Part shown: piece after piece, positions 1-64,000 of the stretch
How positions within the stretch are numbered: position 1 is the first letter of the stretch
Layout: each line of letters opens with the position of its first letter
Assembly (NCBI RefSeq): GCF_011927765.1
Contig: NZ_JAATJG010000001.1
Location: 96,792-160,791, forward strand
Reading direction: 5' to 3'
Source: Wenyingzhuangia aestuarii
GTDB taxonomy: Bacteria; Bacteroidota; Bacteroidia; Flavobacteriales; Flavobacteriaceae
Length of the DNA stretch: 64,000 bases
The notes under the pieces: model-generated
Databases searched by the model: none
Seen by the model: only the letters and a program-made list of their open reading frames with translations
What the model was told of the DNA's origin: nothing
Made by a program: the position numbers and the translations under genes

Positions 1-1
1 A

Positions 2-94
2 GGTAAAGTCACAAAATTAAATAATGATTTTCTAAAAAATTTAATTTTTCTCACCCCTTTAGATGAAGTTTCTTACACGGGAGAGTGTAAATAA
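2..94 (+). CDS. C-terminal end of an unidentified protein (cut by window edge)
   Basis: An open frame enters from the left edge and runs 30 codons to a TAA at 92-94. The terminator hairpin at 93-127 overlaps that stop, which is what makes a real gene end likely. The visible tail ends in ...PLDEVSYTGECK. I do not recognise the family from so short a piece. It converges with thiL. Confidence 0.5.
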   Translation, partial: GKVTKLNNDFLKNLIFLTPLDEVSYTGECK

Positions 95-127
95 AAAAAG
101 GCTATCTAAATGTAGGTAGCCTTTTTT
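93..127. terminator. Bidirectional terminator between the partial gene and thiL
   Basis: An A-run and GGCTA on the left pair with TAGCC and a T-run on the right. The hairpin serves the converging partial gene (plus) and thiL (minus). Confidence 0.7.
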
Positions 128-151
128 AATACGTTTTTGATTAAATGGTCG

Positions 152-1213
152 TTATTCTTTGTCTTTTTCTAACAAAGCATTCCACCCTTGTGCCGTTAAA
201 GGTACCGACTGATTAGAACCACGTGTGATTAAATTCATTCCACTGTTAGCATCCGTCATGTGACCAATTACGGTTAAATGTGGGTTTCCTTTAATTTTAT
301 CAAAATCACTTTGGCTAATGGTAAATAACAATTCGTAATCTTCACCACCACTTAAGGCAACAGTTGTACTGTTTAAATCAAGCTCTTCACATACAGAAAT
401 TACTTGAGGGTCTAAAGGAATTTTTTCTTCATATAAATTACATCCCACTTTAGATTGCGTACAAATGTGTATAATTTCAGAAGACAAACCATCAGAAATA
501 TCAATCATAGAAGTAGGAACTACATCTAAATCGTTTAAAATTCTAACAATATCTTTTCTAGCTTCAGGCTTTAATTGTCTTTCAATTAAATAAGTGTATT
601 GATCTAAATCTGGCTGATTGTTTGGATCTACTTCAAAAACTTGTTTTTCACGTTCTAAAACTTGAAAACCTAAATAAGCAGCTCCTAAATCTCCGGTAAC
701 CACTAATAAATCATTTTCTTTAGCAGTGTTTCGGTAGGTTATTTTTTTCTCATCAGCATGACCAATTGCTGTTATACTAATTAACAAGCCTTTGGTAGAT
801 GAGGTAGTGTCTCCACCTACCAAATCAATATTGTATTTTTCACAAGCCAATAAAATTCCACTATACAACTCTTCTATAGCTTCCAAAGGAAATCTGTTAG
901 ACAAAGCAATAGATACGGTAATTTGAGAAGCATCAGCATTCATAGCATATACATCCGATAAATTAACCATTACTGCCTTATATCCTAAATGCTTTAAAGG
1001 CATATAAGAAAGGTTAAAATGTACACCTTCTACCAATAAATCTGTAGTTACTAATGTTTTTAATCCATTAGCATCTAACACAGCACAATCATCACCAACA
1101 GCCTTTACGGTTGAGGTGTGGTTTATTTTAAAATGTTCTGTTAAGTGTTCTATCAATCCAAATTCACCAAGACTAGCGATATCTGTTTTTTGAGGAGTTT
1201 TATCTTCTAACAT
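152..1213 (-). CDS. thiL: Thiamine-monophosphate kinase
   Basis: ThiL phosphorylates thiamine monophosphate to thiamine diphosphate with ATP in the cytosol, the last step of cofactor synthesis. The 353-residue protein has the AIR-synthase-like fold motifs: GDDCAV near residue 40, TTDLLVEGVHF near 55, GGDTT near 135, IDISDGLSSEI near 238 and GGEDYELLF near 290. These are the Mg-ATP and substrate loops of the family. Length is normal. It stands alone on the minus strand, divergent from the iscA-suf genes, with a TAnnTTTG box about 70 bases upstream of the ATG. Identification is secure. Confidence 0.95.
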   Translation of the reverse strand: MLEDKTPQKTDIASLGEFGLIEHLTEHFKINHTSTVKAVGDDCAVLDANGLKTLVTTDLLVEGVHFNLSYMPLKHLGYKAVMVNLSDVYAMNADASQITVSIALSNRFPLEAIEELYSGILLACEKYNIDLVGGDTTSSTKGLLISITAIGHADEKKITYRNTAKENDLLVVTGDLGAAYLGFQVLEREKQVFEVDPNNQPDLDQYTYLIERQLKPEARKDIVRILNDLDVVPTSMIDISDGLSSEIIHICTQSKVGCNLYEEKIPLDPQVISVCEELDLNSTTVALSGGEDYELLFTISQSDFDKIKGNPHLTVIGHMTDANSGMNLITRGSNQSVPLTAQGWNALLEKDKE

Positions 1214-1283
1214 TTGCTCTTACTTTGAAAGGTTTATGTATTAAAACTACTAATGCTTTAAGTATGAACATTAATAGCGGAAG

Positions 1284-1291
1284 CAAAGATA
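1284..1291 (-). promoter_or_regulatory. Candidate -7 box for thiL
   Basis: On the minus strand this reads TATCTTTG, a full match to the Bacteroidota -7 consensus TAnnTTTG. It lies 70 bases before the thiL start. No clear TTG -33 element at the right distance. Confidence 0.4.
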
Positions 1292-1368
1292 CGTTTTACA
1301 TTGATGAAGTCTATGATGTAATAAATATTATTAATCAAAGCATATGATAAAAATCAGTTTTAAAATGG

Positions 1369-1376
1369 TAAATTTG
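1369..1376 (+). promoter_or_regulatory. Candidate -7 box for the iscA-suf operon
   Basis: TAAATTTG matches TAnnTTTG and ends 29 bases before the ATG at 1406, leaving a leader of roughly 25 bases. No clear -33 TTG. Confidence 0.5.
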
Positions 1377-1405
1377 CAGACGTTTAGACTTAAACAATTA
1401 AAGTT

Positions 1406-1735
1406 ATGATAAAAGTATCAGACATAGCAAAAAAAAAGGTGGTAGAGTTAATGACCGATGATGGTTATGATGCCGTTAATGATTTTGTAAGAGTAGGAGT
1501 AAAAAGTGGTGGTTGTTCTGGATTATCGTATGATTTAAAATTTGATAAAGAAGAGCAAGAAGGTGATAAAGTTTTTGTTGACAATGGGGTAAAACTAATT
1601 GTTGATAAAAAAAGCTTTTTGTATTTAGTTGGAACAACTTTAGAGTATTCTGGAGGTTTAAATGGAACTGGGTTTGTGTTTAACAATCCTAATGCCAATA
1701 GAACTTGTGGATGCGGAGAGAGTTTCTCTTTATAA
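1406..1735 (+). CDS. HesB/IscA/SufA-type iron-sulfur assembly protein
   Basis: A 109-residue A-type carrier that accepts or delivers Fe-S clusters. The three conserved cysteines are visible: Cys37 in SGGCSGL, and Cys101 and Cys103 in TCGCG near the C terminus. Length is typical. It is the first gene of the plus-strand series iscA-like/sufB/sufC/sufD, 42 bases before sufB, so it most likely acts as the carrier of the SUF machine. SufA and IscA cannot be told apart by sequence, so I give no symbol. Confidence 0.93.
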   Translation: MIKVSDIAKKKVVELMTDDGYDAVNDFVRVGVKSGGCSGLSYDLKFDKEEQEGDKVFVDNGVKLIVDKKSFLYLVGTTLEYSGGLNGTGFVFNNPNANRTCGCGESFSL

Positions 1736-1777
1736 GTAATAGAGAATAGAAGAAGTAAATCTTTTAATAAGATTAAA

Positions 1778-3226
1778 ATGAGTAAATATACTGAAGACGA
1801 TTTAAGAGAAGAGTTAAAAACGCAGGAATACGAATATGGATTTTATACGTATTTAGATGCTGAAACTTTTCCTAAAGGATTAAATGAAGATGTGATTCGT
1901 GCAATTTCTTTAAAAAAGGAAGAGCCAGAATGGATGACAGAATGGAGACTAGATGCTTTTCGTAAATGGGAAGCTATGGAAGAGCCAGAATGGGCAAATG
2001 TGCGTTATGAAAAACCAAATTTTCAAGACATTAGTTACTATTCGGCACCTAAACAAGCAGATCCTAACAAAAGCTTAGATGATGTAGATCCTGAGTTGTT
2101 AGAAATGTATAAAAAACTAGGAATTTCTGTTGACGAACAAAAGAAATTACAAAACGTTGCGGTAGATATTGTAGTAGATTCAGTTTCTGTAGCTACTACA
2201 TTTAAAAAGACCTTAAACGAAAAAGGAATTATTTTCTGTCCAATTTCTGAAGCTATTAAAGAGCATCCAGAATTGGTTAAAAAATACATGGGTTCTGTAG
2301 TTCCTAAAACAGATAACTTTTATGCAGCATTAAATTCGGCAGTATTTACTGATGGATCTTTTTGTTACATTCCAAAAGGAGTTACTTGTCCAATGGAATT
2401 GTCTACTTACTTCCGTATTAACGAAGGAGGAACAGGTCAGTTTGAGCGTACCTTAGTAATTGCAGATGAAGGTTCTTTTGTAAGTTATTTAGAAGGATGT
2501 ACGGCACCAAGTAGAGATGAAAATCAATTACACGCTGCAGTTGTAGAATTGGTTGCTATGGACGATGCTGAAATTAAATATTCAACAGTTCAAAACTGGT
2601 TCCCTGGAGATAAAAATGGAAAAGGTGGAGTTTACAATTTTGTAACTAAAAGAGCTGTTTGCGAGACCAATGCAAAAGTATCTTGGACACAAGTTGAAAC
2701 AGGTTCTGCTGTAACATGGAAATATCCTTCTTGTATTTTAAAAGGAGATAATTCTACAGGAGAATTTTATTCAATTGCAGTAACTAATAACTATCAGCAA
2801 GCAGATACAGGAACTAAAATGATACACTTAGGAAAGAATACTAAGAGTACTATTATTTCTAAAGGTATTTCTGCAGGTCATTCTCACAACAGTTACCGTG
2901 GTTTGGTTAAAGTAAATGCAAAAGCAGAAAACGCTCGTAACTTTTCTCAATGTGACTCTTTATTAATGGGAGATTTATGTGGAGCACATACCTTCCCATA
3001 TATTGAGGTTAAAAATAAATCGGCTCAAATAGAGCATGAGGCAACTACAAGTAAAATTGGAGAAGACCAATTATTTTACTGTAACCAACGTGGTATAGAT
3101 ACAGAAAAAGCAATTGCTTTAATTGTAAACGGATTTAGTAAAGATGTACTAAACAAGTTACCAATGGAGTTTGCTGTAGAAGCACAAAAGTTATTAGAAA
3201 TCAGTTTAGAAGGATCTGTAGGGTAG
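1778..3226 (+). CDS. sufB: Fe-S cluster assembly protein SufB
   Basis: SufB is the scaffold subunit of the SufBC2D complex, on which Fe-S clusters are built in the cytosol. The 482-residue length is typical of SufB. Conserved stretches include the [16 protein letters not shown] region (about 200-215), the QNWFPGD region (about 271) and the C-terminal [16 protein letters not shown] block (about 398-413). SufC and SufD follow downstream, which fixes the assignment against the related SufD. An 80-base gap with a heptad repeat separates it from sufC. Confidence 0.96.
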
Positions 3227-3269
3227 TGTTTACCTGTTAAAACCAACAAGTACGAATTTTAAAATGGCC

Positions 3270-3297
3270 AAAAGCCAATAGCTAACAGCTAAAAGGA
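3270..3297 (+). repeat. Short period-7 repeat between sufB and sufC
   Basis: Four consecutive 7-base units follow the pattern AANAGCT: AAAAGCC, AATAGCT, AACAGCT, AAAAGGA. The array fills part of the 80-base gap and ends 10 bases before the sufC start. No function is evident. Confidence 0.5.
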
Positions 3298-3306
3298 TAT
3301 AACAAG

Positions 3307-4047
3307 ATGTTAAAGATTGAAAATTTACACGCAAAAGTAGAAGATAACGATATCTTAAAAGGATTGAATATTGAAGTAAAAGCAGGGGAGGTTCACGCTA
3401 TTATGGGACCAAACGGAGCTGGAAAAAGTACTTTAGCTTCTGTGGTTGCAGGAAATGAAAATTACGAAGTTACCGAAGGAAATATATTTTTAGAAGGAGA
3501 AAATATTGAAGATTTATCTCCTGATGAAAGAGCTCACAAAGGGGTGTTTTTATCGTTCCAATATCCTGTAGAAATTCCAGGTGTAACGGTTACCAACTTT
3601 ATCAAAACAGCAATTAATGCTAAGCGTAAAGCTAATGGTTTAGAAGATATGCCTGCTGCTGAAATGCTAAAGAAAATTAAAGAAAAATCGGCTTTATTAG
3701 AAATTAAAAAAGATTTCTTATCTCGTTCTTTAAACGAAGGTTTTTCTGGAGGAGAAAAGAAACGTAACGAGATTTTTCAAATGGCAATGTTAGAGCCAAA
3801 ATTAGCCATTTTAGATGAAACAGATTCTGGTTTAGATATTGATGCTTTACGTATTGTGGCTAACGGAGTTAATAAATTAAAATCTAAAGACAACGCAGTA
3901 ATTGTAATTACACACTACCAGCGTTTGTTAGATTATATTATTCCTGATTTTGTTCACGTTTTAGCAGATGGAAAAATAATCAAATCTGGAGGTAAAGAAT
4001 TAGCTTTAGAATTAGAAGAAAAAGGATACGACTGGTTAGTGAAATAG
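3307..4047 (+). CDS. sufC: Fe-S cluster assembly ATPase SufC
   Basis: SufC is the ABC-type ATPase of SufBC2D; ATP binding drives the scaffold to open during cluster formation. Seen: Walker A GPNGAGKST (residues 34-42), the signature FSGGEKKRNE (about 147) and Walker B LAILDETDSGLD (about 165-176). The SGGEKKRNE signature and DETDSGLD are the SufC forms of these motifs. The protein is 246 residues, normal length. It sits between sufB and sufD in the same direction and acts as a soluble ATPase, not a transporter. Confidence 0.96.
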   Translation: MLKIENLHAKVEDNDILKGLNIEVKAGEVHAIMGPNGAGKSTLASVVAGNENYEVTEGNIFLEGENIEDLSPDERAHKGVFLSFQYPVEIPGVTVTNFIKTAINAKRKANGLEDMPAAEMLKKIKEKSALLEIKKDFLSRSLNEGFSGGEKKRNEIFQMAMLEPKLAILDETDSGLDIDALRIVANGVNKLKSKDNAVIVITHYQRLLDYIIPDFVHVLADGKIIKSGGKELALELEEKGYDWLVK

Positions 4048-4114
4048 TATTGGTAAAAATTAAAGAAATTAATTTTTCTTATCATTATTTTACGAATCAC
4101 CTAAAACTTATAAA

Positions 4115-5425
4115 ATGAGTTTACAAGATAAATTAGCAGCAGCATTTAAAGGAAATTCTAAAAATGCATCTGTAGAAAATTATAAAAAAGAAGCTTTTGA
4201 AGCCTTTTCTCAAAAAGGTTTTCCTACAACTAAGGACGAAGAGTGGAAATACACAAGTTTAAGAAGTGTGTTAAAAAAAGAATATGGAATTGAGTCTGCT
4301 AAGGCAACTAACATTACTCAAGAAAGTATTACTCCATTTTTAGTAGCTGGTTTAGATTCTTATAAATTAGTTTTTGTAGATGGAGTTTTTCAAGCTTCAT
4401 TGTCAGATTCTATAGAAGAAGTTTCTGTAAAATTATTGTCAGAGGCTATAGAGGATGCTTCTTACCAAGACCTTTTTGAAAATAAATACAATAGTTTAGC
4501 AAAAGGATTTACAAGCTTAACAGATTTAAACACTGCGTTTACAAACGAAGGTGTCGTTATTCAAGTAGCAAAAAGTAAAGTAGTTTCTAAACCAATTGAG
4601 TTAATTTATTTAGCTTCAGGAGAAACATCAGCTATGTTGTTACAACCTAGAAATTTAATTACTGTAGCAGAAAATGCTGAGGTTAAATTTATAGAACGTC
4701 ATCAATCTGTTGCCAATGTAGCTACGTTTAACAATGTGGTAACTGAGGTGTTTGTAGCACAAAACGGAATTTTTGATTTGTATAAAATCCAAAACGATAA
4801 AGACGATGCTTCTTTAGTAGATGCAACTTTTGTGGCTCAAGAAAGAGATACGGTAGCTTCTGTATACACTTTTACTTTTGGAGGAAATATTACAAGAAAC
4901 AACTTGTCTTTCTATCAAAATGGACCTGGGTGTGATTCTATCTTAAACGGAGTTACTATTTTAGAAGGAAGCCAATTGGTAGATAATCATACATTAGTGG
5001 CTCACAAGTCACCAGATTGTCAATCTAATGAAACTTACAAAGGTATTTACGGAGGTAAATCTACAGGAGTATTTAACGGAAAGGTAATTGTAGATCAAGC
5101 GGCACAAAGAATTAATGCATATCAACAAAACGATTCTGTGTTAATTTCTGATGAAGCAACTATCAACTCAAAACCTCAGTTAGAAATTTTTGCTGATGAT
5201 GTAAAATGTTCTCACGGATGTACCATTGGTCAGTTAGACAAATCAGCATTGTTTTACATGCAACAAAGAGGTATTCCAGTTAAAGAAGCAGAAGCATTGT
5301 TAATGTTCGCTTTTTGTTCTGATGCCATAAAAGAAGTAAAAGTACCTGCTTTAAAAATAAAAATCAACCAATTAATGGCTGATAAATTAGGAGTAAACAT
5401 TCAGTTTGATGAAATAGCTGAATAA
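4115..5425 (+). CDS. sufD: Fe-S cluster assembly protein SufD
   Basis: SufD pairs with SufB in the SufBC2D scaffold and is tied to iron entry. The protein is 436 residues. The N-terminal KDEEWKYTSLR segment (about 40-50) and the C-terminal DDVKCSHGCTIGQLD block (about 360-375) are characteristic of SufD. It is the last suf gene here: a strong terminator follows at 5448-5486. Cysteine desulfurase (sufS) and sufE, often next in related flavobacteria, are not in this window. Confidence 0.95.
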   Translation: MSLQDKLAAAFKGNSKNASVENYKKEAFEAFSQKGFPTTKDEEWKYTSLRSVLKKEYGIESAKATNITQESITPFLVAGLDSYKLVFVDGVFQASLSDSIEEVSVKLLSEAIEDASYQDLFENKYNSLAKGFTSLTDLNTAFTNEGVVIQVAKSKVVSKPIELIYLASGETSAMLLQPRNLITVAENAEVKFIERHQSVANVATFNNVVTEVFVAQNGIFDLYKIQNDKDDASLVDATFVAQERDTVASVYTFTFGGNITRNNLSFYQNGPGCDSILNGVTILEGSQLVDNHTLVAHKSPDCQSNETYKGIYGGKSTGVFNGKVIVDQAAQRINAYQQNDSVLISDEATINSKPQLEIFADDVKCSHGCTIGQLDKSALFYMQQRGIPVKEAEALLMFAFCSDAIKEVKVPALKIKINQLMADKLGVNIQFDEIAE

Positions 5426-5447
5426 TATTTTTAAAACTTAATAATTT

Positions 5448-5486
5448 AATAATCCCTTCAAGCAATTGAGGGGATTATTTTTTTTG
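5448..5486 (+). terminator. Rho-independent terminator of the suf operon
   Basis: AATAATCCC pairs with GGGATTATT across a 14-base loop and is followed by a run of T. It lies 22 bases after the sufD stop and closes the operon. Confidence 0.8.
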
Positions 5487-5519
5487 CAAAAAGGTTATCT
5501 TAAGGGTTTTAATCATTTT

Positions 5520-6737
5520 ATGGAAAGATTCATTGGAGTACTAGGTATTGTTGTATTATTGTTGGTTGCTTTTTTGTTAAGTAACAATCGTAAAAAGATT
5601 AATTATGGCATTGTTTTAAAGGGATTTGGGCTTCAATTAGTATTTGCTCTTGTTATTTTAAAAACACCAATAGGGTTGCCTTTTTTTAAATTTTTCGATG
5701 TAGCTATCAACAAGCTTTTGTCTTATGCAGACAAAGGAGGTGATTTTTTATTCGCTTCTTTTGTTACTGGTCAAGTAGAATCTCCTATCATAAACTTTGC
5801 TGTACGAGTTTTACCAACTATTATTTTCTTTTCGGCTTTTATGAGTTTATTGTATCACTTGGGAATTATGCAGTTTTTAATTAAAGGTATTTCTAGGTTT
5901 GTTCAAAAGGTTCTAGGAACCAGTGGAGGAGAAACTTTAAGTGTGGTAGGAAGTATTTTTGTAGGACAAACAGAAGCTCCTCTATTGGTAAAACCATTTG
6001 TTAAATCCATGACAAAATCAGAACTAATGACGGTAATGATTGGAGGTTTTGCAACTGTTGCTGGTGGAGTAATGGCTATTTATGTTAAAATGCTAAGTCA
6101 CATACCTGGAATTGCAGGACATTTAATGGCTGCCTCTATTATGAGTGCTCCAGCTGCTATTATGATTGCTAAGATTATGTGCCCTGAAACAGAAAAATCA
6201 TTAACAGCAGGTAATGTTGTATTAAAAGATGAAAAGCATGATTGCAATGCTGTAGAAGCAATTGCAGATGGTGCTATTGATGGTTTAAAATTAGCGGCAA
6301 ACATTGCAGCTATGTTAATTGCTATTGTGGGAATGGTTGCCTTGGTAGATGGTTTGTTAAACTTGATTGATTTGTCACTATCTCAGTTATTAGGATTTGT
6401 ATTTAAACCCTTGGCTTACTTAATGGGGGTTTCTTGGGGGGAATCAGGAGCTTTTGGTACTTTGCTAGGTGAGAAGATTGTTTTAACGGAATTGATAGCT
6501 TATAAAGATTTAGGAGAAATGGTAAACAACAATCAAATGTCCGATAGAACAGCTCAAATTGCTAGTTACGCTTTGTGTGGATTTGCCAATTTTGCCTCTA
6601 TTGGAATTCAAATTGGAGGTATTGCAGGAATTGCACCAAATCAAAAAGGAAAAGTAGCAAAACTAGCTTTTAAAGCCATGATTGGAGGGGCATTGGCAAG
6701 TTGGATTACGGCTTGTGTTGCAGGAATTATTTTGTAA
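5520..6737 (+). CDS. NupC-type concentrative nucleoside transporter
   Basis: A 405-residue inner-membrane protein of the CNT family, which imports nucleosides using a cation gradient. It has many hydrophobic segments and CNT motifs such as GQTEAPLLVKP (about 155), TVAGGVMAIY (about 180) and the C-terminal ALCGFANFASIGIQIGG (about 350). I chose the ATG at 5520: a TTG 54 bases upstream lies inside the suf terminator hairpin and cannot be a start. The neighbours do not suggest a specific pathway; nucleoside salvage is inferred from the family. Confidence 0.9.
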   Translation: MERFIGVLGIVVLLLVAFLLSNNRKKINYGIVLKGFGLQLVFALVILKTPIGLPFFKFFDVAINKLLSYADKGGDFLFASFVTGQVESPIINFAVRVLPTIIFFSAFMSLLYHLGIMQFLIKGISRFVQKVLGTSGGETLSVVGSIFVGQTEAPLLVKPFVKSMTKSELMTVMIGGFATVAGGVMAIYVKMLSHIPGIAGHLMAASIMSAPAAIMIAKIMCPETEKSLTAGNVVLKDEKHDCNAVEAIADGAIDGLKLAANIAAMLIAIVGMVALVDGLLNLIDLSLSQLLGFVFKPLAYLMGVSWGESGAFGTLLGEKIVLTELIAYKDLGEMVNNNQMSDRTAQIASYALCGFANFASIGIQIGGIAGIAPNQKGKVAKLAFKAMIGGALASWITACVAGIIL

Positions 6738-6851
6738 ATAAACTTTCTTAACAATTTAGTAGAATTAATTTATCAACTAGGTGTTTATATGTTAACATGT
6801 AGTATTTCCAGAAATGTATTGCTTTTAATAGTATTGTAACTAAATCTTAAA

Positions 6852-6859
6852 TAAATTTG
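6852..6859 (+). promoter_or_regulatory. Candidate -7 box just before the S1/P1 nuclease
   Basis: TAAATTTG matches TAnnTTTG but ends only 2 bases before the ATG at 6862. A TTG lies 15 bases upstream, slightly short of the usual spacing. If used, the transcript would start at or inside the start codon, so it may be a chance match. Confidence 0.3.
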
Positions 6860-6861
6860 TA

Positions 6862-7668
6862 ATGATTAAGTATCTACTAATTTTATTCACATCAGTAACT
6901 GTTTTTGCAAATAATGACTGGGGAAAAACAGGCCATAGAACTGTTGGAGAAATAGCAAATCAACATATTTCTAAAAATACCATCAAGAAAGTAAAAGCAC
7001 TTCTACATGGAGAGTCCCTAGCAATGGTTTCTATTTATGCAGATGAAATTAGAAGTAATCCAGAGTACCGTTCTTTTGGTCCTTGGCATTATGTAAATTT
7101 TGAAGGAGATAAAAAATACAAAGAAGAAGCTATAAATCCTAAAGGAGATATTTTACAAGGAATTAAAACTTGTATTTTAAAAATTAGAGATAAAAAAGTT
7201 AGTAATAATGATAGAGCTTTTTATTTAAAAATGCTAGTTCACTTTGTGGGAGATTTACACATGCCTTTGCATGCAGGAAATAAACACGATAAAGGTGGAA
7301 ATGATATTAAGTTAAAGTGGTTTGGAAAATCTACCAATTTACATAGATTATGGGATTCCGATATGATAGACTCTTATAAAATGAGTTATTCAGAACTTGC
7401 GGTTAATTTAGATATAGTTCCTGTAAAACAAAATAAAGCAAACTGTAAAGGTACTTTAATAGACTGGGCACATGAGTCTAGAGCAATAGCATTAAAGGTG
7501 TATGGAGCAGTAAAAGAAAATGATACAGTCGGTTATGAGTATATGTATTATAACTTTCCGATGGTTAAAAAACAGTTGCAAAAAGGAGGAGTGCGTTTAG
7601 CGTTTGTTTTAGATGAAGTTTTTAAAACCAAATCTATTTGGTTAGATTTCTTTTTAAGATCTGTTTAA
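6862..7668 (+). CDS. Secreted S1/P1-family nuclease
   Basis: Zinc-dependent phosphodiesterase family that degrades single-stranded nucleic acids and releases 5'-nucleotides. The 268-residue protein begins with a signal peptide (about residues 1-16) followed at once by NNDWGKTGH. In the family a Trp near the mature N terminus and the following His are zinc ligands. HFVGDLHMPLH (about 127-137) supplies further His/Asp ligands, and HRLWDSDMI (about 160) is also conserved. It would act in the periplasm or outside, and the nucleoside transporter upstream could take up its products; that link is inference. Confidence 0.92.
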   Translation: MIKYLLILFTSVTVFANNDWGKTGHRTVGEIANQHISKNTIKKVKALLHGESLAMVSIYADEIRSNPEYRSFGPWHYVNFEGDKKYKEEAINPKGDILQGIKTCILKIRDKKVSNNDRAFYLKMLVHFVGDLHMPLHAGNKHDKGGNDIKLKWFGKSTNLHRLWDSDMIDSYKMSYSELAVNLDIVPVKQNKANCKGTLIDWAHESRAIALKVYGAVKENDTVGYEYMYYNFPMVKKQLQKGGVRLAFVLDEVFKTKSIWLDFFLRSV

Positions 7669-7807
7669 TATTTTGTTTATCTAATGCTTACGATGGCTTA
7701 ACATTTACAGCGTAGTTGAGTGTTTTTGTTTTAGTATTCTTAATGTGGAGTTATTACTTTGTTTTTAAGTGATTTATATTTTGGTAGAAATCAAAATATA
7801 ATAAAAA

Positions 7808-8671
7808 ATGAAAAAAATTATTCAACTTTTAGTATTTGTATCTTCGGTTTTTGTCCATGCTCAATCTGCAGGAGATATACTTTTTACAGGTTTTAATGCC
7901 GATGGCGACAAAGATTTTTCAATTGTAGCATTAAAAGACTTAAATGCGAACACAATTATTTATTTTACAGATAGCGAACCCAATGCTGCCGGTAATGGAA
8001 ATTCAGATTCTGAGGGTGTTTTAAAATGGGATACTGGTGCTTCTGTAATTAACGCAGGAACTGTTATTGTGTTTACGGATGTAGATAGCGCATCAAATCT
8101 AAATTTCGGAAGCTCTGTAGGTGTTTTAACGGTTGTAGATGCTGGTTTTAATATTGCTACTTCAGGAGATGTAGTGTATGCTACCTATGGTGACCCATCA
8201 ACAAATTCAGTAACTAAATGGATTGCTGGAATTCAAAATAACGATGATGGTTTAGAAGCTAATTTTTCTGCAACAGGATTAAGTGTGACTAGTAATTATG
8301 TTGTTATTGATAATACGGCAAGTAAAGATGGTGGTGAATATACTGGTACTAGAACTGGTAAAACGGTAGAAGAATATAAGTCGTTAATTGTTGATGAGGA
8401 AAATTGGACAACTATGACAGACAATACAAGTATGCTTCTTCCTTTTGATGACACACCATTTAGCATAACAACTTTATCTGTAGCTAACATTAGTAAAGAA
8501 AAAATTCAGTTTACAAATATTTCAGGTATATTAAATACGAGTAGAGGTCATGTTATTAAAATTATAAACATGCTAGGGCAAGAGGTTAAAAACTCTCAGT
8601 TGCAAAGTGGTTTCTATTTTGTTTTTGTAAATATTGATGGAAGCATAGTAAAATATAAAATCACTATATAG
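7808..8671 (+). CDS. Secreted protein with type IX secretion C-terminal domain
   Basis: The 287-residue protein starts with a signal peptide (about 1-18, ending VHAQ). A beta-rich domain follows (about 20-215) with GDILFTGFNADGDKDFSIVAL and IIYFTDSEPN, a pattern I have seen at the start of surface proteins but cannot assign to an activity. The last 65 residues (NISKEKIQFTN...VIKIINMLGQEVKN...GFYFVFV...KYKITI) match a type A T9SS sorting domain, so the protein is probably exported through the outer membrane by the T9SS and released or anchored. A terminator follows. Function unknown. Confidence 0.8.
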   Translation: MKKIIQLLVFVSSVFVHAQSAGDILFTGFNADGDKDFSIVALKDLNANTIIYFTDSEPNAAGNGNSDSEGVLKWDTGASVINAGTVIVFTDVDSASNLNFGSSVGVLTVVDAGFNIATSGDVVYATYGDPSTNSVTKWIAGIQNNDDGLEANFSATGLSVTSNYVVIDNTASKDGGEYTGTRTGKTVEEYKSLIVDEENWTTMTDNTSMLLPFDDTPFSITTLSVANISKEKIQFTNISGILNTSRGHVIKIINMLGQEVKNSQLQSGFYFVFVNIDGSIVKYKITI

Positions 8672-8697
8672 TTTCATATTTTAATAAAATCTATAAA

Positions 8698-8735
8698 TAA
8701 AAAACCCGAACACAATTTGTGTTCGGGTTTTTTAT
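8698..8735. terminator. Bidirectional terminator between the T9SS cargo gene and rpmA
   Basis: A near-perfect hairpin with CCCGAACACA pairing TGTGTTCGGG, flanked by A-run and T-run on both sides. It can stop both converging transcripts. Confidence 0.85.
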
Positions 8736-8756
8736 AGTGTAAAACTTAGTTTGCTA

Positions 8757-9029
8757 TTAAGCTTCAGCCTGTAATTGTACTGGAGTAATAGAAACGTAAG
8801 ATTTGTTGTTTCTTTTCTTTTGGAATTCAACGATTCCATCAACTTTCGCGTGTAAAGTATGATCTTTTCCCATGTAAACGTTTTCACCTGGATTGTGAGT
8901 AGTACCTCTTTGACGTACTATAATGTTTCCAGCTAAAGCAGCTTGACCACCAAAAATTTTCACACCTAATCGTTTCGATTCTGATTCTCTACCGTTCTTC
9001 GAACTTCCGACACCTTTCTTATGAGCCAT
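8757..9029 (-). CDS. rpmA: 50S ribosomal protein L27
   Basis: bL27 of the large ribosomal subunit, near the peptidyl-transferase centre. The 90-residue protein starts [16 protein letters not shown] and carries the conserved [21 protein letters not shown] stretch (about 39-59). It starts directly with the mature-type N terminus, without the cleaved extension found in Firmicutes. It lies 56 bases after rplU on the minus strand, the usual order. Confidence 0.97.
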
Positions 9030-9085
9030 AATATTGTGTTTTTAAGGTTATTGTTTTCTTTAATAATTTAATTTAGACAGTCAAA

Positions 9086-9397
9086 TTAAGCGTTGATAGC
9101 TTCAATTTGAATTTCAGTTAAATACTGACGGTGTCCGTTTTTCTTTTTGTAACCTTTTCTTCTTTTCTTTTTGAAAACGATTACTTTATCACCTTTTAAG
9201 TGACCTAAAACTTTAGCTTTCACTGAAGCTCCTTCTATAGCTGGGGCGCCAATAGTAACATCACCATTGTTGTCTACTAATAAAACGTTGTCAAAAGAAA
9301 CTGAATCTCCTTCGTCGTTTTGTAAACGGTGAACGTATACTTTTTGGTCTTGCGCTACTTTAAACTGCTGCCCTGCTATCTCTACAATTGCGTACAT
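9086..9397 (-). CDS. rplU: 50S ribosomal protein L21
   Basis: bL21 of the large subunit, which binds 23S rRNA. The 103-residue protein starts MYAIVEIAGQQFKV and has the basic KKKRRKGYKKKNGHRQ segment near the C terminus, both typical. It is the first gene of the rplU-rpmA operon. A TAnnTTTG box at 9436-9443 gives it a leader of about 30 bases. Confidence 0.97.
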   Translation of the reverse strand: MYAIVEIAGQQFKVAQDQKVYVHRLQNDEGDSVSFDNVLLVDNNGDVTIGAPAIEGASVKAKVLGHLKGDKVIVFKKKRRKGYKKKNGHRQYLTEIQIEAINA

Positions 9398-9435
9398 ACT
9401 TAAATAATTTAAAATGCTTGTTAATAAAATGGACG

Positions 9436-9443
9436 CAAATATA
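9436..9443 (-). promoter_or_regulatory. Candidate -7 box for rplU-rpmA
   Basis: Reads TATATTTG on the minus strand, a full TAnnTTTG match 38 bases before the rplU ATG. The nearest TTG (minus) is about 15 bases further upstream, slightly close. Confidence 0.5.
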
Positions 9444-9631
9444 CATATTATTTTTCAACAATTCTATGCTGTAAAAAGTTTTTTTAATTATTTATTCGTC
9501 TGATTATAATGCGGTTAGTGTATCTGTTTTTGTGTTTTGTATTTGTTGAAAACTATTTTGGTTCCTATTGATGTGAATGAAATGTTGATTTTACTCAATT
9601 AATAACATTTATTTTTATTGTATTTCTTTCG

Positions 9632-9639
9632 TACATTTG
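9632..9639 (+). promoter_or_regulatory. Candidate -7 box for the cysteine-rich lipoprotein gene
   Basis: TACATTTG matches TAnnTTTG, 23 bases before the ATG at 9663. No well-placed TTG upstream. Confidence 0.45.
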
Positions 9640-9662
9640 GTTCAAAATTTAAAGAATAAATC

Positions 9663-10190
9663 ATGAGAGTAATAAAGGTTTTATTAGTTGTGTTTTTGGC
9701 AATGAATGTTATTGGATGTAAGCCATCTACAGAAAAAAAAGCAGTTCCTGAAGCGGTAAACTTACCTACTAAGTTGTTAACAACTAGTATTGATATTGAG
9801 GGGATGACTTGTGAAATAGGTTGCGCTAAAATTATTGAATCTAAAGTCTCTAAAATAGAAGGTGTTACAGAGTCTAAAGTAAGTTTTGAAGATAAAAAAG
9901 GGATTTTTGTTTATGATTCAAATAAAACTTCAAAAGAAGAGATTATAAGTACTATTAATGGTTTGGTTGATGGTAAAACCTATTCTGGAACAGAGTCAAA
10001 AGAACATTCTTGCGAACCAGGTTGTGAAAAACCATGTTGTGCTGTAAAAGAAAAAGCTACTTGTTCTAAAGCGTGTGCCGATAAATGTGGGCATAAAGAA
10101 GGGGAAGCTTGTACTAAGGTTTGTGATAAAACTAAAAAAGATACATGTAAACCAGGTTGTGAAAAAGCATGTTGCGCAACTAAGAAATAG
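9663..10190 (+). CDS. Lipoprotein with heavy-metal-associated domain and cysteine-rich tail
   Basis: A 175-residue protein with a lipobox (VIGC, Cys19), so it is probably anchored in a membrane facing the periplasm or surface. Residues about 40-110 form an HMA-like domain with the metal motif GMTCEIGC (Cys50 and Cys54; the spacing is CxxxC rather than the usual CxxC). The final ~58 residues hold 13 cysteines, including a duplicated PGCEKxCC motif at both ends of the tail, resembling a metallothionein-like metal sponge. Metal binding is inferred; which metal is unknown. No metal ATPase or regulator lies nearby. A terminator follows. Confidence 0.85.
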   Translation: MRVIKVLLVVFLAMNVIGCKPSTEKKAVPEAVNLPTKLLTTSIDIEGMTCEIGCAKIIESKVSKIEGVTESKVSFEDKKGIFVYDSNKTSKEEIISTINGLVDGKTYSGTESKEHSCEPGCEKPCCAVKEKATCSKACADKCGHKEGEACTKVCDKTKKDTCKPGCEKACCATKK

Positions 10191-10212
10191 TTCAAATAAT
10201 AAAGAATAAATT

Positions 10213-10240
10213 AAAGCTACTCTTGTGAGTAGCTTTTTTT
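10213..10240 (+). terminator. Terminator of the cysteine-rich lipoprotein gene
   Basis: AAAGCTACTC pairs with GAGTAGCTTT around a TTGT loop, then a T-run. An upstream in-frame GTG for ctaA lies inside this hairpin, which argues against that start. Confidence 0.85.
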
Positions 10241-10269
10241 ATATAATTTTGCTAGTAAAATCCAAATAC

Positions 10270-11304
10270 ATGAATAAAGCACTCCTTAAAACCATTAATG
10301 TAGCTATAGTATCTGTTTATTTAATTTTTCTTGCAGGTTCGGTTGTTAGAATGACAGGTTCTGGAATGGGGTGCCCGGATTGGCCTAAGTGTTTTGGATA
10401 TTATATTCCTCCAACATCTGAAGATCAGTTAGAGTGGAAAGCAAACACAGATTTTCATAAAGGAGTAATTATTATTCATGATGAAGCTTTGTATGTTGCC
10501 AAAAGTGATTTTATTACAAAGGAAGAGTTTAGTTATGATAATTGGGAGGCTTACACAAAGCATGAGTATGCTGAGTTTAATGTATACCATACTTACACGG
10601 AATATATAAATAGATTGAGTTCTGTTGTGGCTGGGTTTGTCTTTTTAGTTCTTTTGTGGAAAGTAACTTTTGATAAAAATAAAATAAGAGGTGTAGCCTT
10701 ACTCTCTTATGTTGCTTTTGCGGGTATGCTGTTTGAGGCTTGGTTAGGTAAAGTGGTTGTAGATAGTTTTTTAACACCTTATATTATAACAATTCACATG
10801 ATTGGTGGTTTGTTAATTATAGGTCTTTTGTTAAGAGCAAAGTTTTTACTTAATTCTAAGAATTTATCTTTTTCTTACAAGTATAATAAAACGTTTCATT
10901 GGCTTTTGTTGAGTTTGTTGCTAATGATGATTATACAGATTTTATTAGGAACTCAGGTAAGACAATTTGTTGATGAACAAGTAAAATTGCATGGGTTTGA
11001 GCAAAAAGAATTTAGATTATTAGATCCAAATTTTAACTTCTATTTTCATAGATCGTTTACCATTGTAGTGGTGTTAATAAGCTCTTTTATTTTTTGGTTG
11101 AATCAAAAATATAGTTTGGGGTATAAGCAAACAAGATGGATTTTAGCTTTCTTGTTTTTTGAAGCATTTACAGGAATACTAATGTATTATGTGCATTTTC
11201 CTTTTGGAACCCAGGCTATACATTTACTTTCTGGAGCTATATTGTTTGGTGTTTTGTTGTATAGTCTTTTTGTTTCTTATAGATTAAAAAGATTCAATTC
11301 TTAA
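10270..11304 (+). CDS. ctaA: Heme A synthase (COX15/CtaA family)
   Basis: Membrane enzyme that oxidises the C8 methyl of heme O to make heme A for cytochrome oxidase. The 344-residue protein has about eight hydrophobic segments and the family stretch VRMTGSGMGCPDWPKCFGY near residues 24-42, plus heme-ligand His residues in transmembrane segments (for example IHMIGG and HLLSGA). The start is the ATG at 10270; the longer frame begins inside the preceding terminator. It converges with gldD, and the two stop codons overlap by 3 bases with no terminator between them. Confidence 0.92.
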   Translation: MNKALLKTINVAIVSVYLIFLAGSVVRMTGSGMGCPDWPKCFGYYIPPTSEDQLEWKANTDFHKGVIIIHDEALYVAKSDFITKEEFSYDNWEAYTKHEYAEFNVYHTYTEYINRLSSVVAGFVFLVLLWKVTFDKNKIRGVALLSYVAFAGMLFEAWLGKVVVDSFLTPYIITIHMIGGLLIIGLLLRAKFLLNSKNLSFSYKYNKTFHWLLLSLLLMMIIQILLGTQVRQFVDEQVKLHGFEQKEFRLLDPNFNFYFHRSFTIVVVLISSFIFWLNQKYSLGYKQTRWILAFLFFEAFTGILMYYVHFPFGTQAIHLLSGAILFGVLLYSLFVSYRLKRFNS

Positions 11305-11852
11305 TTAGACCATTCTAAAGTTTCAATAATTTTTTTGATGTCTTTTTTAACAAAATTGATTGCGGGTAAAATGGAGTCATAATTTGGTTTTACGTCAAAA
11401 TATAAAGATCCGCTAATAAAATGTTTGGTAGAATCTGTAGCTTGAAATTGAAGTGGAGAAGCAGCATCACCAGTAACTTCAAATAAGCGAGCATATACTT
11501 TGTTTTCTTTGTTTTCAAAAGGATATACTTCTATATGGTCTGCTATTATTGTATGCTTGTAAGTAAGCTTTTCTGCATCTAAAACTAGCTGAGTTAAATT
11601 GTTGTTTACTTTTTGATAAGTAATATTAATTTCTGCCTTTAGCTTGGGGTAATATATATTTAACCAATTTGTTTTTTCTAGGGTAAAAACTGCATTTTTA
11701 GATAGGTTAAAGTTAAAAGGTAGATCTAATTTAGTTTTCTTGTATTCAGCATTCGTATATTTTAAACTTAGATAAGCGTTAGGTTTGGGTGTAGGAGTTT
11801 CTTTGCAACTAATACATGTTGATAGGAATAATGCGTATAAAAAATATCTCAT
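11301..11852 (-). CDS. gldD: Gliding motility lipoprotein GldD
   Basis: GldD is a lipoprotein needed for gliding and type IX secretion in Flavobacterium; its exact role is not settled. The 183-residue protein starts MRYFLYALFLSTCISCKE, with lipobox Cys16, and matches GldD in length and in the C-terminal HFISGSLYF...PNYDSILPAI segment. I chose the ATG at 11852; a longer frame would overlap gldE and displace the signal peptide. It follows gldE, the usual gldE-gldD order. Confidence 0.9.
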   Translation of the reverse strand: MRYFLYALFLSTCISCKETPTPKPNAYLSLKYTNAEYKKTKLDLPFNFNLSKNAVFTLEKTNWLNIYYPKLKAEINITYQKVNNNLTQLVLDAEKLTYKHTIIADHIEVYPFENKENKVYARLFEVTGDAASPLQFQATDSTKHFISGSLYFDVKPNYDSILPAINFVKKDIKKIIETLEWSN

Positions 11853-11865
11853 GTAATAAGCCGGT

Positions 11866-13176
11866 TTAAAGAATAGCAACTTTTATTTGCTTGATTCTTT
11901 TTTTCTCTATAGCCTCAACGGTAAAAACTAAATTTTGATAATTTACTTTCTCAAATTTTCGAGGAAACTTACCAGATAATTCTAAAATTAATCCAGCTAA
12001 GGTTTCAGATTCACCTTTGTCTTTTTCAAAAAGAACTTCATCAAGATCCAAAACTTTACAAAAGTCTTTTAAATTTATTTTACCATCAAAAACATAATTG
12101 CTATCATCAATTTTAGAATACGATAAATCGTCATCGTCAAATTCATCACTAATGTCTCCTACAATTTCTTCAATAACATCTTCTAGAGTAACTAATCCGC
12201 TAGTTCCACCATATTCATCAACAACAATAGCAAGGTGATTTTTTCTTTCTTGAAAAGCAGCTAGTAAATCGTCTAATTTTTTGTTTTCAGGAATAAAAAA
12301 TGGATCTCTAAGTAACGAAATCCAATTAAAGGTTTTTTTGTGTAAATGAGGTAGTAAATCTTTAGCGTAAATAACCCCAATAATTTCATCAATATTGTTG
12401 TCGTAAACTGGATTTCTAGAAAAACCTTTTTCGGCAATAACTTCTAAAACTTCGGCAAATGTTGCGCGTTTAGAAATAGCACAAATATCCATTCTAGGGT
12501 TCATTATTTGTACAGTTTCAGTATTTCCAAAATTTACAATTCCTTCTAAAATATTTTTTTGTTCTGCTGTTGTGTCTTGTTCGTTGGTAAGTTCTAAAGC
12601 TTGTGATAAATCGTCTACAGAAAAATTGCTTTTGCTGCTTCTTAATTGTTTTTCAATTACATTAGAAAGTGAGGTTAAAGGACCACTAATAAAAATAAAT
12701 AACTTTCCTAAAACCAATAAAACAGGACTCATTAAAAGTGCAAAACTTTTGGCATTTCTATTTGCGTAAATTTTAGGAAGTACCTCTCCAAAAATTAAAA
12801 TAATAAAGGTGATTAGGATTACTTCTATAAAAAAACGGATGTTTAAGGTAAAGAAATAAAGATCTAGATTAATGGTAAGTCCGTTAAAAAAGACCTCTCC
12901 AAGACTAGCAAAAAGTAAGACAATTAAAATATTGATGGCATTATTTGCAACTAAAATATTTGCAAGTAGTCTTTTGGGTTTAGAAATTAATTGGGTAGCA
13001 ATTTTAGAGTTGTTGCTTCCCGAAGCTTCAATTTCTTCAAGTTCTGTTCTTGTTAGTGAGAAAAAGGCAACTTCTGATCCAGAAATAAGCGCGGAACAAA
13101 TTAATAGGCCTATTGTAAAAAGGCAATTAAAAATGGTGTCTAGTTGAAATCCGGTATCGTATATGGGCTCAGGCAA
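11866..13176 (-). CDS. gldE: Gliding motility-associated CNNM/CBS transporter-like protein GldE
   Basis: A 436-residue membrane protein of the CorC/CNNM type. An N-terminal DUF21 region with several hydrophobic helices (about 10-160; LICSALISGSEVAFFSLTRTEL) is followed by paired CBS domains (about 210-340; GTSGLVTLEDVIEEIVGDISDEFD) and a CorC C-terminal domain (about 350-430). In Flavobacterium GldE interacts genetically with GldD in gliding and T9SS function. CNNM proteins are linked to Mg handling, but transport here is unproven. It lies 11 bases after ssb in the mutY-ssb-gldE-gldD cluster. Confidence 0.9.
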   Translation of the reverse strand: MPEPIYDTGFQLDTIFNCLFTIGLLICSALISGSEVAFFSLTRTELEEIEASGSNNSKIATQLISKPKRLLANILVANNAINILIVLLFASLGEVFFNGLTINLDLYFFTLNIRFFIEVILITFIILIFGEVLPKIYANRNAKSFALLMSPVLLVLGKLFIFISGPLTSLSNVIEKQLRSSKSNFSVDDLSQALELTNEQDTTAEQKNILEGIVNFGNTETVQIMNPRMDICAISKRATFAEVLEVIAEKGFSRNPVYDNNIDEIIGVIYAKDLLPHLHKKTFNWISLLRDPFFIPENKKLDDLLAAFQERKNHLAIVVDEYGGTSGLVTLEDVIEEIVGDISDEFDDDDLSYSKIDDSNYVFDGKINLKDFCKVLDLDEVLFEKDKGESETLAGLILELSGKFPRKFEKVNYQNLVFTVEAIEKKRIKQIKVAIL

Positions 13177-13187
13177 TGTTTTGTGAA

Positions 13188-13595
13188 TTAAAATGGTAAA
13201 TCATCAATAATTCCATTTGGTTGCTGTTTTGCAATATTGGAATTCTGATTTTTGGTTTCTGATTTTTGAGATAAAAAAGTCATTTCTTGAACGTGAATTT
13301 CTAAGGTAGTTTTTTTTACTCCTTCTAACTCCCATTCGCGAGTTTTAATTTTTCCTTCGCAATAGACTTTATCTCCTTTGGTTAAATGTTTTTCGCATAT
13401 TTCTGCAAGTTTATTTCTTACAACAATATTGTGCCACTCGGTAGTGGTTGTTTTTTCGCCAGTAGTTTTATTGGTATATGTTTCGTTAGTTGCTAAAGAA
13501 AATCTTCCTACGCAACCGCCACCCTCAAAGTAGTGAGTTTTTACATTCTCTCCAAGGTGACCAATTAGCATAACTTTATTAAGTGTACCAGCCAT
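13188..13595 (-). CDS. ssb: Single-stranded DNA-binding protein
   Basis: SSB coats single-stranded DNA in replication and repair and recruits partners through its acidic tail. The 135-residue protein has an OB fold (NKVMLIGHLGENV at the start, TTEWHNIVVRNKLAEI about 50-65) and ends in IIDDLPF, the acidic tip that binds partner proteins. I chose the ATG at 13595 (MAGTLNKV); an upstream TTG adds only two residues. Placed between mutY and gldE, as in many flavobacteria. Confidence 0.93.
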   Translation of the reverse strand: MAGTLNKVMLIGHLGENVKTHYFEGGGCVGRFSLATNETYTNKTTGEKTTTTEWHNIVVRNKLAEICEKHLTKGDKVYCEGKIKTREWELEGVKKTTLEIHVQEMTFLSQKSETKNQNSNIAKQQPNGIIDDLPF

Positions 13596-13630
13596 ATGCA
13601 ATTAATTATTTCATCAAAAATAATGAAAAT

Positions 13631-14665
13631 TTATTTGGTTTGGTAGCTATCTAAGAAATTGTGTATCAGTTTAGGTACGGCAAAATTAGAGACCTCGTTC
13701 CATGGTTGAATGTTGTTGTTTGTTATTTGATTGGTTTCTACAATCCAAAACTGAGTAAACAAATGCTGATGTGATAATTTATGTACCCAAGGCTCTGTAT
13801 TAAAGAGGCTTATATTAGAGTAGGGAGTGTTTAATAATAAAGAATCTTGACTTAACTCTTCTTCGGAAACAACTTTATCAAACTCAATTAATGGGAATTG
13901 ATAAAGGTTTTTCCAAATTCCATTTCCAGTTCTTTTTTCTAAAACAGTATGTTGTCCATCAGTAAACACAATAAAGTTTAAGAATCTATTTTTAATTTTG
14001 ATTTTTTTCTCCTTAACAGGTAGTTTGTCTATCGTGTTTTTAGCTTTAGCTAAACATCCATCTGCTAGCGGACAAGTTTCACAAATAGGGTTTTGAGGTT
14101 TGCAAACCATAGAACCAAAATCCATAAGAGCTTGATTGTATTCTTTTGGATTTGCGTTTACGATTAGCTCCTGAGCTAATTCTTTAAAGTATTTAATCCC
14201 TTTTGATGAGTTAATGGGGGTGTCTATATTAAAGTATCTAGACAAAACTCTGTATACATTTCCATCAACAACAGCTGTTTTTTCATTAAAACAAATAGAT
14301 GCTATTGCAGATGCAGTATAATCACCAACACCTTTTAATTTGATGATTTCTTTATAAGTGGTAGGAAATTTTCCGTTTAGTTCCTCACAAATATATTTGG
14401 CAGAAGAATGCAAATTTCTTGCTCTAGAATAATAGCCTAAACCTTGCCAATCTTTTAAAACATCATCTTCATTTGCATTTGCCAATGCTTTTACGGTTGG
14501 ATAATGATCGATAAATGTGTTGTAATAAGACAGTCCTTGTTGAATTCTTGTTTGTTGTAGTATGATTTCTGAAAGCCAAACAAAGTACGGATTGGAAGAT
14601 TTTCTCCATGGTAAATCTCGTTGATTATTTAAGTACCACATTTCCAGTATCTTATAAAATTCCAT
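13631..14665 (-). CDS. mutY: A/G-specific adenine DNA glycosylase MutY
   Basis: MutY removes adenine mispaired with 8-oxoguanine. The 344-residue protein carries the helix-hairpin-helix LKGVGDYTASAIAS (about 110-123), the catalytic Asp in VVDGNVYRVLSRYF (about 132) and the [4Fe-4S] cysteines in the spacing C-x6-C-x2-C-x5-C (about 190-206). A NUDIX-like C-terminal domain that senses 8-oxoG covers about 230-340. First gene of mutY-ssb-gldE-gldD; a TAnnTTTG box lies 20 bases upstream. It depends on an Fe-S cluster. Confidence 0.95.
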   Translation of the reverse strand: MEFYKILEMWYLNNQRDLPWRKSSNPYFVWLSEIILQQTRIQQGLSYYNTFIDHYPTVKALANANEDDVLKDWQGLGYYSRARNLHSSAKYICEELNGKFPTTYKEIIKLKGVGDYTASAIASICFNEKTAVVDGNVYRVLSRYFNIDTPINSSKGIKYFKELAQELIVNANPKEYNQALMDFGSMVCKPQNPICETCPLADGCLAKAKNTIDKLPVKEKKIKIKNRFLNFIVFTDGQHTVLEKRTGNGIWKNLYQFPLIEFDKVVSEEELSQDSLLLNTPYSNISLFNTEPWVHKLSHQHLFTQFWIVETNQITNNNIQPWNEVSNFAVPKLIHNFLDSYQTK

Positions 14666-14684
14666 ATATTTGCGCTTAGGAATG

Positions 14685-14692
14685 CAAACTTA
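14685..14692 (-). promoter_or_regulatory. Candidate -7 box for mutY-ssb-gldE-gldD
   Basis: Reads TAAGTTTG on the minus strand, a TAnnTTTG match, 20 bases before the mutY ATG. No clear -33 TTG. Confidence 0.5.
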
Positions 14693-14748
14693 CAGAAAAC
14701 TTCCTTTAAAATTTGATGGTTAATCTTTTTAGAATTAATTAATTATCA

Positions 14749-14756
14749 TATATTTG
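14749..14756 (+). promoter_or_regulatory. Candidate -7 box for the HU gene
   Basis: TATATTTG matches TAnnTTTG, 46 bases before the HU ATG, giving a leader of about 40 bases. Confidence 0.5.
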
Positions 14757-14802
14757 CGTCCTCAATTTTTTTCTAGAATAATATTAAAAAAGTAATAAAG
14801 AA

Positions 14803-15093
14803 ATGACGAAAGCGGATTTAGTAACGACAATTGCAGATAAATCAGGAATTGAAAAGGCTGATGTTTTAGCAACTGTTGAGGCGTTTATGGATGAAGTGAA
14901 AAATGCTTTAGAAAACGGTGACAACGTGTACTTAAGAGGATTTGGTAGTTTTGTTATCAAAACAAGAGCTGAGAAGACAGGTAGAAACATTTCTAAGAAT
15001 ACAACAATTAAGATTCCTGCACATAACATACCAGCATTTAAACCTGCTAAAACGTTTACAGAAGGAGTAAAAGCAAAAGTAGAAGTAAAATAA
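14803..15093 (+). CDS. HU-family DNA-binding protein
   Basis: A histone-like nucleoid protein that bends DNA. The 96-residue protein has the family layout: helices at 1-40 (MTKADLVTTIADKSGIEKADV), the GDNVYLRGFGSFVIKTRAEKTGRNISKNT segment (about 46-73) with the signature GFGSF and the start of the DNA-binding arm, then IPAHNIPAFKPAK (about 75-87). HU and IHF-type cannot be separated, so no symbol. It is divergent from mutY and probably cotranscribed with the tiny basic gene at 15153. Confidence 0.93.
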   Translation: MTKADLVTTIADKSGIEKADVLATVEAFMDEVKNALENGDNVYLRGFGSFVIKTRAEKTGRNISKNTTIKIPAHNIPAFKPAKTFTEGVKAKVEVK

Positions 15094-15122
15094 TTTTACT
15101 TAAAAAAATAGATTATTAACTA

Positions 15123-15136
15123 TCTCCATAAGGAGA
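15123..15136 (+). promoter_or_regulatory. Shine-Dalgarno-like sequence held in a hairpin
   Basis: TCTCC and GGAGA form a 5-bp stem with loop ATAA; the right arm contains AAGGAG, a near-perfect Shine-Dalgarno sequence. It lies 17 bases before the ATG at 15153, somewhat far. Flavobacterial genes rarely carry Shine-Dalgarno sequences, so this one stands out. Confidence 0.45.
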
Positions 15137-15152
15137 CTTAAAATTTGACATT

Positions 15153-15242
15153 ATGCCAAGTGGTAAAAAAAGAAAGAGAGCTAAGATCTCTACGCACAAA
15201 CGTAAAAAAAGATCAAGAGCTAACAGACATAAGAAAAAGTAA
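15153..15242 (+). CDS. Small very basic protein, possibly ribosomal
   Basis: A 29-residue reading frame starting MPSGKKRKRAKISTHKRK; 18 of 29 residues are Lys or Arg. I recall near-identical small proteins across Bacteroidota, so it is conserved. The pattern KKRKR..K...HKRKKR resembles the basic core of mitochondrial mS38 (AURKAIP1/COX24 domain) and actinobacterial bS22, which would make it a ribosome component; that is inference. It lies between HU and RNase G, with an unusual Shine-Dalgarno-bearing hairpin upstream and a terminator overlapping its stop codon. Confidence 0.8.
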   Translation: MPSGKKRKRAKISTHKRKKRSRANRHKKK

Positions 15243-15262
15243 GTTTTAACAACTTACTTTTT
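15234..15262 (+). terminator. Terminator of the HU/small basic protein unit
   Basis: AAAAAGTAAGTT pairs with AACTTACTTTTT around a 5-base loop, with a T-rich tail. The left arm overlaps the stop codon of the small basic protein. Confidence 0.75.
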
Positions 15263-15300
15263 CTTGTTTTTTATGGTTTCGTAAAAACCATAGTACGTTC

Positions 15301-15333
15301 ATTGACATTAAGACAATTGTCTTAATTATCAAT
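15301..15333 (+). promoter_or_regulatory. Perfect palindrome in the RNase G leader
   Basis: The core TTAAGACAATTGTCTTAA (15308-15325) is an 18-bp perfect palindrome, flanked by ATTGA and TCAAT arms that extend the dyad. It lies 50 bases before the RNase G start. It could be an operator or an RNA hairpin in the leader. Confidence 0.45.
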
Positions 15334-15383
15334 ATACTTATTTTTAATCATGTTATTTCGGTAGCATTTAAATACAAATCAGG

Positions 15384-16913
15384 ATGAAATTAGAATTAAT
15401 AATTCGTTCAAATTCTTCTGATATTGATTTTGCATTACTTAGAGATGGTAGATTAATTGAGTTAAATAATGAATCTAACGATAATAAAATATCGGTAGGT
15501 GATATATTTTTAGCCAAAGCAGGAAAAGTGCTAAAAGGACTAAATGCTTCTTTCGTTAACGTAGGTTACGAAAAAGATGGTTTTTTACACTATCATGACT
15601 TGGGTGCTCAAGTAAATTCTCTAAATAGTTTTTTAAAGAAAGTAAGTACAGGTAATTACAAAGATTTTACGCTTAACAAATTTCAATTTGAAAAAGATAT
15701 TGACAAAGGAGGCAGTATTGACAAGGTTTTAAAACCGAAGCAAAACATTCTTGTTCAAATTGTAAAAGAACCCATATCTACCAAAGGACCACGAATTAGT
15801 TCTGAGTTGTCCATAGCAGGAAGATATTTAGTATTAGTGCCATTTTCTAACAGAGTTTCTGTTTCTCAAAAGATAGAAGATCCTAAAGAAAAAGAAAGAC
15901 TTAAGAAGTTGGCCAAAAGCATCAAACCCAAAGGGTTTGGACTAATTCTGCGCACAGTTGCACAGGGAAAAAAAGTTGCAGAATTAGATAAAGATTTACA
16001 AAATTCACTACAACGTTGGGTGGACATGTGTGAACGTATTCCCAATACAAACACTCCAACCAAAGTTTTAAGTGAGTTAAACAGAGCATCTTCTATACTA
16101 AGAGATGTTTTAAATGATTCTTTTACAGATATTGTTGTTGACGATGAACAGTTGGCAACAGAAATAAGAGATTACATTGAAGAAATAGATCCTGGAAAAG
16201 TGGGTATCGTTAAAGATTATGACGGTAACACTCCAATATTTGAAAAATACGGAATTGAAAGGCAGATTAAATCTGCATTTGGAGAAACTGTATCAATGAG
16301 TAAAGGAGCTTATTTGGTGATTGAACACACCGAAGCCTTACACGTAATTGATGTGAATAGTGGAAACAGATCTAACAAAGCCAATACACAGCAAGACACT
16401 GCGCTTGAAGTGAACTTAATTGCAGCAACAGAAGTTGCACGTCAACTGCGATTAAGAGACATGGGTGGAATTATAGTGGTCGATTTTATTGATATGAATA
16501 CCAATGAAAACAGACAAAAGCTATATGATCATCTTAAAAATGAAATGGCTACTGATAGAACCAAACACAAAATATTACCTCCTAGTAAGTTTGGTTTAGT
16601 GCAAATTACTCGTCAACGTGTTCGTCCAGAAACGAATATTAAAACACGAGAACCTAATCCGAATAAAAACGGAGAAGTAGAAGCACCTATAGTGCTTGTT
16701 AGTAAGATAGATTTCGAACTAAGAAAAATCTTATCAACAAAAAAGCGTAACGAAAAAATCTTTTTACATGTACATCCTTTTGTAGCTGCTTATTTAAAAA
16801 GAAGACTATGTTCTCAACAGAGAGCTTGGTTTACTGAGCACAAGAAATGGATAAAAATAGTGCCAAGAGATGCTTATATGTATTTACAGTATAAGTTTTC
16901 TTTTAAAAAGTAA
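15384..16913 (+). CDS. rng: Ribonuclease G/E family endoribonuclease
   Basis: Endoribonuclease for rRNA maturation and mRNA decay. The 509-residue protein has an N-terminal S1-like region (about 35-120), the catalytic segment with HVIDVNSGN (about 320-328) and GGIIVVDFIDM (about 362-372) supplying the Mg-binding Asp residues, and GLVQITRQRVRPE (about 405-417). The CxxC Zn-link expected just after this point is missing: the stretch reads TREPNPNKNGEVEAP. There is no long RNase E-type C-terminal scaffold. An 18-bp palindrome sits in its leader and a terminator follows. Confidence 0.9.
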   Translation: MKLELIIRSNSSDIDFALLRDGRLIELNNESNDNKISVGDIFLAKAGKVLKGLNASFVNVGYEKDGFLHYHDLGAQVNSLNSFLKKVSTGNYKDFTLNKFQFEKDIDKGGSIDKVLKPKQNILVQIVKEPISTKGPRISSELSIAGRYLVLVPFSNRVSVSQKIEDPKEKERLKKLAKSIKPKGFGLILRTVAQGKKVAELDKDLQNSLQRWVDMCERIPNTNTPTKVLSELNRASSILRDVLNDSFTDIVVDDEQLATEIRDYIEEIDPGKVGIVKDYDGNTPIFEKYGIERQIKSAFGETVSMSKGAYLVIEHTEALHVIDVNSGNRSNKANTQQDTALEVNLIAATEVARQLRLRDMGGIIVVDFIDMNTNENRQKLYDHLKNEMATDRTKHKILPPSKFGLVQITRQRVRPETNIKTREPNPNKNGEVEAPIVLVSKIDFELRKILSTKKRNEKIFLHVHPFVAAYLKRRLCSQQRAWFTEHKKWIKIVPRDAYMYLQYKFSFKK

Positions 16914-16925
16914 AATCATATCAAT

Positions 16926-16958
16926 AAAGCCCGATCAGTTAACTGATCGGGCTTTTTT
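16926..16958. terminator. Bidirectional terminator between rng and the patatin gene
   Basis: AAAGCCCGATCAGTT pairs perfectly with AACTGATCGGGCTTT, followed by T-runs on both strands. Two convergent genes flank it. Confidence 0.88.
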
Positions 16959-16965
16959 ATGTTTG

Positions 16966-19188
16966 CTAAAACCAGAATCCTGCGCTAAAATAAATAGAGC
17001 TAAACTTGTTTTCTGGAGACCAGGCATATCTTAAATCAAAGGGACCTAAAAAGGTGTCAGAACTTAATCCTATAGCGTAACCAGAGTTTGCATTAGTAAA
17101 GAAAGGTTTGTGTTCTAAAAACTCTAAAACATCATCAGCAATTAAAGCATAATTGGCAACAAAATCTATATAGTTTTTTTTGTAAAACCTATAACGTAAA
17201 GAACCAGTGGTTTTTAAAAAAGAGTTGGCTTCTAATTCCGAAAAACTATATCCGTAAAAAGGAATAAAGTTGTTAATAAAGTTGTTACCGTATCCACCTA
17301 AAGAGTAGTTAAAGTTGTCTAATTCTCTGTGGGTGATACTTAAGGCTCCGTCACCTTGTGCAAAGAAAGAAAGTCGATCAGACAAAGTCCATCTACCTTC
17401 CATTAATACTCTTAACTGAGAAAAAGGGCTAAAATTATCTCCAAAATCAGTAGATGATAGAAAGGTTCTCCAGGTGGCATTAATTAATACTCCTTGATTA
17501 GGAAAGCTTTTTTTATCATAGGTATCGGCTTCTATTTTTCCTAAAACACTTAAATAGTGGCTATCGTCAAAAAAAGTTCTAGTATCGTCTTTAACAGAGG
17601 CAAAATTGTTGGTAAAAGATCTAATATGTTTATGTTCTACTCCTACCGATATTGCATACATATTTTGGAAGTTTCCTTGTGTATATAGGTAGTTGGTAAA
17701 GTCTTCGTATTCAAAGTTGATTTGATTTACACCAATAAAGTTATTGCTCTTAATAATGGTTTCAAATTGATTAAATCTAGAATAGATTCCGTAACCTAAA
17801 AAGTGTCCGTTGTCTATAAAGTAATTAATACCATATCTAGTATTATCACCAAAAGCTAAATCTACAGAAAGGATATCATTTCTTAATAACAAGTGTTTGT
17901 GTGTGTAGTTTACCAGTCCAGATAAGTTGTATAGTGGATCATAATGGATACCAAGTTTTAAGAATCTAGATTCGGGGTTTTCTGTTAGTTTAATGTCTAG
18001 ATCTACAATGGAATCATTTTCTTTAAAATTGTAAAAAATACTACTAAAGTTGTTAGAGGTAGTAGCATAATTTATGTTTTGGTTAAACTTTTTAAGATTT
18101 ATTTTTTGATTTTTTTTGAAATCTAATTTACCTCTAATATATCTTCTGGTGTAGTTTTTTGCTCCAGAAATGGTATAGTTGTTTATGGTATATTCTTTAG
18201 GGTTTGGTTTTATTTTTAGTGCAGAAATTGGTTTTTTGTTTTGTTGCCTAGCTAATTCTTTTAGTTGATTTAATTGAGCTTTTGCAGCTTTGTAACCAGC
18301 ATCAATAATGGCTCTTTTTTTGTTAAAGTCTACAATGCTAAAGTCGGTAACTTTTGGATGTAGGTAAACGTCTATTTTGTCTAGTTCTGCATATTCGTTT
18401 CCATACAATTGAAAGTTGATGATTTGATCAATTACTTTTAAGGCAGAATCTAAATTTTGTTGTTTTTTTAAGTTTCCTTGTACATCTACTCCAATTACAT
18501 AATCTACCCCTTTAGTTCTCATAAGGTCTATAGGAAAGTTGTTAGATATTCCTCCATCAATTACTGTAATGGAATCTAGTTGACTAGGATTTAATAAAGT
18601 AGGTAAAGATGCACTAGACCTAACAGCTAATGCCAAAGATCCTGAATTTATTTCTACTTGTTTTCCTGTTTCTATATTGGTAGCAATGCAAAAAAATGGA
18701 ATAGGAAGTTCGGAAAAATTTGTAATGTGGTCTACATGGTGACAGAGTTCACTTAGTGTGTTATAGGTGTTCTGACCTTTAGAAAGAGCAATTGGCAATC
18801 CTAATTTAAAACCTTTAATAGGTAGAGTCAGTAAGTATTTTTCGTTGTTTTTTTTGTCAAAAAAGGAATTGTATTTTCTATCAATTTTGTCTGTTAACAT
18901 TTTTTCAAAGTCAATAGCCATAATAATAGAATCTACTTGGTGTGCTGTGTAGCCAGATGCATACAGAGCTCCTACGGCAGCTCCCATACTAGTACCTCCA
19001 ATATAGTCTATTTGTAAGCCGGCTTCTTCTATGGCTTTTAAAACTCCAATATGAGCAAAGCCTTTGGCTCCACCACCGCTTAATACGAGTCCTACTTTTT
19101 TAGGACTGTTAAGTGTGTCGTTTTCTTTGTGTTGACAGAAAACAACTTGATGTATTAGAATAAAAAGGATTACAATTTTCTTTGTCAT
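16966..19188 (-). CDS. Patatin-like phospholipase with outer-membrane barrel
   Basis: A 740-residue protein with a signal peptide (about 1-18, ending VFCQ), a patatin domain (about 30-310) and a C-terminal BamA/surface-antigen-like beta-barrel (about 380-740, ending in aromatic FWF). Patatin motifs are complete: GGGAKG oxyanion loop, nucleophile Ser in GGTSMG, and Asp in VIDGGISNN. The architecture resembles PlpD-type proteins, in which a lipase is tethered to or passed through a 16-strand barrel. The substrate is unknown; phospholipase A is expected from the family. It lies 13 bases after uvrC and is probably cotranscribed. Confidence 0.9.
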   Translation of the reverse strand: MTKKIVILFILIHQVVFCQHKENDTLNSPKKVGLVLSGGGAKGFAHIGVLKAIEEAGLQIDYIGGTSMGAAVGALYASGYTAHQVDSIIMAIDFEKMLTDKIDRKYNSFFDKKNNEKYLLTLPIKGFKLGLPIALSKGQNTYNTLSELCHHVDHITNFSELPIPFFCIATNIETGKQVEINSGSLALAVRSSASLPTLLNPSQLDSITVIDGGISNNFPIDLMRTKGVDYVIGVDVQGNLKKQQNLDSALKVIDQIINFQLYGNEYAELDKIDVYLHPKVTDFSIVDFNKKRAIIDAGYKAAKAQLNQLKELARQQNKKPISALKIKPNPKEYTINNYTISGAKNYTRRYIRGKLDFKKNQKINLKKFNQNINYATTSNNFSSIFYNFKENDSIVDLDIKLTENPESRFLKLGIHYDPLYNLSGLVNYTHKHLLLRNDILSVDLAFGDNTRYGINYFIDNGHFLGYGIYSRFNQFETIIKSNNFIGVNQINFEYEDFTNYLYTQGNFQNMYAISVGVEHKHIRSFTNNFASVKDDTRTFFDDSHYLSVLGKIEADTYDKKSFPNQGVLINATWRTFLSSTDFGDNFSPFSQLRVLMEGRWTLSDRLSFFAQGDGALSITHRELDNFNYSLGGYGNNFINNFIPFYGYSFSELEANSFLKTTGSLRYRFYKKNYIDFVANYALIADDVLEFLEHKPFFTNANSGYAIGLSSDTFLGPFDLRYAWSPENKFSSIYFSAGFWF

Positions 19189-19201
19189 AGCGCTTATAAA
19201 G

Positions 19202-20995
19202 TTACTCCTTTTTATGGTAGAAATTATGTAATTTTTTAGCTCTAGAAATCCCTAAAACACTAGTTAATTGTTCAATTGTTGCGGACTTTATTCTTTTTAC
19301 AGATTTAAAATACTGCAGTAAAGCCTCCACACTTTGTTGTCCTATTCCCGGAATGGTTTCCAATTCAGAATTTAGAGAAGTGTTGCTACGTCTGTTTCTG
19401 TGATGTGTAATTCCAAATCTGTGCGCTTCGTTTCTTAGTTGTTGTAAAATTTTAAGCGTTTCCGATTTTTTGTCTAAATACAAAGGAATTGGATCTTCTG
19501 GAAAAAACAATTCTTCTAACCTTTTGGCAATACCTATAATGGCAATTTTGTTTCGCAAACCTAACTCGTCTAAACTTTTTAAGGCTGATGATAACTGTCC
19601 TTTACCACCATCAATTAAAATTAATTGAGGTAGAGGCTGTTCTTCATCTAACAAGCGTTTGTATCTTCTGTAAACCACCTCTTCCATAGAAGCAAAATCA
19701 TCGGGTCCTACAACAGTTTGTATGTTAAAGTTTCTATACTCTTTTTTACTAGGTTTTCCGTCTTTAAAAACCACACAAGCAGCCACAGGGTTGGTTCCTT
19801 GTATGTTGGAGTTGTCAAAACATTCTATATGTCTAGGTTCTGCACTTAAACGTAAATCTTTTTTCATTTGAGCCATAATACGCTTGGTATGTCTCTCCGG
19901 ATCTACAATTTGCACTTGCTTAAATTGTTCTTGTCTGTAGTATTTTGCGTTTCGTAAAGAAAGTTCTACTACACGTAGCTTATCTCCTTGTTTAGGAACA
20001 GTTACTTTTATGTTTTCTCCTACACTTACTTTAAATGGAACTAAAATTTCGGGACTAATGGAGTTGAATCTTTCTCTTAATTCTACAATAGAAAGTTCTA
20101 GTAATTCTTTATCGCTTTCTTCTAATTTCTTTTTAATTTCTATAGTGTGAGACTGAATAATGGAACCATTAGAAATTTTAAAAAAGTTGACATAAGCAGC
20201 TGCTTCATCGGACAAAATAGAAAAAACATCAACGTTGTTAATGGTAGGGTTTACAATGGTAGATTTTGCTTGATAATTAGAAAGCAATACCATTTTTTCT
20301 TTAATTTTCTGAGCTTCTTCAAATTCCATTTTGCTAGCAAAGTCGTGCATCATGTTTTCAAAAGCAACAATAGAATCTTTAAAGTTTCCTTTAATAATGT
20401 TTCTAATGGCTTTTATTTGATTCATGTATGCGGCCTCGGTTTGTAAACCTTCGCAAGGACCTTTGCATTTTCGGATATGATAATCTAAACAAACTTTAAA
20501 TTTACCGTTGTTGATGTTTTCGTGACTTAAATCAAACATACAACTACGGATTTGATAGAGTTCTTTGATTAAATCTAACAAAGCATAAGCGGTTTTTACG
20601 CTAGTGTAAGGTCCAAAATATTCCGATCCGTCACGAATCATTTTTCGGGTGACAAATATTCTAGGAAAACGTTCTTTTTTAATACAAATCCACGGATACG
20701 TTTTGTCGTCTTTTAACAACACGTTGTATTTGGGTTTGTATTTTTTAATTAAGTTGTTTTCTAAAAGAAGTGCATCCGTTTCGGTAGCTACCACAATGTG
20801 TTTGATGTCTACAATTTTAGAAACTAAAATTCGAGTTTTTGCATCATCGTGATTTTTAGAAAAGTAGCTACTTACTCGCTTTTTTAGGTTGATGGCTTTA
20901 CCTACATAAATAATAGTTCCGTCTTTATCAAAATATTGATAAACTCCGGGAGTTGTAGGTAAAACGGCTATTTTAAGTTTTATATCGTCAATCAC
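19202..20995 (-). CDS. uvrC: UvrABC system protein C
   Basis: UvrC makes both incisions in nucleotide excision repair. The 597-residue protein has the GIY-YIG nuclease domain (PGVYQYFDKDGTIIYVGKA, about 15-33), a UVR motif (about 205-240), the RNase H-like domain (ECFDNSNIQGTNPVAACVVF about 393-412, LILIDGGKGQL about 455-465) and a C-terminal helix-hairpin-helix pair (about 540-595). The start is GTG at 20995. A TAnnTTTG box ends 4 bases before it, so the mRNA may be almost leaderless. Product certain. Confidence 0.96.
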   Translation of the reverse strand: MIDDIKLKIAVLPTTPGVYQYFDKDGTIIYVGKAINLKKRVSSYFSKNHDDAKTRILVSKIVDIKHIVVATETDALLLENNLIKKYKPKYNVLLKDDKTYPWICIKKERFPRIFVTRKMIRDGSEYFGPYTSVKTAYALLDLIKELYQIRSCMFDLSHENINNGKFKVCLDYHIRKCKGPCEGLQTEAAYMNQIKAIRNIIKGNFKDSIVAFENMMHDFASKMEFEEAQKIKEKMVLLSNYQAKSTIVNPTINNVDVFSILSDEAAAYVNFFKISNGSIIQSHTIEIKKKLEESDKELLELSIVELRERFNSISPEILVPFKVSVGENIKVTVPKQGDKLRVVELSLRNAKYYRQEQFKQVQIVDPERHTKRIMAQMKKDLRLSAEPRHIECFDNSNIQGTNPVAACVVFKDGKPSKKEYRNFNIQTVVGPDDFASMEEVVYRRYKRLLDEEQPLPQLILIDGGKGQLSSALKSLDELGLRNKIAIIGIAKRLEELFFPEDPIPLYLDKKSETLKILQQLRNEAHRFGITHHRNRRSNTSLNSELETIPGIGQQSVEALLQYFKSVKRIKSATIEQLTSVLGISRAKKLHNFYHKKE

Positions 20996-20999
20996 AATA

Positions 21000-21007
21000 C
21001 AAAATTA
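21000..21007 (-). promoter_or_regulatory. Candidate -7 box for uvrC
   Basis: Reads TAATTTTG on the minus strand, a TAnnTTTG match, 4 bases before the GTG start. It predicts a transcript with virtually no leader. Confidence 0.35.
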
Positions 21008-21053
21008 CTGAATAATGTTTGATTGATGAATTGAAATTAACTAGAGTTCTTTT

Positions 21054-21166
21054 TGCGTTAAGGATTGCAGTGGCATCCTTTTGGTTGAAGTGCTGAGGTT
21101 CTCGAAGCATAAAACCAAAAGATATAACGGAAAGCCTGACCTGAAAGGGAACGCCCATGTAATTAT
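21054..21166 (+). ncRNA. Candidate structured RNA upstream of tyrS
   Basis: Several nested helices can be drawn: GCGTT with AACGC closing the element; AGGAT with ATCCT; TTTTGGTT with AACCAAAA around a variable loop; and CCT with AGG near the 3' end. The segment GATATAACGGAAAGCCTGACC looks like a conserved core I associate with an intergenic element repeated in flavobacterial genomes, possibly the Flavo-1 RNA class; I could not check this. It ends about 10 bases before the tyrS promoter, so it is probably a separate transcript or an element in the uvrC-tyrS gap rather than a tyrS leader. Confidence 0.5.
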
Positions 21167-21176
21167 TACTCGCATC

Positions 21177-21207
21177 TTGTTATTTGTAAATTGAAAAAGT
21201 ATCTTTG
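21177..21207 (+). promoter_or_regulatory. Promoter of tyrS (-33 TTG, -7 TATCTTTG)
   Basis: TTG at 21177-21179 and TATCTTTG at 21200-21207 are 20 bases apart, matching the Bacteroidota TTG-N17-23-TAnnTTTG layout. The ATG at 21224 follows with a leader of about 12 bases. Confidence 0.6.
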
Positions 21208-21223
21208 CTCAAAATTTTTAAAA

Positions 21224-22522
21224 ATGGCTTACAACTTTGTAGAGGAATTAAAGTGGAGAGGGATGATGCACGACATTATGCCCGGAACTGAAGAACAATT
21301 AGCAGAAGAAGTAACTGCAGGATATATTGGTTTTGATCCTACGGCAGATTCTTTACACATTGGAAGTTTAATTCCAATTATTGTATTGATGCATTTTCAG
21401 AAAGCAGGGCACAAGCCAATTGCTTTAATTGGAGGAGCTACAGGTATGATTGGTGATCCATCGGGAAAATCGGCAGAACGTAATTTGTTAGATGAAGAAG
21501 CGTTGGCTAAAAATGTTGCTGGGGTAAAAGGTCAGTTAGAGCGTTTTTTAGATTTTAATTCGGATGCAGAAAATGCAGCGGAGTTGGTGAATAATTACGA
21601 TTGGATGAAAGAATTTTCTTTGATTGATTTTGTTCGTGATATTGGAAAACACTTAACGGTGAATTATATGATGGCCAAGGAATCTGTAAAAAAACGTATT
21701 ACAGGTGAAGATGGTGCTGATGGAATGAGTTTTACAGAGTTTACGTATCAATTGTTTCAAGGATATGATTTCTTGCATTTATATGAAAACAAGAATTGTA
21801 AATTACAAATGGGAGGTTCTGACCAGTGGGGGAATATTACCACGGGTACAGAATTGGTAAGACGTAAAGCACAAGGAAAAGCGTATGCCATGACTTGTCC
21901 GTTAATTACTAAAGCTGATGGAACTAAGTTTGGAAAATCTGAAGGAGGAAATATTTGGTTAGACAAAGAAAGAACATCTGCTTATAAATTTTACCAATAT
22001 TGGTTAAACACTTCTGATGAAGATGCGGAGAACTTTATTAAAAAGTTTACCTTTTTAACCAAAGAAGAAATTGAAGCATTGATTGCTGAGCATAAAGAAG
22101 CTCCGCATATGCGTTTGTTACAAAAAAGATTGGCAGAAGAAGTTACCGTAATGGTACATTCTCAAGAAGATTTAGATAACGCTGTAAAAGCATCTTCTAT
22201 TTTGTTTGGAAAATCTACTTCTGAAGATTTAAAATCTTTAGACGAACAAACGTTTTTAGATGTGTTTGAGGGAGTCCCTCAAGCAGAGTTAAGTAAAGAT
22301 GAGTTAACAGAAGGGTTGGATATGATTGGAGCTTTGGCTGCAAAAACCAATTTGTTAGGTTCTAATTCTGATGCTAGAAGAGCGTTAAAAGAAAACGCAA
22401 TTTCTGTAAATAAAGAGAAAATAAAAGAAGATTATAAAATTACTGCTGCAGATTTAATTGCAGGAAAATATGTGTTATTACAAAGGGGTAAAAAGAATTA
22501 CTACTTGGTAAGTTTTGTTTAA
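21224..22522 (+). CDS. tyrS: Tyrosyl-tRNA synthetase
   Basis: Class I aminoacyl-tRNA synthetase charging tRNA-Tyr. The 432-residue protein has the HIGH motif as HIGS ([11 protein letters not shown], about 39-49), [12 protein letters not shown] (about 71-82), [10 protein letters not shown] (about 195-204) and the KMSKS motif as KFGKS (about 231-235), with a C-terminal S4 RNA-binding domain (about 370-432). I chose the ATG at 21224: the frame extends 33 bases upstream, but that part overlaps the -7 box. A terminator follows. Confidence 0.96.
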
Positions 22523-22540
22523 AACCAATTTGCACAATTT

Positions 22541-22579
22541 AAAAAAAAGCCTTTCACAAATTTTGTGAAAGGCTTTTTT
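22541..22579. terminator. Bidirectional terminator after tyrS
   Basis: GCCTTTCACAAA pairs with TTTGTGAAAGGC, flanked by a run of A and a run of T. It separates tyrS from the converging hydrolase gene. Confidence 0.88.
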
Positions 22580-22616
22580 GTTTTATTTACTTCTGTGGGA
22601 AAGTGAGCTGCTATTT

Positions 22617-23893
22617 TTATTTTTTAAGTAAGTCTTGATACCATTTTCTTAATTTTAAGGTAGAAGGTCTGTTGTCTAAAAACATGGCACATGCATGTGT
22701 GTTTAAATCAGATTCAGCCGAAGTTACATCTACATTTTGATCTGCTAACATTTTTTGCAACTCTTTGTTTTTTTTAATATTGTCTGTGTGGAATATTTTT
22801 GTTCCATTTAGGTTTTGCAAACGCAGAATAGCATCGTTTAATTTACTGCCTCCCCATCCGTCACCATCGTAATGTTGGCACATGTGAATTCCTTTCCAAG
22901 TGTTTGCAATGGATTTGTTTCTTAAACCAATAAAGCCACAAGCAATGGCACCTCTAGAAAATCCTGTTAAAAAAACATTGTTAGGGTCTCCGTTAAATTT
23001 TTTAATAATATGATCTACAACTTTAAGGGTGTAGTCTACAGTGTCTTCAGGATTTCCCCATCCGCTAGGGGCTGTTTTTCCGGTTTTGTAATTCACAAAA
23101 GGTAAACTCACCCATATGGCATTTCCTTTACTCATACCATAACCAATAGTGCAATCTTCTGGACTTCCAGAAGAGTAGCAGTTGTTTGTGTAAAATTCGT
23201 TTCCTGGAAACTCCACAATTATGGGAAGCTTTTTTTTAGGTGTCCATTTTTTTGGTAGAAAAAGAGCAGAATATAATTCTGAGTTATTGTCTAGCTTGTA
23301 TTTTACTCTTAGTCCTGCTGTAGGTTTTTTGAGAATCATGTCTGGCACTTCAAGTCTTCCTTTAGGTATGATTGCTTTTTTCTGAACTCCTTTGTAAGTT
23401 AAATGGCTTAGTGTAATGTTTAAATTGCTAGGAGCTTTTACAATAATAAGTTTTAGTAGAGAAATATGATTTCTGTCTATTTTAGGAGTTGCTCCATCTG
23501 GAAACATGTTTAGTAAATTACACTCTAAAGTTTTAGATTCGTTTGGTTTGATGGTAGCTTCATCAGAAACAGCATCCCAACCTCTGTTTGCTTTTACATA
23601 AAAAACAACAGTTACTTCTTTGTCTCCTTTGTTGTGAATAGTGCCATTTACAAATTGAGCATTTTTTAAGTTTTTCCAACCTTTTTTTGGGACAGTAAAA
23701 ACAACTTGACTGTATTTAATTTTGTTTTTTTCTTCTTTGCTTTGAATGGAAAAAACTTGCTTTTTGTTGGTGTTTGTTATGTTTACAGATAAGTTATTTG
23801 TAAAAGAGATATCATCTGTATTTTTTAGATGATTGGTAAAACTATGCTGGCTGTAGCTAGATATGAATAGGAAAATAGATAAAAAGCTTTCAT
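22617..23893 (-). pseudogene. Secreted alpha/beta-hydrolase (esterase-like), frameshifted near its start
   Basis: The main open frame (22617-23507 from its first ATG) encodes an alpha/beta-hydrolase with nucleophile elbow GFSRGA, preceded by IVEFPGNEF; it resembles carbohydrate-esterase or polyhydroxybutyrate-depolymerase-like enzymes. The frame stays open upstream to about 23900 but has no usable start codon. It encodes a plausible beta-sandwich domain and, at the very end, a hydrophobic signal sequence. An ATG at 23893 (MKAF) sits one base out of frame; one extra base in the A5 run at 23881-23885 would join it to LSIFLFISSYSQ, a perfect signal peptide, giving a 425-residue protein. So it is a disrupted gene, an assembly error, or a phase-variable gene. 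Substrate unknown. Confidence 0.75.
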
Positions 23894-23978
23894 TGAATGT
23901 ATGCTAATTTTTAGAGTTTGCTAAAAACATACAATTTAGCTAATATTTAATAAGTAGCTTTCCTAAAAATAGTTAAAC

Positions 23979-24419
23979 TTATTTAAGATTATTCCAATAA
24001 GAATCGGCTTTTTCTTTAAGCTCTTTTGGGTTTTCATCGTTCCATTTTTTTAAGGTGTTTACTCCCCAGGAGTTGTAAAATAAATAGAGTTTACCATCTC
24101 TAACTTCAAACGTTTTTGGATTAATGTTGTATTTGGTATTGTTTGCTCCTAAGGCATAAGCGCACCAACCTCCGTATTGTGGAACGTATTTTTTAGGATT
24201 GTTTTTAAAAGTGTTTAAATGTTCTTGATTTACAAATTTAAATTTAGCTCCGTCGTAAGTGGTGGTAAATTCTTTTTTACCTTCTTCAGCTTTGTTGTCA
24301 AAATAAGAAACCACATCGTAACCTTCTGCAACATATCCTTTTTTAAGATTGTAGTCTTTTTTTTGAGCAAAAGAAATAGAAGTGATGAATAAAGTAAGAA
24401 ATAAGACAACTTGTTTCAT
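23979..24419 (-). CDS. Secreted YHS domain protein
   Basis: A 146-residue protein with a signal peptide (about 1-18, SISFAQ) and a YHS-type domain: GYDVVSYFD (about 33-41), then FKFVNQEHLNTFKNNPKKYVPQYGGWCAYAL (about 61-91). YHS domains are linked to metal, often copper, handling, but this one has a single Cys and no clear metal site, so the role is open. It follows the LuxE-like gene with a gap of about 57 bases on the minus strand. Confidence 0.8.
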   Translation of the reverse strand: MKQVVLFLTLFITSISFAQKKDYNLKKGYVAEGYDVVSYFDNKAEEGKKEFTTTYDGAKFKFVNQEHLNTFKNNPKKYVPQYGGWCAYALGANNTKYNINPKTFEVRDGKLYLFYNSWGVNTLKKWNDENPKELKEKADSYWNNLK

Positions 24420-24476
24420 AATAGTAGATTTCTGTTATAGACAAATAGTCGAAAGGAAAGGTTGATGATTACAAAA

Positions 24477-25451
24477 TTATTGAATTAGCAAATTACAACC
24501 TCTAATGTCGGAGTTGTCAAATCTACCTAAAACATCAAAAGATCCATCAGCATAAACTTTTCCTAAATCTTGTGTGGCAATAAAAGAACAAGAGTTTACG
24601 TTGGCTAAATCGATGACATTAATTCCACCACTTTTTCCGATAGGTAATAGCGATAAAGCATCTTCGGTATCGCGAATTAGAATTTTCATCCAAGGTGGAC
24701 AATTAAATTTTTGTGAATCGTTAAAATAAGCTTGACTTAACAATTCTGTCATTCCGTATTCTGAGTGAATGTTATCAACTCCAAAACCTTTTTTAAGCTC
24801 TTCGTGTAATTCTTCACGAATCATTTCCTTACGCTTTCCTTTCATTCCGCCTGTTTCCATTACAATGGTGTGTTGTAGGTTGCAGTTAAACTTTTCTATA
24901 AAATCTAACAAAGCAAAGGAAACTCCTATTAAAATAGTCTTGGCTTGTTTGCTTTCCAGTTCTTGTAACTTATCATATAGCTCTTGATGGTTGTGCAAAT
25001 AAAATCCGCTATTTGGGTTTTCAGATTTGTTGATGATATCTTCTACCATATAGATGAGTGAAGATCCGTTACGTTCTAAATAAGAAGGAAGTAGTGCTAA
25101 AACGGTATATTCTCTAATATTTCCATAAAACAGCTCAAAAGCTTTTAAATAGCTTTTTTTATACAAAGAAACATCTGCAACTAAATGCTGACTCTGACTC
25201 ATTCCTGTTGTTCCGCTACTTAAAAAAGTTTCTTCTATAGTGGGGTTTCCGCAAATGATGGAATGACTTTTAAAAAACTGAATAGGCAAAAAAGGAATGT
25301 CTTCTATATTGTTAACTTTATTAGGGTGTACATTTAAAAGATTGATGAAATCTTTATAAACAACACAGTGTTCTGCTTGATGACGAAAAACAGCTAGTGC
25401 TTGTTCTTTAAAATTCTGTGAGGTTACGGATAAAAAATCAAACTCTTGCAT
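24477..25451 (-). CDS. LuxE/PaaK-like acyl-protein synthetase
   Basis: A 324-residue protein of the adenylate-forming superfamily. It has the ATP-binding loop SSGTTGMSQSQH (about 78-89), a conserved SEYGMTEL segment (about 221-228) and WMKILIRDTED (about 245). LuxE activates fatty acids in bioluminescent bacteria; in flavobacteria this protein occurs without lux genes and its substrate is unknown. No reductase or lipid gene adjoins it. A TAnnTTTG box lies 17 bases upstream. Confidence 0.85.
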   Translation of the reverse strand: MQEFDFLSVTSQNFKEQALAVFRHQAEHCVVYKDFINLLNVHPNKVNNIEDIPFLPIQFFKSHSIICGNPTIEETFLSSGTTGMSQSQHLVADVSLYKKSYLKAFELFYGNIREYTVLALLPSYLERNGSSLIYMVEDIINKSENPNSGFYLHNHQELYDKLQELESKQAKTILIGVSFALLDFIEKFNCNLQHTIVMETGGMKGKRKEMIREELHEELKKGFGVDNIHSEYGMTELLSQAYFNDSQKFNCPPWMKILIRDTEDALSLLPIGKSGGINVIDLANVNSCSFIATQDLGKVYADGSFDVLGRFDNSDIRGCNLLIQ

Positions 25452-25467
25452 AGCTGTAAATAAGCTA

Positions 25468-25475
25468 CAAAAATA
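25468..25475 (-). promoter_or_regulatory. Candidate -7 box for the LuxE-like gene
   Basis: Reads TATTTTTG on the minus strand, a TAnnTTTG match, 17 bases before the ATG. A minus-strand TTG lies 25 bases further upstream, slightly too far. Confidence 0.4.
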
Positions 25476-25534
25476 AGTAAATTAGTGGTGTAACCTATTT
25501 CAAATTCCATCGACCTATTAAAAAAATACATTTT

Positions 25535-26416
25535 ATGAAACATATTATCTATGTAAGTTTATTGATTTTGACCTCTGCTTGTGCTCAAAATTCAGAAAAA
25601 AAAAATGTCAATCAACAGTTTAAAGAGTATTGGTATTCTGGTAAAGCAGAAATTACCAGTTACAATTTAGAGCAGGCTAGGTATGGAGATATTAGAAAAG
25701 GACATGCTGTAAATATTTTTGTGACCGAACCTTTTTCTAAAAAACACAATACCAAAGCAAATGAAAATAATCTTAGTAATATTAGTGTATTAAAATTAAA
25801 TGCAACTAAAAAATTTAAGACAGGAATTTATCCGTATTCTGTAATGACGAGTAGTTTTTTACCGGTTAATAAACCTAAAGCTTCTTTAAAAATAAGTTCA
25901 TCAACCCAAGAATGGTGTGGGCATGAATACATAGAACTGATTAATGATGGTGATGAATTTGAAATAGACAATTCATCGTATTTTCAAGGAGAGTCTTTTC
26001 AGGATAGAGAACTCGAAAAAAACATTGTTTTAGAAGATGATCTTTGGTCAAAAATAAGACTAACACCTGAGGGTTTACCACAAGGAAAATTTAAAGCATT
26101 GCCAAGTTTTGTGTATTTAAGATTTTCTCATAATAAAGTACAAGCATATAACGCTTTGGGTTCTGTGGTAAAAAGTAAAACCACTACGGTTTATAGGTTA
26201 GTGTACAAAGAGTTAAATAGAGAATTAGCCATTACTTTTGAAAATTCCTTTCCGTATAAAATTCTAGGATGGACAGAAACGTATCAAAGTGGTTGGGGAG
26301 CAAATAAAAAAATGTTAACCACCAAAGCAACGTTAAATAAAACATTAAATGTTGCTTACTGGGAAAAGAATAGCAATGCAGATTTGCATTTAAGAAAAGA
26401 GTTGGGATTGGAATAG
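25535..26416 (+). CDS. Lipoprotein of unknown function conserved in flavobacteria
   Basis: A 293-residue protein with lipobox (LTSAC, Cys16), so a probable lipoprotein. Conserved-looking features are KEYWYSGKAEITSYNLEQARYG near residues 30-51, EWCGHEY near 126 and GWTETY near 247. Homologues I have met in flavobacterial genomes are sometimes labelled septum formation inhibitor Maf; the sequence has nothing of the Maf nucleotide pyrophosphatase fold, so I would not use that name. Function unknown. It converges with the RNase H gene; a REP-like dyad lies between them. Confidence 0.75.
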   Translation: MKHIIYVSLLILTSACAQNSEKKNVNQQFKEYWYSGKAEITSYNLEQARYGDIRKGHAVNIFVTEPFSKKHNTKANENNLSNISVLKLNATKKFKTGIYPYSVMTSSFLPVNKPKASLKISSSTQEWCGHEYIELINDGDEFEIDNSSYFQGESFQDRELEKNIVLEDDLWSKIRLTPEGLPQGKFKALPSFVYLRFSHNKVQAYNALGSVVKSKTTTVYRLVYKELNRELAITFENSFPYKILGWTETYQSGWGANKKMLTTKATLNKTLNVAYWEKNSNADLHLRKELGLE

Positions 26417-26435
26417 TTTTTAATGATGGTTGCAG

Positions 26436-26483
26436 TTGTTCTAGCATGGTCACAGAGCTGAGTTGAAGTGCTGTCGAGAACAA
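26436..26483. repeat. REP-like imperfect palindrome
   Basis: TTGTTCT pairs with AGAACAA, and AGCA with TGCT inside, around sequence resembling the CACTGAGCTTGTCGAAGTG type of dispersed repeat seen in flavobacteria. It lies between two convergent gene ends and might also help termination. Confidence 0.4.
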
Positions 26484-26513
26484 ATAATTTAAAAGGATTG
26501 TAGGTTGTGTTTT

Positions 26514-27152
26514 TTACTTTCTTCCAAAATCGGCAGGTATTTCACCCCATACTTTGGTTTCCCACTTTAGTATGGGGTTTTTAAATGCATTTTCTTGTAG
26601 CCATTTCTCACCACGTTTAATTAGGTCAAACATTTTTTTATTGTCTGCTGTGGGCATAATTTTTGTTCTGCATTGTTTGGCTTTTACCCAGGCAATGGCA
26701 GTTCTAGAATCTGAATAAATAGGTAAGTTAGGTTGATTTATTTTTTGCAAATAAGCCAATCCATGTACCAAGGCTAAAAACTCACCTATATTATTGGTTC
26801 CTTCTTTAAAAGGACCTTGTATAAAAAGCTGTTGTTTGGTTTTAGTGTTTACACCTCTGTATTCCATTAAACCAGGATTTCCACTACAAGCAGCATCTAC
26901 ACTTATAGAAACCAGATTAGGATTTCCTGTTTTGGCAAGGAGCTCTTTGTCTATAACAGGTTTTTTGGTGTTTTTTCCTTTGTATTCCTCGTAGGTTTTG
27001 GTAAAAGCAATTTCAGCCTCTTCTTTGGAGGTAAAAGATTTGTATTGAGCTCCCTGAAAACCATCAATTTGTTTTTTACAATCTTTCCAACTGTTAAAAA
27101 CTCCTTTGGTTTTTCCGTTCCACACAACATAATATTTTTTGCTTTTAGCCAT
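26514..27152 (-). CDS. Ribonuclease H with N-terminal viroplasmin domain
   Basis: RNase H removes RNA from RNA-DNA hybrids. The 212-residue protein starts with a viroplasmin-type hybrid-binding domain (KKYYVVWNGKTKGVFNSW, about 5-22; ends near 58). The RNase H fold follows (about 78-210), with VSVDAACSGNPG as the first catalytic Asp loop, NNIGEFLALVHGL supplying the Glu, and YSDSRTAIAWV the second Asp. It sits 6 bases after purN and is probably cotranscribed. The eukaryote-type RNase HI layout is common in Bacteroidota. Confidence 0.9.
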   Translation of the reverse strand: MAKSKKYYVVWNGKTKGVFNSWKDCKKQIDGFQGAQYKSFTSKEEAEIAFTKTYEEYKGKNTKKPVIDKELLAKTGNPNLVSISVDAACSGNPGLMEYRGVNTKTKQQLFIQGPFKEGTNNIGEFLALVHGLAYLQKINQPNLPIYSDSRTAIAWVKAKQCRTKIMPTADNKKMFDLIKRGEKWLQENAFKNPILKWETKVWGEIPADFGRK

Positions 27153-27158
27153 TTGTTA

Positions 27159-27722
27159 TTATTTGTAGATGGTCTCTTTAATTACTCTTGGAAAATGTTC
27201 GTATTCTAATTGATGTACCTTTTTAGCAATGTCTTCTGCTGTATCTTCTGGAAGTACCTCTGTTTTTGCTTGATAGATAATTGCACCCTCGTCGTAATTT
27301 TCATTTACAAAGTGAATAGTAATTCCTGTTTCCGTTTCTTTATTTTCTTTAATAGCATTGTGCACATGCATTCCGTACATCCCTTTTCCACCATAGTTAG
27401 GCAATAATGCAGGGTGTATGTTAATAATTTTATTAGGAAAGGCTTCAATAATATTTTCGGGAACTTTTAATAAAAAGCCTGCAAGAATAATAAAATCAGC
27501 TTCAACTTTTAACAAGTTTAAGAGGTCAACTTGCTCTTTCATCTCTTTATTAGAGAAAACTTGACTGTTTATTCCTAGCTTTTTTGCTCTTTCAAGCACA
27601 AAAGCATCCCTTTTGTTGCTTAAAATGTAGGTGATTTTAACATTTTTATCGTCCGAAAAATAGTGTGCAATGTTCTCTGCATTTGAACCAGAACCAGATG
27701 CTAGAATGGCAATTTTAATCAT
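27159..27722 (-). CDS. purN: Phosphoribosylglycinamide formyltransferase
   Basis: PurN transfers a formyl group from 10-formyltetrahydrofolate to GAR in purine synthesis. The 187-residue protein has the phosphate loop ASGSGSNAENI (about 8-18), LAGFLLKVP (about 80), the catalytic block NIHPALLPNYGGKGMYG (about 101-117) with Asn and His, and the Asp in NYDEGAIIYQ (about 144). Length is normal. It is divergent from acpP, which has a well-matched promoter in the same gap. Confidence 0.95.
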   Translation of the reverse strand: MIKIAILASGSGSNAENIAHYFSDDKNVKITYILSNKRDAFVLERAKKLGINSQVFSNKEMKEQVDLLNLLKVEADFIILAGFLLKVPENIIEAFPNKIINIHPALLPNYGGKGMYGMHVHNAIKENKETETGITIHFVNENYDEGAIIYQAKTEVLPEDTAEDIAKKVHQLEYEHFPRVIKETIYK

Positions 27723-27837
27723 GTTTTATTGACTTTAGAGAGGTTTTAGAAACTCTTGACTTGTGTTAGTTGTTGAAATATTTGATACAAAGATGTGATA
27801 AATTTTTATATCTTAGTGAATATATTTCCCATAAAGA

Positions 27838-27869
27838 TTGTTTGTGGAAACAAAAGTTTTTTATTTTTG
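27838..27869 (+). promoter_or_regulatory. Promoter of acpP-fabF-rnc (-33 TTG, -7 TATTTTTG)
   Basis: TTG at 27838-27840 and TATTTTTG at 27862-27869, 21 bases apart, match the Bacteroidota promoter layout. It lies about 35 bases before the acpP ATG. Confidence 0.6.
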
Positions 27870-27903
27870 TCCCGGTTTTAAACTTAATATAAATTATAAT
27901 ACT

Positions 27904-28137
27904 ATGTCAGACATTGCATCAAGAGTAAAAGCAATTATCGTTGATAAATTAGGAGTTGACGAAAACGAAGTAACTGCTGAGGCAAGCTTCACAAACGATT
28001 TAGGAGCAGATTCTTTAGATACTGTTGAATTAATCATGGAATTCGAAAAAGAATTTGATATTCAAATTCCAGATGATCAAGCTGAGAACATTGGTACAGT
28101 AGGTCAAGCAGTAAGCTTTATTGAAGGAGCTAAGTAA
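27904..28137 (+). CDS. acpP: Acyl carrier protein
   Basis: ACP carries growing fatty acyl chains on a phosphopantetheine arm. The 77-residue acidic protein has the attachment motif [15 protein letters not shown] with Ser37 as carrier site. The true start is the ATG at 27904; the frame also runs upstream but there overlaps the promoter. It is followed 18 bases later by fabF, the standard order. Confidence 0.96.
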
Positions 28138-28155
28138 TTAGAAAATTATCTATTT

Positions 28156-29409
28156 ATGGAATTGAAACGAGTTGTAGTAACTGGACTTGGTGCATTGACA
28201 CCAATCGGTAACAATATAGAAGAGTATTGGGATGGTTTAGTGAATGGGAAAAGCGGTGCTGCTCCTATAACACACTTTGATGCTGCCAAGTTCAAAACTC
28301 GTTTTGCTTGCGAGTTAAAAGGTTTTGATGTGAATGATTTTATTCACAGAAAAGAAGCTCGTAAAATGGATAAGTTTACGCAGTATGCCATGGTAGTTGC
28401 TGATGAAGCAATTATCAACTCAAAATTAGACGTTAAAAATGTTGATCCAGATAGAGTAGGTGTTATTTGGGGATGTGGAATTGGAGGAATTGATACTTTT
28501 GAACAACAAGTTGTTGAGTATGCACATGGTGATGGAACACCAAAATTCAACCCTTTCTTTATTCCAAAAATGATTGCTGATATTGCTCCGGGTCATATTT
28601 CTATAAAATATGGTTTTAGAGGTCCAAACTTTACAACAGTATCTGCGTGTGCATCATCTGCAAACGCAATTATAGATGCTTTAAACTACATTCGTTTAGG
28701 TCATGCTGATGTTATTGTAACTGGAGGTTCTGAAGCATCTGTAACTGGAGCTGCAATGGGAGGATTTAATGCCTTACATGCTTTGTCTCAAAATAACGAT
28801 AATCCTGAATCAGCTTCTCGTCCATTTGATAAATCTAGAGATGGATTTGTTATGGGTGAAGGTGGTGGAGCACTTATTTTAGAGGAATACGAGCACGCTG
28901 TAGCAAGAGGAGCAAAAATTTACTGTGAAGTTGCAGGTGGAGGTTTATCTGCAGATGCATATCACTTAACAGCACCACATCCAGAAGGGTTAGGAGCTAC
29001 TAAAGTAATGCTGAATTGTTTGCAGAATGCAGGGTTAAAACCTGAGGATGTAGATGCAGTAAATATGCATGGAACATCAACTCCATTAGGAGATGTTGCA
29101 GAGTTAAAAGCGGTTCAAAAAGTATTTGGAGAGCATGCTTATAACTTAAACATCAATTCAACAAAATCTATGACAGGCCACTTATTAGGTGCTGCCGGAG
29201 CTATAGAAGCAATTGCATCTGTATTAGCAATGGAACATGGAATGGTGCCACCTACAATTAACCATGTTGAGTTAGATGAAAACATTGATCCAAAATTAAA
29301 CTTAACCATTAACAAGGCTCAAAAGAGAGAAGTTAAGGTTGCTATGAGTAATACTTTTGGATTTGGAGGGCACAATGCATGTGTGTTGTTTAAAAAATTA
29401 GAAGATTAA
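28156..29409 (+). CDS. fabF: 3-oxoacyl-[acyl-carrier-protein] synthase II
   Basis: FabF (KAS II) condenses acyl-ACP with malonyl-ACP in fatty acid elongation. The 417-residue protein shows the Cys-His-His triad: Cys in VSACASSANAI (about 165), His in MHGTSTPLGD (about 305) and His in MTGHLLGAAGA (about 342). Length is typical. It lies between acpP and rnc, so acpP, fabF and rnc probably share a transcript. Confidence 0.96.
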   Translation: MELKRVVVTGLGALTPIGNNIEEYWDGLVNGKSGAAPITHFDAAKFKTRFACELKGFDVNDFIHRKEARKMDKFTQYAMVVADEAIINSKLDVKNVDPDRVGVIWGCGIGGIDTFEQQVVEYAHGDGTPKFNPFFIPKMIADIAPGHISIKYGFRGPNFTTVSACASSANAIIDALNYIRLGHADVIVTGGSEASVTGAAMGGFNALHALSQNNDNPESASRPFDKSRDGFVMGEGGGALILEEYEHAVARGAKIYCEVAGGGLSADAYHLTAPHPEGLGATKVMLNCLQNAGLKPEDVDAVNMHGTSTPLGDVAELKAVQKVFGEHAYNLNINSTKSMTGHLLGAAGAIEAIASVLAMEHGMVPPTINHVELDENIDPKLNLTINKAQKREVKVAMSNTFGFGGHNACVLFKKLED

Positions 29410-29414
29410 GACTT

Positions 29415-30155
29415 TTGAAGTTTTTTAAAAATATAAAAAAATCTCGTTCCTCATCGGACGAGATTTTTTATACCCAAATAAAAAAAATCATAGGGTTTGT
29501 TCCCAAAAATTTATCACACTACAAAAGAGCTTTTACGCATACTTCGTTACAGCTTAAAGATGATAATGGACGTCCTATTAATTTTGAAAGATTAGAATAT
29601 TTAGGAGATTCTATGTTAGGCTCTATAATAGCCGCTTATTTGTTTAATGAAGTGCCTGAAGCAAACGAAGGTTATTTAACGCAAATGCGCTCTAAAATAG
29701 TAAGTAGAGATCATTTAAATGAATTGGGTAAGGATTTAGATTTGCTTGAGTTTTTAGATACTAAAATTTCTAAATCTAAAATAGGGAATAATATACACGG
29801 TAATTTATTTGAAGCTTTAATTGGAGCTATTTATTTAGATAGAGGTTATGCTTATTGCGAAAAATTTATCACCAAAAAAGTAATAGTTCCTTATGTTGAT
29901 ATTCAGAAATTAGAGGGTAAAATTACAAGTTACAAAGGGGTGTTGATTGAGTGGTCTCAAAAAAACAAAAAAGACTTAAGTTTTGATGTTTATGAAGATA
30001 CAGGCAACCAAAATGTAAAACATTTTAGCGTTAAGTTGTTTGTAGATAAAAAAGTAATATCAAAAGGTAGGGCTACTTCTAAAAAAAGAGCCGAAGAAAT
30101 GGCTGCTAAAAGGGCATACTTTGTCTTTCAATCAGAAATAGAAAATCTACTATAA
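29415..30155 (+). CDS. rnc: Ribonuclease III
   Basis: RNase III cleaves double-stranded RNA in rRNA processing. The 246-residue protein has the signature NFERLEYLGDSMLGSIIAAYL (about 55-75), the second acidic site in NLFEALIGAIYLDRG (about 131-145), and a C-terminal dsRNA-binding domain (about 173-240; SKKRAEEMAAKRA). The start is TTG at 29415, five bases after the fabF stop; no in-frame ATG fits the conserved N terminus. Tight spacing suggests coupled translation. Confidence 0.94.
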   Translation: MKFFKNIKKSRSSSDEIFYTQIKKIIGFVPKNLSHYKRAFTHTSLQLKDDNGRPINFERLEYLGDSMLGSIIAAYLFNEVPEANEGYLTQMRSKIVSRDHLNELGKDLDLLEFLDTKISKSKIGNNIHGNLFEALIGAIYLDRGYAYCEKFITKKVIVPYVDIQKLEGKITSYKGVLIEWSQKNKKDLSFDVYEDTGNQNVKHFSVKLFVDKKVISKGRATSKKRAEEMAAKRAYFVFQSEIENLL

Positions 30156-30249
30156 CGTTTGCGTTTTATTATCGTAAATTTGATTTTAGATTGAATACAA
30201 TTAATTAATTTCGTTCCTGTATTTTTACGTATAAATACGTAGTTTTTTT

Positions 30250-30735
30250 ATGGCTGCTAATTGTTTAACACTTTGTGATTTTGATGAGCAAGATTACCAG
30301 TTAATCGCTGTTCATACTGTATTGCAAGATTATAAATTGGCTTATTTATTGAATAACGATTTGGGATTTCATTTTCAAAGAATTGTGCCAGATTTGGATT
30401 ATGTGATAGAAGGTAAAAAAGCTTTCTTTTCATCATTCGAGTATCAAGACACAAAAAACTTAATAGATTGGTATTTAATCAACAATAAGTTTAAAGTGAA
30501 AGCACCAAAGGGTAACTCTTTAGGTTTGTTTCAAACAGAAGAATCTTTTGCAAGTTCTTATGTGTATTTACAACCAGAAATAAAAGAAGCCGATTTTGTG
30601 ATAAAAGTACAAGGAGATTTTTTAGCTTCAAAACTAAAGAATCTTTTACAACAAATAAATAAATTAAATGGGGTGGTTACTGCTTACTCGGTAGACACTT
30701 ATAAATTGAATCATAAAGAATACTTAATTTTTTAA
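30250..30735 (+). CDS. IPExxxVDY family protein
   Basis: A 161-residue protein of a Bacteroidota family named after the motif IPExxxVDY; I recognise it from its place between rnc and pyk and from the N-terminal ...DYKLAYLLNNDLGFHFQR layout. The family motif region here reads VPDLDY. There is no signal peptide or membrane segment, and the function is unknown. Its neighbours are RNase III and pyruvate kinase; the start is 3 bases before the pyk gene at its far end, so the pair is probably cotranscribed. Confidence 0.85.
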   Translation: MAANCLTLCDFDEQDYQLIAVHTVLQDYKLAYLLNNDLGFHFQRIVPDLDYVIEGKKAFFSSFEYQDTKNLIDWYLINNKFKVKAPKGNSLGLFQTEESFASSYVYLQPEIKEADFVIKVQGDFLASKLKNLLQQINKLNGVVTAYSVDTYKLNHKEYLIF

Positions 30736-30738
30736 AAT

Positions 30739-32196
30739 ATGTCACAGACTAAAAAAACCAAAATTGTAGCTACGTTAGGTCCTGCTTTAACAGGAAATAA
30801 GGACAGGTTAAGAGAATTAATGATTTCTGGGGTGAATGTCTTCAGAATTAATTTTTCTCATGCTGATTATAATGATGTAACTAATAATGTTAATATTATT
30901 AGAGAGTTAAATGCAGAATTAGATTTTAACGTTGCCATTTTAGCGGATTTACAAGGTCCTAAATTACGTGTAGGTGTAATGGCAGAAGGTGTTGAGTTAG
31001 CTCCTGGTGATGTGTTCAACTTTACTACTGAAAAGTGTGAAGGAACTCAAGAAAAAGCCTTCATGACATACCAACGTTTTCCTAAAGATGTAAAAGTTGG
31101 AGAGAAAATTTTAGTAGATGATGGAAAGTTATTATTTGAAGTAACTGCAACTAATAACGAAGATTTAGTAACAACTAAGGTTTTAAGAGGAGGTCCTTTA
31201 AAATCTAAAAAAGGTGTTAACTTACCAAATACAAACGTTTCTTTACCTGCTTTAACAGAAAAAGATATTGAAGATGCAAAATTTGCTTTAGGATTAGAAG
31301 TAGATTGGATGGCTTTATCTTTTGTACGTAACCCTGCAGATTTAGATGATATTCATAAATTAATTGCAGAGAACTCTGATATTTCTGTTTACAGAACAAG
31401 AGTAATTTCTAAAATTGAAAAGCCAGAAGCTTTAGAAAATATTGATGCAATTATTGCCAACACAGATGCTATTATGGTAGCTCGTGGAGATTTAGGTGTT
31501 GAAATTCCTATGTCTGAAGTGCCATTGGCTCAAAAAATGTTAGTAAGAAAATGTAAGGAAGCTAAAATTCCTGTTGTAATTGCTACACAAATGATGGAAA
31601 CAATGATCGAAAACTCTGTACCAACACGTGCTGAGGTAAACGACGTTGCAAACTCTATTATGGATGGGGCTGATGCTGTAATGTTATCTGGTGAAACTTC
31701 TGTAGGAGCATTTCCAAACGAAGTAATTCAAGTAATGAGACAAATTATTTTAGATGTTGAAAACTCTAGTTTAATTGAAGTACCAAGACAATCTCCAAAA
31801 CCAGATACAGATTCTGATAGAGCGATTACAAATGCAATTTGTCACCAAGCGGCTTTAGTTGCAGAAGACATTGATGCTAAAGTAATTTCTACCATCACAA
31901 ACTCTGGATATACTGCTCAACAAATTTCTGCATTAAGACCAAAATCTCAAATTTTAGCTTATTCTTCTGATAGAAGAACATTAGGGATGATGAACATTAT
32001 GTGGGGTGTAAAAGGTAGATACTACGAGCCTAATACTCCTTTCTCTACAGATATTATTAGAGATGTTAACAATATTGCATTTGATAGTGGATACTTAAAA
32101 GATGGAGATATTGTTGTAAACTTAACTTCTACTCCAATTATGGAAAAAGGTGATGTGAATACATTACGTATTTCTAAAGTAGATTTAAGCAAATAA
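30739..32196 (+). CDS. pyk: Pyruvate kinase
   Basis: Converts phosphoenolpyruvate and ADP to pyruvate and ATP, the last step of glycolysis. The 485-residue protein shows KIVATLGPAL (about 8), FRINFSHADY (about 35), ADLQGPKLRVG (about 69), the catalytic ISKIEKPEALENID segment (about 224-237) with its active-site Lys, ARGDLGVEIP (about 248), and MDGADAVMLSGETSVG (about 310-325). A regular-length single-domain set with C-terminal alpha/beta domain. It ends at a terminator. Confidence 0.96.
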   Translation: MSQTKKTKIVATLGPALTGNKDRLRELMISGVNVFRINFSHADYNDVTNNVNIIRELNAELDFNVAILADLQGPKLRVGVMAEGVELAPGDVFNFTTEKCEGTQEKAFMTYQRFPKDVKVGEKILVDDGKLLFEVTATNNEDLVTTKVLRGGPLKSKKGVNLPNTNVSLPALTEKDIEDAKFALGLEVDWMALSFVRNPADLDDIHKLIAENSDISVYRTRVISKIEKPEALENIDAIIANTDAIMVARGDLGVEIPMSEVPLAQKMLVRKCKEAKIPVVIATQMMETMIENSVPTRAEVNDVANSIMDGADAVMLSGETSVGAFPNEVIQVMRQIILDVENSSLIEVPRQSPKPDTDSDRAITNAICHQAALVAEDIDAKVISTITNSGYTAQQISALRPKSQILAYSSDRRTLGMMNIMWGVKGRYYEPNTPFSTDIIRDVNNIAFDSGYLKDGDIVVNLTSTPIMEKGDVNTLRISKVDLSK

Positions 32197-32216
32197 GAAA
32201 TATAGTTTTTTTATAT

Positions 32217-32256
32217 AAAAACCCCTGTTCTATTTTAGAACAGGGGTTTCTTTTTT
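32217..32256. terminator. Bidirectional terminator after pyk
   Basis: ACCCCTGTTC pairs with GAACAGGGGT around a 7-base loop, with A- and T-runs on either side. It also reaches the stop codon of the converging tonB-like gene. Confidence 0.88.
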
Positions 32257-33029
32257 ACTCTACCATAAAGCGAATAGGCAGTGTGTATATTAAGTTTACT
32301 GTTTTTCCGTTTTGTTTAGCAGGTTTCATTTTGGGTAACTTTCCCATAATGTTTTTAATTTCTTTGGCTAATTCAGGGTGTGTTCTTGTGGTTTTAATAT
32401 CTGGACTAACATTTCCATTGTGATCAATAATAAACTCACAATTTATTCTTTGCAATCCAGTTAAATTAAGTTCGCTAGCGAGTCCTGTATCAAAGTTTTT
32501 ACCAAAAAATTTAGCTATTTTTTTACTAAAGCATTTTTTTGATTTTTCTCTATCATACATATACTTTTCACAACCAGGGTAAACAGGAATGTTTTCTACG
32601 CTCACATAGCTAATGGTTTCGGGTTCGTACTCTATAATATCAGAATAATATTCTATGTTTTTTAAATCTTCATCTGCAGTGGTAGTAGGTTGCTCTTCTT
32701 TAATTAATGTGGTTTCAATCTCCTCTGTGTTATCAACCTTTTTAACTTTGGTTAAATCTATAATAGTAGGTTGTTTTTTTCTTATTGATTGGTTCTTCAA
32801 GAATGGGTTTTTCAATTTTTTTTGGCTTCTCTTTTATTCGCTTAAATTGAATAGTTTTTGTTTCATCAGTATCGTATTTAATCACAATGTCAGCTTCTTT
32901 TTTTACTGCTGCGTACGATTTATGTTCTATAAAAACGTAGGTAATAAAAAGAGTTAACACAAGTCCTAGCAGTGTAAACACACCGCTGTAATGTTCCAGA
33001 TTCGCTTTTGGATTTTTTTTTAATTTCAT
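32255..33029 (-). pseudogene. TonB-family energy transducer, broken by a one-base frameshift
   Basis: Two overlapping frames make one gene. The first (33029 down to 32742) has the N-terminal cytoplasmic tail MKLKKNPKANLEHYS and a transmembrane segment (about 14-34). The second (through to 32255) has the periplasmic linker and TonB C-terminal domain (PVYPGCEKYM..., FDTGLASELNLTGLQ). A run of seven T (plus strand) at 32774-32780 is the break: with six T the frames join as KKKQPTIIDLT and give a 257-residue protein. It is a clear paralogue of the intact gene at 61937, with the same N terminus (KKNP-K-NLE) and the same C-terminal PGCEK, KNFDTGLA and NGKxVNL blocks. It has its own sigma-54-like promoter. 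TonB transmits inner-membrane energy to outer-membrane receptors. Confidence 0.82.
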
Positions 33030-33060
33030 GATATAAGAGTTTGATTAGATTGAAATTACA

Positions 33061-33076
33061 TCAAGATAAGTGCCAA
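33061..33076 (-). promoter_or_regulatory. Sigma-54-like promoter for the frameshifted tonB gene
   Basis: Reads TTGGCACTTATCTTGA on the minus strand: the -24 GG and -12 G are 10 bases apart, as in TGGCACG-N4-TTGC. The last base of the -12 dinucleotide is A instead of C and the base after CAC is T instead of G. The expected start (about 33050) is about 20 bases before the ATG at 33029. The T-run of the pgi terminator touches the -24 element. Confidence 0.5.
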
Positions 33077-33109
33077 AAAAAATCCCTAGCATTTGATTAC
33101 TAGGGATTT
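33075..33109 (-). terminator. Terminator of pgi
   Basis: On the minus strand AAATCCCTAG pairs with CTAGGGATTT and is followed by an unbroken run of T. It ends the M23 peptidase-pgi unit. Confidence 0.8.
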
Positions 33110-33129
33110 GCGTATGTTAAGATGGTTTC

Positions 33130-34680
33130 TTATTTTAAAAGTTTGTTTGCCATTTCTTTTCCAAGTTCTACACCAAACTGATCAAAGCTATAGATGTTCC
33201 AAATAATTCCTTGTACAAATATTTTGTGTTCGTACATAGCAATCATTTTTCCTAAGATGTTAGGACTTAATTTATTTGCAGTAATACAGTTGCTAGGTCT
33301 GTTACCTGTAAATACTTTAAAAGGCAATTCAATAGCATCTGCTGCTACACCACTAGCTAATACTTGCTCTTTAGTTTTACCAAAACATAAAGCATCTTGC
33401 TGACCGTAGAAGTTTGCCATTAATTTTTTATGATGATCTGCTTTACCGTATAAAGACTCGTTAAATCCAATAAAGTCACATGGAATTAATTTAGTCCCTT
33501 GGTGCACCAACTGCATAAATGCGTGTTGCATGTTTGTACCAGCAGCTCCCCAAATAATAGTTCCTGTTTGGTAAGTAACTTCGTTTCCGTTTCTATCTAC
33601 AGATTTACCATTACTTTCCATAAAAGCTTGTTGTAGGTAAGAAGGTAATGTGTTTAAGTATTGAGTGTATGGTAAAACAGCTTCGCTTTCTGCTCCATAA
33701 AAATTATTGTACCAAATGCTTAACAAAGCTAAAACAACTGGAATGTTTTTGTCAAACGATGTTGTTTTAAAATGGTTATCCATTTGATGTGCACCATTTA
33801 ATAAATCAGCGTAGTTATCGTATCCTACAGATAAAGCAATTGATAAACCAACAGCAGACCATAAAGAAAAACGACCTCCTACCCAGTTCCACATTGGAAA
33901 TACGTTTTCTGATGCAATTCCAAAATTATCTACAGCCTCTAAGTTGGTAGAAACAGCCACAAAATGTTTGGCAACATCTGCTTCGCTTGCACTTTGTAAA
34001 AACCACTCTTTAATAGTTAAAGCGTTTCCTATAGTTTCTTGAGTTGTAAAAGTTTTAGAAACAATTACAAACAAAGTAGTTTCTGGGTTTAATGTTTTAA
34101 TGACTTCAGAAACATGATCACCATCAATGTTAGAAACAAAGTGAGTGGTTAAATGATTCTTGTAGTATTGTAAAGCATCTACTACCATATTTGGTCCTAA
34201 ATCAGAACCTCCAATACCAATGTTTACAATATCTGTAATTGCTTTTCCAGTGTACCCTTTCCAGTTTCCTGAAATTACTTTTTCTGTAAATGCTTTAATG
34301 CTTTCTTTAGCTTTGTTTACTTCTGGCATTACATCTATTCCTTCAGAAATTACAGGGTTACCACTGTTGTTTCTTAAGGCAGTATGTAATACTGCTCTTC
34401 CTTCGGTAGCGTTGATAATTTCTCCACCAAAGTATTGTTCAATAGCATCAGATAATCCAGTTTCGTTTGCCAACTCTACTAATAGCTCCATGGTTTCGTT
34501 AGAAACTCTGTTTTTAGCATAGTTTAATTTTAAATCGTCCAAAGCAATAGTGTAGTTTGCATCACGATTTTCATCTTGAGCAAATAATTCTTTTAGCTCT
34601 AGGTTTTTAGCAGTTTCAAAATGAGCTGCTAACTTTTTCCATGCGTTGGTTGTTGTTGGATTGATGTTTTGTAAAGACAT
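33130..34680 (-). CDS. pgi: Glucose-6-phosphate isomerase
   Basis: Interconverts glucose-6-phosphate and fructose-6-phosphate. The 516-residue protein carries [15 protein letters not shown] (about 156-170), [14 protein letters not shown] (about 208-221), [11 protein letters not shown] (about 270-280) and the C-terminal [18 protein letters not shown] signature (about 497-514). I use the ATG at 34680; a longer frame starts inside the preceding peptidase gene. It follows the M23 peptidase with a 16-base gap and probably shares its transcript. Confidence 0.95.
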
Positions 34681-34696
34681 AGTGGTATGTTTTTGT

Positions 34697-35932
34697 TTAA
34701 TATGGTATGGCATCCAATTCTTTTTTAATTGGAGCTATGTGAGTTAAATAGTTTGCTTGAATTTCTTTTTTCATAGGTTTGGCTGCCGGAAGCTCTTCTT
34801 TTAAAGGATCTACTTGTCTGTTGTTTTTCCAAAAACGATAACAAACATGTGGTCCAGAAGTATTACCTGTCATTCCAACCCATCCAATTACATCTCCTTG
34901 TTTTACGTAATCACCTACTTTTACGTTTCTTTTACTCATGTGCAAGTATTGAGTGGTGTAAGTAGCGTTGTGTCTAATTTTAACATAGTTTCCGTTTCCA
35001 CCTCTGTATTTAGATTCAATTACTTTTCCGTTAGCGGTACTCATAATTGGGCTTCCTACAGGGGCAGCAAAATCGGTTCCTAGGTGAGGTCTTATTCTAC
35101 CGTAAAATGCAATTTTTCTTTTAAGGTTGTATTTAGAAGAAATTCTGCTAAATTTTAAAGGAGCTTTTAAAAAGGCTCTTCTTAAATTGTTGGTCTGATC
35201 ATCAAAATACTCTTCAATACCTGTTATAGAATCGGGTACATAATTAAAGGCATAAAAAGGTTTTCCTACATGCTCAAAATAAGCAGCTTTAATTCTACCA
35301 ATTCCAACAGGAACAGTGTCGTTAATATATTTTTGTTCGTAAATAACTTTAAATCTATCGTTTTTCTGAAGCCTAAAAAAATCAATAGTCCAAGCATAAA
35401 TGTCAGAAAGATCGTTAGCTACCACAGGGCTTATGTGTTTTTCATCTAAAGATTGAGAAAGAGAGCTTGTAATAATTCCCGATGCTTGTTTTAGCTTTGT
35501 GGTTACTTTTTTCTTTACAGATTTTGTGTAAATAGAATCTCTAAAATCAACAATAGAATAATTTACTAAATCGTGCTGATAAATAAATACCTGAGCTTTT
35601 TCTGTAGAGTCTTTAGCTGCTAAAATGGTGTAATTTTTACCCGCTCTAAGTCTTCTAACATCAAAATCGGGTTTAATGCTATTGGCTATTTCGTAAATTT
35701 TAGGAGTCCAAACATGGTGCTCGTCTAAAATAGTTCCAAAAGTTTCTCCTCTTTTAATTTCATCCTTAACAACTTTAAAATTGTCTAGGCTGTAACCAAA
35801 AAGTTTTTTAGATACTTTAGATTTTTTTACAACGGTAGGGGGATTGCTGTCATCACCTGATTTTTCTTCCTTCTCTTTACAAGAATTTAGAGTTATTAAA
35901 ATAAGACTTAAAAGGGTGATTTTTTTTAACAT
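34697..35932 (-). CDS. M23 family metallopeptidase lipoprotein
   Basis: A 411-residue lipoprotein (lipobox LNSC, Cys18), so probably in the periplasm, where M23 enzymes cut peptidoglycan cross-links. A LysM/OapA-like segment covers about 60-110. The M23 domain (about 270-370) has the zinc ligands of [13 protein letters not shown], but the usual HxH catalytic motif reads HVC ([11 protein letters not shown]). A Cys at this place is, as far as I recall, common in the Bacteroidota form, so it may be active. Paired with pgi downstream. Confidence 0.85.
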
Positions 35933-35980
35933 TCCTGAAGATTATTTCTAGCTGCCAAAAGTACAATTAATTTATGAATT

Positions 35981-36733
35981 TTATTGAGCGTTAAAGGGGT
36001 GTAATAAACCTTTATATTCATCAATATCAGCTTTTAAAGAACCTACTGCTAAATCGGCTTGAATTCTAACAGGAATCCTGTTTTTATCGGCTGTAATCCA
36101 AATGCTAAGGCTTTCTTTAGCTTTAAAAACTCTACCAGATTGAACCATAGGTCTAAACACAAAACACTCAACATCTCCAAACTTAGTTTTTAAGCTTTCT
36201 TTTCTAAGCTTTATAAGTTTAAAAGGGAATTTTTTATAATCAAAAAACAAATCCATATCTACAGATTCATTAATTTTTAAACTATCTGGAACGTTGTTTC
36301 TTAAGTAGTAAAAAGCTGCAATCATATCTTGAACATTTTGAGCTGCTACTCTTTTTTGTTTGTTGTGTTTGTGGTCAACAGTTAATACGCTGTCTTTTTC
36401 AAAAAACAACTCAACATTTTTGGTATATTTTCCTTCTTTTACTTTTCTGATGGCTCTAGTTGGTAAGCCTGTTTTTTTATTAATAAAAGATTGATAGTCA
36501 TCTTCTACAGGAAATACCCATCTAAGCATGCCAGTAGTCCATCCTTTTCCTACTACATGTTCGTATTTCTGATTGTTAATCAACATATCTTGAACCTCAA
36601 TACTAGCGTAACCAGCATTAATAATTCCGTAATGAATTCTAAACTTTATTTTTTCACCGTCTTTGTATGCTCGGTTTTCCTGGGCATTGGCAATAAACCC
36701 AATAAAAAGAACAAGGTATATAAGTTGTCTCAT
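35981..36733 (-). CDS. DUF3108 domain protein with signal peptide
   Basis: A 250-residue protein with a signal peptide (about 1-17, FIANAQ). The body matches the DUF3108 pattern: GEKIKFRIHYGIINAGYASIEV (about 26-47) and the C-terminal SLSIWITADKNRIPVRIQADL (about 207-227). The family is envelope-located, of unknown function. It is separated from the peptidase gene by 48 bases on the same strand and from the divergent waaA by 107 bases. Confidence 0.8.
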   Translation of the reverse strand: MRQLIYLVLFIGFIANAQENRAYKDGEKIKFRIHYGIINAGYASIEVQDMLINNQKYEHVVGKGWTTGMLRWVFPVEDDYQSFINKKTGLPTRAIRKVKEGKYTKNVELFFEKDSVLTVDHKHNKQKRVAAQNVQDMIAAFYYLRNNVPDSLKINESVDMDLFFDYKKFPFKLIKLRKESLKTKFGDVECFVFRPMVQSGRVFKAKESLSIWITADKNRIPVRIQADLAVGSLKADIDEYKGLLHPFNAQ

Positions 36734-36827
36734 CTGTTTTTCTTTTTAGCTTTTGATAAGTAATATCAAAACGTATTCCAAAATAAAAAATTAAACGTCA
36801 ATATAGGTAAACACAAGGCTAATTTTT

Positions 36828-36835
36828 TAGCTTTG
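36828..36835 (+). promoter_or_regulatory. Candidate -7 box for waaA
   Basis: TAGCTTTG matches TAnnTTTG and ends 5 bases before the waaA ATG, predicting an almost leaderless mRNA. No clear -33 TTG. Confidence 0.4.
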
Positions 36836-36840
36836 CTGTT

Positions 36841-38094
36841 ATGAGGTTTTTATACAATTTACTTATTTTGATGGCTACTTTTGTTTTAAAAGGAGTGGCT
36901 TTATTTAATCCTAAAATCAAGCTTTTTGTTGAGGGTAGAAAACATGTTTTTGATACATTAAAATCATCTATTAAAAATAGTAATCCTGTAGTTTGGATTC
37001 ATGCAGCTTCTTTAGGAGAGTTTGAACAAGGCAGACCTGTAATTGAAGAATTAAAAAAAGAGTACCCTAATTATCAAATTGTATTAACTTTTTTTTCTCC
37101 CTCTGGTTATGAGATTAGAAAAGATTACAACCTAGCAGATGTAGTTTGTTACTTACCTATGGATACCATTAGCAACGCTAAAAAGTTTCTTAAGGTAGTA
37201 CAGCCAGCTGTAGCTATTTTTATTAAATATGAGTTTTGGCCAAATTATTTAAATCAGCTACATCGTAAGCAAATACCTACATTTTTAATATCTGGAATTT
37301 TTAGAGAGAATCAATCCTTTTTTAAACCACAAGGTTTTTGGATGTGTAAACATTTAAAAACCATTCAGCACTTTTTTGTACAAGACAATGTTTCTAAAGA
37401 ATTGTTAAATTCCATTAATATTGATAAAGTTACTATTGCTGGTGATACTCGTTTTGATAGGGTTCAAAAGTTAGTAGAGGCAAACGAAAAATTACCGTTT
37501 GTAAACGATTTTAAAAATGATGCTTATTTACTAGTTGCAGGTAGTACTTGGCCAGAAGATGAAGAGCAATTGGTTACTTATATAAATACAAAAGCATCGG
37601 CCAAAGAAAAGTTTATTATAGCTCCACATAATATTACTAAAGAAGGAATTTTAAAACTTAAAAATAGTCTTAAAACAGAAGTGGTTTTGTATTCTGAAAT
37701 GGAAGGAAAACAGATGGATACTTACCGTGTTTTTATTGTAGATACTATTGGAATTTTATCTAAAATATATGCCTATGCAAGTGTGGCTTATATTGGTGGT
37801 GGTTATACCAAAAGCGGTGTTCACAATACCTTAGAAGCTGCTACTTATGGATTACCAATTGTTATTGGTCCTAATTTTAAAAAGTTTAAAGAAGTACAAG
37901 ATTTGGTAGCTTTAAAAGGTTGTGTAAGTGTTACAAATACAACTGAATTATCGGCTGTTTTAGAAACTATTTATCAAGATGATGTAGTGAGATTAGAGAA
38001 GTCAAAAATCACTAGAAAATATGTGGCTCAAAACTTAGGAGCTACTCAAAAAATAATGAATTCTTTATCTACTATTTTAACTCATGAGAAATAA
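36841..38094 (+). CDS. waaA: 3-deoxy-D-manno-octulosonic acid transferase
   Basis: WaaA (KdtA) adds Kdo sugars to lipid A at the inner membrane, needed for lipopolysaccharide. The 417-residue protein has an N-terminal membrane anchor (about 1-22), the WIHAASLGEFEQG loop (about 56-68; Glu is the likely catalytic base) and the C-terminal IGGGYTKSGVHNTLEAATYGLPIVIGPNF block (about 318-346) of GT-B Kdo transferases. Overlaps the next gene by 11 bases. Confidence 0.94.
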   Translation: MRFLYNLLILMATFVLKGVALFNPKIKLFVEGRKHVFDTLKSSIKNSNPVVWIHAASLGEFEQGRPVIEELKKEYPNYQIVLTFFSPSGYEIRKDYNLADVVCYLPMDTISNAKKFLKVVQPAVAIFIKYEFWPNYLNQLHRKQIPTFLISGIFRENQSFFKPQGFWMCKHLKTIQHFFVQDNVSKELLNSINIDKVTIAGDTRFDRVQKLVEANEKLPFVNDFKNDAYLLVAGSTWPEDEEQLVTYINTKASAKEKFIIAPHNITKEGILKLKNSLKTEVVLYSEMEGKQMDTYRVFIVDTIGILSKIYAYASVAYIGGGYTKSGVHNTLEAATYGLPIVIGPNFKKFKEVQDLVALKGCVSVTNTTELSAVLETIYQDDVVRLEKSKITRKYVAQNLGATQKIMNSLSTILTHEK

Positions 38095-38488
38095 AATAAT
38101 TGCGTTGGTACTAACGCTTATTTCGCTATTTGTTTTTTCAGGAGGACATTTGTTTACATCTGTTTTTTTAATGCCTAGTATTTTATGGGTTTTTCCTCTT
38201 TATGGAGGTTTTTGGTTGTCTGCTTATTACTTTACAAAAGCATTTGATAAACAATTAAAACTGATGCACAAACTGACGATTATTTTATTAAATGGTGTTT
38301 TGTTGTTTTCCTTTTTGTACGGAGGGTTTCAGATTTGGAAACTAAATACGGGAAATATTTTAATGGCAGATCACAATATTTTTCAAATCAACATTAAGAA
38401 TATTTGGTTTTGGGTTCTTTATCAAACTTATTTATTGTTGTTTTTCTTTTCTGCTTTTAAGTTATTGATTACTATAGATCAAAAATAA
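38084..38488 (+). CDS. Small membrane protein of unknown function
   Basis: A 134-residue, strongly hydrophobic protein with about four transmembrane segments (about 5-22, 28-50, 62-85 and 105-128). It begins inside the end of waaA (11-base overlap), so it is probably translated with it. I do not recognise the family. Linkage to waaA suggests a role in the envelope, but this is only context. Confidence 0.7.
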   Translation: MRNKIIALVLTLISLFVFSGGHLFTSVFLMPSILWVFPLYGGFWLSAYYFTKAFDKQLKLMHKLTIILLNGVLLFSFLYGGFQIWKLNTGNILMADHNIFQINIKNIWFWVLYQTYLLLFFFSAFKLLITIDQK

Positions 38489-38564
38489 TCATCACAAGTT
38501 AATAATTGCTTCATGTTAAAGTAATGCTATAAGCGTAATCTTGTAGGTCACAAACGACACGATT

Positions 38565-41500
38565 ATGAGGTTCTGGATATACTTTTTTTGTTCTTTTATT
38601 TTCTTTAACTCTTTAGCGCAACAAATAAAATTTAAAACGTATACCACCAATCAAGGTCTTTCTAATAACTCTGTTGTAGATATAGAAAACGATGTTAATG
38701 GTGGTTTGTGGATTGCAACTTGGGATGGTTTAAACTATTTTGATGGGTCTGAATTTATAGTTTACAAACATGATATTAACAATAAAAATTCAATTGCAGG
38801 AAACTATATTTTAAATATTGAAAAAGACAAGTTTGGAGCTATTTGGATACTTACAGATCAAGGAAAAGTTAGTAAGTATATTGGAAATAGACAGTTTAAA
38901 AGTTTTGAATTTAAAGATGGTGTTGCCAAAAGAATTAGACTTTCTAGCAATAAAACAATTGTAGTTGATACAGGTAGTAAAACTTACGAATGTATTAATG
39001 GGGAATTTGTAGAAAACAAAGTAGCTTTTGTAAAAGGGGGAAATCACAATGCTTTTCGAAAAATATTTAGCGCAAGATATCCAAATGTTATTGTAAACGG
39101 AGTTTTAAAAGACAGGCAAGGAAATGTTTGGTTTGCTACTCGTAGAAATGGAGTTTATATCATTCCGAATCATCAAAATAATATTCAGAACAATCAAATT
39201 AATCACTATGTAGTAGATAAGTATTCTGCATATAGTTTTCATAGTAACGAAATTAACAAGCTACATATAGACTTGTTTGGTAACGTTTGGTTGGCTCATA
39301 AAGATGGTGGTTTAAGCATGGCTTATAAGGACTCCAATTTAATATCTCAAATAGCACCACACCCCATAAAGTTTCCACATTTACCCAATGAATCTATCCG
39401 AGCAATTACTACAGATTTAAACGGTAAAATATGGTTGGGGTATTACAATAAAGGCTTGTACTATTATGATAATAAAACAGAATGCTACGTTAAATACACG
39501 TTTCCTGAAGCTGAAAATAATATAGATTGGGAGCGTGTTAGGTCTTTGTTCACATCTTCTGATGGTAGTGTTTGGGCAGGAACTTATGCGGGCTTGTTGC
39601 GAATATACAATGGAACATATCAGTTATACAGTGCTCATACTATTGAAAATTTACCAGCGAATAGAAACTATTCTTTGTACGAAGACGAAAACAAAAATAT
39701 TTGGATTTCCTGTTGGGGAGGGGTCGCAAAATTTAATTTAACAAATAATAGGTTTGAAGCCTTTAAGGGGCAGAGTTTGTTAAATGATTATCATATAAGA
39801 AATATTAAAAAATATGGTACTGAGTTAGTTTTAGCTACAGAATATAATGGGGTTATCTTTTTTAATTTAGAAAATCGTTCTCTAAATCCTGTTGTAATGT
39901 CTAAAGGAATTTTAGGGAACAGTGTGTATTCTGTATTTAAAGATTTAACAACATCTAATTATTGGATTGCCTCTTTGGGAGGAGTTAGTGTTTATAACAA
40001 AACCAAAGGAGTTATAAAAAATATTACAGAAACAGATGGCTTGTTAAGTCACATGGTATATGGACTTATAGATGTTGGAGATAAAGTTTGGTTAAGCACC
40101 ACAAAAGGATTGTCGGTCATCAATAAACAAACTTATAAAGTAACAGCTCTTAATCCTAACGAAGGTTGGTTGTCTCCAGAATTTTCAGAAGGTGCATATT
40201 ATCAAGATCCAAAAGGAATGTTGTTTTTTGCAGGGGTTAAAGGATTAAATTATTTTAATCCTACAGCTATTAATGTAAAGGAATATACACCTAAGATAAA
40301 ACTTAAGGTAGATGGTGATGAAAATTATTCTAAACAAATAATAAAAGAGCACGCAAATAATACATTGTTTCTTAAAATAAGTACTATTGTTTTTCCTGCG
40401 AGTCAAAAAAAGGATGTGTATTACAAGCTAAACGGAGCAGATACTTCTTGGAAGTTGTTAAAGTGGGGAGGAATAAAATACAGCAACCTTTCTTCTGGTA
40501 CTTATGAATTTTACATTAAAACCTCTTTAGAAGAAAATCCACATACTCCTTATTTTACGGTAAAAATTAACAAAGCTTTTTACGAAACTATTTGGTTTTA
40601 CTGTGCAGTTTCTTTTCTATTTATGTTAACGGTTTTAATTGTGGTTTGGATTAGAAACAAAAACAACAAAAAATTAAAAAGACAATTAGAACAAAAAATA
40701 ATAGATAGAACAAAGGTTATAGAGCATCAAAAACAAGATTTACTTAGAACCAATCAGGAGTTAGATAAAAAAAATAAAGAAGTTTCTCTTCAAAAAGAAA
40801 AGTTATTAGAATTGCATAATAATTTAAAAAATGAAGATTTTGAATTAGAAAAATTTAAATCTTTTGTGCTTTCAGAATTTCAGGAACCGGTTTCTAAAAT
40901 ACTTCAGGTAAGCACTAAAATAGAGGGAAATACTAAGCAACAAGAAAAAATAATGAAGCATGCAACAAGTTTAATTAATTTGTTGTCCGAATGGAATTAT
41001 TTAGATCATGTAAAAGATTTAGAACCTTCTAAAAAAAGCATTGTTAATCTATTTCCGGTGCTTAAAAATATCTTAGAAAAGAATAAAAAGTTAGCCCAAA
41101 AAAATCACGTAAATTTTATTAGTCATATAGACAAAGATATTACCTGGGTAGAGGTAGATATTCTTCGTTTTAGTTTATTAATGCAATACTTTTTTGGAGA
41201 TATTGTAAAATATTCTGATAAAAATAGTCAGTTAGATATTGCCATTACACATCATAATAATGCATTAAAATTACAGCTTATTTCTACAAGCGAATTGTTA
41301 ATTACCAACTGGGAGCATATTGTTCGTTATAGCCCTTATTTTAAAGCCGTAAATACTTTGCTAAATGATTTAAATGGAACGTTTAACTTACAAGATGAGC
41401 AAGATTTTGTGTTAAATTTTGAAATTCCCGTGTTTAAAATGAATACAGATTTTAAACAATCAGAAACCATTTCTTGGAAGCACATGAGTCAACAAGAATT

Positions 41501-42281
41501 GTTAAATAACGGAAATAAAAATATTTTGGTGCTTTCTGATGATGAACATGTTGAAATTGTAAAACAACTGTTAGGGCACAAGCAGAGCAATTTATTGTTT
41601 GAAAACGCTGTTTCCGATTTAACTTCGGCCTTGCAACAAATAGATATAGAGGTGTTGGTGTTTTATCAAACCACTTTTACCAAGGAACTGGTTGGTTTTT
41701 TTAATAAATACAAATCTCAGGAAATGCAAAAGAAAATCCCTTTTGTATATATATCAGAAGAAATTAGTTATACCCTTCAGGAGCAATCTGTAGAGTTTGG
41801 AATTGATGTTGTTATTCAGCTACCCGCAAGTGAATCTTACATTCAAAAGAAAATTTTAGGTTTAACCAAGTCTAAAGAAAATAGAACTACTAACAAATTA
41901 GAAAAAGACATTTTTAAAATTCTAACCGAAGAAAGTGATATTGAAACTGGAAACGATAAACTGATTAAAAAGAGTTTAGAAATTATTAAAAAGGAATTGT
42001 CTAACGCAGGTTTTAATGTAGAAATGTTAATTGATGAATTGGCTATTTCTAGAGTAAAATGCTATCGTTTGTTTAAAGAAGTTCTAGGGCAATCTCCATC
42101 CGATGTAATTACCTCACTTAGGTTTCAAAAAGCAGCCTATTTGCTAAAAAATAAAAACTTAAATATCTCAGAAATTAGTTATGAGTGCGGTTTTAACGAT
42201 CCCAAGTACTTTGGTAAGTCTTTTAAAAAACATTTTGGTGTGAGTCCAAAAGTATATAAAAGTCAAAACCAAGCAACATAA
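38565..42281 (+). CDS. HTCS-like sensor/AraC regulator with degenerate phosphorelay
   Basis: A 1238-residue regulator built like a hybrid two-component system. It has a signal peptide (about 1-18), a periplasmic propeller of repeated blocks such as GLWIATWDGLNYFDG and IWLGYYNKGLYYY (about 20-600), a Y_Y_Y-like domain (about 610-670), a transmembrane segment (about 678-697) and a coiled coil (to about 765). A HisKA-like helix follows in which the phospho-His is Ser770 (LSEFQEPV for the usual SHEFRTPL). Next are a HATPase-like region without clear N or G boxes (about 850-965), a receiver-like domain whose Asp is Tyr1034 (about 985-1100), and an intact AraC HTH pair (about 1140-1235). It immediately precedes a SusCD pair and probably regulates it, without phosphorylation. 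Confidence 0.9.
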   Translation: MRFWIYFFCSFIFFNSLAQQIKFKTYTTNQGLSNNSVVDIENDVNGGLWIATWDGLNYFDGSEFIVYKHDINNKNSIAGNYILNIEKDKFGAIWILTDQGKVSKYIGNRQFKSFEFKDGVAKRIRLSSNKTIVVDTGSKTYECINGEFVENKVAFVKGGNHNAFRKIFSARYPNVIVNGVLKDRQGNVWFATRRNGVYIIPNHQNNIQNNQINHYVVDKYSAYSFHSNEINKLHIDLFGNVWLAHKDGGLSMAYKDSNLISQIAPHPIKFPHLPNESIRAITTDLNGKIWLGYYNKGLYYYDNKTECYVKYTFPEAENNIDWERVRSLFTSSDGSVWAGTYAGLLRIYNGTYQLYSAHTIENLPANRNYSLYEDENKNIWISCWGGVAKFNLTNNRFEAFKGQSLLNDYHIRNIKKYGTELVLATEYNGVIFFNLENRSLNPVVMSKGILGNSVYSVFKDLTTSNYWIASLGGVSVYNKTKGVIKNITETDGLLSHMVYGLIDVGDKVWLSTTKGLSVINKQTYKVTALNPNEGWLSPEFSEGAYYQDPKGMLFFAGVKGLNYFNPTAINVKEYTPKIKLKVDGDENYSKQIIKEHANNTLFLKISTIVFPASQKKDVYYKLNGADTSWKLLKWGGIKYSNLSSGTYEFYIKTSLEENPHTPYFTVKINKAFYETIWFYCAVSFLFMLTVLIVVWIRNKNNKKLKRQLEQKIIDRTKVIEHQKQDLLRTNQELDKKNKEVSLQKEKLLELHNNLKNEDFELEKFKSFVLSEFQEPVSKILQVSTKIEGNTKQQEKIMKHATSLINLLSEWNYLDHVKDLEPSKKSIVNLFPVLKNILEKNKKLAQKNHVNFISHIDKDITWVEVDILRFSLLMQYFFGDIVKYSDKNSQLDIAITHHNNALKLQLISTSELLITNWEHIVRYSPYFKAVNTLLNDLNGTFNLQDEQDFVLNFEIPVFKMNTDFKQSETISWKHMSQQELLNNGNKNILVLSDDEHVEIVKQLLGHKQSNLLFENAVSDLTSALQQIDIEVLVFYQTTFTKELVGFFNKYKSQEMQKKIPFVYISEEISYTLQEQSVEFGIDVVIQLPASESYIQKKILGLTKSKENRTTNKLEKDIFKILTEESDIETGNDKLIKKSLEIIKKELSNAGFNVEMLIDELAISRVKCYRLFKEVLGQSPSDVITSLRFQKAAYLLKNKNLNISEISYECGFNDPKYFGKSFKKHFGVSPKVYKSQNQAT

Positions 42282-42303
42282 CTATTATCGTAGGATTACC
42301 CCA

Positions 42304-42328
42304 ATGTTACCTAAATGTTAGTGTGTTA
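42304..42328 (+). promoter_or_regulatory. Repeated TGTTA boxes upstream of susC
   Basis: TGTTA occurs at 42305, 42316 and 42324; the first two lie in ATGTTA boxes 11 bases apart, one helical turn. This is the layout of a direct-repeat operator, and lies about 130 bases before the susC-like start. Binding by the AraC-type regulator next door or by a PhoB-type protein is conceivable. Confidence 0.35.
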
Positions 42329-42456
42329 AAATTCCACCTTTTTGTGATTTAATAACGGTGTTTTAGAAACAAAAACACCCCTTGGCTATACAAATTTACC
42401 CCCTAATTCAAAGCTCTAAAACTACTTTTAGCACAAATCTAAAACTGAAATTTTCA

Positions 42457-45400
42457 ATGAAAAAAGCTTATTTATTTTTACTGTTTGTGGTAGGATGCAT
42501 GTCATATTCTATAGCACAAGTAACTGTTAAAGGAACCGTGGTTTCTAAAGCAGATCAAATGCCAGTACCAGGTGCGTATATTGTACTTAAAGGACAGGTA
42601 GGACAAGGAACAACTACAATTACCAATTTTGATGGAGAGTTTGTAATCGAATCTAAACAAAAAGAGGGAATTGTAGAAATTTCATCATTAGGGTACAAAT
42701 CTCAGATTCTTAATTATCAAGGTAACCAAATTCTAGAAGTTGTATTACAAGATTTGGCTAGTGATTTAGATGAGGTGGTTCTTATTGGATACGGTTCTGC
42801 TAAAAAAGGAGATTTAACCTCTGCTATTGGAACGGCAAATAATGTAGGAACTATTACAAGTAGACCTGTTTCTAATTACAAAGATTTTTTACAAGGAAAC
42901 ATTGCGGGAGTTACTGTGTTAAGTTCTGGAGGAGATCCAACAAAAACGGCAGATATTAAAATTAGAGGTATTGGAACTTTTAATTCAGAATCTCCCCTAA
43001 TTATTGTAGATGGTATGCCTTACAGTGGGCCAGAAATTAATCCTAACGATATCAAGTCTATTTCTGTATTAAAAGATGCTGCTTCGGCTGCTATTTATGG
43101 AGCTCAAGCTGCATCAGGAGTTATTGTTATAGAAACTAAAAAAGGAGTTTCTGGAAAGCCAAGAATAGGAGTTAACTATTATTCAGGAGTTAAATCGGCA
43201 ACTAATTTACCAACACCTTTAACGGCTAAACAACAAGCAGAAGTATATAATACAGCAGCAGATAATGCTGGTGTTCCAAGACAATCTGCACACGATGCTA
43301 CTCAAAATCCTTACGGACAAGTAAACCGTACCAATTGGATTGATGCTATTTTTAGAGATGCAAAAGTGAATAACATTAATGTAGATTTAAGTGGAGCAGG
43401 AGAAGACTTTAACTACTACACATCTTTTGCTTACAGAAATAGAGAAGGTTTGTTACAAGGAACAAGTTCTGAAAGCTATAACTTAAGAGTAAAGTCTGAT
43501 TATAACTTAACAGATAAAATAACCATTGGAGAAAACGTATATGTTTCTAGAGATGAAGCTTACGGAACCGATACAGATAACCCATACTCTGGAACTATTA
43601 TCAACGCAATTTACATGCCTTCGGCTTCACCAACTCGTTATGCCGATGGAAGTTTTTCTGGAACAGCACCAGAAGATTTATCTCAGTTTGCAGGTGCTTA
43701 TGGAGATGTATACAATCCTTTATCATTGTTGTTAAGACCTAACAAAAAATCACCTAGAACTTTTGGAAGTATTAACGCTTACTTAAAGTACAATGTGTTA
43801 AAAGGATTAACTTTTAAAACCAATTACTTCTACTCTTACAGCAACGAAGAGAAAAAAGAATTTTATGGAAGAGTTCCAGAATTAGGAAGAAGTAGCAATC
43901 AAAACTCATTATTACAAGAAAACAGAACCATTGGAAAATGGATTTGGGACAATCAAATAAGTTACGATGCTTCTTTTGGAGAGCATAACATTAACACAAC
44001 GTTGGTGTATTCGGCTCAAAAAACAACAGGAAACTTTACGTCAATCAAAGCAACAGGGTTTTCATCAGAAGCAACATATAATCAATATTTGCAAAATGCA
44101 GAGGTGGTTCTAAAACCAAGTAATAGTCCTTTTGAAGATGCATTAACATCAGCAATTGGTAGAATAATGTACAATTACGGAAACAAATATTATGTATCTG
44201 CAAGTCACCGTAGAGATGAATCTTCAAGATTGGCAATGGAAAATCAATCAGATAATTTTAGTTCTGCTACGTTAGGATGGAGACTGTCTAAAGAGTCTTT
44301 CTTTAATGTTAATGCTATAGACGATTTAAAATTAAGAGCTTCTTGGGGGCAAATAGGAAACATTAAATCTGTAGGATACTATTCTTTTGATGTGCCTATT
44401 GCTAGTAGAAATATAGTGCTAGGAGACGATGCTGCTTACACAAGTTCTGGTAGCTATGTTGCAAGAAATGCAAATCCAGATTTAAAGTGGGAAACGGTAG
44501 AATCTTTAGATTTTGGTTTAGATGCTTCTTTGTTAGATCATAGTTTAAATATTACAATGGATTACTTTGAAAAAACAACCAAAGGAATGATTATTAAAGG
44601 TCTGGCAGATTTACATCAGGGAATTGCTCCTGCAGACGTAAATGGAGGTCAGGTAAAAAATACAGGATTTGAAATTGCTGCAACTTATAGAAACAAAATT
44701 GGAGCTGTAAACTATAGTGTAAATGCCAATGCAACGTCTGTTAAAAACGAGTTAGAAAACTTAGATGGATATGCAGATATTGGTCAAACTATTTACAATC
44801 ACGATGATAGTGTTAGAGGAGTTTTAAAACCTTATCAAACAAATGTAGGAGGAGAATTGTATACACCTTATTTAATACCTCACTTAGGAATTTTCCAAAA
44901 TCAAGCAGAAATAGATGCGTATACTAAAGACGGAAACTTAATTCAACCAGATGCAAAACCAGGAGATTTTAAATTTGAAGATGTAAATAAAGATGGTAAA
45001 ATTAGTAATGATGATAGAAAATATTACAAAGCATACCAACCTAAATTAACCTATAACTTTGGATTAAATTTAGATTACAAAGGATTCGATTTAGGAATGA
45101 TTTTCCAAGGAGTTTCAGGTGTTAAAGCTTTTAACGGATACAAATACACTACCTACAACGCATCATTATCAGGATATAATTTAGATAACAGAGTGTTGGG
45201 TGCATGGTCTACAACAAACACAAATTCAAACATTCCTAGATTGTCTACAAAAGACGATAACAAAAACTTTGGAACAGCATCTAGCTGGTATTTAGAAGAT
45301 GCTTCTTACTTAAGAGTTAAAAACATCACGTTAGGATACACGTTTGATAAAGTGATAATGGATAAAGTATCAAAAGGATCTACATTAAGATTGTATGTGT

Positions 45401-45528
45401 CTGGAGAAAACTTAGCAACGTTTACAAACTATTCTGGACTAGATCCTGAAGTTGGAGGTAAAGGATTAGATGTAGCCAAATATCCTGTAGCAAGAACAGT
45501 ATCATTCGGTTTATTAATGTCATTATAA
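42457..45528 (+). CDS. SusC/RagA-type TonB-linked outer membrane protein
   Basis: The 1023-residue protein is an outer-membrane TonB-dependent transporter that works with a SusD lipoprotein. It has a signal peptide (about 1-21, YSIAQ), a carboxypeptidase-like domain (VTVKGTVVSKADQMPVPGAYI, about 22-42), a TonB-box/plug start (VVLIGYGSAKKGDLT, about 108-122), the plug motif IIVDGMPYSGPEINP (about 183-197) and a C-terminal barrel ending in FGLLMSL. I chose the ATG at 42457, where the signal peptide begins; a longer frame has none. The substrate is probably a phosphorus-containing compound, judged from the enzyme downstream. Confidence 0.92.
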   Translation: MKKAYLFLLFVVGCMSYSIAQVTVKGTVVSKADQMPVPGAYIVLKGQVGQGTTTITNFDGEFVIESKQKEGIVEISSLGYKSQILNYQGNQILEVVLQDLASDLDEVVLIGYGSAKKGDLTSAIGTANNVGTITSRPVSNYKDFLQGNIAGVTVLSSGGDPTKTADIKIRGIGTFNSESPLIIVDGMPYSGPEINPNDIKSISVLKDAASAAIYGAQAASGVIVIETKKGVSGKPRIGVNYYSGVKSATNLPTPLTAKQQAEVYNTAADNAGVPRQSAHDATQNPYGQVNRTNWIDAIFRDAKVNNINVDLSGAGEDFNYYTSFAYRNREGLLQGTSSESYNLRVKSDYNLTDKITIGENVYVSRDEAYGTDTDNPYSGTIINAIYMPSASPTRYADGSFSGTAPEDLSQFAGAYGDVYNPLSLLLRPNKKSPRTFGSINAYLKYNVLKGLTFKTNYFYSYSNEEKKEFYGRVPELGRSSNQNSLLQENRTIGKWIWDNQISYDASFGEHNINTTLVYSAQKTTGNFTSIKATGFSSEATYNQYLQNAEVVLKPSNSPFEDALTSAIGRIMYNYGNKYYVSASHRRDESSRLAMENQSDNFSSATLGWRLSKESFFNVNAIDDLKLRASWGQIGNIKSVGYYSFDVPIASRNIVLGDDAAYTSSGSYVARNANPDLKWETVESLDFGLDASLLDHSLNITMDYFEKTTKGMIIKGLADLHQGIAPADVNGGQVKNTGFEIAATYRNKIGAVNYSVNANATSVKNELENLDGYADIGQTIYNHDDSVRGVLKPYQTNVGGELYTPYLIPHLGIFQNQAEIDAYTKDGNLIQPDAKPGDFKFEDVNKDGKISNDDRKYYKAYQPKLTYNFGLNLDYKGFDLGMIFQGVSGVKAFNGYKYTTYNASLSGYNLDNRVLGAWSTTNTNSNIPRLSTKDDNKNFGTASSWYLEDASYLRVKNITLGYTFDKVIMDKVSKGSTLRLYVSGENLATFTNYSGLDPEVGGKGLDVAKYPVARTVSFGLLMSL

Positions 45529-45549
45529 TTTTTAAAAAATCAGAAAAAA

Positions 45550-47139
45550 ATGAAAAATATATATAAAAAAGTAGGAGTCATTCTATTAGGATTAATCGGG
45601 TTTGGATTAACCTCTTGTTCCGATGATTTTACAAATTTAGCTCCATTAGGGAGTGTATCTAACGAAAGTTTTTGGAAAACAGAAGCAGATGCCATTCAAG
45701 GAGCTAACGGATTGTATGAGTTAATGAATGATCAGGAAATGTTTGGTAGAGGTTTCTTTTGGTACATCAACGCATCAGACGATATGATTACAGGTCGTAC
45801 CAAAGCAACGGCAGATGTAATTAAAAACTTTAACATTAATGGTAGCGAAGGAAGTTATACATCTACTTGTTACGAAAAATGTTACAAAATTATTAGAAGA
45901 GCAAACGATGTTTTGTTAAACGTTCCAAATATGGAAATTAGCGAAAATGTAAAAAACAGAGTTTTAGGAGAAGCTTATTTTATGCGTGCTTTTAGTTATT
46001 TCTGGGTAGCACATACTTATGGAGATGATAAAAACGGAGGAGTTCCTATTGTTACTGTTGATAATATGTTTGCTGCAGGAGGTAGTTATGCTAGACCTAC
46101 AAGTGTAGTAGAAAACTATGCAATGATTGTTGAGGACTTAAAAATGGCTTCAGATTTATTGCCTCTTTTTTCAGAATACGGAACAGATGATTATGGTAGA
46201 CCTCATAAAGATGCAGCTTTGGCTTACATAGCTAAGACTAATTTATATTGGGCACAATATGATGCTTCTAGATATGCTGAGGTAGTAAAATATGCAGATT
46301 TGGTAACCAATTCTGGTTCTGGTAGAGCGTTAATCAATACAGGAAATCCTGCTAAAGATTATAGAGAATTACACAGTCATTTAAACAACTGGACAAGCGA
46401 ATATATTTGGTCTGTAAATTCAGGAGTAGATAGAGGTAGTATTTTAACTGGAGTAATGTTAGAAAACAAAGGTTGGGGTAAATTTAACGGATGGGGATAT
46501 TACACACCATCAGAAGGATTGTACAACGAATTTGAAGCAGGTGATGCTCGTAAAGCAGTAACTATTTTAAGTTTTGGTGATGATTTTCAATTTTTTGGAG
46601 AAGCTAAAAGATACCAATCAGAAAATTCATTGTCTGGTTTCCAATTTAACAAATACATGTACGAGTTTAGAGAGGCAGATGCTATTGGAACTACTGTAAA
46701 TACAGATGGAGACAATCCAACAACTACTTACAATGTACCATTAATGCGCTATGCAGAGGTGTTGTTAATGAAAGCAGAAGCGTTAATTGCTGATGGTAAA
46801 AATGGTGATACTCCTTTAAATTTAGTTAGAGCTAGAGCAGGTTTGGCTGCTAAAACAAACGCTACCATGGCCGATTTAAAACATGAAAGAAGAGTTGAGT
46901 TGGCAGGAGAATTTGCAAACAGACATTTTGATTTGGTTCGTTGGGGAGATGCACAGGCTATTTATGCACAACCTATTTATGGAAGAATTTACTCAGATAG
47001 ATCTGATCCAGATTCACCATACACTTCAGAAATTGTATGGCCAGCAAGAACTTTTGATGCTTCTTATATGAATGTTTGGCCTATTCCAAACACTGTAATT
47101 CAATCATCAGGAATTCCACAAAACAAAAACTGGAACTAA
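45550..47139 (+). CDS. SusD/RagB-type outer membrane lipoprotein
   Basis: A 529-residue surface lipoprotein (lipobox TSCSD, Cys23) that binds substrate and closes over its SusC partner. The N-terminal FWKTEADAIQGANGLYELM segment (about 41-59), VPLMRYAEVLLMKAEAL (about 397-413) and the C-terminal ERRVELAGEFANRHFDLVRWGDA block (about 442-464) are SusD hallmarks. It starts 21 bases after the SusC-like gene, and a terminator follows it. Confidence 0.92.
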   Translation: MKNIYKKVGVILLGLIGFGLTSCSDDFTNLAPLGSVSNESFWKTEADAIQGANGLYELMNDQEMFGRGFFWYINASDDMITGRTKATADVIKNFNINGSEGSYTSTCYEKCYKIIRRANDVLLNVPNMEISENVKNRVLGEAYFMRAFSYFWVAHTYGDDKNGGVPIVTVDNMFAAGGSYARPTSVVENYAMIVEDLKMASDLLPLFSEYGTDDYGRPHKDAALAYIAKTNLYWAQYDASRYAEVVKYADLVTNSGSGRALINTGNPAKDYRELHSHLNNWTSEYIWSVNSGVDRGSILTGVMLENKGWGKFNGWGYYTPSEGLYNEFEAGDARKAVTILSFGDDFQFFGEAKRYQSENSLSGFQFNKYMYEFREADAIGTTVNTDGDNPTTTYNVPLMRYAEVLLMKAEALIADGKNGDTPLNLVRARAGLAAKTNATMADLKHERRVELAGEFANRHFDLVRWGDAQAIYAQPIYGRIYSDRSDPDSPYTSEIVWPARTFDASYMNVWPIPNTVIQSSGIPQNKNWN

Positions 47140-47165
47140 CAGAGTCCAGCTTTATAAAAAAATCG

Positions 47166-47195
47166 AAAAGGTGCTATTTTGGTAGCACCTTTTTT
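47166..47195 (+). terminator. Terminator after the SusD-like gene
   Basis: AAAGGTGCTA pairs with TAGCACCTTT around TTTTGG, followed by T. It lies 13 bases before the downstream phosphatase start, so the phosphatase may get only partial read-through or its own promoter. Confidence 0.8.
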
Positions 47196-47208
47196 AAAAT
47201 AGTTATTT

Positions 47209-49008
47209 ATGCAATTATTTGTAAAAAGAAATATTACACTACTATTAGTAATATTAGTAATGGGGCTAGGTTATAGCCAAGATTTTAAAAATATTAGAAT
47301 ACAATCTCACAACGATTATCTACAAAAAACACCTTTTTGGACTGCTTATACAAGCGGATTAAATTTACTAGAGGCTGATGTGTTTTTAGAAAAAGGACAA
47401 TTGTTTATTGCTCACACATCTAAAGAAATTAACAAGGTAAAAACATTAGAGGCTTTGTATTTAAAGCCCTTAAATCAGTTGGCAAGTACAGCAGAAGACT
47501 TGCATAAAGATTTGTTTTTAATGATTGACGTAAAGTCTGAAGCGCTAGCAACTTTAGAGGCAATTATTAAAAATTTAAAAGAATACCCTCAGGTAATTCA
47601 TCATCCACATATTAAAATTGTAATTTCTGGTAATAGGCCAAATTCAGATAGCTATCACCAATATCCTTCTTTTATTTCTTTTGATTATCAAGAAATAGAA
47701 ACAACATTGTCCGCTAAAAATTTGGCAAAGGTAGATATGATAAGTGTAGATTTTAAAAAATACACAGAATGGAACGGAAAAGGTAGATTAACCCATGCTG
47801 ATTATGACAAGGTAACAGCAGTAATTAACCAAGCAAAAAAGTTTCAAAAGCCTTTCCGTTTTTGGGGAACCCCAGATTCTAAAACAGCATGGAGAACTTT
47901 TTTAGAATTAGGAGTAGATGTTATTAATACAGATCAACCTAAAAAATGTGCAACTTATGTTTCTAGTTTAAAGCACAGAACGGTACAGGCAAAAATTTCA
48001 TCAGAAGTTTACAAACCAACTTTTAAATACGATAAGGCTAAAGGAAAAATTAAAAACATTATTTTATTAATTGGTGATGGTAATGGATTGTCTCAAATAT
48101 CATCAGCAACTTTAGCAAATAGTGGAGCTTTAACCTTAACACAGCTTAAAAATATTGGATTGATTAAAACTCAAGCAGCAGATGATTTTACTACCGACTC
48201 TGCAGCTGCAGGAACAGCTTTGGCTACTGGAAAAAAAACAAATAACAGAGCTATTGGAACAGATGTGCATGGAAATGCTTTAAAAAATATTACCGAAATT
48301 TTACATCAAAAAGGATTTGCTACCGGAGTTATTACTACCGATGAAATTACAGGAGCAACACCTTCTGCTTTCTATGCACATCAAAAAGATAGGTCTGAAA
48401 AAGATAAGATAGCAAAGGATTTGGTACAGAGTAAATTAGATTTTTTTGCAGGTGGTGGTTCTAAAACTTTTGAAAATTTAGGTATAGAAAAATCTTTTAG
48501 TGTGGTGAATTCTGTAGCAGAACTAACTACATCAAAAGCCAAAAGAACAGGATTGTTTTTTTCAGAAAAAGGAGTGTCATCTATCCTTACAGGTAGAGGA
48601 AACTTATTGGCAGAAACTACCAAAGCAGGATTACAATTTTTAAAAAAGAAAGAAAAACCTTTTTTCTTAATGGTAGAAGCTGCTCAAATAGACAGTTTTG
48701 GTCATGCTAACAACACAGAAGGAATTGTGTTAGAGGGAATAGATTTTGATCGAGCAATTACTGAAGCTATTCAATTTGCCGATGAAAACAAAGGAACGTT
48801 GGTAATTGTAACTGCAGATCATGAAACATCTGGTTTTGGTGTTGCTAGTGGTAGTGTAGAACATCATTCAATAGAAGGAGGTTTTATTACCCACGATCAT
48901 ACAGGGAGCATGGTGCCTATTTTTGCATATGGTCCACAAGCAAACAGGTTTTCGGGAGTTTATGAAAACAACGAGGTGTTTGAAAAAATAATAGAAAGTT
49001 TAAAATAA
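47209..49008 (+). CDS. Two-domain secreted glycerophosphodiesterase-like/alkaline phosphatase
   Basis: A 599-residue protein with a signal peptide (about 1-23, GYSQ). Residues about 25-265 form a GDPD/PI-PLC-like TIM barrel: SHNDY, EADVF and AHTSK carry the conserved His, Glu-x-Asp and His. Residues about 275-599 are a PhoA-type alkaline phosphatase: LIGDGNG (metal Asp), TTDSAAAGTALATGKKT (nucleophile Ser), EAAQIDSFGHANN, VTADHETSG and the final His in THDHTGS are all in place. The likely chain is phosphodiester to phosphomonoester to free phosphate in the periplasm. It follows a SusCD pair and has no clear TAnnTTTG promoter of its own. Confidence 0.9.
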   Translation: MQLFVKRNITLLLVILVMGLGYSQDFKNIRIQSHNDYLQKTPFWTAYTSGLNLLEADVFLEKGQLFIAHTSKEINKVKTLEALYLKPLNQLASTAEDLHKDLFLMIDVKSEALATLEAIIKNLKEYPQVIHHPHIKIVISGNRPNSDSYHQYPSFISFDYQEIETTLSAKNLAKVDMISVDFKKYTEWNGKGRLTHADYDKVTAVINQAKKFQKPFRFWGTPDSKTAWRTFLELGVDVINTDQPKKCATYVSSLKHRTVQAKISSEVYKPTFKYDKAKGKIKNIILLIGDGNGLSQISSATLANSGALTLTQLKNIGLIKTQAADDFTTDSAAAGTALATGKKTNNRAIGTDVHGNALKNITEILHQKGFATGVITTDEITGATPSAFYAHQKDRSEKDKIAKDLVQSKLDFFAGGGSKTFENLGIEKSFSVVNSVAELTTSKAKRTGLFFSEKGVSSILTGRGNLLAETTKAGLQFLKKKEKPFFLMVEAAQIDSFGHANNTEGIVLEGIDFDRAITEAIQFADENKGTLVIVTADHETSGFGVASGSVEHHSIEGGFITHDHTGSMVPIFAYGPQANRFSGVYENNEVFEKIIESLK

Positions 49009-49026
49009 TTTTTTTTGAGTTTTGTT

Positions 49027-49075
49027 AAATAGCGTTAGCGGCTTGGTTTTTAAAAACCACAGTCGCTTTCTATTT
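49027..49075. terminator. Long imperfect hairpin between convergent genes
   Basis: AAATAG and CTATTT arms enclose AGCG/CGCT and a central GGTTTTTAAAAACC palindrome, with T-rich flanks. It probably ends both the phosphatase gene and the HAD gene. Confidence 0.5.
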
Positions 49076-49759
49076 TTACAAGGCTATAAGTTTTTTAGCA
49101 ATTTTTAAAAGATCGGTTTCACTAATTTCTGGCATTGGAGCTAAGGGATATAATTGTTGTCCAGGTCTGTTAATAAAAGCGGCTCTAAATCCTGCCCACA
49201 TTGCACCGGCAACATCCCAACCATGTGCTGCAATTAGCATACAATCTTTGGGTTCTGCTTTCAGTTTTTTTGCAGCCCAATAATATACTTCTGTCTCGGG
49301 TTTATACTTTCCAAATTCTTCTACACTTAGTTGCTGCTCAAATAAGTGAGTTAGGCCTGCGTTTTTAAATTGGGAACGCATTCCTTTTATAGAGGAGTTG
49401 GATAAAGCAATCATTATATAGCCAGCTTTTTTTAAAAGTCTAAGTGCTTCTATTGCTTCTGGGTGTGGAAGCAGATTGCTAAAATTTTTCAGAACCTCTC
49501 TTGTTTCCTCTGTAGATAGGTTTATGTTGTGGTTTTTTGCAACCATTTGCAAAGCTGCAGCACCAATGTTACTAAAATCTGTAAACTGTTTGCTGGCTGT
49601 GGTTACTAAAGAATAATGCAACATGGTGGAAAACCATAAAGGCAATAAATCTTCTCTACCGTTTAAAGCTTTACCTACATGTTTTTTCATAGAGCTTAAA
49701 TCTAACAGTGATTCGTTTACATCAAAAAATAAAACTTTAGGTCTTTGGCTGTGTTGCAT
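49076..49759 (-). CDS. HAD-superfamily haloacid dehalogenase-like hydrolase
   Basis: A 227-residue hydrolase of the haloacid dehalogenase type II group. Motif I FFDVNESLLDL (about 11-21) carries the nucleophile Asp, IALSNSS (about 116) is motif II, and MLIAAHGWDVAGAMWAG (about 174-190) is motif IV with its acidic residue. Type II enzymes act on 2-haloacids, but the substrate cannot be read from the sequence. It is 66 bases after the AhpD-like gene on the minus strand and probably belongs to the same TetR-controlled operon. Confidence 0.85.
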   Translation of the reverse strand: MQHSQRPKVLFFDVNESLLDLSSMKKHVGKALNGREDLLPLWFSTMLHYSLVTTASKQFTDFSNIGAAALQMVAKNHNINLSTEETREVLKNFSNLLPHPEAIEALRLLKKAGYIMIALSNSSIKGMRSQFKNAGLTHLFEQQLSVEEFGKYKPETEVYYWAAKKLKAEPKDCMLIAAHGWDVAGAMWAGFRAAFINRPGQQLYPLAPMPEISETDLLKIAKKLIAL

Positions 49760-49825
49760 CTTATTTGTTTTTTTAAAAAGATAAAAAGGATTGCTTTTAA
49801 AACAAACAATCCTTTTAACTATTAA

Positions 49826-50377
49826 TTATTTTTTAGACCAAGCAAAACCTTGGAAAGGTGCATCTACTGGAGTATTTGCAATGTGGTTGGTGTAGTTGCT
49901 AATTACTTTTTGAGACAATCCTAAAATAATTTCTAAGACTTGTTGCTCTCCATACCCAGCTGCATAAAATGCTTCTAAATCTTCTTGAGAAACGTGTCCA
50001 CGATTTCTTACAATTGTTAAAGTCATAGTACGTAAAGCTTCTAGCTTAGCATCTGCAAGTGGAGTTTCGTTACGTAATGCTTCTGTAATTTCATCATCAA
50101 CTTTCATCATTTTTGCAATTCCTGTGTGTGCAGGTACACAGTAGTGACAAGCGTGTTCTACATTAATAGTTTGCCAAACTACGGTTAACTCATCTTCGTT
50201 AAAAGAAGTTTCGGTAAACAATTCGTGTAAAGTTTGGTATGCCTCAAAAATTTTTGGTGCTCCTGCTAATACTCCGTGTAAACCAGGAATCATTCCGTAA
50301 GCTTTTTGAGATTTTTCTATGAAGGGTTTACTTGCTTCCGGTGCTGTTTCTAGGTTGTGAATTTTTAAAGTTGTCAT
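49826..50377 (-). CDS. Carboxymuconolactone decarboxylase/AhpD-like protein
   Basis: A 183-residue protein of the AhpD-like fold. The redox motif CHYC (in EHACHYCVPAHTGIAK, about 75-90) matches the CxxC active site with a nearby His used by peroxidase members. Likely roles are alkylhydroperoxide reduction or, as in the decarboxylase members, a non-redox reaction; which one is not visible here. A CTAAGCAATTGCTTAG dyad sits 38 bases before its start, and the same dyad precedes the tetR gene. Confidence 0.85.
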   Translation of the reverse strand: MTTLKIHNLETAPEASKPFIEKSQKAYGMIPGLHGVLAGAPKIFEAYQTLHELFTETSFNEDELTVVWQTINVEHACHYCVPAHTGIAKMMKVDDEITEALRNETPLADAKLEALRTMTLTIVRNRGHVSQEDLEAFYAAGYGEQQVLEIILGLSQKVISNYTNHIANTPVDAPFQGFAWSKK

Positions 50378-50414
50378 AATTTTTTATTTATGGTTTTATT
50401 TTTAAATTTATTAT

Positions 50415-50430
50415 CTAAGCAATTGCTTAG
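50415..50430. promoter_or_regulatory. Operator dyad before the AhpD-like gene
   Basis: CTAAGCAATTGCTTAG, a perfect 16-bp palindrome, 38 bases upstream of the AhpD-like ATG. A near-identical copy lies in front of the tetR gene. Confidence 0.65.
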
Positions 50431-50449
50431 TTTTGTTGTAAAAAAAAAG

Positions 50450-51013
50450 TTACAGGTTTAAAAAAGTAACTTCTATAATATCTTCTAATTGATTTTGATT
50501 AAAAACTTTAGATGCTATGGAAAGTCCTAAAAGACTATTCATTAAATAATCAGCTTGTTTTTCTATAATTGTGTTGTCCTTTGAGTCGTCTTGTTTTAAA
50601 TTACTTACAAATAAATCTCTAATTTCATTTGCAAACTTTTTTAATTCGGTCATAATAATCTCGTCAGAATCTTCTTTAATTTCGTTTACAGTATTAGTAA
50701 CCAAACACCCTTTACATAAAGAACCTTCTTTAGAGAATTCTAAAAAATCAGAAAAGTATTGTTGTATGCCAGCTACACCATTGTTAGATTTTCTTAGCTT
50801 ATCTTTAATAATATTAATTTGCGTTTTGTAGTATTTAATGCTTTCTAAAAACACCCCTTGTTTGTTTTTAAAACTAGCATAAATGGAAAATTGATTAATT
50901 CCCATTTCCTTTTCTAGCATACGAACAGAAGTAGCTTCATAGCCATTTCTCCAAAACAGCCCCATTGCTTTTTGAATTACCTCTTCTTCGTTATATTGTT
51001 TTTTACGTGCCAT
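50450..51013 (-). CDS. TetR/AcrR-family transcriptional regulator
   Basis: A 187-residue repressor-type protein with an N-terminal HTH (about 12-52; FWRNGYEATSVRMLEKEMGINQFSIYASFKNKQ) and a ligand-binding C-terminal part holding CKGC near 100, a pair that could sense redox. I chose the ATG at 51013; the longer frame adds a hydrophobic stretch unlike TetR proteins and crosses the operator. Two 16-bp palindromes, one before this gene and one before the AhpD-like gene, suggest it represses both itself and that operon. The inducer is unknown. Confidence 0.9.
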   Translation of the reverse strand: MARKKQYNEEEVIQKAMGLFWRNGYEATSVRMLEKEMGINQFSIYASFKNKQGVFLESIKYYKTQINIIKDKLRKSNNGVAGIQQYFSDFLEFSKEGSLCKGCLVTNTVNEIKEDSDEIIMTELKKFANEIRDLFVSNLKQDDSKDNTIIEKQADYLMNSLLGLSIASKVFNQNQLEDIIEVTFLNL

Positions 51014-51031
51014 TGTTTTTAAACTACAACA

Positions 51032-51052
51032 CAAAGCTAAGCAATAGCTTAG
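51032..51052. promoter_or_regulatory. tetR promoter -7 box overlapped by its operator dyad
   Basis: The dyad CTAAGCAATAGCTTAG lies at 51037-51052, differing from the 50415 copy at one base. On the minus strand TAGCTTTG (51032-51039) matches TAnnTTTG and overlaps the dyad by 3 bases, so bound repressor should block the promoter. Confidence 0.6.
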
Positions 51053-51229
51053 AAATAAAAAACTTTCTTTAAAAAAGAATTTTAGGGTTTTGGGTGATGA
51101 ATTTTCTAGATTTAAGGAGTTTTTTAATGAAGTTAAAACAGTATTATTGAAGAATGGTTTCATTATTTGCAAAAAAAATCCATTAAAGGCCATCTCTATT
51201 TAAGAATAGTCAAAAAAAATCGATTCTTT

Positions 51230-51258
51230 TTGCTCGATGAATACAAATGGTATCTTTG
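51230..51258 (+). promoter_or_regulatory. Promoter of maeB (-33 TTG, -7 TATCTTTG)
   Basis: TTG at 51230-51232 and TATCTTTG at 51251-51258, 18 bases apart, fit the Bacteroidota layout. Start of maeB is 19 bases downstream. Confidence 0.6.
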
Positions 51259-51276
51259 CCTTATAAATTATTGAAT

Positions 51277-53541
51277 ATGGGTTATACAAAAAAAGAATTA
51301 GAAGCTTTAGAATATCACGAAAAGCCTCAACCGGGTAAAATTAAAGTGGTGCCTACAAAAAAGTATGCAACACAAAGAGATTTAGCCTTGGCTTATTCTC
51401 CTGGAGTAGCGGTGCCATGTTTGGCGATAGAAAAGAACCCAGAGGATGCTTATAAGTATACATCTAAGGGGAATTTAGTAGCTGTAATTTCTAACGGAAC
51501 AGCGGTTCTTGGATTAGGAGATATTGGTGCTTTAGCTGGAAAACCAGTAATGGAAGGAAAAGGATTGTTATTTAAAATATTTGCAGATATAGATGTTTTT
51601 GATATTGAATTAGATACCAAAGATGTTGATAAATTTGTTGAAACAGTTAAAATGATTGCTCCAACTTTTGGAGGTATCAACTTGGAAGATATCAAAGCTC
51701 CTGAAGCATTTGAGATTGAAAGAAGATTAAAAGAGGAATTAGACATTCCTGTAATGCATGATGATCAGCACGGTACAGCAATTATATCTGCGGCTGCATT
51801 AAAAAATGCAATAGAAATTACAGAAAAAGACATTACTAAAGTAAGAGTAGTAGTAAATGGAGCAGGAGCTGCAGCTATTTCTTGTACAAAATTATACAAA
51901 GCATTAGGAGTTTCTGAAAATAACATCTTAATGTGCGATAGTAAAGGAGTAATTACTACTAAGCGTGAAGATTTAAACGAGCAAAAGAAAGAATTTGCTG
52001 TAGATACAGAGTTTACAACTTTGGAAGAAGCAATTAACGGTGCCGATGTATTTATTGGTTTATCTGTTGCCGGAGCGTTAACACCAGAAATGTTAAAGAC
52101 TATGGCACCAGATCCTATTGTGTTTGCTATGGCAAATCCAACACCAGAAATAGATTATGATCTTGCGGTGGCTACTCGTCAAGATGTAATTATGGCTACA
52201 GGTCGTTCTGATTATCCTAACCAAGTAAACAACGTTTTAGGTTTTCCATTTATTTTTAGAGGAGCTTTAGATGTTAGAGCTACTGGAATTAACGAGGAAA
52301 TGAAAATGGCTGCTGTACATGCATTGGCAGACATGGCTAAGAAAAATGTACCAGAGCAAGTAAACATTGTGTATGGTGAAAAGAACTTACAGTATGGTAG
52401 ACAATACATTATTCCAAAACCTTTTGATCCAAGATTAATTTACGAATTGCCACCAGCTATTGCAAAAGCAGCAATGGATAGCGGTATTGCTAAAAAACCA
52501 ATTAAAGATTGGGATGCTTATGTACACGAATTAATGGAGCGTTCTGGTTCTGGAAGTAAGTTTGAGCGTATGTTGGTAAGTCGTTCTCAAAAAGATCCTA
52601 AGCGAGTTGTATTCCCAGAAGCGGAACACTTAAATGTGTTAAAAGCAGCTCAAATTGTTTCTGATGAAGGAATAGCAAAACCTATTTTATTAGGAAATGT
52701 AGAATTGATTAAAACCTTAAAAGAAGAAATTGGTTTTGAGGCTGAGGTTGAAATTATTGATCCTAAAAGCGATGAGTATAAAGATAAAGTAAACGCTTAC
52801 GCAGAAAAATATTGGGAAAAACGTCAACGTAAAGGAATTCGTTTATTAGATGCACAAAAGCATATGATAACACGTAACTACTTTGCTGCAATGATGGTAA
52901 ACGTAGGAGAAGCAGATGCTATGGTGTCTGGATATTCTAGAAATTATCCTTCTACAGTAAAACCAATTTTTGAAACGATTGGTAAAAGACCAGAAGCATC
53001 AAGAATTGCAGCTGCCAATATTATGATTACTTCTAAAGGACCTTTAATTTTTACCGATACAACGGTAAATATAGATCCTAGTTCAGAAGTTTTAGCAAAC
53101 ATTGCAGAATTAGCAAGTGGAATGGCAAAAATATTTGCAATAGAACCACATATAGCTATGTTGTCTTACACTAACTTTGGAGGTGTAGAGAGTACAGGAG
53201 TTGCTAAAGTGCAAAAAGCAGTTGAAATTTTAAAAACAAAAAGACCAGACTTAAATGTAGACGGTCCTATTCAGGCAGATTTTGCTTTGAACCATGATTT
53301 ATTAGAAAAACAATTTTCTTTTTCTGATTTGGTTGGAAAAGAAACTAATACATTTATTTTTCCTAGTTTAGATGCAGCAAATATTTCTTACAAAATGATT
53401 AAGGAATTAACAGATGCTACATCAATTGGACCTGTGTTAATGGGGCTTAATAAACCAGCACATGTTGTTCAGTTAGGTGCAAGTGTAGAAGAAATTGTAA
53501 ACATTACTGCCGTTGCAGTAATTGATGCACAAAACCAATAA
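51277..53541 (+). CDS. maeB: NADP-dependent malic enzyme (MaeB type)
   Basis: Converts malate to pyruvate and CO2 with NADPH. The 754-residue protein is the two-domain MaeB form: an N-terminal malic enzyme (about 1-420; YSPGVAVPC, DIDVFDIELD, MHDDQHGTA, VNGAGAAA for NADP) and a C-terminal phosphotransacetylase-like domain (about 430-750; FPEAEHLNVLKAA, VSGYSRNYPSTVKPI, DGPIQADFAL) that is usually regulatory. I use the ATG at 51277; the longer frame reaches into the -7 box. It is first in maeB-ruvA-sprA-gcvH, a familiar flavobacterial order. Confidence 0.93.
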   Translation: MGYTKKELEALEYHEKPQPGKIKVVPTKKYATQRDLALAYSPGVAVPCLAIEKNPEDAYKYTSKGNLVAVISNGTAVLGLGDIGALAGKPVMEGKGLLFKIFADIDVFDIELDTKDVDKFVETVKMIAPTFGGINLEDIKAPEAFEIERRLKEELDIPVMHDDQHGTAIISAAALKNAIEITEKDITKVRVVVNGAGAAAISCTKLYKALGVSENNILMCDSKGVITTKREDLNEQKKEFAVDTEFTTLEEAINGADVFIGLSVAGALTPEMLKTMAPDPIVFAMANPTPEIDYDLAVATRQDVIMATGRSDYPNQVNNVLGFPFIFRGALDVRATGINEEMKMAAVHALADMAKKNVPEQVNIVYGEKNLQYGRQYIIPKPFDPRLIYELPPAIAKAAMDSGIAKKPIKDWDAYVHELMERSGSGSKFERMLVSRSQKDPKRVVFPEAEHLNVLKAAQIVSDEGIAKPILLGNVELIKTLKEEIGFEAEVEIIDPKSDEYKDKVNAYAEKYWEKRQRKGIRLLDAQKHMITRNYFAAMMVNVGEADAMVSGYSRNYPSTVKPIFETIGKRPEASRIAAANIMITSKGPLIFTDTTVNIDPSSEVLANIAELASGMAKIFAIEPHIAMLSYTNFGGVESTGVAKVQKAVEILKTKRPDLNVDGPIQADFALNHDLLEKQFSFSDLVGKETNTFIFPSLDAANISYKMIKELTDATSIGPVLMGLNKPAHVVQLGASVEEIVNITAVAVIDAQNQ

Positions 53542-53544
53542 TTA

Positions 53545-54126
53545 ATGATTACCCATTTAAAAGGTAAACTTGTTGAAAAAAATCCTACCTATGCCATTGT
53601 GGAATGCAATGGTGTAGGTTATTTTTTAAATATATCGTTACATACCTATTCTCAAATTCCAGATAGTGAGTTGGTCACTTTGTATACCCAACTAATTGTA
53701 AAAGAAGATTCTCATACTTTGTATGGGTTTACATCTACGTTGGAAAGAGAAATTTTTAAACTGTTAATTTCAGTTTCCGGTATAGGACCAAGTATTGCAA
53801 GAACTATGCTTTCTTCTTTATCAACGGAAGAAATACAAAAAGCGTTGGCTACAGAAAACGTAGCAGTCATTCAATCTGTAAAAGGAATTGGTGCCAAAAC
53901 GGCTCAAAAAGTAATTATTGAGCTAAAAGATAAAATCGTAAAAACATACGATATGGAAGAAACTTCTGCTTTTGTAAACAATAGTGCAAAAGAAGAAGCG
54001 TTATCTGCTTTAGAGGTTTTAGGATTTGTGAAGAGACAAGCAGAAAAAGTAGTAACTTCAATTTTAAAGGAAACTCCAGATTTAAGTGTCGAAAAACTAA
54101 TCAAACTAGCTCTTAAAAAACTATAA
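53545..54126 (+). CDS. ruvA: Holliday junction ATP-dependent DNA helicase subunit RuvA
   Basis: RuvA binds Holliday junctions and loads RuvB for branch migration. The 193-residue protein has the N-terminal OB domain (MITHLKGKLVEKNPTYAIVECNGVGY), HhH motifs around ISVSGIGPSIARTMLS (about 73-88) and VKGIGAKTAQKVIIELKDK (about 112-130), and the C-terminal RuvB-contact domain (about 145-190). Between maeB (3-base gap) and sprA. Confidence 0.95.
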   Translation: MITHLKGKLVEKNPTYAIVECNGVGYFLNISLHTYSQIPDSELVTLYTQLIVKEDSHTLYGFTSTLEREIFKLLISVSGIGPSIARTMLSSLSTEEIQKALATENVAVIQSVKGIGAKTAQKVIIELKDKIVKTYDMEETSAFVNNSAKEEALSALEVLGFVKRQAEKVVTSILKETPDLSVEKLIKLALKKL

Positions 54127-54131
54127 CTAAC

Positions 54132-57100
54132 TTGAAAAAGTGTTTTCAAATAATTCTATTATTCTTTTTTGTCGTATCTATTGGATATGGTCAAGAAAAG
54201 GAAAAAGACACACTTAATTTAGAAGAAGAAAAACATACTTTTTCATTTGATAATACTACAGAAGGGGTTTTATATTTAAAAAATCCAACTGAAAAAAAAA
54301 TAGAATACGATCCTACTATTGGTCGTTATATTGTTAGAGAAACTATTGGGAACACAAGTTTTACCACTCCCAAATATTTAACAGAAGAAGAGTACAAAGA
54401 GTATCGATTAAAACAAGATGTTCAAAATTACTTTAAAGCCAAAACAGCGGCTATAGAAGGTAAAAAGAAAGATGCCCAAGAAGCACAAAAAGACTTGTTG
54501 CCTACCATGTATGTAAACAATAGGTTTTTTGAAACCTTGTTTGGAGGTACAGAAATTAAATTGGTGCCAAGAGGTTCGGTAACTATGCGTTTTGGTGTTT
54601 TGTATCAAAATATTGAAAATCCGTTACTTTCTGAAGAGAACAGAAGTAGTTTTACACCAGAGTTTGATCAGCAAATTAGAGCCAATTTAACTGCAAAAGT
54701 TGGAGAGCGTTTAAATGCAGATATTAATTACGATACACAATCTACATTTTCATTTCAAAACCAATTAAAATTAGATTTTGAACCTGGTGAAGATGACTTA
54801 ATTAGAAAATTAGAAGTTGGTAATATCAATATGGATATTAAAAACAATCTAATAACAGGTTCGCAAAGTTTGTTTGGGGTTAAAGCACAGTTGCAATTTG
54901 GTGCTACTACGGTAACAGGAGTGTTTTCTCAGCAACAATCACAAGCAAAAAATATTATTGCAGAAGGTGGTTCTGCCTTAACAGAATTTGAATTAAGAAC
55001 CACACAATACGATAACAATCGACATTTTTTTATAGCACAATATTTTAGAAATAATTACAATACTGCTTTGGCAGAATTGCCATTAATAAATTCGGCTGTA
55101 CAAATTACAAAGTTAGAAGTTTGGGTAACCAACAGAAATACCAATACACAAGATGTAAGAAATATTGTTGGTTTGGTAGATTTAGGAGAATCGGGAACCG
55201 ATAAATATGATAACTCTAAATCTAATATTTCTAACAACACAGTAACAGAAACTCCCATAAACCCTCAGTTTATACCCGATAACAAAGCCAATAGTTTAAG
55301 TCAGTACATAGGAACCGATAAAACACAGTTAAGAGATGTAGAAAATGTTCCTACACAGTTGTCAGGTTTTGAACAGGGTAGAGAATATGCAGTTGTGGAA
55401 AATGCTAGAAAACTAAATGCTAGTGAATTTACATACAATCAACAATTAGGGTTTATTTCTTTGAATTCTAGATTAAACGATGGTGATGTATTGGCTGTAG
55501 CGTTTGAATATACCTATAGAGGAGAAGCTTATAGAGTTGGAGAATTGTCTACAGATGGTATAGAAAGTGATAAAAATATTGTTGTAAAATTGGTAAGACC
55601 TCAATTAATTAATACAGAAGATGTTGTCTTTAATTTATTGATGAAAAACGTTTATAGTATTGGAGCTTACAATTTAGACAAAGAAGGTTTTGTTTTTAAT
55701 TTATTGTATAGAGATGATGCTACAGGGCAAGCAACTAACAATTTACTAGGTTCTAGTGAGGATGATATTAAAAAAAGAACCATTTTAAACTTAACCAATT
55801 TAGATAGGTTAGATGCAAACAACAATTTAACTAGAGATGTAACAGGTAAAGACTATCAAACAGGAGATGGTTTTTTTGATTTTATTGATGGATTAACGGT
55901 AGACACTAAAAACGGATCTATTATTTTTCCGCTAATAGAACCTTTTGGTAGAGATTTAGAAAGCTTATTAAGCAATCAGGCAGATAGAGATAAATATGTT
56001 TTTAAGGAACTCTATACCACAACAGCATCTGTAGCAGAAAATGATTATCAGAAAAAAGATAAATTTTTAGTTCAAGGACAATACTCATCTAGCACAAGCG
56101 ATGGAATTTCTTTAGGAGCTTTTAATGTGCCAAGAGGATCTGTTACCGTAACAGCAGGAGGAATTGTTTTGGTAGAAGGAATAGATTATACGGTAGATTA
56201 TTTTGCTGGAAAAGTAAAAATCATCAATCCTTCTATAGAATCATCAGGACAAGCTATTAATGTTTCTTTAGAAAATAATACCTTCTTTAATCAGCAACAA
56301 AAAACATTTGTAGGAGTAGATGTAGAACATAAGTTTAGTGATAATTTTGTGTTAGGGGCTACTTATTTAAACATTAAAGAACAACCTATTAGTAATAAAG
56401 TTCAGTTAGGGCAAGACCCTGTAAATAACTCTATGTATGGGTTAAATGTTAATTACAGTTCAGAAGTTCCTGTGCTTACAGACTTGGTAAACTATTTACC
56501 TAATATAGATACCGATGCTCCTTCTAATATTTCTGTAAGAGGAGATTTTGCCTATTTAAGACCCAACACTCCATCTAGTATAGATATTGGAGGAGAAGCT
56601 ACTACGTATTTAGATGATTTTGAAGGAGCTCAAATTCCAATTAATTTAGGAACAGCACAAAACTGGTCTTTATCAAGTGCTCCTGTCGGTTTTGATGGAC
56701 GAGATTTTGGAGCTAATAATAGCAATAGCTTAGAGTATGGTAAAAAACGTGCAAAATTAGCTTGGTATACTATAGATCAATTATTTTATACCGGTTCTAG
56801 TTTAAAACCTCAAAATATAGATCCAGATGAATTGTCTAGGGCTGAGGTGAGACCTGTGCAAAGTGAAGAGTTGTTTCCGGAAAGAAATTTAGATGTTACA
56901 CAAAGAACCAATTTACAAACGTTTGATTTAAGTTACTATCCAAACGAGCGTGGTCCTTATAACTATACTCCAATTACAAATCCATCAAAACCTAGCGAAT
57001 TAACAAATCCCGAAGATAAATGGGCGGGAATTACAAGAGGTTTGGTGGTTACAGATTTTCAACGTTCTAACATTCAATATGTAGAGTTCTGGGTGCAAAA

Positions 57101-60100
57101 TCCGTATGAGAATTACAGTATTACAAATAACGAGGGAATTGTTACCAATCCAAACCCTACCAATCAGAAAGGAACTTTGTACTTAAACCTAGGAAGTATT
57201 TCTGAAGATATTTTAAAAGATAATAGAAAGGTTTTTGAAAACGGTTTGCCAGAAAATGGAGATACTACAACAGGGGTAGATGAAACTGTTGTGGCAAATA
57301 TTCCTACAGAAAAATCGTTATTATATGCTTTTGATCAAGGTGATGATACTCGTAGAAATCAAGATGTGGGTTATGATGGAATGAGCGATGCCGAAGAGAA
57401 AACTAGGTTTCCAGATTTAGGAAGTTTAGCCGATCCATCATCAGACAACTTCCGATTTTTTAGAAGTACACAATATGATTCTGAAAATGCTTCTATCTTA
57501 AAAAGATATAAAGATTATAACAACACACAAGGAAACTCACCAACGGCAGCATTGTCTCAAGAGTCTTATCCTACATCTGCAACTAACAATCCCGATGTTG
57601 AAGATGCCGATAGAGATCAGACCATGAATACCATTGATTCTTATTGGCAATACAAGGTAGATTTGTCTCAGAATAACCTAAATAAAACAACCAATGAGTT
57701 TATTGTTGATGAAAGAACCACAACAGTTACTTTAGAAAATAATACAGAAAAGCAATTTAAGTGGTATTTGTTTAGAGTACCTATTGCTGCAGGAGAATCT
57801 ATAGGGGGAATTAATAGTTTTCAGTCTATTCGTTTTATGCGTATGTTCCTAACCGATTTTGAAATTCCGGTAACTCTTCGTTTTGCAGATTTTCAAATTG
57901 TAAGAGGAGATTGGAGAATTTACGATAAAGTAATAGATCAGAATGATAATTTATCAGATAGAGGGACCGAAAATTTACTAGAAACAGGAGTTGTAAATAT
58001 TGAAGAGAACGAAAATAGAGTTCCAGTAAACTATATTTTACCTCCTACCATTAGTAGAGAAGCTTTACAAGGAACATCTAATGTACTACAACAGAATGAG
58101 CAGTCTTTAACAGTAAAGGTTGATAAACTAGAGCAAAACAACACTATTGGGGTTTATAAAAATATAAATGTAGATATGCGAATGTTTAAGCGTTTAAAAA
58201 TGTTTATTCATGCCGAAGAAATTTTACAAAACACTGTTGATGATGATGATTTAGTTGCGGTAATAAGATTAGGGAGCGATACTAATGACAACTACTATCA
58301 AATAGAAGTGCCGTTAACCATGACGGATATTCCTAATTTTGGAACAGGTAACGCTTTAAATGCAAGAGCTGTTTGGCCAGAAAATAATGATTTAGATATT
58401 TCTTTATTAGATTTAACCAAGGTAAAGCTAGATAGAGATAAACAAGGACAATCAGTTACTGCTATTTATCCAGAGCAAACGACTATAGATAATTCACAAA
58501 CGGTTCTTAGAGTTAAGGGAAATCCTAATTTATCCAATGTTAGAACTATCTTTTTAGGAATTAAAAATTTAGATGCTACTCAAAAATCTGCTGAAATTTG
58601 GTTTAACGAACTAAGAATGTCTGGTTTTGATAATCAGGGAGGATGGGCTACAAAAATTTCTGCAGATGCTACCATTGCAGATTTTGCAAAAATTGCCGTA
58701 AACGGAGGTTATCAGTCTATTGGTTTTGGTAGTATTGATCAGAGCATAAGCGAAAGGAGTCAAGAAGAAATTAAAAACTACAGTGTTAATACTACTGTAA
58801 ATGCAGGACAATTATTACCTAACAATTGGAATGTTAGAATTCCAGTAAACTATACCATTTCCGAAGAAATTAGAACTCCTAAGTTTGATCCAAAGTATGA
58901 AGATGTTTTGGCTAAAGATGCTATAGAACAAGGTGTGGCTGCAGAAAGTATTGATATTAGAACTAAGCGTAGAAGTATTAGTTTAATTAATGTTAAAAAA
59001 GAAAGATCAGAAGCTACTTTAAGAAAACCTCAAATCTACGATGTAGAAAACTTTAGTATGTCTTATAGCTATAGCGATGCGACTAATGAAAGTTATGTAA
59101 TTGAAAAAGATATTAGTCAAAATGTAAATGCATCTGCTAATTATGCTTTTAAATTTAAGCAAATAGAAGTAAAACCTTTAGAAAATATTCCATTCTTAAA
59201 GAGTAAAAACTTAAGTCTTTTAAGAGATTTTAATTTTAATTTATTGCCATCAGATATTTCGGTAAACAGCTCTATTAAAAGAAACTATAGCGAGTATAAG
59301 TCTAGAGATTTATCAGAAGTAGCAGGGCTTGATATTCCAACTTTAAAGCAACGTAACTTTATGTTTGATTGGGATTATAGAATTGGATATCAACTAACCG
59401 ATGCAATCAATCTAAACTTTAACGCAAGTAATAATTATATTTATGATACGTTTGAGCAAGATGCGCAAACAGAAGAAGAGTTAGATAGAATAGATTTATA
59501 TTCTAACTTTTTTAATGTGGGTAGACCTAACAATTACACACAAAACTTAACAGCAACTTATAAAATACCTATTAATAAAATTCCTTTGTTAAGTTTTATA
59601 AATGCAGATTATTCCTACACAGGTAACTTTAATTGGAGAGCTGCTTCGCCAGATTTTGTAGAAAAAGTGGGGAATACCATTCAGAACGGAAATACACACA
59701 ATGTATCTACCAATTTAAACTTCTCTAAATTATATTCAGAAATAGGATTAAAAAAACTGTTTTCATCATCTCCTAAAAAAAGAATGCCATCACCAGGAAA
59801 AACAAAGAAAAAATCGGGAACGGTTGGGGATTTTGTATACGGAGTACTTAGTTCTATTAAAACAGGTAGAGTTAGTTATAATAAAAATAGAAGTAGTTCT
59901 TTAGATGGTTACGTGCCAGAAATAGGGTTTTTAGGAAGAAATAAATACAACGGAGGGTATGCACCAAGTTTGGGGTATGTATTTGGTCAGCAAACTGATA
60001 TTGTGAAAAGTGCTGTGCAAAACGGATGGTTGTTAGGAAGGTCTGGAGCTACAGATGATGTTGTTTATAATAAGAATTACAATCAAACAGAGTTTACAAG

Positions 60101-61142
60101 CTTAAATTACGATATTACCTTAAAGCCTATACAAGATTTAAATATTCAGTTAACGGGTAGCAGAAGTTATTCTGATACAGAACAACAGCAAATAGATTAT
60201 ATAACGGGGAGTAATGATATTGAAAGTGCTCAGGTAAATAAATCGGGAAATTATAATATATCTTATTCGTTAATTAAAACAGCCATGGGAAGTGACCCTG
60301 ATGCTTTATTTAACACGTTTGTTACCAACAGAGCAAAAGTGGTTACGCAAGTGTATCCTGGAGGAGATGTTACTTCTGATCAAGCGTTAAATAGTCAAGA
60401 AGTTTTAATTCACTCGTTCTTAGCAGCATATAGCGGAACAGATGTGGTTTCGTCTAACAAAACCATTTTTAAGAAAATGCCACTCCCAAATTGGAATATT
60501 ACTTACAGGGGATTAATGCGATTAGATTTTATTAAAAAGAACTTTAGCAACTTTACCTTGTCACACGGATACAATTCATCGTATACCATTAGTAATTTTT
60601 CAAATAACTTAAATTCAGACACTTCAAATCCGTATCAATCAAGTTTAATTTATTCTGGAATTACCTTAATAGATGCATTTTCCCCACTAATTAAATTAGA
60701 TGTTAAGTTTAAAAGCTCTTTGTCTTTTAGAGGGACTATCAATACCAATAGAACTTTGTCTTTAAACTTAAATAATACTACGCTTTCCGAAATTAATGGA
60801 AATGAATATGTGTTTGGAATAGGGTATAGATTTAAAGATGTAAAAATTAAAACTCGTTTTTTAAGAAAACAAACTACTCTAAAAGGAGATATTAACATAA
60901 AGGCAGATGTGTCTTATAAAACCGATATTACGAATATAAGAAGTATAGATACTCTAACCAGTCAACCGGTGGGAGGACAAAATTTATTCGGAATTAAAGT
61001 TGCAGCAGATTATAATTTAAGTCGTAATTTTACGGCATCATTGTACTACGATCAAAATGTAGCTAGCTATGCTATCTCAACATTGTATCCAAGACAATCA
61101 GTAAATACAGGATTAAGTTTAGTATATAACCTAGGAAACTAA
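54132..61142 (+). CDS. sprA: Type IX secretion/gliding outer membrane protein SprA
   Basis: SprA is the large outer-membrane channel of the type IX secretion system, through which cargo passes. At 2336 residues it is in the family's size range. It has a signal peptide (about 1-20, GYGQ) and early repeats of PTMYVNNRFFETLFGGTEI-type (about 120-140) and ADINYDTQSTFSFQNQLKLDF; the rest is beta-rich with Asn/Thr/Tyr, as expected for a large barrel. It starts 5 bases after ruvA. GldD and GldE are also in this window, and a cargo with a C-terminal sorting domain. Confidence 0.94.
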   Translation: MKKCFQIILLFFFVVSIGYGQEKEKDTLNLEEEKHTFSFDNTTEGVLYLKNPTEKKIEYDPTIGRYIVRETIGNTSFTTPKYLTEEEYKEYRLKQDVQNYFKAKTAAIEGKKKDAQEAQKDLLPTMYVNNRFFETLFGGTEIKLVPRGSVTMRFGVLYQNIENPLLSEENRSSFTPEFDQQIRANLTAKVGERLNADINYDTQSTFSFQNQLKLDFEPGEDDLIRKLEVGNINMDIKNNLITGSQSLFGVKAQLQFGATTVTGVFSQQQSQAKNIIAEGGSALTEFELRTTQYDNNRHFFIAQYFRNNYNTALAELPLINSAVQITKLEVWVTNRNTNTQDVRNIVGLVDLGESGTDKYDNSKSNISNNTVTETPINPQFIPDNKANSLSQYIGTDKTQLRDVENVPTQLSGFEQGREYAVVENARKLNASEFTYNQQLGFISLNSRLNDGDVLAVAFEYTYRGEAYRVGELSTDGIESDKNIVVKLVRPQLINTEDVVFNLLMKNVYSIGAYNLDKEGFVFNLLYRDDATGQATNNLLGSSEDDIKKRTILNLTNLDRLDANNNLTRDVTGKDYQTGDGFFDFIDGLTVDTKNGSIIFPLIEPFGRDLESLLSNQADRDKYVFKELYTTTASVAENDYQKKDKFLVQGQYSSSTSDGISLGAFNVPRGSVTVTAGGIVLVEGIDYTVDYFAGKVKIINPSIESSGQAINVSLENNTFFNQQQKTFVGVDVEHKFSDNFVLGATYLNIKEQPISNKVQLGQDPVNNSMYGLNVNYSSEVPVLTDLVNYLPNIDTDAPSNISVRGDFAYLRPNTPSSIDIGGEATTYLDDFEGAQIPINLGTAQNWSLSSAPVGFDGRDFGANNSNSLEYGKKRAKLAWYTIDQLFYTGSSLKPQNIDPDELSRAEVRPVQSEELFPERNLDVTQRTNLQTFDLSYYPNERGPYNYTPITNPSKPSELTNPEDKWAGITRGLVVTDFQRSNIQYVEFWVQNPYENYSITNNEGIVTNPNPTNQKGTLYLNLGSISEDILKDNRKVFENGLPENGDTTTGVDETVVANIPTEKSLLYAFDQGDDTRRNQDVGYDGMSDAEEKTRFPDLGSLADPSSDNFRFFRSTQYDSENASILKRYKDYNNTQGNSPTAALSQESYPTSATNNPDVEDADRDQTMNTIDSYWQYKVDLSQNNLNKTTNEFIVDERTTTVTLENNTEKQFKWYLFRVPIAAGESIGGINSFQSIRFMRMFLTDFEIPVTLRFADFQIVRGDWRIYDKVIDQNDNLSDRGTENLLETGVVNIEENENRVPVNYILPPTISREALQGTSNVLQQNEQSLTVKVDKLEQNNTIGVYKNINVDMRMFKRLKMFIHAEEILQNTVDDDDLVAVIRLGSDTNDNYYQIEVPLTMTDIPNFGTGNALNARAVWPENNDLDISLLDLTKVKLDRDKQGQSVTAIYPEQTTIDNSQTVLRVKGNPNLSNVRTIFLGIKNLDATQKSAEIWFNELRMSGFDNQGGWATKISADATIADFAKIAVNGGYQSIGFGSIDQSISERSQEEIKNYSVNTTVNAGQLLPNNWNVRIPVNYTISEEIRTPKFDPKYEDVLAKDAIEQGVAAESIDIRTKRRSISLINVKKERSEATLRKPQIYDVENFSMSYSYSDATNESYVIEKDISQNVNASANYAFKFKQIEVKPLENIPFLKSKNLSLLRDFNFNLLPSDISVNSSIKRNYSEYKSRDLSEVAGLDIPTLKQRNFMFDWDYRIGYQLTDAINLNFNASNNYIYDTFEQDAQTEEELDRIDLYSNFFNVGRPNNYTQNLTATYKIPINKIPLLSFINADYSYTGNFNWRAASPDFVEKVGNTIQNGNTHNVSTNLNFSKLYSEIGLKKLFSSSPKKRMPSPGKTKKKSGTVGDFVYGVLSSIKTGRVSYNKNRSSSLDGYVPEIGFLGRNKYNGGYAPSLGYVFGQQTDIVKSAVQNGWLLGRSGATDDVVYNKNYNQTEFTSLNYDITLKPIQDLNIQLTGSRSYSDTEQQQIDYITGSNDIESAQVNKSGNYNISYSLIKTAMGSDPDALFNTFVTNRAKVVTQVYPGGDVTSDQALNSQEVLIHSFLAAYSGTDVVSSNKTIFKKMPLPNWNITYRGLMRLDFIKKNFSNFTLSHGYNSSYTISNFSNNLNSDTSNPYQSSLIYSGITLIDAFSPLIKLDVKFKSSLSFRGTINTNRTLSLNLNNTTLSEINGNEYVFGIGYRFKDVKIKTRFLRKQTTLKGDINIKADVSYKTDITNIRSIDTLTSQPVGGQNLFGIKVAADYNLSRNFTASLYYDQNVASYAISTLYPRQSVNTGLSLVYNLGN

Positions 61143-61153
61143 AAAAATAAAGA

Positions 61154-61534
61154 ATGAATTTTCCAGAAGAATTAAAGTACACAAAAGATCACGAGTGGGT
61201 AAGAGTAGAAGGTGATGTAGTTGTTATTGGTATTACAGATTTTGCTCAGAGCGAATTGGGTGACATTGTTTATGTTGATGTTGATACCTTAGATGAAACA
61301 ATAGAAGCTAATGAAGTATTTGGGTCGGTAGAGGCTGTAAAAACAGTGTCTGACTTATTTATGCCAATTACTGGTGAAGTTGTTGAGTTTAACGATGAAT
61401 TAGAAGATGAACCTGAAGTAGTAAATGATGATCCATACGGAAAAGGATGGATGATTAAGGTAAAGGCAGATAATATAGAAGACGTACAAGACTTATTAGA
61501 TGCTACAGCGTATAAAAAACTTATTGGAGCATAA
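61154..61534 (+). CDS. gcvH: Glycine cleavage system H protein
   Basis: Lipoyl carrier that shuttles the aminomethyl group between the glycine cleavage enzymes. The 126-residue protein has [13 protein letters not shown] (about 9-21), the lipoylation segment [14 protein letters not shown] with Lys near 63, and [14 protein letters not shown] (about 92-105). It starts 11 bases after sprA. Its other partners (gcvT, gcvP) are not in the window. Confidence 0.96.
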
Positions 61535-61886
61535 TAGCTTATTAATAGCTATTGCAAGTAGTCTTCTAATATTAGTGTTAAGTTTAATAAGTATGGAAGG
61601 AGTTCCTAACTTTAAATATAACTACACAGACAAATTTGAACATGCATTTGCGTATGCATTTATGTCATTTTTTTGGATGCTATCTTGTCAATTAGGCAAA
61701 ATAAAATTAAAATTTTTGCATTTAATTTTAATTATTATCCTCTATGGTATAGTAATTGAAGTTTTACAAGCGAGTCTAACCGTAAGTAGAACAGGTGATT
61801 TGCTTGATGTTATGGCAAATTCCATAGGAGTAATTTTAGGCTATGTTATTTTAAGATTACTTCGTCGTTTATATTTGCAAGTCTGA
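61500..61886 (+). CDS. VanZ-like membrane protein
   Basis: A 128-residue protein with about four transmembrane segments (about 13-30, 46-62, 70-90, 102-122). The order of the VanZ family is visible: [16 protein letters not shown] (about 43-58), YGIVIEVLQ (about 82-90) and [19 protein letters not shown] (about 96-114). VanZ proteins can affect teicoplanin sensitivity but most have no known role. It starts at an ATG inside gcvH (35-base overlap), so it is probably translationally coupled. Confidence 0.8.
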
Positions 61887-61936
61887 TTCTAATTTCGTTA
61901 TTTTAGCAAACTAAAATTCAATTGAACTGAATAAAA

Positions 61937-62668
61937 ATGGAAGTTAAAAAGAATCCCAAATCTAATCTTGAAAATTTTAGTAAGGTATTTACTTTGCTTG
62001 GATTGGTATTAGCGCTGTATATAGTCTATGTGGCTATAGAGCATAAAACCTATGACAGGGTTGTAGATGAACTACAATCGGTAACCTTACAATCTGATGA
62101 TGTGGAGGACATGGTCTTGACACAAATCAAACCACCATCTGCACCGCCACCACCGCCACCGCCACCGCCGCCACCACCATCTCCGGAGAAATTTGAGAAG
62201 GTTGAGGATGACGTTGAAATTGAAGAAGTAGTAATTCAAACTACGGAAGCAGAGGTTGACGACATTGTTGAAATTGAACAAATTGAATATAGCGATGAAG
62301 CTGAAGAGGTAACTTATGAAGATGTCCCTTTTGCTGCAATTCAAAATCCAGCAATTTTTCCTGGATGTGAAAAAGCTAAAGACAAAAAAGCTTGTTTTAG
62401 TGAAAAAGTAAACAAGCACATTAGTAAAAATTTTGATACTGGTTTAGCTGATGAATTAGGACTTTCAGGAGTTCAAAGATTGGCAGCAATGTTTAAAATT
62501 GATACTAACGGGAAAGTAACGGATGTTAGAGTAAGATCTAAGAGTCCAGAGTTACAAAAAGAATTTGAGAAGGCTTTAAAGTCATTACCTCAAATGGTTC
62601 CTGCAAGTCAAAATGGTAGAAAAGTAAACTTATTATTTGCTTTACCTCTAGTGTTTAGAGTAGAATAG
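61937..62668 (+). CDS. TonB-family energy transducer with poly-proline linker
   Basis: A 243-residue TonB-type protein: a short cytoplasmic part (MEVKKNPKSNLENFSKV), one transmembrane helix (about 16-37), a run of 12 consecutive prolines starting near residue 68 (in a KPPSAPPPP... linker), and a TonB C-terminal domain (about 135-243; FPGCEKAKDKKACF, FDTGLADELGLSGVQ, MFKIDTNGKVTDVRV). It would carry inner-membrane energy to TonB-dependent receptors such as the SusC protein here. A frameshifted paralogue lies at 32255-33029. Confidence 0.9.
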   Translation: MEVKKNPKSNLENFSKVFTLLGLVLALYIVYVAIEHKTYDRVVDELQSVTLQSDDVEDMVLTQIKPPSAPPPPPPPPPPPPSPEKFEKVEDDVEIEEVVIQTTEAEVDDIVEIEQIEYSDEAEEVTYEDVPFAAIQNPAIFPGCEKAKDKKACFSEKVNKHISKNFDTGLADELGLSGVQRLAAMFKIDTNGKVTDVRVRSKSPELQKEFEKALKSLPQMVPASQNGRKVNLLFALPLVFRVE

Positions 62669-62687
62669 TAAGAATTTATAAAAGTTT

Positions 62688-62719
62688 AAAAAGGACAACT
62701 ACATAGTTGTCCTTTTTTT
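62688..62719 (+). terminator. Terminator of the tonB-like gene
   Basis: AAAGGACAACT pairs with AGTTGTCCTTT around a 4-base loop and is followed by a T-run. Confidence 0.85.
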
Positions 62720-62747
62720 GTGAAAAAAAACAATGTGAATTTCTTTT

Positions 62748-62763
62748 TTGGCACGTACTTTGT
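62748..62763 (+). promoter_or_regulatory. Sigma-54 promoter
   Basis: TTGGCACG-TACT-TTGT matches the sigma-54 consensus TTGGCACG-N4-TTGC in all but the last base (T for C); GG and G are 10 bases apart. It lies just upstream of a lone terminator at 62827-62870 with no open frame between, so it may drive a small RNA. Confidence 0.6.
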
Positions 62764-62773
62764 GAAAGGTATA

Positions 62774-62870
62774 GTATAAGATTTAAATTTAGTTTTAGAT
62801 TATAGTTTTTCATAGTTTTAGTTTATAAACTCCTTGTAAAAAGTTAGTTGCTTTTACAAGGAGTTTTTTT
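62774..62870 (+). ncRNA. Putative sigma-54-dependent small RNA, about 97 nt
   Basis: Defined by the sigma-54-like promoter (62748-62763) and the terminator at 62827-62870. The stretch between contains no start-to-stop frame of coding quality. The 5' part is A/U-rich and unstructured. Existence of the transcript is inferred from these two signals only. Confidence 0.45.
62827..62870 (+). terminator. Strong terminator with no upstream gene
   Basis: ACTCCTTGTAAAA pairs with TTTTACAAGGAGT, a 13-bp stem, followed by seven T. It is the second terminator in the tonB-trhO gap, so it must end some other transcript, most likely the putative small RNA. Confidence 0.85.
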
Positions 62871-62894
62871 GTGGAATTTAATAGCATATGCGCA

Positions 62895-62927
62895 TTGCTT
62901 TAAGTTGGTAAGTATTTGTTACCTTTG
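62895..62927 (+). promoter_or_regulatory. Promoter of trhO (-33 TTG, -7 TACCTTTG)
   Basis: TTG at 62895-62897 and TACCTTTG at 62920-62927, 22 bases apart, 31 bases before the ATG. Confidence 0.6.
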
Positions 62928-62958
62928 CAAAAACAATGTTTAACTAAATTAATATAGC

Positions 62959-63990
62959 ATGCAACTGTATAATAAGTTAAGCGCAGAAGAACGTGCGCAA
63001 CTAATAGACGAAGCTGGAAAAGACCGTCTTACTATTTCTTTTTACCAATATCATCATATTGGAAATCCTCAAGTTTTTAGAGATCACTTGTTTATTGAGT
63101 GGGATAAAATAGATGTTTTAGGAAGAACCTATGTAGCTAAAGAAGGTATTAATGCTCAAATTTCTATACCCGCAGATCGATTTAATGAATTTAAAGCACA
63201 TTTAGATAGTATTGTGTTTTTAAAAGATATTCGTTTAAATGTAGCTATTGAGCAAGACAATAAATCTTTTTTAAAGTTAAAAGTTAAGGTTAGAGACAAA
63301 ATTGTGGCCGACGGATTAAATGATGATTTGTTTGATGTAACTAATAAAGGTGTGCATTTAGATGCTGAAGCATTTAATAAAATGCTAGAAGATCCAAACA
63401 CTATTTGTGTAGATATGCGTAATCACTACGAAAGTGAAATTGGTCATTTTGATGGAGCTATTACACCAGATGTAGATACGTTTAGAGACTCTTTGGATAT
63501 TATTGAGGCAGATTTAAAAGATCATAAAGAAGATAAGAATTTGTTAATGTATTGTACAGGAGGTATTCGTTGCGAAAAAGCAAGTGCTTATTACAAATAC
63601 AAAGGTTTTCAAAATGTTTTTCAACTAGAAGGAGGAATTATAGAATATACTCGTCAGGTAAACGAAAAAGGAATTGAAAACAAGTTTAAAGGAAAAAACT
63701 TTGTGTTTGATCATAGGAAATCAGAGAGAATATCAGATGATGTAATTTCTAATTGCCATCAATGTGGAGAAGCTTGTGATACACACGTGAATTGTGCCAA
63801 TGAAGCTTGTCATTTGTTGTTTATTCAATGCGATTCTTGTAAAGAGAAAATGGACGAATGTTGTTCTGATGCTTGTAAAGAAATAAATGCACTGTCATAC
63901 GAAGAGCAAAAAGAGTTGCGTAAAGGGAAATCTAACAGCAATAAAATCTTTAAAAAAGGACGTTCAGAAGTTTTAAAGTTTAAGAAGTAG
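62959..63990 (+). CDS. trhO: tRNA uridine(34) hydroxylase TrhO (rhodanese-like)
   Basis: TrhO (YceA) hydroxylates uridine-34 in tRNA using oxygen. The 343-residue protein has an N-terminal domain (about 20-125; KEGINAQISIP), a rhodanese domain (about 130-235) with active-site Cys in MYCTGGIRCEKA (about 197-208), and a C-terminal cysteine-rich segment (CHQCGEACDTHVNCANEAC..., about 267-305). The Cys-rich end is common in the Bacteroidota versions. It is the last gene in the window. Confidence 0.93.
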   Translation: MQLYNKLSAEERAQLIDEAGKDRLTISFYQYHHIGNPQVFRDHLFIEWDKIDVLGRTYVAKEGINAQISIPADRFNEFKAHLDSIVFLKDIRLNVAIEQDNKSFLKLKVKVRDKIVADGLNDDLFDVTNKGVHLDAEAFNKMLEDPNTICVDMRNHYESEIGHFDGAITPDVDTFRDSLDIIEADLKDHKEDKNLLMYCTGGIRCEKASAYYKYKGFQNVFQLEGGIIEYTRQVNEKGIENKFKGKNFVFDHRKSERISDDVISNCHQCGEACDTHVNCANEACHLLFIQCDSCKEKMDECCSDACKEINALSYEEQKELRKGKSNSNKIFKKGRSEVLKFKK

Positions 63991-64000
63991 GCAGATGAAC

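Follow-up and report, generated by a model that had tools for sequence, protein, structure and literature searches.

A flavobacterial pseudo-HTCS regulator with a lost phosphorelay, adjoining a SusCD–phosphatase locus: a candidate phosphorylation-free switch

Introduction

How can a hybrid two-component regulator (HTCS) pass on a signal once the residues of its phosphorelay have been replaced? This question is raised by an open reading frame of Wenyingzhuangia aestuarii, lying in a stretch of 64 000 nucleotides (hereafter the window, to which all coordinates refer), for which the original prediction had proposed an erased phosphorelay in front of an intact DNA-binding end. Beyond that prediction, our analysis adds the loss of contacts between the receiver (REC) and the DNA-binding domain (DBD), a locus resembling those of phosphorus scavenging, and conserved promoter elements.

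Domain layout of the regulator

The coordinates, strand, frame and length first given for the regulator (1238 codons plus stop) are correct. Its propeller, transmembrane (TM) helix and AraC helix-turn-helix (HTH) had been described as healthy, in agreement with Pfam matches to Reg_prop (65.5 bits), HTH_18 (74.2 bits) and HTH_AraC, the TM helix being judged by eye. Y_Y_Y scored 22.8 bits, under its Pfam cut-off of 26.6, and neither HisKA, HATPase_c nor Response_reg gave a Pfam match in the regulator at E 0.01.

38565..42281, + strand: pseudo-HTCS regulator, 1238 aa, with periplasmic propeller, Y_Y_Y, one TM helix, coiled coil, degenerate DHp–CA–receiver and AraC HTH
40587..40646, + strand: predicted TM helix, residues about 675–694, a hydrophobic stretch judged by eye
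40647..41024, + strand: coiled coil into degenerate DHp, residues 695–820 (model helices 699–785 and 790–814, and alignment)
40872–40874, + strand: Ser770 codon, in the degenerate DHp
41025..41489, + strand: degenerate catalytic/ATPase-like domain (CA) without G-boxes, residues 821–975 (profile comparison, model and motif table)
41199–41201, + strand: Asp879 codon (N-box), in the ATPase-like domain
41508..41894, + strand: pseudo-receiver, residues 982–1110 (profile comparison, model and motif table)
41664–41666, + strand: Tyr1034 codon, in the pseudo-receiver
41820–41822, + strand: Leu1086 codon, in the pseudo-receiver
42033..42263, + strand: AraC/HTH_18 DNA-binding domain, residues 1157–1233 (Pfam, 74.2 bits)

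Loss of the phosphotransfer residues

In all 22 members of the family, the phospho-His column of the alignment holds Ser or Ala, the N-box Asn column Asp or Glu, the receiver Asp column Tyr and the receiver Lys column Leu, whereas all four canonical residues are present in 25 of 25 compared canonical HTCSs. In the regulator itself, these positions are Ser770 (with Glu771, Phe772 and Pro775 of the H-box retained), Asp879, Tyr1034 and Leu1086, exactly as had been read from the sequence. The reported absence of G-boxes was borne out as well, by the failure of HATPase_c to match and by the motif patterns, found in none of the 22 family members versus 23/25 (DxGxG) and 25/25 (GxGxGL) canonical HTCSs. 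A residue pattern fixed in 22 sequences is therefore not due to chance.

The SHIP-DK residues, proposed in PMC11253607 to hold the DNA-binding domains of HTCSs inactive, follow the same course. Indeed, the SHIP motif was found in 0/22 family members versus 22/25 canonical HTCSs, and the D and K (columns assigned from the spacing given in PMC11253607) in 0/22 versus 21/25 and 0/22 versus 17/25, respectively, the other eight canonical proteins having Arg in place of K.

A displaced His or Asp had been set beforehand as the observation that would overturn the claim. No His was found among the invariant columns of residues 735–1110 in an 18-row alignment (omitting L052, which has an in-frame stop), nor any invariant Asp inside the receiver; D865, the sole invariant Asp of this region, precedes the N-box, and the acidic pocket of the receiver is not conserved across the family. 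The invariant columns thus offer no alternative acceptor. As judged from these alignments, the family is a pseudo-HTCS clade in which each stage of phosphotransfer is gone, from the ATP site of the kinase and the His to the Asp and Lys of the receiver, and in which the inhibitory receiver–DBD contacts of SHIP-DK are lost too.

Descent and selection

Orthologues of the regulator (about 41–70% identity) occur in 21 other genomes, with the same substitutions and beside SusC, as had been suggested for checking; none of the 22 sequences has intact residues, and the regulator is not a lone decaying copy. Over residues 748–1110, homology to the DHp–CA–REC chain of HTCSs is detected with an hhalign probability of 99.3 (E 6e-20). 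On this profile comparison the chain is a degenerate version of the HTCS chain, and the regulator an HTCS by descent.

The pseudo-HTCS clade is monophyletic with a support of 100/100, in a tree of 35 of 47 rows that omitted L052, L176 and ten canonical near-copies. From 27 collected loci, 19 were used as canonical HTCSs and seven were left out: L015 and L016 (kinase motifs present, receiver absent), L019, L030, L036 and L038 (motifs that could not be aligned) and L035 (kinase and receiver motifs present, AraC end outside the comparison); L012 is apparently the same record as L049. Six canonical HTCS paralogues occur in the same genome.

Wherever dS could be estimated, that is, in three close pairs, dN was well below dS, which was saturated or undefined in several comparisons. 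The HTH is the most conserved domain (65.1% mean pairwise identity, versus 50.5% for DHp), and the reading frame is whole in 20 of 22 sequences, the exceptions being orthologue G005, with an in-frame stop within the pseudo-receiver, and orthologue G762, in which the sensor is missing. By these measures, the clade is a single flavobacterial lineage descended from HTCS regulators and is under purifying selection. The original claim of a lost relay is supported by losses seen by alignment and fixed in a monophyletic clade.

A neighbourhood resembling phosphorus scavenging

42457..45528, + strand: SusC-family TonB-dependent transporter (likely ATG start at 42457; the ORF tool gives TTG at 42382)
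45550..47139, + strand: SusD-family lipoprotein (Pfam)
47209..49008, + strand: two-domain phosphatase, its N-terminal half matching GDPD_2 (PF13653) and its C-terminal half an alkaline phosphatase

SusC adjoins the regulator in 22/22 loci, in the order regulator then SusC, and a phosphatase homologue is present in all 22 gene neighbourhoods. The locus looks like one for phosphorus scavenging, by analogy with the low-phosphate cluster PUSII of Flavobacterium johnsoniae (PusCD2-PhoA1), which is induced on phosphate depletion and in which SusCD likewise adjoins an alkaline phosphatase bearing PF13653 (PMC8115612); this arrangement, SusCD beside a PF00245 + PF13653 phosphatase, is found here. A table in PMC8812569 puts PF13653 on PhoA2 instead, and so disagrees with PMC8115612. 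PUSII is, however, listed in PMC8115612 with a FecR-like regulator, in contrast to the pseudo-HTCS found here. The clade hints at what may regulate the PusCD-type uptake of organophosphorus in flavobacteria.

Two kinds of promoter element

42285..42320, + strand: four TTA at an exact 11-bp period, Pho-box-like, holding AATGTTA-N4-AATGTTA (42303–42320)
42322..42338, + strand: candidate AraC-type operator element, first slot, a weak copy (11.9 bits)
42365..42381, + strand: a further AraC-type operator candidate, scoring 16.6 bits, at a distance of 43 bp from the preceding one
42423..42430, + strand: TACTTTTA, which may be a −7 element of the Bacteroidota type (TAnnTTTG), its last base departing from the consensus

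Promoters were compared over 19 loci (G646, G597 and G762 excluded), and two kinds of element emerged:

— A 17-bp element was found at 46 sites over 19/19 loci, with at least two sites in 17 of them, while a shuffled control gave at most nine sites in 20 runs. The spacing between neighbours is always 21, 22, 43, 44 or 64 bp: the 21/22-bp step occurs in 11 of the 19 loci, six more show only 43, 44 or 64 bp, and the others have a single site. The locus of the window has the 43-bp step only. In AraC-type operators, half-sites of 17 bp lie close to the promoter at a spacing of about 21 bp; the element is reminiscent of these half-sites, and by this analogy the AraC domain of the regulator would be its binder. 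A strict two-slot operator (21 bp, at most three mismatches) had no match in the genome and also missed the site in the window.

— The 11-bp array recalls the Pho box, direct repeats of 11-bp period bound by PhoB. PstS (TIGR02136) matched in 0/20 genomes and the phosphate transporter PiT was therefore used as the Pho marker. Over 21 PHO4 loci with long open frames (552–772 aa; second segments of the same genes skipped), a similar box precedes most of the PiT genes examined; it is absent before two shorter ones (L139 and L140). With a box model trained on PiT-upstream sites alone, the family promoters scored higher than any of the other 20 SusC promoters in the genome. The box is oriented opposite to SusC and to PiT. 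Genome-wide, the box showed no enrichment at up to two mismatches (81 + 84 matches, versus 109 + 108 for the backwards pattern), and a longer array pattern matched once, as did its backwards control. By analogy we treat this Pho-box-like element as a candidate Pho box.

Two other roles for the array were rejected. As a general SusC promoter motif it fails: the genome has 21 SusC genes above the family cut-off, and the one beside the regulator alone shows four copies; two of the 20 others show three TTA copies, one per strand. Nor was it retained as the operator of the pseudo-HTCS, given that PiT genes too are preceded by such a box.

Probable signalling without phosphate

Since the phosphorelay is lost by alignment, and this loss is fixed in a clade under purifying selection, the sequences argue strongly that the regulator works without phosphorylation; its independence of phosphorylation inside the cell is what we infer from them. 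It is probably a mechanical switch rather than a phosphorylation-driven one. The better structure model of the cytoplasmic part reached a mean pLDDT of 73.5 and a pTM of 0.37, from an alignment with nine canonical rows that biases it to the canonical fold; a model from a two-row alignment reached a pLDDT of 47.6. One modelled helix runs from just past the membrane into DHp (model residues 5–91; 699–785), and the fold matches include RetS and the DivL structure 4q20. The long helix fits a ligand-driven change in dimer geometry that may pass through the coiled coil, as originally proposed.

We therefore favour, as the likely explanation, a phosphorylation-free, ligand-driven, one-component transmembrane AraC regulator of a phosphorus-scavenging operon. 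A ligand on the periplasmic propeller would alter the geometry of the dimer, and this change would travel along the TM helix, the coiled coil and the phosphate-free rod of DHp, CA and pseudo-receiver to the AraC domains. These would bind the 17-bp sites arrayed in helical phase ahead of SusC and control, by activation rather than repression, the operon of SusCD and GDPD/alkaline phosphatase for phosphorus scavenging, to which the adjoining Pho-box-like element probably adds control by phosphate starvation. With somewhat less assurance, we lean towards a broader reading, in which a hybrid phosphorelay chassis has been lastingly repurposed in a phosphate-scavenging regulator, as a passive mechanical rod from periplasmic signal to AraC domain that needs no phosphate chemistry, the kinase site, receiver pocket and DBD lock having been lost together.

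AraC activators have their sites upstream of the promoter. The candidate elements share this layout, upstream of the promoter-like site, which speaks against a constitutively DNA-bound repressor or anchor, with induction via the Pho-like box and a sensor that merely releases the regulator. We consider this unlikely, even though the SHIP-DK lock is lost, PMC11253607 ties deviation in the lock to phosphorylation-independent binding, and BT2391 is cited there as a repressor.

The regulator might also tune the kinase of a canonical HTCS, acting as decoy or partner through dimerization of its DHp with that protein. RetS tunes the GacS kinase through dimerization in this way, and its presence among the fold matches, the well-conserved DHp and the six canonical paralogues would all suit such a role. 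Yet the HTH is conserved above all other domains, and together with the candidate operator elements conserved beside the family's own SusCD this points to direct DNA binding at the locus, making a decoy very unlikely.

Even less probable is phosphorylation signalling that persists, whether at atypical residues such as Tyr1034 or in trans, as by a separate kinase. Tyr1034 is invariant, and Caulobacter DivL, also among the fold matches, is a kinase-like protein with Tyr at the acceptor site; here, however, Tyr stands at the Asp position and not at the His position, the receiver Lys is Leu throughout, the acidic pocket is unconserved and residues 735–1110 hold no invariant His.

That the gene is an HTCS decaying into a pseudogene is scarcely credible: all catalytic motifs are gone and two orthologues are damaged, but fixed substitutions, whole frames and kept gene order speak against decay, and a lone decaying copy is ruled out by the orthologues, the tree and dN/dS.

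Relation to known regulators

The phosphorylation-free regulator favoured here shares with the HTCSs of Bacteroidota the order propeller–Y_Y_Y–TM–DHp–CA–REC–AraC, the SusCD neighbour and the cytoplasmic homology; it differs from them in missing the phospho-His, the ATP site, the receiver Asp and Lys and the SHIP-DK lock. BT4236 of Bacteroides thetaiotaomicron, an HTCS with Gln848 for the phospho-His and proposed to be phosphorylation-independent (PMC11253607), lacks the phospho-His in the same manner. It is, however, a partial precedent, a single Gln-for-His HTCS: the available text of PMC11253607 gives only the replacement of His, with the lock partly kept (CSIP-EK), whereas the pseudo-HTCS loses kinase, receiver and lock, clade-wide and at a phosphorus locus.

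Pseudo- or aspartate-less receivers also keep the receiver fold without the phosphotransfer residues (PMC12632262, PMC4395418); here, the receiver is on one chain with an equally dead kinase and a periplasmic sensor. According to a 2025 review (PMC12632262), what turns bacterial pseudo-receivers on and off is still a mystery. The clade supplies a natural system with sensor, dead kinase, dead receiver and DBD joined on a single chain. Transmembrane transcription regulators are likewise one-component, membrane-bound and DNA-binding (PMC10269533), but in the pseudo-HTCS an entire dead two-component chassis separates the sensor from the DBD. If the proposed mechanism is true, HTCS-type signalling would be able to run on geometry alone; the same genome offers intact HTCSs as controls, and the compact promoter a read-out.

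Loss of the phosphotransfer residues

The regulator gene forms a single open frame, intact over 1238 codons as the original prediction had read it:

38565-42281, + strand: pseudo-HTCS regulator, 1238 aa

Its Pfam matches are to Reg_prop, Y_Y_Y (sub-threshold) and an AraC-type HTH, with neither a kinase nor a receiver domain among them. The genome (3.53 Mb, 43 contigs) contains 31 HTH_18 matches, seven of which lie in HTCS-sized open frames (1244-1415 aa), and the six other HTCS-sized paralogues all keep the His, the N-box Asn, GxGxGL and the receiver Asp and Lys.

The nearest named relative of the regulator is found in Wenyingzhuangia heitensis (70% identity). Of 99 genomes searched with the protein, nine contain full-length relatives (E up to 1e-100), its own included and with 5 of the 7 genomes of the genus among them; of 397 family genomes, 16 do, again with its own (E up to 1e-130; at most two candidates scored per genome). 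A pseudo-kinase profile matched 5 of 395 genomes of the phylum (E up to 1e-40; at most four candidates scored per genome), all from the same family and three of them new. The resulting set holds 22 sequences, i.e. the window protein and 21 others at about 41-70% identity to it; further clades of lower similarity could have escaped these searches. Two orthologues are altered: in genome G005 (locus L052, 7946-11689) an in-frame TAG lies in the pseudo-receiver and leaves the DNA-binding domain (DBD) in a separate open stretch, and in G762 (L176, 7563-9440) the open frame covers only about residue 670 onwards, so that the propeller sensor is missing and the TM, pseudo-kinase, pseudo-receiver and HTH remain.

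Every one of the predicted losses, from the phospho-His to the receiver Lys, extends to the whole set.

Phosphotransfer residues kept in pseudo-HTCSs (replacements in brackets) versus canonical HTCSs, the latter a non-random set of six paralogues and 19 loci retrieved through their similarity, close relatives from Pedobacter being frequent among them
Phospho-His: 0/22 (17 Ser, 5 Ala) versus 25/25
N-box Asn: 0/22 (20 Asp, 2 Glu) versus 25/25
DxGxG G-box: 0/22 versus 23/25
GxGxGL G-box: 0/22 versus 25/25
Receiver Asp: 0/22 (22 Tyr) versus 25/25
Receiver Lys: 0/22 (22 Leu) versus 25/25

The strand-4 Thr/Ser position of the receiver is Ser in 21 of the 22, and residues invariant in 18 aligned rows include Trp810, Asp865, Lys882-Tyr883, Ser923-Pro924, Phe1012-Glu1013, Tyr1034 and Leu1086-Pro1087. 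As judged from the sequences, the remaining chain is under constraints of its own. In three close pairs, dN was well below dS in every domain wherever dS was computable; for the pseudo-receiver, one pair gave a saturated dS and another an undefined one. A branch with 100/100 support separates all 20 pseudo-HTCSs included in the tree from the other sequences.

Profile-profile comparison of 18 pseudo-HTCSs with 19 canonical ones aligned residues 748-1110 (358 columns, 99.3%, E 6e-20). An AlphaFold model computed with canonical rows displays a long helix (699-785), then a DHp pair, followed by strands and helices in a CA-like and a receiver-like order; its mean pLDDT is 73.5 and its pTM 0.37. The 50 PDB matches listed for it are all histidine kinases or kinase-like proteins, ShkA being first, followed by ZraS, DivL and others, RetS and phytochromes among them. 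A two-row model was poor (pLDDT 47.6), though it reproduced several of these strands and helices.

Loss of the DBD lock

According to the available text of Gao, Wu and Stock (PMC11253607), S/CHIP-DK contacts keep HTCS DBDs inactive until the receiver is phosphorylated. With the D and K columns placed by the spacing reported there and by alignment, SHIP is absent from all pseudo-HTCSs (0/22 versus 22/25 canonical HTCSs), as are the lock D (0/22, Asn in 20, versus 21/25) and the lock K (0/22, with Leu, Val, Ala or Ile in all 22, versus 17/25, the other eight having Arg). An unphosphorylatable regulator that kept the lock would presumably stay switched off; the joint loss of lock and phosphorylation sites would fit a working, phosphate-free design. 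Beyond the observed losses, constraint and monophyly, and the gene order and DNA elements described below, the pseudo-HTCS would sense a ligand and may pass the signal on mechanically.

Pseudo-receivers and pseudokinases have been described outside HTCSs. The literature searched, most subscription journals being outside its reach, yielded no clade of HTCSs that has lost both halves, and a single HTCS precedent, BT4236, which in the available text of PMC11253607 carries Gln for His; the pseudo-HTCSs have Ser or Ala there and have lost the receiver residues as well.

Genomic context

The regulator is followed by SusC, SusD and a phosphatase whose N-terminal half matches GDPD_2 and whose C-terminal domain is of the alkaline-phosphatase type. 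Orthologues with the same kinds of substitution beside SusC, which the original prediction proposed to seek, do exist: SusC adjoins the regulator in 22/22 loci. A phosphatase homologue occurs in all 22 neighbourhoods, in 19 of which it follows SusD. In G001 and G003 (L177, annotated by Pfam; L178, by ORF sizes and tblastn), an additional SusCD and a second alkaline phosphatase separate SusD from the GDPD-phosphatase, which a metallophosphoesterase follows; in G762, the homologue stands behind a metallophosphoesterase and matches less well, at 43% across the first 422 residues, where the end of the stretch cuts it off. Three loci (L174-L176, from G646, G597 and G762) have a distant SusC, about 31% identical to that of the window, and a SusD identified by Pfam rather than by similarity to the SusD of the window; the regulator thus outlasts transporter change.

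A phosphatase of the same type lies beside PusCD2 in the PUSII cluster of Flavobacterium johnsoniae, which is induced by phosphate depletion, as described in the main text of PMC8115612, where the words HTCS and hybrid are both absent. Further along the window, a 2336-aa gene (54132-61142) with a SprA_N match encodes a gliding/type IX secretion protein.

Candidate regulatory elements

Across the regulator-SusC intergenic regions of 19 loci, the autocorrelation is highest at lag 11 (z 9.5), with further peaks at 64, 43, 21 and 22, in that order; two DNA elements account for these peaks. The first, a 17-bp element (TGaAACAAaAnTaCaCC), has 46 sites over 19/19 loci, counting at most three per locus, against at most 9 in 20 shuffled runs; with the cut-off at 9 bits, a single site appears in 2 of 20 control SusC promoters. 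All neighbour spacings in the 17 loci with at least two sites are 21, 22, 43, 44 or 64 bp. The window copies are:

42322-42338: 17-bp element, 11.9 bits
42365-42381: 17-bp element, 16.6 bits, 43 bp from the other copy

AraC half-sites have a similar layout, and on this resemblance the element is proposed as a candidate operator, which the pseudo-HTCS would bind.

The second element is TTA repeated at an exact 11-bp period, with at least three copies in 16/19 loci versus 0.7% of shuffles. The genome contains the core of this array, AATGTTA-N4-AATGTTA, in five exact copies, of which two lie at the PiT/porin O-P operon. With two mismatches allowed, matches are fewer than for the reversed pattern (165 versus 217), so that only near-exact copies are potentially meaningful. 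Locus L135 (G000:C1:402500-412500) has boxes at 4540, 4670 and 7045, two exact and one with a mismatch, around the PiT transporter and Porin_O_P genes. Before long PiT genes, the box lies on the other strand 61-70 bp from the start in 17 of 21 loci (20 genomes) and beats shuffles at 5% in 14 of the 21; it precedes neither of two shorter PiT genes. When scored with a matrix derived solely from the 21 PiT sites, 10/19 promoters of pseudo-HTCS loci exceed the 99% level of shuffles, versus 1/20 other SusC promoters (Mann-Whitney p 2e-6, the loci being related and so not independent). The box is a possible flavobacterial Pho box, none having been found with its sequence in the literature searched, and the SusC locus may be under Pho control. 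Exact boxes also occur at L136 (about 4367-4395), upstream of a gene whose 135-aa product matches MORN_2 below threshold, and at L137 (about 3826), beside an ORF resembling amidophosphoribosyltransferase by eye; these genes are possible further members of a putative Pho-like regulon.
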